In this document: in pieces, positions 1 through 40,238 of the stretch
Numbering within the stretch: the stretch's first letter is position 1
Layout of the letters: each line of letters starts with the position of its first letter
IMG/VR virus record: IMGVR_UViG_3300044955_000033
Location: 1 to 40,238 of that record
Length of the DNA stretch: 40,238 bases
Source: a virus
Strand: one strand, 5' to 3'
Notes under the pieces: model-generated
The model's input: the letters and a program-made list of their open reading frames with translations, nothing else
Database searches by the model: none
What the model was told of the DNA's origin: nothing
Made by a program: the position numbers and the translations under genes

Positions 1-2
1 GT

Positions 3-2126
3 CGTTTAGGTATTGCAACACGCAACGAACAAAACGGATACGTTAATAGCGGCAATACGCTTGAAATAGTAAGCAACACAGTCAACGACGTAGCCATGAC
101 AGTCCTACCTAACGCTCCTATAGACTCTGCTACAGGCTTACCAGTCCCAACGATTGCTGTAGCGACTGATGGTGGCGTGAGTGTTATTACTGATTCTGGT
201 GTTGTTTATGATTACACCGAAGTAGCATCTGCTCGTATATACAACGAAGTAGCCTTTGATGGTAATTATGTTTACGGACGTAACGAAAATTCGCAGCAAT
301 ATTTTGGGTGGTTATTAGGCAGCTCTGATAGAACATCGCACGATGTAAAAGTGTACCGTACGGCTTATACTGACGGGTCTTATGTTGGAACTGCTTTTCT
401 TGGTACAGCTAATAGTGATGTAAATCCTGTTGTAGTTAAAGGCGATGGTGAACACGTCATAGGTACACGAGAAGGTATATCACCAATAAGTAATATTAGC
501 GATCCAGCTAACGGCATGGTCAGCTACATCACCTCAGACTACAACACAGGCTGGATGCACGGTGACATCAAAGGCACATTCCTGTCTGACACCACTGCTG
601 AGACTGTAGGGGTTGATGAGTCTACAGAGCTTGTTACTAATGGTACGTTTGATACGGACTTGAGTGGGTGGACTAATATTAACGCAGGCGTGTCATGGGT
701 TAACGGTGCATTTTATACTGATGGAACATCTAGCGGTGATATAGCTAGGCAACAAAGTTTAGGTTTGATTGAAGGTCAGACATATCTAATTAGCTTTGAT
801 GTTGTTGGAATAACCGCTGGCTATCTTGGTATTAAAGTAGGTGGGGGAGTTGCTTACATTTATGGAGTAGACGGCAGTTATTCTGTGGTTGTTAGAGCAA
901 CAGACAAAGACAACATTCAAATAATGGGTGCCAGCAATGCTGTTGGCTCAATAGACAACATCAGCGTCAAACAAACTGGCAACCTTGTGGTGAATGGTAC
1001 GTTTGATGTTAATACGAGTGGGTGGACTCTTGGTTCAGGTATTACTATATCAGGCGGGCTACTTAACTTTAATACCGTTGATAACCAACAAGTAACCCAA
1101 GCAGTTGCATTAGACACTGGTAAGAAATACGTAGTAACTTATGATTACACGCACACATCAGGAGTAACTTTAAAAGTTAGGCTTGGCGGCAGTGATGGTG
1201 AAGAGGTAACGCTTGATACAACATCAGGTCAAAAATCATTAACACTTACAGCAGGTAGTGCTGATGAGTTACGCATACGCACTAATGGTGCTGTTGTAGG
1301 CACTATCGACAACATCAGCGTCCGCCTAGCTGAATCCGACCGAAGCGTAAACAACAACGGCTTGGAAGTACACGGTGAGATTGTTAAGGCCAGCGTTGCC
1401 GCAGGCAGCGACCTTGTGGCTTACTCTGGGTTCTCTGTTGATGACTACCTACAACAGCCATACAACAGTGACTTGGACTTCGGGACAGGTGACTTCTGTG
1501 TGATGGGTTGGGTTTATAATACAAATGCAGTTTTAGATGAAACTATATTATGTAGAGCATCAACTGATGGATTGAATAAGCTACTTTTCCAACTAAGAAG
1601 CGACAACACTTTGTTGTTACAGCTAATAAATTCAGGAACTTCGAATTCATTTAGCACAGGTACAGTACCCATTAACACTTGGTCTTTTGTATGCTCTGTA
1701 AGAACTGCACCAGATCAGATTGAGCACTATATAAACGGTACGTTTGACTCAGCAGACGTTATAACAAGCAGGTCAATTTCTGATGCTACGGCTACTACTC
1801 TTATAGGAATTAGAGACGATGGGATACAACCTATCTCAGCTTCTTCACTAGCCCTACTACGCATCTCAGCCACTGCCCCTACAGCAGAACAGATCAAGCG
1901 CATCTACGAAGATGAGAAAGTATTGTTCCAAGAAGGCGCACAGGCAACGCTATACGGCACGTCTGATGCAGTGACAGCACTGGCCTATGACGACACTACT
2001 GAGCTACTCCATGTCGGTACATCGTCAGGACGTAGTGAGTTTAGTGGACTCCGTAGGGTTGGCAATACAACTAATGCAGTCGGTACAGCCATCTCAGCAT
2101 CTAACGGCATGGTTGTGGAAGAGTAA
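3..2126 (+). CDS. Tail fibre/receptor-binding protein with carbohydrate-binding and LamG-like domains (5' partial)
   Basis: The frame is open from base 3 with no stop upstream, so the gene starts outside the window and at least 707 C-terminal residues are visible; the ATG at 96 is not needed as a start. From the second part on, two tandem beta-rich modules each begin with V-x-NGTFD...GW and end with IDNIS, as in CBM4/9-like carbohydrate-binding modules. A concanavalin A/LamG-like jelly roll follows (DFGTGDFCVMGWVY, then a SFVCSVRT strand). The C-terminus has repeated TALAYDDTTELLHVGTSSG strands resembling a beta-propeller blade. This architecture fits a fibre or spike that binds surface glycans. 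The stop overlaps the next start as TAATG. Parts of the gene look more AT-rich than the neighbouring late genes, as expected for exchangeable receptor-binding segments. The role is inferred from domains and context. Confidence 0.75.
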   Translation, partial: RLGIATRNEQNGYVNSGNTLEIVSNTVNDVAMTVLPNAPIDSATGLPVPTIAVATDGGVSVITDSGVVYDYTEVASARIYNEVAFDGNYVYGRNENSQQYFGWLLGSSDRTSHDVKVYRTAYTDGSYVGTAFLGTANSDVNPVVVKGDGEHVIGTREGISPISNISDPANGMVSYITSDYNTGWMHGDIKGTFLSDTTAETVGVDESTELVTNGTFDTDLSGWTNINAGVSWVNGAFYTDGTSSGDIARQQSLGLIEGQTYLISFDVVGITAGYLGIKVGGGVAYIYGVDGSYSVVVRATDKDNIQIMGASNAVGSIDNISVKQTGNLVVNGTFDVNTSGWTLGSGITISGGLLNFNTVDNQQVTQAVALDTGKKYVVTYDYTHTSGVTLKVRLGGSDGEEVTLDTTSGQKSLTLTAGSADELRIRTNGAVVGTIDNISVRLAESDRSVNNNGLEVHGEIVKASVAAGSDLVAYSGFSVDDYLQQPYNSDLDFGTGDFCVMGWVYNTNAVLDETILCRASTDGLNKLLFQLRSDNTLLLQLINSGTSNSFSTGTVPINTWSFVCSVRTAPDQIEHYINGTFDSADVITSRSISDATATTLIGIRDDGIQPISASSLALLRISATAPTAEQIKRIYEDEKVLFQEGAQATLYGTSDAVTALAYDDTTELLHVGTSSGRSEFSGLRRVGNTTNAVGTAISASNGMVVEE
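631..1323 (+). repeat. Tandem duplicated carbohydrate-binding-like module
   Basis: Two in-frame copies (about 631-972 and 985-1323). Both open with near-identical DNA containing aatggtacgtttgat and then gagtgggtggact, and both close with gacaacatcagcgtc. The middles have diverged. This suggests an old internal duplication of one CBM-like domain with both ends kept similar. A third aacggtacgtttgac at about 1735 lies in the LamG-like part and may be chance. Confidence 0.75.
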
Positions 2127-2449
2127 TGAAGCATAATACCTTCCAACGTCTACTAGGGGGTGGCTTAATATTCACCTCACTAGTGGGCTGTATAGGACTG
2201 TATAGCTACGCATCTCCAGCACCTAAGCATAAGAACGTAGTAGCTCTCATTGAACTCACTGACACCTTAGACCGTGAAGGCGATAATGTCTTAGCGACTA
2301 CTACGTACAGTGAGGGTGCTGAGAATGTATGCTATATCAAGATTAAACCTGAAGTGTATCCTAACTGCATACAGCATGAAGTGATGCACTGTTTCAGTGG
2401 TGACTGGCATGAAGGCTACGACACTGATGACTATTGTTATGAGGAATAA
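2126..2449 (+). CDS. Small putative lipoprotein with HExxH motif
   Basis: 107 residues, translationally coupled to the fibre gene by TAATG. The N-terminus has a basic start, a hydrophobic stretch and the lipobox-like LVGC, so the mature protein may be a lipoprotein anchored at Cys22. Near the C-terminus is HEVMHCFSGDWHEG, an HExxH zinc-protease signature with a further His six residues on. Three more Cys residues (CYIKI, NCIQ, YCYEE) could form disulfides in the periplasm. Comparable tiny HExxH proteins are, from memory, found near lysis and tail genes of other phages, with no established role. It could be a cell-wall or envelope factor, or a zinc-binding protein without activity. Function is not assigned. 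Confidence 0.7.
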   Translation: MKHNTFQRLLGGGLIFTSLVGCIGLYSYASPAPKHKNVVALIELTDTLDREGDNVLATTTYSEGAENVCYIKIKPEVYPNCIQHEVMHCFSGDWHEGYDTDDYCYEE

Positions 2450-2451
2450 TT

Positions 2452-4254
2452 ATGACAGTTAAAGTAACAAAGCCAGCCATTAACCTGCGTGAGAAGCTAA
2501 GTGAGCTGGAGAGTAATAACAAGGATGAGGCTCGTATTGGGTCTTTAGAGTCCGACAGTATTGATGTTGGTACGCTAGAGGTTGATACGATTTCTAGTGA
2601 TGTAGCGGTAAGTGGAGACATCAACTTCGGAGACAACGACAAAGCCATCTTCGGTGCTGGCAGTGATTTGCAGATTTATCACACTGGTTATGATTCATTA
2701 ATTGATGACGTTGGCGATGGTAGATTAAAAATACGAAGTAATGGTTTAGGCGTAGATTTACAGTCTACAACTGGCGAAGTAATGTTAAGAGCATTAACAG
2801 ATTCAAGTGTATCTCTTTACTACGACAACTCAGCCAAACTAGCCACAACCTCCACAGGCATTGATGTAACTGGCACAGCTACGATGGATGGGCTGACGGT
2901 TGATACTACAGCCTCCAACGGAGTAACAATTAATGCTTCTGATAACTTAACTACCAACTATCCTTTAAAAGTACAGAATGCGTCTGGCTCTGGTCGGCTT
3001 GAGCTAAGTACATACGGAATCAACAATAACATTGACCTAAAGTTACAAACTCAAGGTACTAATGCTATTTATATTGATACCAATAAAGACATCAGCTTCT
3101 ACGAGGACACTGGCACAACGGCTAAGTTCTTCTGGGATGCTTCTGTTGAGTCTTTGGGAATTGGTACTACGGATATTGATACGTGGAGCCCATATTGGCA
3201 CGCACTACAGGTGGGCACTGGCTCATCTTTGGTGGGTGCTTCTGGGGTGACTTCTCGTACATTCTTATCTGATAATGCTTACAATAATGGTAGTAACCAA
3301 TCTACATCTTGGAAATATTCTAGTACAAACGAGGCTTCTCAATATACTCAGTTAGACGGCACTCATGTATTTCGCACTGCATCATCTGGCACAGCAGATA
3401 CAGCTATTACTTGGACAGATGCAGTAACAATAAATAACAGCGGTAAAGTAGGTATTGGTACTAGTAGTCCTACTTCTAATTTAGAAATACACGATCGTAC
3501 AGATAAGACGATGACAGCTACTGCCGCTGGGCAGCTAGAAATACAAGGTGACGGCTACGGTTTTGGTATCGCTTTAGGTGCAGATGGCGCTGCTCTATAT
3601 AACAACTCCTCTTCACGGGCTTTAATGTTCGGTACTAATGAGACTGAACGTATGCGTATTGACGGCAGCGGTACCTTGCTTGTGGGTACTACTTCTTATC
3701 CTTATACTGCTGGTAACAGCGGAGTTATGATATATGATGCTTCTGACTGGTATGGGCGGATTAACTTAGGCAAATCTCTTAGTGGTAGTGTTTGGGGTCT
3801 ACGTTGTTACCACAATGGCTCTGGTGTTGGCGGTATTATGTATGGCGATACCTCTACATCCTTTAACACCTCTTCAGACTACCGCCTAAAAGAAGATTGG
3901 CAACCTGTAGCTAACGCATCAGACCGTGTAGCACAACTTAAACCAGTAAACTTTGCATGGAAAGCATCAGGTGAACGTGTAGACGGTTTCTTAGCGCATG
4001 AGCTTGCTGAAGTAATCCCAGAAGCAGTTACTGGCACTAAAGATGCTATGCGTACTGAAGAGTATGAAGTATCTCCTGCTGTGCTGGATGATGAAGGCAA
4101 CGTAGTTACTGAAGCGGTAATGGATACTCGTGAAGTTCCAGACTATCAAGGTATTGACCAGTCTAAACTTGTACCTCTATTGACTGCGGCACTGCAAGAA
4201 GCATTAACTGAAATTGATAATCTTAAAGCTCGCTTAGATGCGGCAGGACTATAA
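2452..4254 (+). CDS. Tail fibre/spike with C-terminal S74 chaperone-peptidase domain
   Basis: 600 residues, two bases after the previous stop. The N-terminus (about 1-60) looks like a short coiled-coil adaptor. The body is repetitive beta structure rich in Gly/Ser/Thr/Asp, with phrases such as DLQIYHTGYDSLIDD and TERMRIDGSGTLLVGTT that are common in phage fibres. From about residue 470 comes the intramolecular chaperone auto-processing (peptidase S74) domain: SSDYRLKEDW, with Ser475 next to Asp476 as the likely self-cleavage serine, then VNFAWK and DGFLAHELAEVIPEAV, ending in a coiled coil (EIDNLKARL). In the family this domain directs trimer folding and is then released. It is the second fibre after the lectin-like one, suggesting a branched or dual receptor-binding apparatus. 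Confidence 0.88.
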   Translation: MTVKVTKPAINLREKLSELESNNKDEARIGSLESDSIDVGTLEVDTISSDVAVSGDINFGDNDKAIFGAGSDLQIYHTGYDSLIDDVGDGRLKIRSNGLGVDLQSTTGEVMLRALTDSSVSLYYDNSAKLATTSTGIDVTGTATMDGLTVDTTASNGVTINASDNLTTNYPLKVQNASGSGRLELSTYGINNNIDLKLQTQGTNAIYIDTNKDISFYEDTGTTAKFFWDASVESLGIGTTDIDTWSPYWHALQVGTGSSLVGASGVTSRTFLSDNAYNNGSNQSTSWKYSSTNEASQYTQLDGTHVFRTASSGTADTAITWTDAVTINNSGKVGIGTSSPTSNLEIHDRTDKTMTATAAGQLEIQGDGYGFGIALGADGAALYNNSSSRALMFGTNETERMRIDGSGTLLVGTTSYPYTAGNSGVMIYDASDWYGRINLGKSLSGSVWGLRCYHNGSGVGGIMYGDTSTSFNTSSDYRLKEDWQPVANASDRVAQLKPVNFAWKASGERVDGFLAHELAEVIPEAVTGTKDAMRTEEYEVSPAVLDDEGNVVTEAVMDTREVPDYQGIDQSKLVPLLTAALQEALTEIDNLKARLDAAGL

Positions 4255-4265
4255 GGAACTAACTA

Positions 4266-4595
4266 ATGGCAACATTTACATGGACTATCGCTAACCTTGA
4301 GCGAGCACAAGACGACTACATCACTATCGTACATTGGCGTTGTGATGGCGAAGAGGGTGAACACTCTATCGGTGCTTATGGCACTGTGTCGTTCACACAA
4401 GAAGACGGCGAAGAGATCATCCCTTTCGCTAACCTAACTGAAGAGCTTGTACAAGGCTGGATGTTTGAGAAGCTAAACAAAGAAGAAGTGGAAGCGGCTG
4501 TACAGGCTAAACTGGATGAGCTAGCTAACCCACCTCTAATCTCTGGCTTGCCTTGGGCGCCTGTTGTAGAAGCTGAAGTTATCGAGGCTGAATAA
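4266..4595 (+). CDS. Conserved small protein beside tail fibre genes
   Basis: 109 residues, soluble and acidic. An N-terminal beta-rich part (TFTWTIANLERAQDDYITIVHW) is followed by a helical segment (NKEEVEAAVQAKLDELANPP) and a Pro-rich end. Similar short proteins starting MATFTW often sit directly after tail fibre genes in phages; from memory they belong to a domain of unknown function. A fibre-assembly or fibre-associated role is a guess from position. It follows the S74 fibre by 11 bases with a GGAAC ribosome-binding site, and its stop overlaps the next start (TAATG). Confidence 0.7.
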   Translation: MATFTWTIANLERAQDDYITIVHWRCDGEEGEHSIGAYGTVSFTQEDGEEIIPFANLTEELVQGWMFEKLNKEEVEAAVQAKLDELANPPLISGLPWAPVVEAEVIEAE

Positions 4596-4864
4596 TGGAA
4601 ATGGACGTGTTGTGGGGTATCGTATTGACTGCTGGCTTGAGCGTTGGTGGTTTCGTACTTCGTTATTATGTATCGGAACTGCAGCGCGTCCAGATCCTAC
4701 TCAACCGGACTCGGGAAGAGATGGCTAGAGAGTACGTTACCAAGGCTGAAGTTCACGCCGATATTAATAGGGTGCTAGACTACATTGAGCGTCTGGACCA
4801 GAAGTTAGATCGACTAATAGAGAGCCAGAAATGGGATGGTGCAACAGAGCGACGCTCGCGTTAA
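4595..4864 (+). CDS. Membrane-anchored coiled-coil protein in the lysis cassette
   Basis: 89 residues. One N-terminal transmembrane helix (VLWGIVLTAGLSVGGFVLRYYV) is followed by a charged helix with heptad spacing (VLDYIERLDQKLDRLIES). This layout resembles an i-spanin or an accessory holin-like protein, and it sits ahead of a holin and an endolysin. An in-frame ATG at 4601 is an alternative start. The 3' end overlaps the next gene by 34 bases in another frame, recalling nested spanin pairs, but the downstream partner lacks a lipobox, so a spanin assignment is not secure. Confidence 0.65.
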   Translation: MEMDVLWGIVLTAGLSVGGFVLRYYVSELQRVQILLNRTREEMAREYVTKAEVHADINRVLDYIERLDQKLDRLIESQKWDGATERRSR

Positions 4865-5169
4865 TAGCTGTCTCGCTGCCGTTACACGCAGCAGACCCAA
4901 TAGTTACAGAGTCGACAACCGACAGTACGGTTACGACTAATGGTGAGATGACCACTACGGTTAACTCACCTCCTCCCTCTGCTATATCTCCACAAATATC
5001 AGCGAATACGAACTCTGACTTATGTACGGTCGGTGTTGCTGGTGCAGTTCAAACACAGATACTCGGTATATCTATGGGTTCTACAGTTCGAGATATGAAC
5101 TGTTACTTGTCGGTATCTGCCCTACTAGGCGCGTACTTTGGCTTCTCTAATAGGAGTCCCAAGAAGTGA
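4831..5169 (+). CDS. Exported small protein of the lysis region
   Basis: 112 residues starting inside the preceding gene. A signal peptide is clear: hydrophobic LALIAVSLPL followed by the signal peptidase I site HAADP. The mature part has a Thr/Ser-rich linker (TTDSTVTTNGEMTTTV) and then NSDLCTVGVAGAVQTQILG and STVRDMNCY, a Cys-containing block that I recognise as recurring in marine phage lysis regions but cannot name. A final hydrophobic stretch (LLGAYFGF) may touch the membrane. Likely periplasmic. It could play an outer-membrane-disruption role together with the upstream coiled-coil protein, but no lipobox cysteine is present. Confidence 0.7.
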   Translation: MGWCNRATLALIAVSLPLHAADPIVTESTTDSTVTTNGEMTTTVNSPPPSAISPQISANTNSDLCTVGVAGAVQTQILGISMGSTVRDMNCYLSVSALLGAYFGFSNRSPKK

Positions 5170-5351
5170 CAGAACACCAACTCGACTTGCTAACTGATGT
5201 AATGATGGAGTTACATTATCAAGCAGGTATAAATAACGACGATGAGATGCGGGAGGTAGCCGATGCGCTGTCTGCCGTACTCAAGCATTACGAAGAGACG
5301 GAGAGGCAAAATGCTGCAAGCACTGATCGGGCCGGTAACGGGGCTCCTTGA
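5166..5351 (+). CDS. Small acidic helical protein (GTG start)
   Basis: 61 residues. It starts with GTG overlapping the previous stop (GTGA), with AGGAG nine bases upstream. The sequence is helical and acidic (NNDDEMREVADALSAVLKHYEETE). The 3' end overlaps the holin gene by 41 bases. No known family is recognised. The case for a gene rests on the coupled start, the ribosome-binding site and the otherwise empty 140-base space; there is no homology argument. Confidence 0.55.
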   Translation: MTEHQLDLLTDVMMELHYQAGINNDDEMREVADALSAVLKHYEETERQNAASTDRAGNGAP

Positions 5352-5706
5352 TAAAGTAATAGAAGACAAAGACCAGAAAGCAAAGTTAGCCCATGAAATT
5401 GCTACTATGTCTGAGAAACACGCTCAGGAGTTGGCTAAAGGTCAATTGGAGATTAACCTCGCAGAAGCTAAATCTGGATCACTGTTTAAAGGTGGCTGGC
5501 GACCTTTTATTGGTTGGGTTTGCGGTTTTGCCTTTGCTTATCATTTTATACTACAGCCGCTCATTGTTTTTGGGGTGAGTGTATCGGGGGTTGTGATACC
5601 TCCACTGCCAGAGTTTGACATGAGTTCCCTAATGACAGTGATGATGGGTATGCTTGGTCTTGGTGGACTACGAACATTCGAAAAACATAAAGGAGTAGCG
5701 AAATGA
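5311..5706 (+). CDS. Holin, three-helix type (GTA_holin_3TM-like)
   Basis: 131 residues from ATG 5311, which follows GAGAGG at good spacing; a longer frame from 5263 lacks such a site. An amphipathic N-terminal helix (LLDKVIEDKDQKAKLAHEI) is followed by the family signature GGWRPFIGWVCGFAFAYHF and then two hydrophobic segments (QPLIVFGVSVSGVVIP and SLMTVMMGMLGLGGL), ending RTFEKHKG. This is the layout of the 3TM holins that permeabilise the inner membrane at lysis. It overlaps the endolysin gene (ATGA), forming a holin-endolysin pair. Confidence 0.85.
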   Translation: MLQALIGPVTGLLDKVIEDKDQKAKLAHEIATMSEKHAQELAKGQLEINLAEAKSGSLFKGGWRPFIGWVCGFAFAYHFILQPLIVFGVSVSGVVIPPLPEFDMSSLMTVMMGMLGLGGLRTFEKHKGVAK

Positions 5707-6083
5707 CTTGGACAGCTAAATATTTCAGTGAATCAGAGATGGCCTGCCAGTGTGGTTGTGGTGAATCTCCTATGGATCAAGCGTTCATGGATAAACTAGA
5801 TGCGCTACGTGAAGCATATGGTAAGCCTATGCGTATTACGTCTGGCTACCGTTGCCCAGAACACCCTATCGAAGCTAAGAAGTCTAAACCCGGTGCACAC
5901 GCTTCGGCTAAAGCCTGTGATATCGGTGTCGATCGTGCTGAAGCACATGAGATTATGCGCCTAGCATTTGAGATGGGTTTTAAGCGAATCGGTGTTAACC
6001 AGAAAGGTGGCGCACGTTTTATTCACTTGGATACAGCTACCGCTGAAGATGGTTTCCCAGAACCAACAGTGTGGTCTTACTAA
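5703..6083 (+). CDS. Endolysin, peptidase M15 (D-Ala-D-Ala carboxypeptidase-like)
   Basis: 126 residues. The M15 zinc site is complete: His66 and Asp73 in GAHASAKACDI (family SxHxxGxAxD) and His108 in RFIHLD. The substrate-pocket segment ITSGYRCPEHP is also typical. The protein should cut peptidoglycan stem peptides or cross-links. An unusual N-terminal CQCGC cluster (Cys15, 17, 19) is seen in several phage and bacterial M15 proteins. There is no signal peptide, so release would depend on the holin encoded immediately upstream (four-base overlap). The stop overlaps the next start (TAATG). Confidence 0.9.
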   Translation: MTWTAKYFSESEMACQCGCGESPMDQAFMDKLDALREAYGKPMRITSGYRCPEHPIEAKKSKPGAHASAKACDIGVDRAEAHEIMRLAFEMGFKRIGVNQKGGARFIHLDTATAEDGFPEPTVWSY

Positions 6084-6292
6084 TGCGTAAAGTAATAGAG
6101 GCACGAGAGGTAGACGGCAACGTCGAACCGACTCATACGGTAGAAGCGTTCTGTGCAGCTTGTGGGTTTGACCTAGATGAAACAGAACTAGCAGCAGACA
6201 CTTGCTCTGACTGCGGTGAACCCCTAAACTTACGTAAGAACGTAGCCATTCAGGTAACTACGTTACCGTCAGCGTTTGGCGAAACTATGTAG
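6083..6292 (+). CDS. Small zinc-ribbon protein
   Basis: 69 residues from the ATG at 6083 (TAATG with the endolysin stop); an upstream in-frame ATG at 6071 is inside the endolysin and less likely. Two CxxC knuckles (CAAC and CSDC, 20 residues apart) make a zinc ribbon. The rest (IQVTTLPSAFGETM) gives no family clue. The position between lysis and tail genes does not suggest a function. Confidence 0.7.
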   Translation: MRKVIEAREVDGNVEPTHTVEAFCAACGFDLDETELAADTCSDCGEPLNLRKNVAIQVTTLPSAFGETM

Positions 6293-6300
6293 GTGACTGT

Positions 6301-8169
6301 ATGCCCCTAAAGAAACTTGTATTTAAGCCGGGAATTAACCGCGAAGTAACACGTTACACTAACGAAGCTGGTTGGTACGAGTGCGATAAAGTACGTTTCC
6401 GACAGGGGTTTCCAGAGAAGATGGGTGGTTGGGAGCCAATCTCAGTAGGCCAATATCAAGGCGTCTGCCGATCTCTCTGGAACTGGGTTACTCTAGGTAG
6501 TATCAACCTTATTGGCGTTGGTACACACCTCAAGTTCTATTTGGAACAAGGTGGTGGCTATAATGACATTACACCTATCCGTGAAACCACGTCTGCCGGC
6601 GATGTTACGTTCTCTGCAACTGCTGGTAGTACTACTATTACTGTTACCGACGCTGGTCACGGTGCGCGTATTAACGACTTTGTTACTTTTTCTGGGGCTA
6701 CTAGCCTCGGTGGTGACATCACTGACCTTGTTCTAAATAAAGAATATCAGATCACAGTAGTCGTAGACGACGATACATACCGTATAGAAGCCGCTGTACC
6801 TGCTACAGCTTCAGATACTGGCAACGGTGGTGCATCTGTTGTGGGTGAGTACCAGATTCGTACTGGTGAAGCCTACGAAGTCCCGCTTACTGGTTGGGGC
6901 GGTGGTACATGGGGTGCCGGTCTATGGGGTACAGGCGGTGCATCTACTGAGGCTATCCGTTTATGGAGCCAGTCTAACTTCGGTGAAGACTTAGTATTCG
7001 GCCCGCGGGGTGGTGATCTCTACTACTGGGATGCTACTGCTGGCGTATCTACCCGTGCAGTAGCCGTACAAGACCTAGCTGGTGCATCGGATGTACCTAT
7101 CCAACAGAACCTTATCCTAGTATCTGACATTAACCGATTTGTATTCGCTTTCGGTACTAACGATGTTGGTACAGCTACAGTCGACCCAATGCTTATTCGC
7201 TGGTCAGATCAGGAAGACGTTACTAACTGGACACCTGCATCTACTAACCAAGCAGGGTCGATTCGACTATCACGTGGTACCGAGATTGTATCTGCACGTC
7301 AGGCTCGTCAGGAAGTACTCGTTTGGACTAACTCATCGCTGTACTCACTACAGTACGTAGGTGCTCCGGGCGTATGGGGCGCACAGCTAGTCGGTGATAA
7401 CATCTCAATCGTGTCTCAGAACAGTGTTGCATATGCTAACGGTATTGCGTACTGGATGGGTACAGACAAGTTCTACATGTATGACGGTCGAGTGCAGACG
7501 CTACCATGTGCAGTACGTAAGTTCGTATTTAACGACATAAACACCCTACAGTTTGACCAGTGTTTCGCTGGTACTAACGAAGCCTTCCACGAAGTGTGGT
7601 GGTTCTATTGTTCAGAAGATAGTGAATCTGTCGATCGTTATGTGATTTACAACTACGTAGACAACGTGTGGTACTACGGCACCATGGATCGTACTGCTTG
7701 GTTGGATTCAGGCTTACGTGATTACCCGCTTGCGGCTACGTACAATAACAACCTAGTAAACCAAGAGTTCGGCTGTTGTGATAACACCGATGGTACTCCA
7801 GTACCGATGCACTCCTACATACTATCTGGCGAGTTCGATATAGAAGATGGCGACCACTTCATGTTGATTAACCGTATCATGCCGGATATATCGTTTGAAG
7901 GATCTACTGCTACCGCACCCACTGTCGATATGACGCTCTACCCACTAGCTAATTCTGGTTCTGGGTACAATAACCCTATGTCGGAAGGCGGTAATGCTGG
8001 TGGTGCAGTAGCTCGTAGCGCGACTATCCCTGTTGAACAGTACACAGGGCAGGTAAATACACGAGTACGAGGTCGGCAAATGTCTATAAAGGTTGAGTCT
8101 AATAGTGACGGCATCCAATGGCAGCTAGGTTCTCCTCGCGTAGATATGCGACCAGACGGACGTAGATAA
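6301..8169 (+). CDS. Tail protein, P22 gp10-like (beta-propeller tail hub/nozzle)
   Basis: 622 residues, beginning 8 bases after the previous stop with AGGTGA upstream. The opening phrases (KPGINREVTRYTNEAGWYECDKVRFRQG split over residues 10-37, then EKMGGWEP) are typical of the packaged-DNA stabilisation/tail proteins related to P22 gp10 in podoviruses. An inserted Ig-like or beta domain (about 95-185, TSAGDVTFSATAGSTTITVT) interrupts the propeller. Blades rich in Trp/Gly follow (LTGWGGGTWGAGLWGTGG, VLVWTNSSLYSLQYVG, GIAYWMGTDKFYMYDG). In the family these proteins close the portal and connect to the fibres. The homology call is by eye. Confidence 0.72.
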   Translation: MPLKKLVFKPGINREVTRYTNEAGWYECDKVRFRQGFPEKMGGWEPISVGQYQGVCRSLWNWVTLGSINLIGVGTHLKFYLEQGGGYNDITPIRETTSAGDVTFSATAGSTTITVTDAGHGARINDFVTFSGATSLGGDITDLVLNKEYQITVVVDDDTYRIEAAVPATASDTGNGGASVVGEYQIRTGEAYEVPLTGWGGGTWGAGLWGTGGASTEAIRLWSQSNFGEDLVFGPRGGDLYYWDATAGVSTRAVAVQDLAGASDVPIQQNLILVSDINRFVFAFGTNDVGTATVDPMLIRWSDQEDVTNWTPASTNQAGSIRLSRGTEIVSARQARQEVLVWTNSSLYSLQYVGAPGVWGAQLVGDNISIVSQNSVAYANGIAYWMGTDKFYMYDGRVQTLPCAVRKFVFNDINTLQFDQCFAGTNEAFHEVWWFYCSEDSESVDRYVIYNYVDNVWYYGTMDRTAWLDSGLRDYPLAATYNNNLVNQEFGCCDNTDGTPVPMHSYILSGEFDIEDGDHFMLINRIMPDISFEGSTATAPTVDMTLYPLANSGSGYNNPMSEGGNAGGAVARSATIPVEQYTGQVNTRVRGRQMSIKVESNSDGIQWQLGSPRVDMRPDGRR

Positions 8170-8786
8170 TGGCTAACAATATAGAGAAGCCTCAACCACC
8201 AGCGTTACCACTAGCGCGTGAGCAGTACGATAGACGAGATACAGACGAGACTAACAACATTCTACGTCTGTTCTTCAACCGTCTAACCAATGCTCTTAAC
8301 ACGTTATTGAATACGAATGACGGTGGTAAAGTACTCTATATGCCACGTGGCTTGTTCTACAGCACCGCTGACCAGACTGCCGCAGCTACAAATACCGGAT
8401 ACCCTGTAGAGTTCGAGAACGCTTATATCGATAACGGTGTGAGCATCATAGATGATACGAAGATTACTGTGACTGCAGGTGGTATGTATAACTTTCAAGT
8501 TACGATGCAGACAAAATCTACTAACTCGTCGGATACTACGGTCTGGACATGGATCAACAAGTCAGGCACCGATGTTCCCTACGGCGGTCAAATACAGACA
8601 GTTAAGGGTCAAGATGACCACGCTGTTTATTGGAACTTCTCAATTGACCTAGAAGCCGGTGATTACATTGAAATGTACTGGGCTACTGACAACACAGCAT
8701 TACAACTTTACACAGAAGCCGCTACGTCACCTCATCCCGGTATACCGTCTACGATTGTTGCTGTTTCTTTCATAAGCAACTTGTAG
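8169..8786 (+). CDS. C1q/TNF-like jelly-roll virion protein
   Basis: 205 residues, coupled by TAATG. An N-terminal helical part (TDETNNILRLFFNRLTNALN) probably mediates trimerisation or attachment. From about residue 60 there is a C1q-like jelly roll: GLFYSTADQTAAATNTGYPV, then GMYNFQVTMQ, YWNFSIDLEAGDYIEMYW and STIVAVSFI. The same fold recurs in phage decoration and fibre-tip proteins. It directly follows the tail hub gene, so it may decorate the tail or head-tail joint. The 40 bases after its stop hold a -10 box and a hairpin serving the next gene. Confidence 0.7.
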   Translation: MANNIEKPQPPALPLAREQYDRRDTDETNNILRLFFNRLTNALNTLLNTNDGGKVLYMPRGLFYSTADQTAAATNTGYPVEFENAYIDNGVSIIDDTKITVTAGGMYNFQVTMQTKSTNSSDTTVWTWINKSGTDVPYGGQIQTVKGQDDHAVYWNFSIDLEAGDYIEMYWATDNTALQLYTEAATSPHPGIPSTIVAVSFISNL

Positions 8787-8787
8787 C

Positions 8788-8793
8788 TATAAT
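8788..8793 (+). promoter_or_regulatory. Candidate sigma70 -10 box for the ACP-KAS genes
   Basis: A perfect TATAAT lies immediately after the stop of the jelly-roll gene, 34 bases before the ACP start. The -35 region at 17-bp spacing is TTCTTT, a poor match, so the promoter would be weak or need an activator. Initiation would be expected near 8800. Confidence 0.5.
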
Positions 8794-8794
8794 G

Positions 8795-8822
8795 GTCGTT
8801 CCCTTAAACCAAAAGGAGCGAC
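8795..8822 (+). promoter_or_regulatory. Hairpin sequestering the ACP ribosome binding site
   Basis: GTCGTTCC (8795-8802) pairs with GGAGCGAC (8815-8822) over eight pairs, one of them G-U, with a 12-base loop. The right arm contains the GGAG of the ACP Shine-Dalgarno, five bases from the ATG. Transcripts arriving from upstream genes would carry the whole hairpin; one starting near 8800 would lose most of the left arm. Confidence 0.55.
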
Positions 8823-8826
8823 AACC

Positions 8827-9126
8827 ATGGAATTTCTAGAAGTATTTAACGCTGTTGCAGAATCCTGCAAAGCGATCCCACGTGAGTATGTACCTGCAAA
8901 GTCATACGACGACCCCATCAACGAAGACACCCTAAACTTAGATAGTCTTGATATCACGCTTACCTTCGCAACGCTAAGTGATGTGTACCAAATACCAGAA
9001 GAGCTAGAGAACAGCTGGCCTACAGAATCTGTAGGTGCATTACGCGACTTTATAGAAGCCAATAAAGCTGTAGACCCTACTGATGAGTACCCAACAGGAA
9101 AAGCGGTAGCGAGGGCGTTCAAATGA
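8827..9126 (+). CDS. Acyl carrier protein-like protein
   Basis: 99 residues, acidic. The 4'-phosphopantetheine attachment motif is intact: L-N-L-D-S-L-D-I with Ser40 in DSL, placed after a first helix and an acidic loop, as in bacterial ACPs. The following helix (DITLTFATLSDVYQIPEELE) matches recognition helix II, and VGALRDFIEANK the last helix. It is longer than the usual ~77 residues, with extra residues at the C-terminus. No phosphopantetheinyl transferase is seen here, so a host enzyme would have to convert apo- to holo-ACP. The gene overlaps the ketosynthase start by ATGA and has a strong AAAGGAG site plus its own -10 box. An acyl-carrier role alongside the next gene is a strong inference; the acyl chain is unknown. 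Confidence 0.8.
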   Translation: MEFLEVFNAVAESCKAIPREYVPAKSYDDPINEDTLNLDSLDITLTFATLSDVYQIPEELENSWPTESVGALRDFIEANKAVDPTDEYPTGKAVARAFK

Positions 9127-10235
9127 TTTATTTATCTATGATGGACAAAATCAGCACCGAAACTCCTAGGGTGGTAGCTGATGGGGCGTTCCCACAACGT
9201 GCACACATTATCGAATCTTCGCTTCGTAGGCTCAAAGCCGGGCTTGGTACGCCGGCTCACAGGCTCGTAGACAGCATAGCTGATTCGGTAGATGAGTATG
9301 TAAACGATAACCCAGTCAAACGAGCTGGGTTAATTCTCGCTGGGGGCACGCAAACGTGGAACGCTAACCAGTGTAAATACGGACAGGATACTAATGCCGA
9401 ACTGTACTACGCAGTAAAGAGCCCTATGTTAGGACTTACAAATGTTTACGCTGGGCGTCTGGCCGCTAGATTCGGAGCACATGACCACGTAGCTACAGAT
9501 GCTAGCGCGTGTGCTTCTAGCCTTAAAGTGCTTATGGATGTGAAGAACCTCATCGAGAACTACGACTTTGACCGAGTTATTGTAGTAGCCGGTGAGGAGA
9601 GCGTGAACGCCGTTATACTGGACCTGTTCGGGGATCTTGGAGTAAGTATGCAGCTGAAGGAAGAAGAGGAAACGGGCAATAAGCCTTCGGCCTTTGACTC
9701 CACCAACCACGGCTTCTACTTAGGACAAGGCGCCGCTATTGCGGTATTCGAACGTGCTGATGTGTGTAAAACTGAGCCGCTTGCTAAACTGGTAGGTGCG
9801 TACTCTGCTTCTGAGAACTATGCCAACGCCCTAGGCCAACGCGATGATGGTGACGGATTCGTTAAAGCTATAGAAGGTGTATTAAGGGTAGCAAAAGTAG
9901 ATAGAAGTGAAGTAAACTTGGTTAAAACGCATGGTACTGGCACGCCAGTTAACAATGCTGCGGAAAAAACAGCCTTACAAAAATGCCTGCCTGAGTTTAT
10001 AGCAACGTCTTATAAACCTCGCATAGGTCATACTGTGGGCGTAAGCGGCTTGTTGGAGACTGGATTGTTGTTAGACGCACTCAATGAAGGCTATGTACCT
10101 GAGATACCGAACCGTACAGAAACGGATTCGGTGTTTTTGTCTGCGCGCGCTCCAGCCCCTGATGGTATGTTTCTTAGTCTAGCTGCAGGTATGGGTAACA
10201 TTTACTCTGCCGCACTGTTCTCTCGTGAGGTGTAA
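9123..10235 (+). CDS. Beta-ketoacyl-ACP synthase-like condensing enzyme (KAS I/II fold)
   Basis: 370 residues. The thiolase-fold Cys-His-His triad is intact: Cys130 in DASACASS, His270 in KTHGTGTPVNNAAE and His303 in KPRIGHTVGVSG, with Lys298 at the conserved lysine position. GQGAAIAVFE matches the family's GEGAG strand. It should catalyse decarboxylative Claisen condensation of acyl and malonyl thioesters on ACP. Departures from FabF: about 40 residues shorter, a degenerate N-terminal part, and the C-terminal GFGGTN loop replaced by AGMGN, so chain-length or substrate gating may differ. Translational coupling to the ACP (ATGA) makes a two-gene module. No reductase, dehydratase, malonyl transferase or thioesterase gene accompanies it, so it would have to feed into the host pathway or form one condensation product. 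Confidence 0.85.
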   Translation: MIYLSMMDKISTETPRVVADGAFPQRAHIIESSLRRLKAGLGTPAHRLVDSIADSVDEYVNDNPVKRAGLILAGGTQTWNANQCKYGQDTNAELYYAVKSPMLGLTNVYAGRLAARFGAHDHVATDASACASSLKVLMDVKNLIENYDFDRVIVVAGEESVNAVILDLFGDLGVSMQLKEEEETGNKPSAFDSTNHGFYLGQGAAIAVFERADVCKTEPLAKLVGAYSASENYANALGQRDDGDGFVKAIEGVLRVAKVDRSEVNLVKTHGTGTPVNNAAEKTALQKCLPEFIATSYKPRIGHTVGVSGLLETGLLLDALNEGYVPEIPNRTETDSVFLSARAPAPDGMFLSLAAGMGNIYSAALFSREV

Positions 10236-10237
10236 TC

Positions 10238-10720
10238 ATGGAAACAGTAGACAGCAAACAGAAACAACTACCCCCACAAGAAATCATAGCCATGGCGGCA
10301 ACACAGCAGGATCTACCCAATGTGAGTGGTATGGAAAACCTTACCCCCGCTGCAGCGATGCTAGCAATAGCTAATGAAAGTTCGTTTGGTACATTTAATA
10401 TGAAGCAGTTTGGCAATACGTTGTTTTTGTACCATAGAGGTACTGGTAAGCACGGAAAGCAGATAAACATGCGCCCTATTAATGTAGATACCGCAGCTAA
10501 TTTCGCTAATAACGTCGTAGCATTTATGCGTGCAGCACACAAAGAAGGTATACGACAGATCCAAGGTAAATTCCGCTATGTACCCTATGTAAACTTATTC
10601 AAGCTCATGGCTCGTCGCATACGGGCAATGCCGAATAACAACGACGTAGCATTCCGTATAGCTAAAACCGAATCCGGTGCGTATGTAGTACAGGGTGTCC
10701 TCGGGGAGGGTTTCAAGTAA
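10238..10720 (+). CDS. Hypothetical protein between the ketosynthase and internal virion genes
   Basis: 160 residues, two bases after the ketosynthase stop, with GAGGTG as ribosome-binding site. The N-terminal third is polar and probably flexible (DSKQKQLPPQEIIAMAATQQ). The rest is mixed alpha/beta: SFGTFNMKQFGNTLFLYHRG, NFANNVVAFMRAAHKEGIRQ, VNLFKLMARRIRAMP and ESGAYVVQGVLG. Proteins with a similar FGTFN...A-x-x-F-x-x-A-x-x-x-G pattern lie just before internal virion genes in other marine podoviruses, so a structural role is more likely than a lipid-synthesis one. A distant GNAT-like fold is possible but no acetyl-CoA motif is visible. Confidence 0.65.
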   Translation: METVDSKQKQLPPQEIIAMAATQQDLPNVSGMENLTPAAAMLAIANESSFGTFNMKQFGNTLFLYHRGTGKHGKQINMRPINVDTAANFANNVVAFMRAAHKEGIRQIQGKFRYVPYVNLFKLMARRIRAMPNNNDVAFRIAKTESGAYVVQGVLGEGFK

Positions 10721-13700
10721 ATGTCAATAATCATTGAGCCAGTAAAAGACCTCATTGATGACGCCTTTGATATAATCGAAGATGTTGGTGAGTCCATTAT
10801 CGATGGTGTCGAGTGGATAGCCGATGAGATAGTCGAACCTGTCTTTGACGCAACAGTCGATGTTGTCCAAGCTGCTCTCGATGATCCGATTAAAACCATA
10901 GCCCAAGTAGCTGCTGTAGCAACCGGTAACGCTTGGGCTTTACCTCTTATTGCGGGCGCAGACGTTGCCTTAGCTGGAGGTGACTTCGGTGATATTGCCA
11001 CGGCTATGGCCGTATCCTACGTTGCTGGTGAAGCTGGCGAGTTCGTAGGTGAATATGCTGGCGAATACGTAGGTGACGCACTTGCTGGTACGGATCTAGG
11101 TAACTACCTTAACGAAGTTGCCGTTGCTTTGGAGTACGGCACTGACATTGGTTCTGCACAGACTGCACAGATAGTAGCCCAAGATGTAGGGATTAACGCC
11201 TTGTCTACCGCTATTGGCGATATGGTGGGCGCATCTTTAGGTAGTGCTACTACTGCTACTATTCTTGGTGGTGATCCACTAAGCGCCGCTACTATGGCAG
11301 CTATTAACAGCAGTACTAAGTACGTTATGGACAAAGTTGGTAATACCAACACCACGTACAGCAACCTAGGACAACCTACACAGGATGTAATCAAGTCTAG
11401 CGTATCTACTGTACTATCCGGTGGCGACCTTACTAACGTCGCTTTGGATGCAGCTACAAACTACGCGTCTTCGCTAACCAATGCCGTATCTAATATGGCT
11501 ACGGATTTCGGTCTAAACGAGCAACAAAAAGCTATTGCGGCTTCGGTTCTCTCTAACGCGTACGCCACAGCGTTTAAAGGTGGTGACGTCTCAGCAGCTA
11601 TCGACACTACGTTCGCACAGATAGGCACGCAAGAGCTTGGTGACAAGATCAAAGAATTCGGTACTAAAACGTATGAGGACATTAAAACCGCATACGATAA
11701 GGCCACTACCGCTGCGGATGAGTTCAACACCACTAAGGATGAACTAGCGATTGTACAGGGCGATTACCAAGACTTTATTGATAGGGTTAACGGTGAAGTA
11801 GCGAAGGGTCAGGAATACACAGAAACAGCGCAGAAAGCTGGTGAAACCTACACTACTAAGTACAACGAAGTTGTAAAACTCCAAGAAGCCGCTAATAAGG
11901 CTATCGATAAGTTCAACGCTGACCGTACTAGCCAAGCGAATTACGATGCAGCTAATGCAGCTATCGACAAGTTCAATAAAGCCAACGACGCATTGCCGAC
12001 GTATATGGAAGCCTACGAAAAAGCGGCCAAGACGGCAAACGACTATAATTCTGCACTACAAGGCAAATTTGACGAAGGTGGCGACTACACTAAAACCATC
12101 TCGGCTTACGAAACAAATATCAACAAACTGCTAGATACTGCAGCTGACCAGAAAGAGATATACGAGAACTACAACACGTTGTTCGAGAACTCCTTCGATA
12201 TCCTTAACACGTTTACGCAAGAATCTACGAAAGTAGCGCAGCAGAGCATTGTCGACGTAATGACCGAAGACGGGTTCGACGCTGAATACTACGCTGATAA
12301 GGTCGGTGTTACTAAGGACGAGGCTGTACAGCACTACCTAGAAGTTGGTCAGTACGCCGATGTACCAGTAAACGCTGAGATCGAAACCTCTGCATACCTA
12401 CAAGACCTAGACTTGTTCGTTAACCAAGCTGCACAGGCTGCGGGTGTTAACCTTACTACGCTACCTCCAGAAGCGGTTAAAGAGATAGTCAACAATATCG
12501 GTCAGAACTACGACTCCTCTTTAGCGTTACAGAACGCTATGAAGGCTGGTGATTACGGTAACGTGACTACTGCTATACAGCAGCTAGCGCCAGATACTTC
12601 TGACTATGCTGGTTTAGTTAAAAACGCATCAGTAGGTCTAAGCGATGGTGTTACATACACTGACATTGTTAAAGACCCAAATAATTACTACGTAGGTGTG
12701 TCGGAAGACGGTGAAAGCCTAGTATACAAGCCGCTAGATGCACACTCTTACAAATCCTACAACGCCGAAACCGGTACTAACGGGGTTACAGGTGTATTCG
12801 ATTCTGACGGTAACGGCACACTGGTCTGGGGTTTTGAAGATACAAACCCAGATACGGGCGAACTCACTATACTAGTAACCGGCACTAAAGACGGTGATCT
12901 ACCTATCTACGCTGCAGGTATTGGTTCTGTAGATGCCTCGCTTATCTATGACTTTATCGGTAACGCTATTAGAGAGCAGAACCCGCTTAACGAGATAGCC
13001 AATGCAGTAGATTACATCTGGGAAGACCTTGGAGTTGGTGAGAAAGCCTCTGAACTTGTTAACAGCGCACTAGATTGGGCTGAAGAGACTGGCCAAGACC
13101 CCGAGACATCCGACTGGCTACGTGACACTCTTGGTGTAGTTATCGCTGGTGGCGGTGAACTGTTCGATGCGTATGTCACAGCGTTCGACGTGCTATCTGA
13201 CGAAGGTGCATCTGACGGTGCCAAGGCTCTTGCAGAACGTATGGTTAAGTTGGGTGGTGATATCCACTCTGACCAATATAAAGAGAACCTAGCGGAACTT
13301 AACGAGATTATGGGTCAGGGCGTAGATCCTGATGCACCATGGTACGAGCAGGTTGCACAGCAGGCGTCTAACGTATTTGAAGCTATCGGCGAACACCCGA
13401 CTACATTCCTAGCTGAGTTCGTGGCTACAGAACTTGTTCAGGAACTACCTACTGTTCTTACATTCGGTGCAGGTAAAGTACTCACTGTCGGGGCTAAATC
13501 GGTAGGTTACGCAGATGACGTAGCTAAATGGCTTGGTCGCACAGGTACACTCGCTGCTGAAACTGTGGCTGAATCGGCTGAAGCCTTCGGTGCTACATAC
13601 GGCGGCGCATACGACCAGATCAAGAACGAAGCACTTAACATGGGTTACTCTCTCGAAGAGGCTAACCAGCTAGCAGAAGATGGCGCTATACAATCTGCAT

Positions 13701-16633
13701 GGATTGCTACCGGCGCTGCACTAGCAGCTCAAGGTGTTGGTGGTCTAGAGATCGAGAAACTTATCCTAGATAAGAAAATCCCATCTAAGACCTATGCTTC
13801 TATCTGGGATAACCTAGGTAAAGACGCTAAACAGATCATATCTGCAAGCGGTAAAGAATCCATCGCAGAAGCTCTAGAAGAAGGCTTTGTCGAGTACACT
13901 ACTGGTACATACATTCAGGATAAGGTTAACCCTGATTACAACATCATTGAGGGTACTACTACTTCGGCACTGCTAGGCGGTATTGCAGGTGGCACAGTTT
14001 CTGGCACGGTCGGCACTATCTTCGGTGGTGCACAATACCTAGGCGAAGCATCAGACGTATCGTTCACTGACAACATCCTGAAGCAGTACTCAACTACTTA
14101 CGCTGCCGATATTGATGCGGCAGTAGCTACTGGCAACGTAGCAGATGTAACCAAGGTTCTAAAAGACTATGGCATTACAGACACTGCTACCCAAGTAGCC
14201 GTAACGAACAAGTACTACGACGCGACTACGCAGACACTAGGCGAAGTGCAGGCTACGGCAGCTGCCGATTTCGATTATTTCGATTTCAGCGGTACTGACC
14301 TTAACGCTTACACAGGTACTGGCAAAACAGATGCTAATACAGTTAGTAGCCTAGAAACTTACGTAGACCCACTGTACACAGACGTTAACGAAGTTAAAGC
14401 CGAAGCCCTAAAACAGGGTCAGGTGCTAACAGACGAGCAGGCACAGCAGTATGTAGGTCAGACTAAAGAGACCACTACGCTCAAGACAGTTAACTCGGAT
14501 GCAGATAAAGCAGTTACTACGCAAGATGAAGCCGCGGATATGTTCGCAGCTCTTGGTTACAACGTAACTAAAGAAGAGTTAGCAGCGTACCCTACGCTAC
14601 AACAATTGCAGTCCGGTGCTAATGCGCAGTCTGAAGCCGATATCAAGCAATATATAGATGCCTACGCCGCAGATCGTATGTTTACATACGACGAAGCTAA
14701 ACAGGCTCTGCTAGATGCTGGCTACGTGAACCCTACTGATGAACAGATTAACCAGTTCGTAGGTCAGGCTAACGATGCAATGTTCCAAGCTAACCAAGAG
14801 AAAGCGCTTGGTGAGTGGTACGACAAGGCAACTACTACTGAAGCTGAAGCTAAACAGTACTTCGCAGATCTCGGTTACGTACCTTCTGAGCAGGAGCTAG
14901 CGCAGTTTGTAGGTCAGGGTGATGACACCTTCGATTCTACTAACAAGACGAACCTCGGTGTATATGTAGATCCACGCCAGACTACTGAACAAGAAGCTGC
15001 GGCTATGTTTGAGGCTGCTAATGGTTACAAACCTACAGCAGAAGAGCTAGCACAATTCACAGGTCAGGGCGGTCAGAACTTCCAGACCGAAACAGGTACA
15101 GCAGTAAGCCAGTACGTAGACCCACGTCAGGTAACTTACGAAGAAGCACAACAACTATTTGCAGACGCTAACGGCTACGTACCTACCGAAGCTGAGTTGG
15201 AACAGTTTATTGGTCAGGGTGGCGAGAACTTCCAGACAACTACTGGTACGCAGTTAGGTGAGTATGTAGACCCACGTCAGGTTACTTATGACGAAGCTGT
15301 TGAAATGTTTAAGGCATACACCGGTTTCGACTACACACCTACACCGGAAGAACTGCAAGCGTTTGTAGGTCAAGGCGGTGCCGATTTCACTACAGGTCAG
15401 CAGACTGGTATAGACCAGTACATTGACGACAACAGTGTTACTGGCGAAGAAGTTGTAGAGTACGTTAAGTCTCTAGGCTACCAGCTACCCGATAACGTGA
15501 ACCTAGATTACCTAGGCGGTCAGTTCGCGGAAAACACTCTGCCGGATGTTATTACAGATAACCAAGGTGCTATGACGTACAACCTGCTGTCGGCAACGAT
15601 GGAAGGTTACGCAGCACAAGGCGCAGCAGCAGACGAAGCTCTACAGAAGAGTATCGACGACGTTGCAGCCGATCTTGGTACAACGAAGGAAGAACTACTT
15701 ACCGCTCTCGGCGAGACTGAGCAGAGCCTACTTGATAAGATGGCGGCTGGTAACGAAGCTCTGGCTACCCAGATCGGCGAAGTAGAAACAGCTCTTTCTG
15801 CAGACATCGCAGACGTCGCAACAGCTCTAGGTACTACAGAAGAGAACTTAACCGCCGCTATCGGTGATGTAGCCACACAACTTGGTACTACAGAGCAGAA
15901 CCTGCTCGATGCTATGGCTACTGGTGATCAGAACGTCATCGACACAGTAAATAACACCATAGCTAATACAGAAGCAGCTCTATCTGCAGATATCCAAACT
16001 GTAGCTGATACGTTAGGTATCCCACCACAGACGGTTACACAGAATGATATTGATCTAGTCTCTAACTGGTTGAGCGGTACACAACCTGAAACGTGGTCTG
16101 ACTACCAGCTTGGTTATGACGTGGATGGCGACGGTCAGATTACGCAAGCCGACCTAGAACTTATCCAAGGTAAGGACATCGCTGCGCTAGCAGAGGCTGC
16201 TCCAGATTCACGCTATGGCAACATGCAGACTATGTTCGGTTACAACGAGCAGATTGCAGCAGACCAAGCGTACCAGAACCAGATGTTGCAAGAACAACAG
16301 CAGCAGATGGAAGAAAACATCCAACAGCAGATGCAAGAAAATCTGAATACTCAGATGCAGCAGAATCAGCAGTTGGCTACACAAACACAACAGATGTCTA
16401 ACATCGGCGACCTGTACCAAATGCTTATGGGTGCTGAGGACATTTCTGGACAACAAGTTAGCGTAAGGGCATCAGATCCTGCTAGAATCAACTATATGTA
16501 CGATTTCAGCAGTATATTTGCTAATCCACAACAGGCGGGACTATTTGCTAGTCCTTATGGAGTGTACGCTGAAGGTGGTAAAGTCGAATCGGATGATGAC
16601 GACGAACTATACAGATTATTGGGAGCACAATAA
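10721..16633 (+). CDS. Giant internal virion (ejection-type) protein, 1970 residues
   Basis: It starts at once after the previous stop with GGGGAGGG upstream. Order of parts: an acidic N-terminal region (VKDLIDDAFDIIEDVGESI); hydrophobic Ala/Gly-rich segments (AQVAAVATGNAWALPLIAG); long coiled coils around 310-500; a module at about 957-1104 ending in a glycine-zipper membrane-like helix (TTSALLGGIAGGTVSGTVG); about eight repeats with FVGQGG ends (1222-1603); heptads with LGTTEENL repeats (about 1640-1770); an EF-hand/dockerin-like loop DVDGDGQITQAD at 1800-1811; a Gln-rich coil; and a C-terminal tail ending near YAEGGKV. Size, repeats, membrane-like helices and position before other internal proteins suggest a DNA-ejection or internal core protein like the large T7-type internal proteins. 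No enzyme motif was seen. Calcium binding is plausible from the loop only. Confidence 0.75.
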   Translation: MSIIIEPVKDLIDDAFDIIEDVGESIIDGVEWIADEIVEPVFDATVDVVQAALDDPIKTIAQVAAVATGNAWALPLIAGADVALAGGDFGDIATAMAVSYVAGEAGEFVGEYAGEYVGDALAGTDLGNYLNEVAVALEYGTDIGSAQTAQIVAQDVGINALSTAIGDMVGASLGSATTATILGGDPLSAATMAAINSSTKYVMDKVGNTNTTYSNLGQPTQDVIKSSVSTVLSGGDLTNVALDAATNYASSLTNAVSNMATDFGLNEQQKAIAASVLSNAYATAFKGGDVSAAIDTTFAQIGTQELGDKIKEFGTKTYEDIKTAYDKATTAADEFNTTKDELAIVQGDYQDFIDRVNGEVAKGQEYTETAQKAGETYTTKYNEVVKLQEAANKAIDKFNADRTSQANYDAANAAIDKFNKANDALPTYMEAYEKAAKTANDYNSALQGKFDEGGDYTKTISAYETNINKLLDTAADQKEIYENYNTLFENSFDILNTFTQESTKVAQQSIVDVMTEDGFDAEYYADKVGVTKDEAVQHYLEVGQYADVPVNAEIETSAYLQDLDLFVNQAAQAAGVNLTTLPPEAVKEIVNNIGQNYDSSLALQNAMKAGDYGNVTTAIQQLAPDTSDYAGLVKNASVGLSDGVTYTDIVKDPNNYYVGVSEDGESLVYKPLDAHSYKSYNAETGTNGVTGVFDSDGNGTLVWGFEDTNPDTGELTILVTGTKDGDLPIYAAGIGSVDASLIYDFIGNAIREQNPLNEIANAVDYIWEDLGVGEKASELVNSALDWAEETGQDPETSDWLRDTLGVVIAGGGELFDAYVTAFDVLSDEGASDGAKALAERMVKLGGDIHSDQYKENLAELNEIMGQGVDPDAPWYEQVAQQASNVFEAIGEHPTTFLAEFVATELVQELPTVLTFGAGKVLTVGAKSVGYADDVAKWLGRTGTLAAETVAESAEAFGATYGGAYDQIKNEALNMGYSLEEANQLAEDGAIQSAWIATGAALAAQGVGGLEIEKLILDKKIPSKTYASIWDNLGKDAKQIISASGKESIAEALEEGFVEYTTGTYIQDKVNPDYNIIEGTTTSALLGGIAGGTVSGTVGTIFGGAQYLGEASDVSFTDNILKQYSTTYAADIDAAVATGNVADVTKVLKDYGITDTATQVAVTNKYYDATTQTLGEVQATAAADFDYFDFSGTDLNAYTGTGKTDANTVSSLETYVDPLYTDVNEVKAEALKQGQVLTDEQAQQYVGQTKETTTLKTVNSDADKAVTTQDEAADMFAALGYNVTKEELAAYPTLQQLQSGANAQSEADIKQYIDAYAADRMFTYDEAKQALLDAGYVNPTDEQINQFVGQANDAMFQANQEKALGEWYDKATTTEAEAKQYFADLGYVPSEQELAQFVGQGDDTFDSTNKTNLGVYVDPRQTTEQEAAAMFEAANGYKPTAEELAQFTGQGGQNFQTETGTAVSQYVDPRQVTYEEAQQLFADANGYVPTEAELEQFIGQGGENFQTTTGTQLGEYVDPRQVTYDEAVEMFKAYTGFDYTPTPEELQAFVGQGGADFTTGQQTGIDQYIDDNSVTGEEVVEYVKSLGYQLPDNVNLDYLGGQFAENTLPDVITDNQGAMTYNLLSATMEGYAAQGAAADEALQKSIDDVAADLGTTKEELLTALGETEQSLLDKMAAGNEALATQIGEVETALSADIADVATALGTTEENLTAAIGDVATQLGTTEQNLLDAMATGDQNVIDTVNNTIANTEAALSADIQTVADTLGIPPQTVTQNDIDLVSNWLSGTQPETWSDYQLGYDVDGDGQITQADLELIQGKDIAALAEAAPDSRYGNMQTMFGYNEQIAADQAYQNQMLQEQQQQMEENIQQQMQENLNTQMQQNQQLATQTQQMSNIGDLYQMLMGAEDISGQQVSVRASDPARINYMYDFSSIFANPQQAGLFASPYGVYAEGGKVESDDDDELYRLLGAQ
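14385..15530 (+). repeat. About eight tandem protein repeats ending FVGQGG
   Basis: In-frame units of about 40-55 residues share the pattern E-E-A-x-x-x-F-x-x-x-G-Y-x-P-T-x-x-E-L-x-x-F-x-G-Q. Clear copies include AKQYFADLGYVPSEQELAQF, AQQLFADANGYVPTEAELEQ and AVEMFKAYTGFDYTPTPEEL. Adjacent units often share YVDPRQVTY between repeats. Divergence grows toward both ends of the array, consistent with internal tandem duplication. Confidence 0.8.
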
Positions 16634-17790
16634 TGGGATTTACATGGGACGGTCTTTGGGACGATATCTCTAGCGGGGTATCTGGGTTCCTTACAGAAAA
16701 AGACGGAAGTTTAGACTGGGGTAATATCGCTACTGTCGGTGGTGGTATTGCAGGTGCACTTGGCCTGTTTGATGGTGAAGTACCTAAGACTGGTTATCAG
16801 GGGTCTATCCCACGCTACACCATGGTACGTGATAAAGTGCCGGGTACTAATGATCCTAACCGTCGTCCGGGTAGTTCTGGTCAGCGTTACCTTACTCGTC
16901 CACAGTACGTTAAGTCAGAAGGTCTTCCAGCCGCTCGCGCAGCATCTGAAGCTGAAGCTAAGAACCTAGCACTACGAAATGCTGAAGTCCGTAAGGAAGT
17001 AGCTGGCGCAGAAGAAGCTCCTACTACAAGTAGTAATATCATGGATTTTGTGCAGAAAGCGAAGGGTGGCCCTATTCAGCGCTTCGCTAATGGTGGTATG
17101 CCACAGGCAAATACTATGATGCAACAGCGTCCGGCAATGCCGAAACAGATGGCGCCACAGGGTATGCCGCAAGGTAATATGCCTCGCCCACCAATGCCGC
17201 AGGGTCAACCTAAACCACAGATGCCTATGCAGAACTTCAACGCGGGTATCGGCGGACTAGGTGCTAAACCACCAATGCCAATGCCTGCTCCGGCTGCGGC
17301 ACTAATGCCACAAGCTCCGGCTAAACAGAATCCTGAAGACATTTTGGCGTCACTAGCAGCGACAGGTAAGGTTGCTCCACCTCCTGCTCCAGCTCCAGCG
17401 CCTATGCCTATGGCTCCACAGAGTATGCCACAGCGCCCACCACAGATGCCGGGTGTAAACCCAATGGCTATGCGTAACTTCGCTAATGGTGGCATTGCTA
17501 ATGCTATGCCCCAACGCCCTATGGCTCCACGTCAAGGTGGGTACTTAGGTGGACAAACTGATGGCATGGCGGACCGTATTCCTGCTAACATTGAGGGACA
17601 ACAGCCAGCCGCTCTTAGCGACGGTGAATTTGTAATCCCAGCAGATGTGGTTAGCCATTTAGGTAACGGCAACTCAAATGCAGGTGCTGATAACTTATAT
17701 AAGATGATGGAACAAGTACGTAAAGCGCGTACTGGTCGTCCAGAACAAGGTCGTCAAATCGACCCTAACAAGTTTATGCCTCGGGGTTAA
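16633..17790 (+). CDS. Met/Pro/Gln-rich virion-associated protein
   Basis: 385 residues, coupled to the giant gene by TAATG. The N-terminal 60 residues look folded (DGLWDDISSGVSGFLTEKDG, then a Gly-rich helix NIATVGGGIAGALGLF). Residues ~150-290 are low-complexity Pro/Met/Gln (MPRPPMPQGQPKPQMPMQ). Short motifs RFANGGM and NFANGGI flank this region. The C-terminal block (DGMADRIPANIEGQQPAALSDGEFVIPADVVSHLGNG, here split for reading at GQQ) with LSDGEFVIPADVV is a recognisable phage domain found in tail or internal virion proteins. Its position among internal proteins supports a structural role; biochemical activity is unknown. Confidence 0.7.
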   Translation: MGFTWDGLWDDISSGVSGFLTEKDGSLDWGNIATVGGGIAGALGLFDGEVPKTGYQGSIPRYTMVRDKVPGTNDPNRRPGSSGQRYLTRPQYVKSEGLPAARAASEAEAKNLALRNAEVRKEVAGAEEAPTTSSNIMDFVQKAKGGPIQRFANGGMPQANTMMQQRPAMPKQMAPQGMPQGNMPRPPMPQGQPKPQMPMQNFNAGIGGLGAKPPMPMPAPAAALMPQAPAKQNPEDILASLAATGKVAPPPAPAPAPMPMAPQSMPQRPPQMPGVNPMAMRNFANGGIANAMPQRPMAPRQGGYLGGQTDGMADRIPANIEGQQPAALSDGEFVIPADVVSHLGNGNSNAGADNLYKMMEQVRKARTGRPEQGRQIDPNKFMPRG

Positions 17791-17792
17791 TC

Positions 17793-18662
17793 ATGGCTGA
17801 TACAATTACAGACACTTCAACTGCATTAGATGGCCTAACCGGCGATGCTGGGCAGGTTACAGGTTCAGAATCATCTCTTTCTAACTGGGCTGGTGACTAC
17901 GTTACTGACATGCTTGGCCGTGGCTGGGCAATGGCAGATGAAGGCTACCAAGCCTATGAAGGCCCACTAACTGCGGGTGAATCGACCCTGCAGGGTCAGG
18001 CGTTTTCTGGTCTAGCTAACCTAACTATTCCTACTGGGCAGCAGACTACTTTTGATCAGCAGTCTTTCACCGATCCGGGTGTTGCCCAGCAGTACATGAA
18101 CCCTTATGTAAATGCAGCATTGCAGCCTCAGCTAGATGAGCTACGTCGTCAGGCGCAGATCTCTCGCGTTAATCAGGCTGGTCAGCTAACTAAAGCTGGT
18201 GCTTACGGAGGTTCTCGTCAGGCTCTTGCCGATGCCGAATTGACTAGGGGTATGCTAGCTAACATGGCCGGTGTAACAGGTCAGGGCTACCGCGACGCTT
18301 ACAACCAAGCACAGCAGCAGTTCAACGCAGAACAGAACCTAGGTCTACAGGGTGCACAGAACGCACAGCAGTATGGTCTAGCGGCTCTAGCAGCTCAGGG
18401 AGCTGGCGGTGCGCAGCAGCGTGATATTGAACAGCAGGGTATGACGGCTGATCTACAGCAGTTTAACGAAGAGCGCGACTTCCCATACAAGCAGGTGCAG
18501 TACATGCAGTCGCTACTTCAGGGTCTACCTCTTGCAGCGCAGAGCTACAGCTACTCGCAGCCTAGTACACTTTCTAACCTACTTAGCAGTGCTGGTGGTG
18601 TGGCTGATCTGTATGACACTATCTTTGGTGGTACTAGCGATACTTCTGGAGGCGAAGCATGA
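17793..18662 (+). CDS. Internal virion/DNA-transfer-like protein
   Basis: 289 residues, rich in Gln/Ala. The centre has the recurring marine-podovirus signature QQYMNPYVNAALQPQLDELR followed by NQAGQLTKAGAYGGSRQALA and GQGYRDAYNQAQQQFNAEQN, a long helical segment. The C-terminus (SNLLSSAGGVADLYDTIFGG) is a small Gly-rich helix. In related phages proteins with this signature lie among internal virion genes and are treated as ejection or internal core proteins. It overlaps the next start (ATGA). The role is inferred from that pattern and the operon. Confidence 0.7.
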   Translation: MADTITDTSTALDGLTGDAGQVTGSESSLSNWAGDYVTDMLGRGWAMADEGYQAYEGPLTAGESTLQGQAFSGLANLTIPTGQQTTFDQQSFTDPGVAQQYMNPYVNAALQPQLDELRRQAQISRVNQAGQLTKAGAYGGSRQALADAELTRGMLANMAGVTGQGYRDAYNQAQQQFNAEQNLGLQGAQNAQQYGLAALAAQGAGGAQQRDIEQQGMTADLQQFNEERDFPYKQVQYMQSLLQGLPLAAQSYSYSQPSTLSNLLSSAGGVADLYDTIFGGTSDTSGGEA

Positions 18663-20695
18663 ACGGCGGAATCGAAAACCTAGTGCAGCAGAAAATAGAC
18701 GTGTACCGCTCTAAGCCTGAAGCACTACAGAAGAGCTACGCACAGAACCAACAGCTTATTGACCTGTTAGCACTACAGAAGATTAAGTCTGAGAAAGAGT
18801 CGGCGGCACGTCAGATGCAGATGCAGGCTCAACAGAACCCACAGACTGTAGCACAACAGCGTGAGCAGCAGCTTATGCAGATGACTCAGAACGAGATGGC
18901 TCAACAGCAGGCTGGCGTACTACGACAGAAACAAGCGCAACAACAGCGTGCTATGCAGGCTCCACGCCCACCCATGCCACAAGGTATCGCAGGTGTTCCA
19001 GCACCTAACATGGCTCGAATGGCTACAGGCGGCGTAGTTGGTTTTGCTAACGGTTCTGAAGACCCAATTAACGCAGCCGATATCCGTGGCCCAGAGCCAA
19101 TGCTAGATACATCAGACATCGAAGCTCGTGTTAAAGCTGCACGCTCAATGGAAGAGAAAAAGAACATCGTTAAGCAGGCTATCAATGCAGGCGAGATCAC
19201 TCCTAAAGTAGGTGGTCGCATGTTAGGTATTCCTGAAGATGTTATGGCAAAGAGCGATGAGCGTCTTAAACCTATATCTCAGAAGATTGGTGAAGGTATA
19301 GGTGCGACTATTGAAGGTATCAGCGATGTAGCTACTACACAGATACCCGAAGGTACCCTATTCGACCTACTCAACCCTGCAGAATACGCAGATGAAGCTG
19401 TGGCTCTTGGTAAGAACATTTACAAAGGTATCACTGACAGCGGTCGTGGTGGAGAGACTCAAGTACCGACTACACCTCCTCCTGCCCCAATCGACACTGT
19501 AGAGCCTAGTGGTGACACAGCCGATTCCTTTGGCGTGCTAAAAACTGATGCTAAACCTGCTCCAGCACCTAAAGCTGGTGGTATAGCCGATCTTATGCCT
19601 ACTAGCACTACTGCACGTACTGGTACAGGTTATAAAGATAAGTCGATTGAAGACTTCAATCAGAACCTTATTACCGACGCTGACAGTATGAAAGAGCTTA
19701 TGGGTCAGTTCGACAAACCTGAGCTTGAGATTCCGGGCTTCGAGGATATTCAGACTAAGTACATGGACCCCGCACGTCAGTGGTCTATGGATAGCTTGGC
19801 CGATACGCCTGAGCAGAAGGCTCGTATCCAGAAGATGATGGAAGAGCGTCAAAGTGCATATGACCGTATTAACGACCCAGAGCGTAATAAACGTCGTGCG
19901 CTTATTAATCGTCTAATCGCGGCTGGTGGCTCACGTACTGGTGGTAACATGTTTAAGAACATGGCTACAGCAGGCCAACGCACTGAGAACATTCAGGATC
20001 GTAACATTCTTACTGCAGCTAAAGACATGCAAGACTTTGAGCTTGCTAACATCATTAACCCAGAGCGTGAGAACCGTAAAGCTGCTACGCAATACGGCGC
20101 TAGCTTAGGTAATGTAGGTCTACAGCAGGAAGGTACAGCGGCTCTGAACCGATACAAAACTGACGCACAAGATCGTGCTACAGGTATCGCTGGTGTTATC
20201 GCTAACCAGAAAGCTGAGATGCAGGGTGCCATTGATCTTGCCAAGGTTAACGCTCAAGAACATGCTAACTTGCTAACACAGCAACGTAACGAGTTCGACA
20301 AGCTATTGGCACAATACCGCCTAACTACTACTGACATGGTAGAAGCCCAGCAGCAGATGGTAGATCAGGAAGCAGCACTTAAAGATCGCCTAGGTGGTAC
20401 CGGTGATCCACGTATTGTATCTGCCCTAGACGAATACACTGAACTACAAACTAAGTTCGTGAAAGAAGGTCGCCCTGCAGGTATGGAAGCTGGAGTAAAT
20501 GCAGCTAAACAGCGCCTAGATAGCCTAATCCGTTCTAATCCGCAGATTAAAGCTATTGCAGAGCAGATTATAAATCTACGTATGCAGCAGAAGTTCTTAC
20601 AGGAACGTCTCGGATATGGTAAAAATAGCACAGTGGAATCCGGTGGTTTCAATCTAGAAGATCTAATCAATGACTCTACGATAACACCACAGTAA
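18659..20695 (+). CDS. Internal virion protein with coiled coils, 678 residues
   Basis: It starts within the previous stop (ATGA). Residues ~25-110 form a Gln/Met-rich coil (QREQQLMQMTQNEMAQQQAG), followed by a Pro-rich piece (PRPPMPQGIAGVP) and MATGGVVGFANG, echoing the FANGG motifs of the upstream protein. A Pro/Ala linker lies near 270-320, then long charged helices with heptad character (QKARIQKMMEERQSAYDRIN; VEAQQQMVDQEAALKDRLGG). There are no catalytic motifs or signal peptide. The protein probably belongs with its neighbours to the internal core or ejection apparatus. Confidence 0.68.
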   Translation: MNGGIENLVQQKIDVYRSKPEALQKSYAQNQQLIDLLALQKIKSEKESAARQMQMQAQQNPQTVAQQREQQLMQMTQNEMAQQQAGVLRQKQAQQQRAMQAPRPPMPQGIAGVPAPNMARMATGGVVGFANGSEDPINAADIRGPEPMLDTSDIEARVKAARSMEEKKNIVKQAINAGEITPKVGGRMLGIPEDVMAKSDERLKPISQKIGEGIGATIEGISDVATTQIPEGTLFDLLNPAEYADEAVALGKNIYKGITDSGRGGETQVPTTPPPAPIDTVEPSGDTADSFGVLKTDAKPAPAPKAGGIADLMPTSTTARTGTGYKDKSIEDFNQNLITDADSMKELMGQFDKPELEIPGFEDIQTKYMDPARQWSMDSLADTPEQKARIQKMMEERQSAYDRINDPERNKRRALINRLIAAGGSRTGGNMFKNMATAGQRTENIQDRNILTAAKDMQDFELANIINPERENRKAATQYGASLGNVGLQQEGTAALNRYKTDAQDRATGIAGVIANQKAEMQGAIDLAKVNAQEHANLLTQQRNEFDKLLAQYRLTTTDMVEAQQQMVDQEAALKDRLGGTGDPRIVSALDEYTELQTKFVKEGRPAGMEAGVNAAKQRLDSLIRSNPQIKAIAEQIINLRMQQKFLQERLGYGKNSTVESGGFNLEDLINDSTITPQ

Positions 20696-20714
20696 TAACC
20701 TGTAGGAAAACAAG

Positions 20715-23700
20715 ATGGCACAGTATTCGGTAGTCGCTTCTGACGGTAAGACATATACACTAGACTCAGTAGAGGGTCTAACCAAGGAGCAGGCTAAGGC
20801 CGTAGTTGAGGGTAAGCTGCAAGCACAGCAAAGCCGAGACGCTATCGAATATGCCAAGAACTACGACGAGTACACTCCAGTAGTCGATGACCTAGAAGAG
20901 CTGATCAAAGGTGTTCCACGTGGTGCCGTTAATATCGGTGAGCTTGCGGCTCTAGGTATCTCAGAAGGTCTAGGCGCAGACGAAGAAACTCGCCAGTCTA
21001 TTAAAGACGTAGCCGAATCGGCTCGTAGCCCATTCGCTGCTGATACTGGTCCGGGTGGTGATACCGTTGGTGGTATGATCGGTGAAGGTCTAGGTTCTAT
21101 GGTTCCTATGGCGGCTATGGCTCTTACTGGCCCCGTAGGTTTTGGTGCCGCCGCTGCTACTGGTATAGCCGCTGGCGCTGGTGAAGCTACAGAACGTGCA
21201 CGTGCTGCTGGCGCATCTGAAGAAGACATCGATACTGCTGGCCTATCTGGTGCGGCTATCGGTGCAACTGAGATGTTGCCTATCTTCCGATTCCTCAATC
21301 GCGGTGGTAAGGAAATTGCCCAGAACTTCGCTGACAAAGTTTGGCGTTACGTTGGCTCTGCTACAGAAGAAGGTGTACAGGAAGCCGCAGCTGCTATGGC
21401 ACAAAACATGGTCGAGCAGCAGGTATACAACCCAGACGCAGATATCCTAAACCTAGACGTTGCTGCAGAAGGTGGTGTCGGCGCTACTGTCGGTGCTATC
21501 ACTCAGGGTCTTGTCGATTTAGCGATGCGTGGTAAACGTCGTGGTCTAACGGCGGGCGAAGAACCTACTCCAGAAACTGAAGAAGAGCGTAACGCTAGGA
21601 TTCAGACTCGTATAGGCGATAAAGCTAGTCGCTTGGGTGTAGACCGTGAAGACGGTCAAATGGATATGTTCGGACTATCCGATGCCATGGGCCCAGAAGC
21701 TCCTGCACGTGCAGAAGAAGAGTTAGTAGACGAAGAGCCTACACCTGAAGGCTTACCTATCGATGACCTATTCCCTGAGACGTTAGAGCAAGATATCGAT
21801 TCACCATTCCGTACACCATTCGGTGAGTTCGGTGAGCGCAATATCCCTGCAGATAAGCAGCTGTCTATTGTAGAAGATCAGACAACACCAGAAGAACTAC
21901 TAGACCCAGAGCTACGTCGATACAAAGCCGCTGCACGCCAAAAGCAGTTAGAAGCTAAATCGGCTACGGATGAGAAGCCTAAGAACGAAGTAGAGGCTCG
22001 TAAAGAAGAGACTCAGGCGCAGCTAGATGAAGCTGTGGATACTAAGAAGGCCCAGCTCGAAGCTATTATGGGTATGCAAGCGCAGGACCAAGCGCAGGCA
22101 GCTAGAGATGTACAGGCAGCTAACATGCAGATGCAGGGGCGTAGTGAGCCTCAAATGGATCTCTTCCCAGAGACACGCACTGCTCAACCAGCGCAGCAGC
22201 CGAAAGCCGAAACCCCTACTAGGGAAGAAGCCAAGCCAGACCCACGACAAGGTGACTTGTTAACAGGTCGTGCTGGACAACTACCAAACGTACCAGCCAC
22301 GCAATTCGACACTGTAGAGCCTCAAGAGTTGTTAGATCCACGTATGCGTGCGGCTAAGTTAGCTGCCCAACGTAAACAACAAGAAGCTGGCCCTGCGGCA
22401 CGTATGGCAGAGCGCCGTGCGGCCCAACAGCAACAGGAAGCTCAACAGCGTTCAGCACAACAAGCTGAAGCATACAGAGGTCAACAGGCAACTGAGCAAG
22501 GTAGAGCGGCGCAAATGGCGCAAGATACCGGCACTCCGCAGCCTGATATGTTTGGTGGGGTACGTGGTCAAGTTACGCCAGAGCCTGCAGCGCAGACAGC
22601 TACGACACCGCGTGTCATAACTAAAGAAATGCTGGACAACGCACGTATCCTACCAGCCGCACCAATCCGTAAACGCGTTACTGGTAAAGACATCAATGAT
22701 CCAGCGGTACAACAGGATCTACGTAACTTTGCTAACAATAAGTCTGTCTCTGCTACAGCTAAAGCAGGCGTTAATAAACTGTTGCAAGATGCGCAACAGC
22801 AAGGTGATCTGTTCGAACAACCAAAACGCCAACCTAAACCTGAAGTTGTACAAGAACCTGTACAGGAGGTTAAAGATGGAACAGCCGAAACTAAGCCTAC
22901 CCGAGTTCGAGCTAGCTCTACAGATCGCGGACGAAGCGATGAGCAGCGAGGAAGAACACCTAGTGCTAGACCTGCCGGAAAGCCTAGAGCACCTGAACGC
23001 AAACGATTGGCGGAAGATAAGCCGGTTCCTAGTAAGCCTGCAAGAAGAGCAGTACGAGTCGACGATACACTAGAGCAGAAGCCTGCTCCTAAACGTATTA
23101 CTAAGCCGAAAGCTAAGAAAGAAGAAAAGCCTAAAGCTAAGTACGGTCGTGTAGCCTCTGGTGTTACTAACTGGAAAGATCGTGAACCTACTAAACCCCG
23201 TTATGTGTTCCGCCAAGCAGAGAGCATGGTGCCGTATGACCCACGTTTTGACGTTAAGAATAAACCGAAGCGTGACAAGGTAGCGGCAGAAGAGCGTGTA
23301 GAGCGTGCAGATGTTAGTGGTACTTATGGTGAACAGCGTTCACAGCTACGTGTTCTATTGGCACCAAAGGGCACACTAGATGTAAACCCAGCTCTTGAGA
23401 ACCATGAGGTTACAGATAACCTGCCAGAGTCAGATAACGCTGCGATCATATCTGTTATTAAGAACACACGTGATCCGGGCGCTAAAAAGACTAACGAGGC
23501 ATGGGCTGCACGTAATTACTTCGTAAACTCTAAACATGACCGCTTCATCGATAACCTAGTTTTGTTGGGCTACGACCTCGCCAACGGTACAGCTAAGACT
23601 AAGAGCGTATATAACTGGGTGTCTAAGAACCTAAGCCCAGAAGCTAAGGCTATCGTCGATAAGTGGACTAAGCGTTTCGATGCTGAGAACAAGCACGCTG

Positions 23701-26700
23701 CCCATTATGTTAACCGCCTTGACACTGTGATTAAGAGCAATCGTAAGGCAGCTACGGCGGCAGAACAGCAACTACGTAAAGAGACTATGGGTGACATGGA
23801 CGAGTTCCGTGACTCTATGCAGGATCTACGTAATATCGATGCCCCCGAAACTACAGGACTAAACGATATCGAAGACATCTTCGGCCCACTGTTCCGCAAA
23901 GAGCTTGCTAAGATTGATCCTTCTGCCGCTACACTACAGACTATCCACCCAGACGTTTCGGAAGCGTTGATGCGTGGTGAACTACAGCGTGCTCTATTAC
24001 TTGTTGGTGAGACTAACCCTAACAAGCAGGTGCAGGCACTAGCTAAGAAACTAGCTAGTATGGTCGGCACTACAAAAGTGGTAATGGTAGACAACATAAG
24101 CGACTACTTACCAGAAGTTAAAGGTGACGATATCCTTGGTTACTACTACCCACGTACTAACACTATCGTTATCCGCAGTGATGCGGCTTCTACCCATACT
24201 CTATTGCACGAGATGATGCACGCGGCTACTAAGTTTACGTTGGTTAAACAGGGGCACCCTGTAACACGTCAGCTAGATACTATATTCAAAGAAGCCCGCA
24301 CTGCTGCACAAAAACTATATGGTAAAGAGAACATCGAGAAGGATATCTATGGTCTTACTGACCTAGATGAGTTCGTAGCTGAGTCTATGACTGACCCAGA
24401 GATGCAGAAGTTCTTAAGTCGAATCAAGTCAGATGGTGGCAAGGTAAATCTATGGGACCGTTTCGTTAACGCCGTAGCTAACCTAGTGCGCAACATGTTG
24501 GGCTACCCATCTAAACCGCCGTTCTCTAGTGCTATGGCTGACGTTGACCACTTAGTGAATACAATCCTTGCACCTGCTCCTCGCTACATTAACGCTAACG
24601 GTAACGCCTACAAGTCTAGTGATGAGATAGCTAACGATATCGGTGGTATGGTCGCTAAAGAGTACAACAAGACTGCTGGCACTAGACTGAAAGCCGTATG
24701 GGAAGCGGTAGCAGGATCGGCTCGTGCCATCCCTAGCTGGTTGCTACCTACTAACGCCTTGGTCGATTTGGTTAAAGACAAAATCCCAGCTGCGTTACAG
24801 CTTGATAAGTTGATCCATGCACAGAGTGGTGAGCTGGCTAAATACGCTAGTATTAACGAAGCTACTATTAAGAAAGTACAGACTTGGAACAACAAGCATG
24901 GTACTGAGCACGGTAAACTACTTAAAGCTGTCATAGCCGAAAGTACCGTTGCAGAGGTAGACCCTTCCCTTACTCGTAAAGAAGCTGAGGCTAAGTATGT
25001 ACTTCAAGGTACTACTATCCCAGACCAAGAGAAGTTGGATGTATGGTCTAAGCTACAGGAGCCATGGTCACGTCTTAAGTCAGTTGGCGGTGCAGAGATT
25101 TATCAGACCATGCGCAACTCGTACAAGATGTACTTCGATAAGATTCTTAACGACCTTAACGTGCAGCTAGGTGAGACTGTTACTGACCCTGCTATGTTGA
25201 AGCAGATTCGTGAAGTTGTTGCTAAGACACACATCATAGACCCTTACTTCCCATTGGCACGCACTGGTCGTTTTTGGGTTAAGTACACTGCTACCGATAA
25301 CAACGGTCAGCCAGATACGTACCAAGAAGCGTTTGAGTCAGAAGCAGAGCGTCAGGCGGCTATTGAAGAGCTTAAAGGGTTAGGTGCTAAGGACTTCGAA
25401 ACTTACGTTGTAGATAGCAACAAAGACTTTAAGAAGGCTCCACCTGCATCGTTCATGGCCGATTTGAATAAGACGCTAGCAGCCAACAAAGCTAGTAAAG
25501 AACTTAAAGAAGCTGTAACTAACCTGTTCCTAGACTCGTTACCTGCACATTCATTTATGAAGTCGTTTAAGCGACGTGAGCGTGTTAGCGGTTTCGACTC
25601 TGATGCTATTGGGGTATTTGAAAAACGTATCCACGCATTGTCCCATCAAGCGGTAGCACTAAAATACGGCGCCCAGCTACAGGCACTACAGAACGAACTA
25701 GAACAGTCCAAACGCGAAGAGTTTAAAGACGATCTTAAGACGCAAGAGTACATCGATATGCTTGTCGATGCTGCAGACTTCGCACGCTCACCAAACATTG
25801 CCAACTGGTCTAAACGTATGACTACTGGCTTGTTCGGTATGACCCTCGGTGCCAACATCTCTGCGGCTTTCGTTAACATGTCACAGGTACCTATGGTAGT
25901 CGGCCCACAGCTAAGTGCTGAATACGGCATGGTTAACACTACTAAAGCGTTGAACAACGCCATGCGATTGTTCATAGGTAGTGGCACTAACCGTAAAGTT
26001 GATGTTATGACTGGTGAAGGTCTTAAGAAGGTTGATGCTCGTGCTATGCCGGGTATGGACAACGTCGATTTCGCTGAGATGAAGAAGAATCCTAAGACTC
26101 GTAAGCTAGCAGAGGATATGGAAGCGTTTGTAGAGGGTATGACTGAGATGGGTCAGCTTAACCGCTCCATCACTAACGATATCCTAGACTTTGACAACTC
26201 CCTAGGTCTTGCACGTAAGGTCAATGCTGTAAGTGGTTTCTTGTTCCACCACGCGGAGCGCTTCAACCGTCAGGTTACTCTTGCTGCGGCGTACCAGCTT
26301 AAACTGGATGCGCTACGTGCAGATAAGAACAACACTATGACCGAAGAGCAGATGCGTAAGGTAGCACTAGAAGATGCTGTAGTACGTTCAGACCTATACC
26401 ACGGTTCGGTACACGCTGCAGCAGCACCTAAGCTGACTCGTGACAACATCGGTCGAGTACTGGCACTCTACAAACGCTACGGTTTGTCTCAGTACTACAT
26501 GATGTACAACATCGCTAAGAACATCAAAGATCCAGAAGCTCGTGCCCTAGGTCTCAAGCAGGCTGGTTACTTGTTAGCAGGTACATCAGTAGTAGCTGGC
26601 CTACACGGTATGCCACTCTACGGTATCTTCAGCATGTTGTACGATATGTTCAACGAAGACGACGAAGACGATTTCGATACTATGGTACGTAAGGCCACTG

Positions 26701-27410
26701 GTGAGCTTGCATTTAACGGTGCGGGTAACGCCTTGTTCGGTTGGGATATGGCTAGCCGTATGGGTCTATCGGACCTTCTATTCCGTGACCCGTTCATGGC
26801 AGATGAGAAAACATCTGTGCAGATACTGATAGAACAATTAGGTGGTCCGGCATTAGGTATCGCTAACAACATCGAACGTGGTATCACTAAGATCTACGAA
26901 GGCGACACTGTTAAGGGTATTGAGGCTATCTCGCCAGCGGCTCTACGTAACGTGATAAAGTCAGTTCGCTACGTATCTGATGAGGCTAATATCACTAACT
27001 CCCGTGGTGCTGTAATCACAGATGACCTAGACGCTATGGAGCTTATCGGTCAGTTCATGGGCTTTGCGCCTGCACGTTATGCACAACAATCGGCTAAGAA
27101 CAACAACGAGATGCGTAAAGATAAGAACGTCAACGCCGAGTCATCTAAACTCAAACGTCGTGCATACATGGCTATCAAGGTAGGTGACTACACTGAGTAC
27201 CGTAACATCATCGACGAGATTAGGGCGTTCAACAGACGCAACCCTACAGTTGCTATTGATGCAGATTCTCTTAACAAGTCATTGAAAGCGAGTGATCGTA
27301 CTACTCGTGAGATGATTAACGGTATCTCTATTAGCAACCGTCGTAGACTAGAAGCAACACGTAGTCTGGATGAGTTCAGTGATGAAGTGACAGTGTGGGA
27401 CTTCCTCTAG
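20715..27410 (+). CDS. Giant polyvalent virion protein with HExxH peptidase motif and PLxRFG-like region, 2231 residues
   Basis: AGGAAAA precedes the start. An N-terminal GKTYTLDSVEGLTKEQAK segment is followed by membrane-like Gly/Ala helices (about 115-155) and ATEEGVQEAAAAMAQNM (module at 150-271, paralogous to one in the 1970-residue protein). A long Gln/Ala/Lys/Pro linker (about 290-800) carries five Q-x-D-(L/M)-(F/L) motifs at residues 315, 480, 512, 609 and 696. HEMMH at 1165-1169, with Glu1223 in DEFVAES as possible third ligand, suggests a gluzincin-like metallopeptidase. PLARTGRF at 1513-1520 matches the PLxRFG region of large phage polyvalent proteins. The C-terminal part has further hydrophobic helices (LLAGTSVVAGLHGMPLYGIF). 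Such proteins are probably carried in the virion and injected. The stop shares CTAG with the convergent minus-strand gene. Confidence 0.8.
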   Translation: MAQYSVVASDGKTYTLDSVEGLTKEQAKAVVEGKLQAQQSRDAIEYAKNYDEYTPVVDDLEELIKGVPRGAVNIGELAALGISEGLGADEETRQSIKDVAESARSPFAADTGPGGDTVGGMIGEGLGSMVPMAAMALTGPVGFGAAAATGIAAGAGEATERARAAGASEEDIDTAGLSGAAIGATEMLPIFRFLNRGGKEIAQNFADKVWRYVGSATEEGVQEAAAAMAQNMVEQQVYNPDADILNLDVAAEGGVGATVGAITQGLVDLAMRGKRRGLTAGEEPTPETEEERNARIQTRIGDKASRLGVDREDGQMDMFGLSDAMGPEAPARAEEELVDEEPTPEGLPIDDLFPETLEQDIDSPFRTPFGEFGERNIPADKQLSIVEDQTTPEELLDPELRRYKAAARQKQLEAKSATDEKPKNEVEARKEETQAQLDEAVDTKKAQLEAIMGMQAQDQAQAARDVQAANMQMQGRSEPQMDLFPETRTAQPAQQPKAETPTREEAKPDPRQGDLLTGRAGQLPNVPATQFDTVEPQELLDPRMRAAKLAAQRKQQEAGPAARMAERRAAQQQQEAQQRSAQQAEAYRGQQATEQGRAAQMAQDTGTPQPDMFGGVRGQVTPEPAAQTATTPRVITKEMLDNARILPAAPIRKRVTGKDINDPAVQQDLRNFANNKSVSATAKAGVNKLLQDAQQQGDLFEQPKRQPKPEVVQEPVQEVKDGTAETKPTRVRASSTDRGRSDEQRGRTPSARPAGKPRAPERKRLAEDKPVPSKPARRAVRVDDTLEQKPAPKRITKPKAKKEEKPKAKYGRVASGVTNWKDREPTKPRYVFRQAESMVPYDPRFDVKNKPKRDKVAAEERVERADVSGTYGEQRSQLRVLLAPKGTLDVNPALENHEVTDNLPESDNAAIISVIKNTRDPGAKKTNEAWAARNYFVNSKHDRFIDNLVLLGYDLANGTAKTKSVYNWVSKNLSPEAKAIVDKWTKRFDAENKHAAHYVNRLDTVIKSNRKAATAAEQQLRKETMGDMDEFRDSMQDLRNIDAPETTGLNDIEDIFGPLFRKELAKIDPSAATLQTIHPDVSEALMRGELQRALLLVGETNPNKQVQALAKKLASMVGTTKVVMVDNISDYLPEVKGDDILGYYYPRTNTIVIRSDAASTHTLLHEMMHAATKFTLVKQGHPVTRQLDTIFKEARTAAQKLYGKENIEKDIYGLTDLDEFVAESMTDPEMQKFLSRIKSDGGKVNLWDRFVNAVANLVRNMLGYPSKPPFSSAMADVDHLVNTILAPAPRYINANGNAYKSSDEIANDIGGMVAKEYNKTAGTRLKAVWEAVAGSARAIPSWLLPTNALVDLVKDKIPAALQLDKLIHAQSGELAKYASINEATIKKVQTWNNKHGTEHGKLLKAVIAESTVAEVDPSLTRKEAEAKYVLQGTTIPDQEKLDVWSKLQEPWSRLKSVGGAEIYQTMRNSYKMYFDKILNDLNVQLGETVTDPAMLKQIREVVAKTHIIDPYFPLARTGRFWVKYTATDNNGQPDTYQEAFESEAERQAAIEELKGLGAKDFETYVVDSNKDFKKAPPASFMADLNKTLAANKASKELKEAVTNLFLDSLPAHSFMKSFKRRERVSGFDSDAIGVFEKRIHALSHQAVALKYGAQLQALQNELEQSKREEFKDDLKTQEYIDMLVDAADFARSPNIANWSKRMTTGLFGMTLGANISAAFVNMSQVPMVVGPQLSAEYGMVNTTKALNNAMRLFIGSGTNRKVDVMTGEGLKKVDARAMPGMDNVDFAEMKKNPKTRKLAEDMEAFVEGMTEMGQLNRSITNDILDFDNSLGLARKVNAVSGFLFHHAERFNRQVTLAAAYQLKLDALRADKNNTMTEEQMRKVALEDAVVRSDLYHGSVHAAAAPKLTRDNIGRVLALYKRYGLSQYYMMYNIAKNIKDPEARALGLKQAGYLLAGTSVVAGLHGMPLYGIFSMLYDMFNEDDEDDFDTMVRKATGELAFNGAGNALFGWDMASRMGLSDLLFRDPFMADEKTSVQILIEQLGGPALGIANNIERGITKIYEGDTVKGIEAISPAALRNVIKSVRYVSDEANITNSRGAVITDDLDAMELIGQFMGFAPARYAQQSAKNNNEMRKDKNVNAESSKLKRRAYMAIKVGDYTEYRNIIDEIRAFNRRNPTVAIDADSLNKSLKASDRTTREMINGISISNRRRLEATRSLDEFSDEVTVWDFL
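22876..23073 (+). CDS. Overprinted 65-residue protein inside the giant gene
   Basis: A second reading frame inside codons ~721-787 of the 2231-residue gene. AGGAGGT (22864-22870) lies five bases before ATG 22876, the best ribosome-binding site in this gene. The 65-residue product looks like a folded acidic helical protein: LSLPEFELALQIADEAM, then LPESLEHLNANDWRKISRFL and QEEQYESTIH at the end. The host frame here encodes only a Lys/Arg/Pro-rich linker, as expected if the inner frame is the constrained one. The E-x-L-x-x-L-x-x-x-D-W pattern near the C-terminus recalls small phage proteins I have seen, but I cannot name a family. Confidence 0.68.
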   Translation: MEQPKLSLPEFELALQIADEAMSSEEEHLVLDLPESLEHLNANDWRKISRFLVSLQEEQYESTIH

Positions 27411-27628
27411 GCTAGTCGCCACACCCTAACACCAAAACGGTCTCGTTCTACGGATTCACGTAGCGAGACCTTTATTTTTCTCTCTGCTGCCTGTTTCTTT
27501 ATTTGTCGCATCGCCTTCTCGTAGTTGATGCACGGGACGAAGAAGGACTGCATATAGTCCACTTCATCCCAAGGCAATGTAATTGGCACGCCGTCAGGCG
27601 ATATTTGATTTACCTTCGCCACCCGCAT
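27407..27628 (-). CDS. Small hypothetical protein at the end of the replication operon
   Basis: 73 residues, starting 35 bases inside the 3' end of the primase-helicase gene. The sequence has a normal protein look: VNQISPDGVPITLPWDEVDY, a Cys (FVPCINYEKAMRQIKKQA) and a C-terminal FGVRVWRL strand. Its final codons coincide with the plus-strand terminator, and its TAG stop overlaps the TAG of the opposing giant gene through the palindrome CTAG. A short basic DNA-associated protein is possible; no family is recognised. Confidence 0.62.
   Translation of the reverse strand: MRVAKVNQISPDGVPITLPWDEVDYMQSFFVPCINYEKAMRQIKKQAAERKIKVSLRESVERDRFGVRVWRLA
27439..27479 (+). terminator. Rho-independent terminator of the late block
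   Basis: GGTCTCG (27439-27445) and CTACG (27448-27452) pair with CGTAG (27459-27463) and CGAGACC (27464-27470), with a TT bulge and a 6-base loop, followed by TTTATTTTT. It lies 29 bases after the giant gene's stop and inside the coding sequence of the convergent 73-residue gene. Confidence 0.88.
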
Positions 27629-30479
27629 CAGGAAGCTCCTCTAGATGTAACTTGTCAGCAGGTATAGCCCATACGTTTACAGGGCCACCACTCAAGTATG
27701 TACCTTTGGACAGTCGTTTCTTCTGCCCACGTACCTTGGCATCTAGTTCGGTTTCAGTTTTGTCTCGCAAGTCAGTGTAGTTGATACGGTTGGTATCTTT
27801 CATACACCACGCTTTGATCGCACTGGCGCTGATGAAGATTACGTTCGTATCTGTCTCCCAACGACCTACTAGGCTAGCCTTCGGTGTAAGGTGTGGCACT
27901 ACGATACTATCTAACCCGTTATCGTGCACACCGCGCATATCCTCTGTGCTAGTTATAGAGATGATGCTGTTTATATGCTCGTCTAAGAACCGACTAATTA
28001 GCGCCTGTGGTGAGTCTGACGCCTTCATTGTAGCTACGCGGTCACGTGCTTTTATTAACGTCTTAACAGTCCAGTTAAACTGCTCCTTAGCCGAAAACGG
28101 TAGGATGCCTAGCTTGTTACAGATGTGACAAGCTAATAGGTTACATGCAGCCCATGCTGACCAGAATCGGTTTTCTGCCTTTAGCCCTGCCGCAGTATCT
28201 ATGCGTGTCTGTAGTTCTACAATACCCTTACGGATATCTTCCGCGTTATCTACTAGATGTTGTAAGTACTGCCCACCTACGTGCCCATAGTTCACTTTAA
28301 TATCGTGAAACAACGCGTCAGTCTCTTCCTTGGGTGCTACGTATACCTTCGGCACGTGTATCTCTATCATACGTTGTGCTTCTGCATCTGCTACAGCCTT
28401 AGCCGACGTAACAATGTCTAGGATACTTTCGTTCGATGTAGATACGAGAAGTGTGTACCATGGTTCACCACGGTGTCTTAACTCGTTACCACTAGAGCGC
28501 ATACGGTTCTTGATCTGGCCGTCTGAGTTCTCGTATATCATGTTCGATAGGTACATAGCGTTCTTATTAGAAAGCTCATCCATCGGTGCCAACATGTTCT
28601 TATAAGTTTGTAGGATCATCTGGTTGGCGTTGTGCGTATCCTTCGCCTTAATCTGCAAGGCTTCTGGTTTGCCGAAAGCTGCTAACCCCGCATACAAACC
28701 TGTTGTCTTACCAACACCCGAATCGGTGGTGTAAAAGTTAGCTGATGCTAGGTTGATACCTGTGAACTTCATAAGCGGTGCAGCGAAAGCCGAAAGTACT
28801 AGTGCTCGGTGAGCTTCTTGCCCTGCGTAGTTGAAGTAGCTAATTATCTCATGCCAACGTTGTTCTGAACCCATAGGGCGTGCCGCCGGTACGTGTTCTG
28901 CTGTCTGTCTTGCTGGCAAGTTAGGAGTAGGTTCTGCATCCTTATGGTAGGTCCAGTCACCCCATGTGAAGCTGGTGTTATCTTCTGACCAACCAAATTG
29001 TTCTTTGGCTTCCACGGCTTTTCTCTCCGCCTTTAACTTACCCAACCATGCAGTTAGGTAGTGCATTATTTTCTTAGTATCAGCGACGATATTGTTACGT
29101 GATAGATGTTTACGTAGTTCGTCTTGGCTTGTTAGGTGTTCAAACGGGATAGAAAACTCCTGCATCCCATCGTGGGGTGAGTGCTCCCTTACAATGGCGA
29201 CGTGACCATAGCTAGCTTTCATAGTAGCGTGCACGTACAAGTCATATAGGTAAACGAGTTGGTGTTCCACGTTACCGTCTTGGTCAGTGATCTTCATGTA
29301 TACACCGCCATTCTGGCCACGTGCGTACCCATTAGGGAACTTAGGTATGAGTACACCTTTTTCGGCTTTGATGTAGTCTCCTGTTGATACCTTAACAGGT
29401 TCAGGTTCTACAACTACCACCTCTTGCTCTACAGTAGTGATCTCTTTGCCGAGTTGGATAGGCGACTTAATTTGGCCTTGGTGCGGGCATCCTGCACACA
29501 ATCCGGGTGTTGTATTCTCAAACGTACTACACAGAGTAGGACCATCGAACGTAGCAGCTTTAGCACGTGCTACATCAGGATCGTAATCGGCATAGCCACT
29601 AGATACGATCTGTACTGCCTTATCCCTATCATTACATTGCCAAGCTAAGGCCAACATCTGCACCCACTCTTCGTATGATGCTTCGGTCTTAGTTTCTAGC
29701 CGATTCTTTATCTGGGCACAGCCATCACCGGCCATTGTTCTCTTTAAGATCTTTTTAAAACTACTCTCCATGTTACGAGTGTAGTGTTCAGTCAATGGAT
29801 CTAGTTCGCGCTTAGTCATACCCACTGGTAGGTTTGTAACTGGTATCAGTCCTAACCCGCCTAGGCACTTGTTGAACTCTTCAATCGTCGTAAGTTCTGG
29901 CTCTTCCTGTCCTTGAACCTGTACAGGAATCGGATCGCTCTTATGGTTGTGAGTACCCGGAACTCGTAGAATACGAGCTATATCACTTGTTACAGCTTCA
30001 TCGGCACGTAGGCCGAAATCTTTACACGCTTGCTTTAGACGATCAGCTACGGGTTTCCACTCCGATGCCACAACTGATGACGATAGCACCCAGTAAACAT
30101 GTAGACCGTTACCAGAATCGACAATGATAGGTTTAGGTAGGCCGTACTTTTTGCGGAAGGCTTTGAGTGCTTTAAATGCTGTTACTTTGTCAGGGTAGTC
30201 TTTGCCTTCACCACAGTCGATATCTAAGAAGAACGTCTTAAACTCTTGTATGTTGTAGGCTTTGCGGTTGTTCTCTTCGCCGATTGTGCCCAGTGCAAAG
30301 TAGGCATCTAGTTTAGAGGTGTCGGCAATAGTGGCTGCTTGTGATAACTCGTCAATAGAGTTGAAGAAGGTATGAGTAAGGGCGCCTCGGACTGCTTTAT
30401 CTTTTGTATGTTTTACAGTGACGAGACAGTATCGCCCTGTGCCACTTAGCACATGCGACAAGAACTGCTTGGTATCCAT
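27594..30479 (-). CDS. Primase-helicase (AEP-type primase with C-terminal ATPase)
   Basis: 961 residues, AAGGAAA ribosome-binding site. The N-terminal third fits a RepB-like archaeo-eukaryotic primase: FFLDIDCG with Asp86 and Asp88, then SGNGLHVYW (122-130) and SDIARILRVPGTHNHK (165-180). Residues ~300-335 contain a Cys group (LCSTFENTTPGLCAGCPHQG) that could bind zinc. The C-terminal part is a DUF927-like/P-loop ATPase with SGVGKTT at 587-593 (Lys591) and a Walker B-like PMDEL about 40 residues on. It probably primes and unwinds phage DNA together with the SSB-like protein upstream and PolA in the same operon. It is large for a phage primase, consistent with fused activities. Confidence 0.83.
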   Translation of the reverse strand: MDTKQFLSHVLSGTGRYCLVTVKHTKDKAVRGALTHTFFNSIDELSQAATIADTSKLDAYFALGTIGEENNRKAYNIQEFKTFFLDIDCGEGKDYPDKVTAFKALKAFRKKYGLPKPIIVDSGNGLHVYWVLSSSVVASEWKPVADRLKQACKDFGLRADEAVTSDIARILRVPGTHNHKSDPIPVQVQGQEEPELTTIEEFNKCLGGLGLIPVTNLPVGMTKRELDPLTEHYTRNMESSFKKILKRTMAGDGCAQIKNRLETKTEASYEEWVQMLALAWQCNDRDKAVQIVSSGYADYDPDVARAKAATFDGPTLCSTFENTTPGLCAGCPHQGQIKSPIQLGKEITTVEQEVVVVEPEPVKVSTGDYIKAEKGVLIPKFPNGYARGQNGGVYMKITDQDGNVEHQLVYLYDLYVHATMKASYGHVAIVREHSPHDGMQEFSIPFEHLTSQDELRKHLSRNNIVADTKKIMHYLTAWLGKLKAERKAVEAKEQFGWSEDNTSFTWGDWTYHKDAEPTPNLPARQTAEHVPAARPMGSEQRWHEIISYFNYAGQEAHRALVLSAFAAPLMKFTGINLASANFYTTDSGVGKTTGLYAGLAAFGKPEALQIKAKDTHNANQMILQTYKNMLAPMDELSNKNAMYLSNMIYENSDGQIKNRMRSSGNELRHRGEPWYTLLVSTSNESILDIVTSAKAVADAEAQRMIEIHVPKVYVAPKEETDALFHDIKVNYGHVGGQYLQHLVDNAEDIRKGIVELQTRIDTAAGLKAENRFWSAWAACNLLACHICNKLGILPFSAKEQFNWTVKTLIKARDRVATMKASDSPQALISRFLDEHINSIISITSTEDMRGVHDNGLDSIVVPHLTPKASLVGRWETDTNVIFISASAIKAWCMKDTNRINYTDLRDKTETELDAKVRGQKKRLSKGTYLSGGPVNVWAIPADKLHLEELPDAGGEGKSNIA

Positions 30480-30498
30480 GCTGGTTTCCTTGGTAGCG

Positions 30499-30522
30499 GT
30501 AGGGGGCTGGTAAACCCCCTAC
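30499..30522 (-). other. GC-rich hairpin between SSB-like and primase-helicase genes
   Basis: GTAGGGGG pairs perfectly with CCCCCTAC around an 8-base loop. No T-run follows on either strand, so it is not a standard terminator. It sits about 20 bases before the primase-helicase start and could set mRNA processing, stability or attenuated readthrough. Confidence 0.6.
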
Positions 30523-30536
30523 GTTCTAGTTGTTAA

Positions 30537-31448
30537 TTACTCATCATCCCAATCGTCAATAATGCTTGCCAGATCAGATGACTCTTCTACCTGTGGTTTC
30601 TTGCTCACTTTCTTTGGCTCTTCTACTTCGTCAGCGTCAGCGAATAGACCTTTAGATGCCTTCTTCTCTTCCACTGGTTCAGCTTTAGGTTCTTCCTTAG
30701 CCGGAGCCGGCGCGTCAGTTGCTATTAACTTATCAGTCTGTGCAACAGTGAACTCGATCGCACGTTTAGTATCTTCAGAGTCCATAGCTTTAGAAACTAC
30801 TTCTAGCTCTTCTTCAGTTAGCGGGCGTGCAGGTCGGAAGTACAGCTTAGGAACTTCGGCATCTTCGTCGAAGAACATAGTAGTAACAATAGCTGCGGCA
30901 GGTGCACCGTTCGCTTTCAAGAAACGAGCGTATGCTTGCATAGGCATTTTGTCGCCTTTAGCGTCACCGAAAATACTTGTTGCAGGTAACTGTAACTGAT
31001 AAACAGTGTTTAAGTCACCCTCTAATGCAACTGCTAGACGTTGGCCGAATCGACAAGCACGGCTCTGACCTTGCCCAGAACCCTTTACGTTGTTAGGACA
31101 ATCGTCACAAGAACGCGCTACTGGGTTCTCTACAGCTTCCGCAGGTTTCTTAGTGTTAGTGTCGTTTGACCAACATACAGGTGGTGCTGGGTTAGCAGGA
31201 TCGTACTGACCTTCGTAGTAGGTACGTGATAGTGGAGCAGCATCTACAATAACGATGTTCATTTCGTTTTCTTTAGATACGTGCATCTGTTCGCCATTTA
31301 CGAACTGACGGAACTTACCGCCTTTAAGGCTGATACGACGAGTAGTAATGCCGCCAGAGCCAGACGTTAGGTTGTCAGTAGCTTTCTGGAAGCGTTTGAA
31401 GATATCGCTGTTTGCTAACTCGTTAGAGAATAATGATAGTTGTGACAT
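30537..31448 (-). CDS. Single-stranded DNA-binding-like protein with acidic tail
   Basis: 303 residues after TTAAGGAGT. A gp32-like pattern: a beta-rich core (TTRRISLKGGKFRQFVNG; MNIVIVDAAPLSRTYYEG), a Cys cluster CW...CDDCPN...CRFG fit to bind zinc within the fold, and an Asp/Glu/Lys/Pro-rich linker (about 235-290) ending in SIIDDWDDE, an acidic tip as used by SSBs to recruit partners. It begins MSQLSLF; QLSLF is an exact bacterial beta-clamp-binding pentapeptide. The gene lies between an HTH gene and the primase-helicase. SSB function is inferred from architecture and operon, not sequence identity. Confidence 0.7.
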   Translation of the reverse strand: MSQLSLFSNELANSDIFKRFQKATDNLTSGSGGITTRRISLKGGKFRQFVNGEQMHVSKENEMNIVIVDAAPLSRTYYEGQYDPANPAPPVCWSNDTNTKKPAEAVENPVARSCDDCPNNVKGSGQGQSRACRFGQRLAVALEGDLNTVYQLQLPATSIFGDAKGDKMPMQAYARFLKANGAPAAAIVTTMFFDEDAEVPKLYFRPARPLTEEELEVVSKAMDSEDTKRAIEFTVAQTDKLIATDAPAPAKEEPKAEPVEEKKASKGLFADADEVEEPKKVSKKPQVEESSDLASIIDDWDDE

Positions 31449-31459
31449 GTTAGGACTCC

Positions 31460-31768
31460 TTAAATGTCGTCATCGGCTGTTGCTGATTCAAAGTCAAACG
31501 ATAGTTGTTCCATATCGTCTTCGTGGTCGGTCGGGGTAATCGTTACAGTTTCTTCTACTGCTTCAATTTCTTCCGGCTCATCTTGCGTAGCTGTTAGTGC
31601 AGCTACTACATCTGTAATGCGGAAACGGTATGTGTTGCCGATATACAAATATGCTGTTGGGGGTATGTACCCACGACGAATCCATGAGCGGATAGTCGAT
31701 ATACTTACTGAAAAGAACTTAGCTACATCTTCTATAGCTACGAACGGTTCAGGTTGCTGTGCAGACAT
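31460..31768 (-). CDS. MerR/excisionase-type helix-turn-helix protein
   Basis: 102 residues from ATG 31768, which follows AAGGAGGTGC at ideal distance; an ATG 14 codons upstream lies inside the preceding gene. The N-terminal winged HTH (FVAIEDVAKFFSVSISTIRS, WIRRGYIPP, YRFRITDVVAAL) matches the MerR/HTH_17 type. The C-terminal half is acidic and ends MEQLSFDFESATADDDI; QLSFDF resembles a hexapeptide clamp-binding motif. It may be a transcription regulator or a DNA-binding accessory of the replication operon. Confidence 0.75.
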   Translation of the reverse strand: MSAQQPEPFVAIEDVAKFFSVSISTIRSWIRRGYIPPTAYLYIGNTYRFRITDVVAALTATQDEPEEIEAVEETVTITPTDHEDDMEQLSFDFESATADDDI

Positions 31769-31778
31769 ATGCACCTCC

Positions 31779-32186
31779 TTATTTCTTACGCACTGAGACA
31801 ATGTACTCATTGTCGATGTTCAAACCTTTCGGCATGAGGTCAGGGTTCTCCTCTAGGAACTGCTTAACGTTTGTCTGGTTAAGACTTTTAGCAAACAGTT
31901 GAGGTACGTTGTGCTCCGTAACAAACTTGTAGATTGAATCCCAATCGCTAGTCCAGTAACGGGTCTTGATAGAACGGTAGAACAAGCCAGCTTCCGTGCG
32001 AACACTCTCGACATTGTTTTCTTTGCAGTAGTCGAGTAGGGCACGTTTGATTTGTTCTTGTTTCTCTTTAAGATCACTGTCTTTCTCATCGAACTCGGCT
32101 TTGAGTTCTGAGCGTTTGTTTTTGATCTTGAGGTACGTGGCAGTTAGCTTATCAACAGCTACGCCGTCTACAGTAGATGCAGTCAT
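31779..32186 (-). CDS. Coiled-coil protein, possible Gam-like
   Basis: 135 residues from ATG 32186; the GGAG serving it lies inside an upstream ATGGAGAGAG, so the first ATG (32198) is less likely. A long charged helix (KIKNKRSELKAEFDEKDSDL, KEKQEQIKRALLDYCKEN) is followed by a globular part (TRYWTSDWDSIYKFVTEHN, LNQTNVKQFLEENPDLMPKG, DNEYIVSVRKK). This two-part pattern is widespread in phage replication operons and recalls host-nuclease-inhibitor (Gam-like) proteins, but the relation is not secure. It lies between the SNF2 helicase and the HTH gene. Confidence 0.7.
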   Translation of the reverse strand: MTASTVDGVAVDKLTATYLKIKNKRSELKAEFDEKDSDLKEKQEQIKRALLDYCKENNVESVRTEAGLFYRSIKTRYWTSDWDSIYKFVTEHNVPQLFAKSLNQTNVKQFLEENPDLMPKGLNIDNEYIVSVRKK

Positions 32187-32249
32187 GGCTCTCTCCATTT
32201 GTGGTTAGTGTCTCTTGTAGTATTAACCAGTATAGTGACAGATAGTTAC

Positions 32250-33785
32250 CTAGTCAAGTAAATCGTTGTAAAGGTCTATCATCTTTGTGTGAACGTCTAT
32301 TCTGTTACTTAATAGTGAGTAAATGCGCTTTTCTACGTCACTACCTTGTAGGTGAATAACCGTAGACGGGTGGCGCTGACCACTACGGTGTACACGTGCG
32401 TTAGCCTGTGCATATGTTTCCAGTGAGGAAGTTGGTCCCCACCATACAACAGTGTTAGCTGCTGTTAGCGTAACACCATGGGCGGCAGACTGTGGCTGTA
32501 TTAACAGTACACGTATGTTCTTAGTCTCTTGGAAATCTTTGAATATCTCTGCACGTTTACCTGCGGGTACGCTACCTGCTATGACCTCAGTGCTGATACC
32601 ATCTGCCTGTAACTTATCTTTGAGAAGAGCTATCGTATTCCTAAACGGTACGAACACTAGTACCTTCTGACTCGATTCGTCTATGGCCTCTTTCAACACG
32701 GCATAGCGGTTCTTGATATCGAACTGTATGGTGTCACCATCATCGGAGTATGCGGCACCACAGGATATCTGTAGTAGTTTGTTCATAACGATAGCCGCAT
32801 TTGCCGCTGTAATAGGTTCACCTGCCGCCTCTATAACACGGCGTGACTTCAACTCGTTATAGTATTTCTTCTGTTGTGCCGTCAGAGCTATCTCACGGTG
32901 CACGTAGGTCATCTCTGGTAGATCAAGGCACTCATCCTTGGTAAACCGTATCGCCGGCTGTAACGCGTTATACACAGTCTCAGTAGCAGACTCTTTAGGT
33001 ACATACTTAAACTGGTTGATCTTGTACATCACTTGGTCACGGAAGGCGCTCATAAATCTCGGTACGCCTGTAGGGTTAACAAGTTTAGCTAGACCGAACG
33101 CATCGAGTGGTGACTGTGCAGCGGGTGTGCCTGTCAGCATCCACAACCATGTCTCAGGTTTTACTAGTGCGTTAAGGGTTTTCCAACGCTTAGTCTGTGG
33201 GTTCTTATAGTGAGTAGCCTCGTCGATAATGATTAGGTCGAAGCCACCTTTAGCTATCTCATCGTACACAATACCTATGCCGTCATAGTTAATGATGACG
33301 AACTCAGCACCTGCATTGATAATTTGTTTACGTTTAGCTGGCGCACCATAAGCGATATCGACACGACGGTGCATAGCGAATGTGAATAGGTCAGCCTTCC
33401 ATGCAGAGTCCATGATAGATAGTGGGCACACGATCAGTGCGCGCTTCACCTTACCCTGTTTCATTAAGAAGTCAGCAGCCCAGATAGTACTCGCTGTCTT
33501 CCCGGTACCCTGCTCGTTGAAACAGAACGCACGTTTGTTAAGAGTAAGGAAGCTAGCCGTAGTCTTTTGGTGTTTGAACGGCGCGTACTTACCTGTCCAC
33601 TGGTACTGCCCTTCGATTGGTGACGGTGCTTTGATGTTAAGGTTACGGAGGAATTGCACCTCATCCATACCCCAGTTAACTACCACTTGGTTATTAGGTA
33701 GTTCTTTGCTTTTTGGTATCACCTGAGTAACTTGCTTAGGGTTACGTAGGCGCATCAGCAATGCTTTGTTCTCTACAACTTGCAT
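32250..33785 (-). CDS. SNF2/DEAD-box-type DNA helicase
   Basis: 511 residues from ATG 33785 (GGAGAAAACC upstream; a second ATG overlaps this site). All SF2 motifs are visible: EQGTGKT (91-97), ALIVCPLSIMDSAWK (Ia region), IIIDEATHYKN (DEAT at 188-191), LTGTPAAQSP (217-226), NTVVWWGPTSSLETYAQ and ARVHRSGQRH (V and VI). This is the SNF2-like helicase common in phage replication or recombination operons; it probably translocates on dsDNA or processes forks. It lies downstream of a highly structured gap and the HNH-like gene. Confidence 0.88.
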   Translation of the reverse strand: MQVVENKALLMRLRNPKQVTQVIPKSKELPNNQVVVNWGMDEVQFLRNLNIKAPSPIEGQYQWTGKYAPFKHQKTTASFLTLNKRAFCFNEQGTGKTASTIWAADFLMKQGKVKRALIVCPLSIMDSAWKADLFTFAMHRRVDIAYGAPAKRKQIINAGAEFVIINYDGIGIVYDEIAKGGFDLIIIDEATHYKNPQTKRWKTLNALVKPETWLWMLTGTPAAQSPLDAFGLAKLVNPTGVPRFMSAFRDQVMYKINQFKYVPKESATETVYNALQPAIRFTKDECLDLPEMTYVHREIALTAQQKKYYNELKSRRVIEAAGEPITAANAAIVMNKLLQISCGAAYSDDGDTIQFDIKNRYAVLKEAIDESSQKVLVFVPFRNTIALLKDKLQADGISTEVIAGSVPAGKRAEIFKDFQETKNIRVLLIQPQSAAHGVTLTAANTVVWWGPTSSLETYAQANARVHRSGQRHPSTVIHLQGSDVEKRIYSLLSNRIDVHTKMIDLYNDLLD

Positions 33786-33804
33786 GGTTTTCTCCATGAG
33801 AAAT

Positions 33805-33900
33805 AGAGCGAAGTAGGTGTCTACAACGCTCTAGCTTATTATGTGGTTGTGCCCTGTTGTAACCACCGGTAGGGCTTACCGGTCAAAATCCCCTAGGGGG
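33805..33900 (-). other. Cluster of hairpins in a 119-base gap
   Basis: Three consecutive inverted repeats fill the gap: 33805-33832 (AGAGCG with CGCTCT, plus internal GTAG with CTAC), 33843-33866 (GTGGTT with AACCAC) and 33865-33883 (ACCGGTA with TACCGGT), followed by the palindrome CCCCTAGGGG near 33890. None has a good T-run in the direction of the operon. They lie between the HNH-like gene and the helicase start. Confidence 0.65.
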
Positions 33901-33904
33901 CGGC

Positions 33905-34198
33905 TTACTTTTTCTTACGTGTACGTGAAGGCTTGCTCATTGCACCGCCTTCAGAACGATTCTTCTTAGGTGATTCTAAACGAACACCGTTCTTGTTGCT
34001 ACCGCCCTTGCTAAGAGGTTTTTTGTGAGCAACGTCTTTACCGTTACGGCGTGGCGACTTCTTAGTAGTCGACCCTGTATCTTCTTTATCAATCTTACGA
34101 CGTGCACGCTGGCGCTCCATTCGGTCGCCGTGCTCACCCCGTGCTTTCTGTTGCTCGTACTCTTTCTTGTACGGGCGCTTCTTGTTTACGTATGGCAT
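33905..34198 (-). CDS. Small basic HNH-like protein
   Basis: 97 residues from ATG 34198, which overlaps the preceding stop (TAATG) and follows GGGAG. Strongly basic: KRPYKKEYEQQKARGEHGDR, then GKDVAHKKPLSKGGSNKNGV and ESPKKNRS. The DVAHK...LSKGG...N...KKNRS pattern matches the core of HNH nuclease-like phage proteins (His, then an Asn and a second His/Asn), but no Cys zinc pairs and no clear second catalytic His are present, so it may bind DNA without cutting. It lies between the Cas4-like nuclease and the helicase. Confidence 0.68.
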   Translation of the reverse strand: MPYVNKKRPYKKEYEQQKARGEHGDRMERQRARRKIDKEDTGSTTKKSPRRNGKDVAHKKPLSKGGSNKNGVRLESPKKNRSEGGAMSKPSRTRKKK

Positions 34199-34866
34199 TA
34201 GTTTCTCCCGTTGTGCGGACATTCCAGTACAGGGCAGTGCTTACGGCATAGTCCACTAGGGTTAGCGTTCCATACGTCGGTCTCGTAGGCTTTCTCCATA
34301 CGACTGTATTTCGATAACCACTTAGCCCACAGCTCTGCTTCTTGGTCACGTGTGTACGTGTCCTTAACAAATTTATCACAGACAACAAACAATAGCCCTG
34401 CTTTTACAGTGTCTATGTCAGGGAAGTGTTTGAAGATAGCCAGTGCCATCAACTCCAACTGCCCCTTATCTGCATACTTGGCAGACTTACCTGTCTTGTA
34501 GTCCAGCACTCGGGCTTCTTTCTTTGGTTTGTTAAGGATAACCAGATCGGCTATACCTCTGAACCATACGTTATCATCGTCAGTGCTACATGCTTCTAAG
34601 TCAGCAGTGAGACCCATCTGGAACTCACATAGCTTCTCACCCTCCATGGCGTTAAGCCTATCCAGTAGCGGTATGATGTATCCATACTTCTCAGGAATCG
34701 GCTTACCATCACGAATGTAGAACTCAGCAGCTTCGTGTACGGCAGTGCCGTACCGCATGGCCTCAGTCTCCACCACAGGGTACTGTTTAAGAACTTTCTC
34801 GTAGTAGAACTGGCGTGGGCATTGTTCAAATGCTTTAAGCCGACTGAAAGACCATTTCTTACTCAT
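34198..34866 (-). CDS. PD-(D/E)XK nuclease, Cas4/RecB-like
   Basis: 222 residues. Motifs: FEQCPRQFYYE at the N-terminus, RYGTAVHEA with His44, FRGIADLVIL with Asp107, VLDYKTGK with Asp122 and Lys124, and GQLELMALA with Gln136. Cys16 plus a C-terminal CRKHCPVLEC (Cys207, Cys211, Cys216) gives the four-Cys layout used for a 4Fe-4S cluster in Cas4 and AddB. It is probably a 5'-3' exonuclease for recombination or end processing. The start overlaps the upstream stop (ATGA); the stop overlaps the HNH-like gene (TAATG). Confidence 0.85.
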   Translation of the reverse strand: MSKKWSFSRLKAFEQCPRQFYYEKVLKQYPVVETEAMRYGTAVHEAAEFYIRDGKPIPEKYGYIIPLLDRLNAMEGEKLCEFQMGLTADLEACSTDDDNVWFRGIADLVILNKPKKEARVLDYKTGKSAKYADKGQLELMALAIFKHFPDIDTVKAGLLFVVCDKFVKDTYTRDQEAELWAKWLSKYSRMEKAYETDVWNANPSGLCRKHCPVLECPHNGRN

Positions 34867-35204
34867 TCGTTACTCCAACTTAATATCCGTTTCACCGCTT
34901 CTCGTACCGCATGGCTACTGTCGTTCTGCATAGTAACAAGTTTAGCTAAAGGCATCTCTGCGTGAGTTACTGCAATGTATCTACCATACGCATCATCATT
35001 ATCAGCTATACTTAGTAACACAGCTACCATGTCTCTAATCGCTGGGTGCTTACGCTCCTCCTTCATAATGAGTATGTCTGCTTCGGTTATTACAGCGTTA
35101 CCTACAGCGATACGTGAAGGTACGCTATCGCTTCGACCAACGGTGGAGCTTACCCCTGCACCAGCCGTAAGGCCACCCCATATGTCTTGATTAACTATAG
35201 CCAT
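34863..35204 (-). CDS. Hypothetical protein between PolA and Cas4-like nuclease
   Basis: 113 residues, coupled on both sides (TAATG with PolA, ATGA with the nuclease). A Gly-rich opening (WGGLTAGAGVSSTVGRSDSV) is followed by helical segments: ITEADILIMKEERKHPAIRD, MVAVLLSIADNDDAYGRYIA and SHAVREAVKRIL. No domain is recognised. Tight coupling suggests a replication or recombination accessory role. Confidence 0.65.
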   Translation of the reverse strand: MAIVNQDIWGGLTAGAGVSSTVGRSDSVPSRIAVGNAVITEADILIMKEERKHPAIRDMVAVLLSIADNDDAYGRYIAVTHAEMPLAKLVTMQNDSSHAVREAVKRILSWSNE

Positions 35205-37042
35205 TATTCACAATCTCCGTATGATTTAGCAGTACCAGACTCACAGTCTATCGGCAGACCTTCTGCCCATTTAGGGATAGAGCGCATACACATCTCTACG
35301 TATGCCTGTGCGTCAGCAACCTCATCCTCTTTAACACAACACACAATGGAGTCGTGTACGGTCATGGCCACCTTATACTTCTTACTTATCTTGAGCATCT
35401 GCCAACCGATAATACAGCGGGCTAGTGCTTGGCAAAGGTTCTCGACTACCTTACCACCGTAGATGCGGTTCTTCTGGCCACGACGTGCTTTGTAAAAGAA
35501 CTCGTACTTGCCATCGCTCTGCTCTACTGTCAGTCCATCATATCGTAGTGTCAGTCCCGTAGGTAATCGTAGTGCGAACTCGTTAGGGAGAACATCAATA
35601 ACATCGAACCTACCAACGTTATACTTAGCACCACGCGTCATGTTCTCTAACATGTTATTGCAGTCTTGCCACAGTCGGCTGATCTCACCGTTAGCTCTTC
35701 GATAAACTTGGATAATGCGACGTGCCTCTTCCAGATCAACATCGTATACACCGAAGGACTTGAGCTGTTCTTGGAAGCGTACTGCACCCATACCATAGCC
35801 TGCCCCAAGGATTGTGGTCTTACCGATAAAGCGTTGGTCTTTCGTAACCTCGCTCTCATCCTTGAGGCCATAGATCTGCATCGCCATGTGCTTGTAAACA
35901 TCTTCCTTCCTCTCGAACTGACCGACCAGATCATCTTGCTCTGCAAGCCATGCCAGTACGCGTGCCTCTATCTGAGAAGAATCGGCTTCGACTATCATGT
36001 AACCCTCGGGTGCTACGATAGCTCTCTTTAACACCTTACCGTTAGGGCCACGGCTAGGTAGGTTCTGTAGGTTGATCTTATCTGTACCACCCCATCTGCC
36101 TGTATGGGCAGCGTAGTATTTAACCGGTGCGGGTAGCAGACCACGATGTGCGATGTCTATAAAGCGCTTGGTACGTGTCTCTTCTAGCGTTGACTTGTTA
36201 CCGAGTCGTGCTTCGACTAGTGCCTGTACCCGGGCATCTTCGTGTTCTTGTAGTGCCTTGAACCCTTCGTCTGTCTTAGCAAACGCATAGGTTGTCTTGC
36301 CCGTTGCTGCCGATACCTTCATCGGTGGTTGTACACCTAGACCTTCTAGCAACTCAGCGAACTTGGGGTTGGACATCAGGTCTTTCTTATCAGTGATACC
36401 TGCGTTGTCTAACAGCTCTTGCTTTTGCACACCAAGAGAGTTGAGGTGGTTCTCTAACAACTCAAGGTCAAGATCTAGTACAGGCTCGACGTACATGCGT
36501 AGCGTCAGGTCTATCAAGTGCATCTCGAACTTGGGTACTTTAGGTGACATCTTTTGGAACAGGTCGTAGGTCAGCTCGACATCGTTGATACAGTAGTCAC
36601 CGTAACGTGCAAGCTCTGCGTCTGTGAAATCTTCTAAGCGTTTACCCTTAGCGTTCTCTACCTCAGTACCTTTGACACCGATACCGTAGCGTTCTGCTAA
36701 CGCCTTAAGAGAACCACCTGCATTAACACCGTGGAGCATACGCCCCATACTCAACGTGTCGAACCAGAACTTAGGGCTTATGTCGTAACGCCAACTGATA
36801 ATAGCGGCATCGAACATAGCGTTATGTGCAAGTGCTGCACTGTTAGCCCAATCAAAACCTTGTAGGTATTCTTTGATCTGTTGTTCTGTACCACTAGCCC
36901 ATTCGGTCGGACCATCATTAACCTTTACGCCAACACCAATGGTCTCGAACTGTGTATCCCTAATGTATGACTCTGTGGTCATTTTAGTAAGGGAGTAGTC
37001 TTTATCGTAATAGGTCTCGAAATCTAAGGTAATTAGATTCAT
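35204..37042 (-). CDS. polA-like: Family A DNA polymerase with 3'-5' exonuclease
   Basis: 612 residues after GGAGAGAGG. Exonuclease motifs: LDFETYYD (Asp7, Glu9), AHNAMFD (Asp78) and YCINDVELTYD (Asp154). Polymerase motifs: A, EADSSQIEAR (Asp354); B, QRFIGKTTILGAGYGMG (Lys408, Tyr416); C, VAMTVHDSIVCCV (Asp564). The residue four after Lys408 is Leu412, the equivalent of E. coli Phe762. Motif C is HDS instead of the usual HDE. There is no N-terminal 5' nuclease domain, as expected for phage PolA. It is the replicative polymerase of the phage with the primase-helicase and SSB-like genes in the same operon. Confidence 0.93.
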   Translation of the reverse strand: MNLITLDFETYYDKDYSLTKMTTESYIRDTQFETIGVGVKVNDGPTEWASGTEQQIKEYLQGFDWANSAALAHNAMFDAAIISWRYDISPKFWFDTLSMGRMLHGVNAGGSLKALAERYGIGVKGTEVENAKGKRLEDFTDAELARYGDYCINDVELTYDLFQKMSPKVPKFEMHLIDLTLRMYVEPVLDLDLELLENHLNSLGVQKQELLDNAGITDKKDLMSNPKFAELLEGLGVQPPMKVSAATGKTTYAFAKTDEGFKALQEHEDARVQALVEARLGNKSTLEETRTKRFIDIAHRGLLPAPVKYYAAHTGRWGGTDKINLQNLPSRGPNGKVLKRAIVAPEGYMIVEADSSQIEARVLAWLAEQDDLVGQFERKEDVYKHMAMQIYGLKDESEVTKDQRFIGKTTILGAGYGMGAVRFQEQLKSFGVYDVDLEEARRIIQVYRRANGEISRLWQDCNNMLENMTRGAKYNVGRFDVIDVLPNEFALRLPTGLTLRYDGLTVEQSDGKYEFFYKARRGQKNRIYGGKVVENLCQALARCIIGWQMLKISKKYKVAMTVHDSIVCCVKEDEVADAQAYVEMCMRSIPKWAEGLPIDCESGTAKSYGDCE

Positions 37043-37123
37043 TTCCTCTCTCCACTATCTTTTTTCTCTGTAATACGTTATGAAATACACTTCACTCCAG
37101 AAGCCTCAAAACCATTGGAGTTC

Positions 37124-37165
37124 GCGCCGGTATTAACTCTCTCTCCATGGTACCGGCGCTTTTTT
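37124..37165 (+). terminator. Strong hairpin with T-run on the plus strand, antisense to the operon
   Basis: GCGCCGGTA (37124-37132) pairs perfectly with TACCGGCGC (37151-37159) around an 18-base loop, followed by six Ts. The T-run is on the plus strand although the genes on both sides run on the minus strand. The loop reads CTCTCTCC, complementary to the GGAGAGAG ribosome-binding sites used in this operon, including PolA's. The minus-strand mRNA would carry the same stem without a T-run. Confidence 0.7.
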
Positions 37166-37325
37166 ATTTAAGCGTATCCTCTAGTTCTTTAATGGCTTCT
37201 TCGGTCATAAGGATCTCTGCCTCTAGATCCTCCAACTCGTCGTGCGTTAACGCACAGGCCACTCGTTTCATATGTTCAATCTGATGTCTTAGTTCGCTTA
37301 TGCGGTTCTTTATAGAGTCCGTCAT
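37164..37325 (-). CDS. Small coiled-coil protein
   Basis: 53 residues; GGAG lies about 10 bases before ATG 37325. Almost entirely a charged helix with heptads: KNRISELRHQIEHMKRVACA and ELEDLEAEILMTEEAIKELE. Its start lies 50 bases inside the preceding gene and its stop touches the T-run of the plus-strand hairpin. No family is recognised. Confidence 0.55.
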   Translation of the reverse strand: MTDSIKNRISELRHQIEHMKRVACALTHDELEDLEAEILMTEEAIKELEDTLK

Positions 37326-37485
37326 CTAACAAACGCTCCAGTTCTCGCAGGTGGTGATTTAAATCGGTAACGGAGTCCCTAGCGAGTCGTACAGTTACCT
37401 TTAACTTATTCATAACAAGTTGCGCATCACATGTCGCACAGTCTAGTTTACCGTGCACGCATAGTTTGTGTCTCGTCGGTTGCAT
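37276..37485 (-). CDS. Small Cys-containing helical protein
   Basis: 69 residues, GAGG eight bases before the start. An N-terminal CVHGKLDCATC cluster (three Cys, one His) could bind zinc; a helix follows (VTVRLARDSVTDLNHHLREL). It overlaps both neighbours (38 and 50 bases), which is more than the other junctions here, so confidence is lower. The alternative start at MNKLKV would remove the Cys cluster. Confidence 0.5.
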   Translation of the reverse strand: MQPTRHKLCVHGKLDCATCDAQLVMNKLKVTVRLARDSVTDLNHHLRELERLLDDGLYKEPHKRTKTSD

Positions 37486-37645
37486 CGTGGTCGCCTCGTT
37501 TGTTCTCTATGAGAACTGATGGTTGGTTTGGTTTAAGTCGCCAGACATTGTATGACTTACACTCAGGACACATACGTTTGTCTATTGACGATAGTAATAT
37601 CATTGAGCCTTTGTACCCGCAGTGCAGACACTCTGCATAATTCAT
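37448..37645 (-). CDS. Zinc-ribbon protein
   Basis: 65 residues, coupled to DUF3310 by ATGA. CLHCGYKG and CPECKSYNVWRL form a classic two-knuckle zinc ribbon with about 20 residues between them. The C-terminal tail (ENKRGDHDATDETQ) is polar. It may bind nucleic acid or a partner protein in the early operon. Confidence 0.72.
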   Translation of the reverse strand: MNYAECLHCGYKGSMILLSSIDKRMCPECKSYNVWRLKPNQPSVLIENKRGDHDATDETQTMRAR

Positions 37646-37926
37646 TTCAGTGCCTGCTCTAAGTACCAGATAGCTTTACGTAGTGACTCATCGCCACCTT
37701 TGTCACGTTCCCGCCATATATACTTAACAGCGCACATCTTCATGTGGCCTCGGAACTCTTCCTCTGTAGTTTGTGCACGCATCGCATCGATGCACTCGAT
37801 TTCGCCCTTGGTGTAGTGTGGTGGGTGGTTGACCATGTCCGGTTTAATGTCCGGTTCTTTATGTGCTTCGGCCATCATGTCATCAATCATGGCTTCTTCT
37901 TCAGGTGTTAGTTCTTCTACAATCAT
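37642..37926 (-). CDS. DUF3310-family protein
   Basis: 94 residues. An acidic N-terminus (EELTPEEEAMIDDMMAEAHK) precedes the family core: MVNHPPHYTKGEIECIDAMR, HMKMCAVKYIWRERDKGGDE and LRKAIWYLEQAL. This family is frequent in phage early operons, sometimes called nucleotide kinase-like, without settled activity. Coupled by ATGA to genes on both sides. Confidence 0.88.
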   Translation of the reverse strand: MIVEELTPEEEAMIDDMMAEAHKEPDIKPDMVNHPPHYTKGEIECIDAMRAQTTEEEFRGHMKMCAVKYIWRERDKGGDESLRKAIWYLEQALK

Positions 37927-38081
37927 CCTTCTATCCTTTCCATCTTAAACTTGTTGTACTTCTGCTTAAGTGCTTCACGTAAACTATCGTAGTTGGATGC
38001 ACCTACTACCATTGTGTATTCGCGACCGCCTTCCCAGTAGCGGATTCGGTATTGTGGGATCACTTGGTCTAATGTGCTCAT
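37923..38081 (-). CDS. Small hypothetical protein
   Basis: 52 residues, ATGA-coupled at both ends, with GGAGGT upstream inside the preceding gene. Sequence: a beta-like opening (QVIPQYRIRYWEGGREYTMV) and a basic helix (LREALKQKYNKFKMER). The double coupling and fully filled space make it credible. Function unknown; the basic helix could contact nucleic acid. Confidence 0.68.
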   Translation of the reverse strand: MSTLDQVIPQYRIRYWEGGREYTMVVGASNYDSLREALKQKYNKFKMERIEG

Positions 38082-38245
38082 AACTTACACGCACCTCCTG
38101 CACAGCCATCATCTTCATCGAAGTCGACTTCTTCTAGTTCTAGCTTCTCGATCTCGTTCTCTATGGCATCCATAAGCTCAAGCTCACCGCCATAAGCCTC
38201 TAGCGCTTCAAAGATAACCTCTAGTTCTGTCTTACTTAATTCCAT
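38078..38245 (-). CDS. Small acidic protein with C-terminal Cys pair
   Basis: 55 residues, strongly acidic helix (LEVIFEALEAYGGELELMDA; EIEKLELEEVDFDEDD) ending GCAGGACKL, a CxxxxC pair that could bind metal or be a redox pair. Coupled to the next gene by ATGA. No clear Shine-Dalgarno precedes ATG 38245. Acidic small phage proteins are often DNA mimics or inhibitors; that is a guess here. Confidence 0.6.
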   Translation of the reverse strand: MELSKTELEVIFEALEAYGGELELMDAIENEIEKLELEEVDFDEDDGCAGGACKL

Positions 38246-38295
38246 AGTATTTAACCTATATTAGTTGGTGCGAATATCAGTGTTATGTGTATGAC

Positions 38296-38320
38296 CTGTA
38301 TACCTAATGTGTATATACAG
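38296..38320. promoter_or_regulatory. AT-rich palindrome, candidate operator
   Basis: CTGTATA (38296-38302) and TATACAG (38314-38320) form a perfect inverted repeat with an 11-base centre, directly after the stop of the zinc-finger/HTH gene and 51 bases upstream of the next gene's start. The spacing (CTG-N19-CAG) is wrong for LexA. It may be an operator for one of the nearby HTH proteins. Confidence 0.45.
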
Positions 38321-38707
38321 TCAGACAGGTAAGTAATATCTAGGCGTTTCATTCTTCACCCATGGCATAGTCAGTGCTATCCGTTGAGCCGGTGTCAGCT
38401 CTATTTCCCTTGGTAACTTCTTATTCGTATCACGCGGGTTAGCTACAAGGATGCCCACATCTTTCAGGCACTTGTAAACAGATTGCTGAGACACATGCCA
38501 TTTGAGCGACAGGTCCAATGGGCGCAAGCCTTTATCCAAGTCGGCCTTAACCCTACCATCCTTGCAAGCGTCACGGAACTTATCTACTGGTCTGCGAGTA
38601 TCCCACGGTAGGTCAGGCTTACCCACTTCGAGCCACTTCTTGTAACAAGTATTGCACATACCCCTAGTCTGGATACGCATGTGCTCACGCTGACACATCT
38701 TGCACAT
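38321..38707 (-). CDS. Zinc-finger plus HTH DNA-binding protein
   Basis: 128 residues from ATG 38707 (TAATG with the preceding stop); an ATG at 38737 has no better ribosome site. The N-terminal zinc finger (MCKMCQREHMRIQTRGMCNT, then CYKKW) uses two CxxC pairs. A helix-turn-helix follows: LDLSLKWHVSQQSVYKCLKD. The C-terminus (ELTPAQRIALTMPW) gives no clue. This combination is typical of small phage regulators. It could act on the palindrome just past its own 3' end. Confidence 0.68.
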   Translation of the reverse strand: MCKMCQREHMRIQTRGMCNTCYKKWLEVGKPDLPWDTRRPVDKFRDACKDGRVKADLDKGLRPLDLSLKWHVSQQSVYKCLKDVGILVANPRDTNKKLPREIELTPAQRIALTMPWVKNETPRYYLPV

Positions 38708-38886
38708 TAAGCCATGTCCTCCTTCAACGTATCCCATACGCTTTTAGGTATGATGTAGGACTCGACGCAACCAAAACGAGTGATAGCCGCTACTTCTTTG
38801 TTCTTCAGGATCTCAGGCATGATGGCAGAGATGTTGCCGGAGTTTACCTTGTTGGTCTCTGCTTCTTTTTCTATTTGGTCAAACAT
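38707..38886 (-). CDS. Phd/YefM-like small protein
   Basis: 59 residues from ATG 38886; AAGGAAC lies upstream, inside the XRE gene end (8-base overlap). The pattern VNSGNISAIMPEILKNKEVA followed by AITRFGCVESYIIPKSVWDT matches the Phd antitoxin fold (alpha helix, then I-T-R-x-G and beta strands, then a helix). No toxin gene is adjacent; the neighbours are the XRE and the zinc-finger/HTH genes. It may be an orphan antitoxin that protects against a host toxin, or a regulator. Confidence 0.55.
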   Translation of the reverse strand: MFDQIEKEAETNKVNSGNISAIMPEILKNKEVAAITRFGCVESYIIPKSVWDTLKEDMA

Positions 38887-39088
38887 GGTTGTGTTCCTTA
38901 TGTAGTTTATCAAGTAGTTCTGTTTCGTTAAGTTTCATTAGTATTAGTTCTAACAGAGCAGTAGGCATGTTGCGCTCACCTAGCTCCCATGCACGAACAG
39001 CCCGTTCAGATTGCCATACGAGTTGTCCGAAGGCACGCGTATCTAGCTTGTGCTTCTCCCGTAGGTGTCGAATTTGTAATGGTGTCAT
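38879..39088 (-). CDS. XRE-family HTH regulator
   Basis: 69 residues from ATG 39088, preceded by AGGAGAGGAA; a longer frame reading back to 39193 would run through a terminator and is rejected. The HTH is clear: MTPLQIRHLREKHKLDTRAF, then QLVWQSERAVRAWELGERNM, as in XRE/HigA-type regulators. It overlaps the Phd-like gene. It is probably the first gene of a small regulatory operon after the terminator at 39124-39158. Confidence 0.78.
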   Translation of the reverse strand: MTPLQIRHLREKHKLDTRAFGQLVWQSERAVRAWELGERNMPTALLELILMKLNETELLDKLHKEHNHV

Positions 39089-39123
39089 TTCCTCTCCTAA
39101 ACACATTGTGGTATCACTGGCCG

Positions 39124-39158
39124 AATAAAATGCCCTAGAGGCTACCACCCCTCTAGGG
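39124..39158 (-). terminator. Rho-independent terminator for the VRR-NUC transcript
   Basis: CCCTAGAGG (39133-39141) and CCTCTAGGG (39150-39158) pair perfectly around an 8-base loop; on the minus strand TTTTATT follows three bases after the stem. It would end or reduce transcription coming from the VRR-NUC gene before the XRE gene. Confidence 0.78.
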
Positions 39159-39268
39159 ACTAGCTGTTCGACGGGCTTCTCCGTATCCACCAACCACGAT
39201 GGAAAACCAGCCCCGTAATAATAACCGATTTAGACCGATCGGCAAACTTTTTGATATTTGGTGATACG
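39159..39268. promoter_or_regulatory. Intergenic region with direct repeats
   Basis: This is the upper part of the 180-base gap between the XRE and VRR-NUC genes. ACCGAT occurs at 39224-39229 and 39234-39239, one helical turn apart, and CCGAT pairs with ATCGG across them. These could be operator half-sites. No convincing -35/-10 pair was seen, and no small gene or tRNA fold. Confidence 0.35.
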
Positions 39269-39571
39269 TTATGCTAACGCCTGAATAGCATCTAACACTT
39301 CCTGCACCAATTCGATATTATCTTCGTTGATAACCATCGGGATGCCACCGCTGTTCTCTATTTGTTCCAGATTCTTAAGTTGTAGTGCTGTTGGCTTGTT
39401 CTTACCGGCTTTACACTCTATGCCAATGAACTTACCACGGTGACAGACAATGATATCTGGCACACCGCTACCACCGTACCCACCTGTTACGGGGTAGAAG
39501 TAGTAAGCACCTGCGGCTTTGAGTTTATCTACAACCTTCTTCTTTACTTTTGCTTCGGGCGTCATAGCCAT
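39269..39571 (-). CDS. VRR-NUC domain nuclease
   Basis: 100 residues, TAATG-coupled. The family core is complete: AYYFYPVTGGYGGSGVPDII, then GKFIGIECKAGKNKPTALQ and GGIPMVINE. Asp in GVPD, and Glu and Lys in IECKA, are the PD-(D/E)XK catalytic residues. Stand-alone VRR-NUC proteins in phages are structure-selective (Holliday-junction or flap) nucleases or part of replication modules. A second start at ATG 39565 is possible. Confidence 0.88.
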   Translation of the reverse strand: MAMTPEAKVKKKVVDKLKAAGAYYFYPVTGGYGGSGVPDIIVCHRGKFIGIECKAGKNKPTALQLKNLEQIENSGGIPMVINEDNIELVQEVLDAIQALA

Positions 39572-40176
39572 TACTTCCCACCCCCAAACCTAGTCTCTTT
39601 CCCCATATCCACAAAGCCGATGCGAACCTCATCACCTAAGCGGTAGAAGTTGATATTGCTTACACCATGGCAGTGATCTTCCATCCACTCCATAATCTCA
39701 GCCAGAGTACCGACATAGAAAGTATCATCTTCTACGTTATGGATAGCGGCATACATTTCATAGCCAGATACAGGCTCATCTTCCGACTCATTAGGCTCCC
39801 AATATTCACAGTCACACACATAGCGACCTTCAGCGTGTGAAGCATTACGGTTGTAACCATGCGGAGCATCTGGATGCCTATTGCACTTCACTTCATTGGT
39901 GACGTACTCATCGCCTTCTGGCTCTTCATAATTCGCAAGATCAGTGCGTAACTTTCCGTTATCTTTAGCTATGCTAGTGATCTGTTCGTTAGCTCTACGT
40001 AGTGCTCGGATTGAATCCAAGTGCTTTTGCTGACTTTCTTTAAGCTCCGCATCCATCTTTCTTATACGCTCATTTTGCATCCCATAAGCAAAGTTCCAAG
40101 CGGCTTCTGCAACTTGTCTAGGTGTAAACGAACCATTATGCGCTGGACTATTCCACCACTCTTTAAATGTTTTCAT
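39571..40176 (-). CDS. Hypothetical protein with central coiled coil
   Basis: 201 residues. An N-terminal FTPRQVAEAAWNFAYGMQNE segment is followed by a coiled coil (IRKMDAELKESQQKHLDSIR, ALRRANEQITSIAKDNGKLR) and then an acidic region with a Cys/His set (KCNRHPDAPHGYNRN, VCDCEYWEP) that could bind zinc. The C-terminus (FYRLGDEVRIGFVDMG) is beta-rich. GAGAG precedes the start. No family recognised. It is the first complete minus-strand gene in the window and couples to the VRR-NUC gene. Confidence 0.68.
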   Translation of the reverse strand: MKTFKEWWNSPAHNGSFTPRQVAEAAWNFAYGMQNERIRKMDAELKESQQKHLDSIRALRRANEQITSIAKDNGKLRTDLANYEEPEGDEYVTNEVKCNRHPDAPHGYNRNASHAEGRYVCDCEYWEPNESEDEPVSGYEMYAAIHNVEDDTFYVGTLAEIMEWMEDHCHGVSNINFYRLGDEVRIGFVDMGKETRFGGGK

Positions 40177-40189
40177 ATCTCTCTCTCCG

Positions 40190-40208
40190 AGTTAGGGAAT
40201 CCCTAACT
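40190..40208. promoter_or_regulatory. Palindrome upstream of the 201-residue gene
   Basis: AGTTAGGGA and TCCCTAACT form a perfect 9-base inverted repeat about a single central base, 14 bases upstream of the start. Five Ts (counting the last base of the arm) follow on the plus strand. A one-base centre is too tight for a hairpin of full length, so an operator reading is favoured. A second palindrome, ACTGG TAT CCAGT, lies at 40220-40232. Confidence 0.45.
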
Positions 40209-40238
40209 TTTTCTTGGTAACTGGTATCCAGTCTGTTG

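Follow-up and report, generated by a model that had tools for sequence, protein, structure and literature searches.

Genes of fatty-acid synthesis have been reported from several phages. A fabG-acpP-fabF trio has been reported in three prophages (PMC8224337); its genes are arranged as in the usual host operon of E. coli. Phage genes for an acyl carrier protein (ACP) without a ketosynthase (KS) have been interpreted as lipid AMGs in Alteromonas phage R22Y (PMC11705849) and Vibrio phage R16F (PMC10152775), and fabF/fabH genes have been reported from rumen viral contigs (PMC5704599). In cobaviruses, a GNAT gene (pc40) adjoins the internal virion genes and has been likened to T7 gp13 (PMC6775973). 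Among bacterial enzymes, the RtxC family, to which HlyC belongs, fatty-acylates lysine with acyl-ACP as the donor, and the structure of ApxIC, a GNAT-fold toxin acyltransferase, is without CoA-binding elements (PMC8339906).

We analysed a linear IMG/VR virus record of 40,238 bases (the whole stretch is referred to below as the window), in which genes for an ACP, a KS and a predicted GNAT-fold protein, here called X, follow one another. The parts of this cassette are of known kinds, while their combination and placement are new; our search of the open-access literature, with subscription papers and preprints outside its scope, found no description of an ACP-KS-GNAT-fold cassette. The fabG-acpP-fabF genes of Rhodobacteraceae prophages (PMC8224337) were considered as the same cassette and rejected, as their arrangement is different and is that of the host operon.

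Gene order around the cassette

The features of the cassette and its neighbours are collected in Table 1. A first-pass annotation, made from the sequence alone, had described an ACP with Ser40 in DSL, coupled by ATGA to a condensing enzyme and placed between tail and internal virion genes. Both reading frames were recovered exactly where it had put them, sharing the ATGA overlap, with a ribosome-binding site (AAAGGAG) preceding the ACP gene, and the described placement also holds. The pair is therefore real, but the same annotation had missed X as a member of the cassette.

Table 1. Cassette genes and neighbouring virion genes in the window
Feature	Position	Strand	Evidence
P22 gp10-like virion (head-closure) protein	6301..8169	+	phrog_3287, 2.6e-71
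Minor-tail-like protein, directly 5' of ACP	8169..8786	+	phrog_746, 1.1e-4
ACP, 99 aa	8827..9126	+	Phosphopantetheine site Ser40 in D-S-L-D; family alignment and family profile
KS, 370 aa, KAS I/II type	9123..10235	+	Pfam KS domains, FabF-like model, invariant residues, own clade
Protein X, 160 aa, predicted GNAT-fold acyltransferase-like, third cassette gene	10238..10720	+	Conserved directly after KS; model and structural matches
Large virion or ejection-type protein, 1970 aa, directly 3' of X	10721..16633	+	Position
DNA-ejection-protein-like	17793..18662	+	phrog_4287, 1.4e-5

Tail-fibre genes, a GTA-type holin gene (PF11351) and an M15 peptidase endolysin gene lie farther 5' and are followed by those for the gp10-like and minor-tail-like proteins, while 3' of the ACP-KS pair come X, the 1970-aa protein and more virion-type proteins, one of them the DNA-ejection match. 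These neighbours recur in the related loci: a homologue of the gp10-like protein is a conserved upstream neighbour in 137 of about 150 loci, relatives of the minor-tail-like protein occur in 92, and the cluster of the DNA-ejection-protein-like gene is present in 126. In phages that carry X only, the gene that comes after X is of the same type as that for the 1970-aa protein. The order in the window matches that of P22 (gp10, gp26, gp14, gp7, gp20, gp16) and that of T7, where gp13 precedes gp14-16, so that X occupies the place of P22 gp14 or T7 gp13. The 1970-aa protein and the DNA-ejection-protein-like product are candidate acylation targets.

Three other genes of the window were also recorded. 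A small four-cysteine zinc-ribbon-like protein (CAACG...CSDCG; 6071-6292), with relatives in 33 loci, is encoded just 5' of the gp10-like gene. A 107-aa protein (2126-2449), whose N-terminus is lipobox-like (LVGC) and which has HEVMHCFSGDWH, resembles a small zinc-metallopeptidase lipoprotein and has no Pfam match. The virion block is closed by a 2231-aa protein (20715-27410), likewise with no Pfam match.

Identity of the three proteins

As a single sequence, the window ACP matched neither a Pfam nor a PHROG family. In an alignment of 40 diverse relatives, the motif D39-S40-(L/M)41-D42 was kept in every member; a profile of this 40-member family retrieved nothing but ACPs from the PDB (best E 7e-6), and 15 of the 40 relatives matched PF00550 at E<=0.1, the best at 2e-4. 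By these alignment and profile comparisons, the gene encodes a genuine ACP with an intact Ser40.

The KS matched two Pfam domains (PF02801, 1.9e-16; PF00109, 9.2e-11), both above the cut-offs and far beyond chance. Cys130 lies in DASACASS, His270 in HGTGT and His303 in KPRIGHT, and AGMGN occupies positions 355-359. These three catalytic residues had been noted as intact, and together with Lys298 and Glu312 they show no variation in 40 of 40 diverse members with a median pairwise identity of 57%. Structure prediction, which had been proposed as a check of the fold, yielded a model (pLDDT 91.6, pTM 0.92) that confirmed a FabF-like fold, with Z 43 across 358 residues against KAS II proteins, S. 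pneumoniae FabF among the matches. Judged from sequence and model, the KS is a KAS I/II-type condensing enzyme of the thiolase superfamily with the FabF fold, for which condensation activity is predicted.

The first-pass annotation had also argued against a plain replacement of FabF, and our results agree with it. The KS scored 107.9 against the FabF equivalog TIGR03150, far below the cut-off of 493.75, and the change to AGMGN is invariant in the family. The gate motif of FabF is GFGG (PMC7138838); AGMG is invariant at this position, where FabF and FabB have GFGG, and the flanking Asn changes to Leu and Tyr/Phe. Residue by residue, FabF Phe400 corresponds to the invariant Met357, Gly402 to Asn359, Asn404 to Tyr/Phe361, and Asp265 to the invariant Glu231. 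Because the equivalents of Phe400, Asn404 and Asp265 are replaced together, the gate loop is, as far as the alignment tells, rebuilt in a coordinated way.

In a phylogenetic tree with 16 cellular KSs, a very long branch with 100% SH-aLRT support set apart the phage KSs together with one very divergent KS (L084), the placement of which is unsure. The best cellular matches, found on plasmids, were about 27-31% identical to the phage KS. The phage KSs thus constitute, by sequence comparison, an old clade of their own, approximately 30% identical to cellular KSs, and are no recent host gene. The L084 gene (7881-8783) encodes a 300-aa KS (ANACASA, HGTGT, GHS, SGLGN) adjoining a lysozyme-type gene on a Sulfurospirillum MAG contig, and no ACP or X was found among its neighbours.

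A sequence-based family search with X gave no match. Its model (pLDDT 91, pTM 0.84) shows the order alpha-alpha-beta-beta-beta-alpha-beta-alpha-beta-beta, and all of its best 50 VIA-align matches were GNAT proteins, with Z from 11.0 to 9.4; unmatched models give a background of Z 7-8, above which the Z of 11 lies. The best E in Foldseek was 1.3e-4. The best structural matches were mostly ordinary N-acetyltransferases, and those from Foldseek included acyl-homoserine-lactone synthases such as TofI, and also BjaI and MesI. On the strength of the model, a GNAT acyltransferase fold is predicted with confidence for X. Its beta4-alpha3 turn reads N-x-D84-T-x-x-N88 in place of the CoA P-loop consensus [QR]xxGx[GA], and X was therefore not filed as an acetyl-CoA GNAT. 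Profile comparison of X with T7 gp13 and P22 gp14, each represented by a single template sequence, gave no match.

We also searched 24 records for enzymes that could serve the cassette. The search, with positive controls in known genomes, detected neither a phosphopantetheinyl transferase nor a malonyl transferase nor a ketoreductase in any of them; the latter two, as co-encoded members of a type II fatty-acid synthase operon, were thus seen in 0 of 24 records. This agrees with the lack of partner enzymes noted in the first-pass annotation. Arming and charging of the phage ACP would fall to enzymes of the host.

Distribution and evolution of the cassette

A scan of IMG/VR with the single KS sequence returned no relatives; alignment-based scans succeeded and revealed KS relatives on at least 563 stretches. 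In profile searches of the fetched loci, 175 had the full ACP-KS-X set. Other sets were X by itself (48 loci), ACP-KS (12), KS-X (2), KS by itself (2) and ACP-X (1). Some of the loci are repeats from the same contig, and the distinct KS sequences number 148. Except in L084, the contig ends upstream of KS wherever a KS locus has no ACP. The ACP gene lies immediately 5' of KS in all intact loci checked but one, and X is placed right behind KS, with the ejection genes next in line. Coupling is tight throughout, by a 4-nt ATGA or GTGA overlap or by genes that nearly touch. Nearly all of the loci belong to a late structural operon.

Two departures from this arrangement were observed. First, a second scan revealed ACP-X without KS on 5 contigs from two lineages; ACP overlaps X directly, with no KS between them (L240, 3712-4459; L243-L247, around 3001-3750), and a search of three of these records, including one of 62 kb, detected no KS. 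Second, in a clade of nine loci (L070, L073, L074, L076-L081), ACP-KS (5708-7104 in L074 and L077) directly follows a SNF2-type helicase gene, and no X was found on these contigs, which are 27.7 kb or shorter.

Absence of the pair in close relatives, with signs of decay, had been named beforehand as a finding that would count against it; instead, relatives carry the pair in intact form. The median dN/dS was 0.052 for KS, 0.095 for ACP and 0.071 for X. These low values, together with the invariant catalytic residues, indicate strong purifying selection rather than decay. On a quick tree of X with modest support values, the KS state required two changes and all three states required three, compared with about 24 for shuffled labels, and the phages with ACP only were nested within those with X only. 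As read from these sequences, the cassette is an old and stable association, and the X tree is compatible with either gain or loss.

Only one annotated phage record carries the full cassette, MW202545.1 (Siphoviridae sp. ctpbd312, Manatee Spring; L001, 17472-21543). It has the same gene order as the window, with a KS that is 51% identical, an ACP that is 29% identical and X present. Its deposited annotation gives '3-oxoacyl-ACP synthase' and two entries of 'hypothetical protein' for the ACP and X homologues, and the cassette is undescribed there. The full cassette was found on a single cellular contig, in a Balneolaceae MAG (L083); since this contig is probably viral, no host is claimed. Other KS matches labelled as phage were rejected as host-gene contamination, namely those from E. 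coli phage 500465-2 and Acinetobacter and, probably, those on unannotated Listeria and Enterococcus contigs: they are 22-29% identical, and in the two contigs that were opened the KS lies amid ordinary host genes.

Possible functions and comparison with known systems

That hundreds of uncultured tailed phages have an intact ACP and KS, mostly with X and the ejection genes alongside, suggests that a fatty-acid-like group is produced and attached while their virions are being assembled. Our leading reading, which we hold tentatively, is that ACP-KS-X is a phage-dedicated acyl-transfer cassette of the late genes, with ejection proteins as its putative targets. A host phosphopantetheinyl transferase would arm Ser40 of the phage ACP, with acyl and malonyl groups coming from host FAS II. 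The KS, whose active site is intact and invariant, would perform one condensation on the phage ACP, giving a particular beta-ketoacyl-ACP, or an acyl-ACP after host reduction. X may then unload the phage ACP and pass its acyl group to a protein amine, a step suggested by its predicted fold, the gene order and the co-occurrence of the genes. Gene order points to the large ejection proteins encoded immediately 3' as the likeliest acceptors, and a lipid tail on them could aid packaging, membrane insertion or pore formation. A fuller version, to which we give somewhat less credence, is that the GNAT-fold transferase, supplied by the phage's own ACP and KS, acylates the ejection proteins before packaging, so that the injected proteins would be lipid-anchored while they build the DNA channel.

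The best hint that the ACP serves X comes from the ACP-X pairs without KS. Three observations count against the acyl-transfer reading: X is common in phages without ACP-KS, so its basic role does not require them, X was not found on the contigs of the clade with ACP-KS beside the helicase gene, and the divergent KS of L084 has neither an ACP nor X beside it. The first-pass annotation had offered three outcomes, namely altered host lipid synthesis, a one-step acyl product, and a packaged modified lipid or acylated protein. Of these, an acylated protein is favoured most by our results, since X, encoded next to the pair, has a predicted acyltransferase-type fold and occurs with ACP in the absence of KS. 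Altered host lipid synthesis is weakened, yet it keeps some support because one clade holds ACP-KS away from the structural block.

An effect on host lipids is the best surviving alternative, although we think it unlikely. The phage ACP and KS would form an auxiliary metabolic module that enters host fatty-acid synthesis and changes membrane lipids during infection, in chain length or in amount, while X would be an unrelated assembly protein similar to T7 gp13 or P22 gp14. The helicase-linked clade is its main support, the 48 loci with X alone are in line with it, and so are the published lipid AMG interpretation of phage ACPs and the fabF/fabH genes of rumen viruses. However, the KS belongs to an old phage clade instead of being a recently acquired host gene, almost every locus has the genes within the late structural operon, and a lipid module centred on KS does not predict ACP-X pairs that lack it.

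Synthesis of a small molecule appears improbable. KS and ACP are the minimal chain-extending pair, and GNAT-fold proteins include signal synthases that use acyl-ACP, and TofI, BjaI and MesI are among the fold matches of X; X could prime or unload the ACP, by GNAT-like loading or LuxI-like release, and yield a short polyketide, a beta-keto acid or an acyl signal. Against this stand the late virion operon context, the predominance of ordinary N-acetyltransferases among the best matches of X, and the finding of no further tailoring enzyme in the 24 records. Less probable still is a non-catalytic use of ACP and KS, in virion assembly or as parts of the virion, since the invariance of Ser40, Cys130, His270, Lys298 and His303 in such diverse members would then be hard to expect, even though both genes are located among virion genes and X-like genes take the place of assembly proteins such as T7 gp13, annotated in Pfam as 'probable scaffold'.

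In podophages, the ejection proteins have to enter the host envelope and reach across it. They are soluble in the capsid, and how they nevertheless enter membranes is an open question, to which a cassette for acyl supply and transfer placed before their genes offers a directly testable answer. If acylation of ejection proteins is correct, the cassette would be a viral system, as yet undescribed, by which a dedicated lipid is made and attached. Phages with X alone, ACP-X, ACP-KS-X and a relocated ACP-KS provide natural comparisons, and the viral ketosynthases found here, whose gate is altered, make up a large clade that had not been annotated.

Compared with known systems, the phage KS shares with FabF and FabB (KAS II and KAS I) the fold, the Cys-His-His site, the conserved Lys and Glu and an ACP partner. 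It differs from them in its low identity (about 18-23% in structural alignment and up to about 30% in sequence), in being approximately 40 residues shorter, and in its gate loop. R22Y, R16F and the Rhodobacteraceae prophages resemble the window in carrying an ACP gene in a phage genome; however, no KS-X cassette has been described in them. T7 gp13 (PF11090), P22 gp14 (PF11039) and the pc40 GNAT of cobaviruses and SIO1 are, like X, small proteins encoded directly before the ejection-protein genes, but none has been reported together with a phage ACP-KS. RtxC/HlyC is similar to X in its GNAT-type fold, which for X is predicted, in the missing CoA P-loop motif, in a carrier protein as the likely donor, and in acting beside genes for membrane-inserting proteins. 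The activity of HlyC is known from the literature, whereas X is known here from its sequence and predicted fold. No sequence relation between the two was detected, and while HlyC takes the ACP of its host, the phage brings its own ACP and KS.
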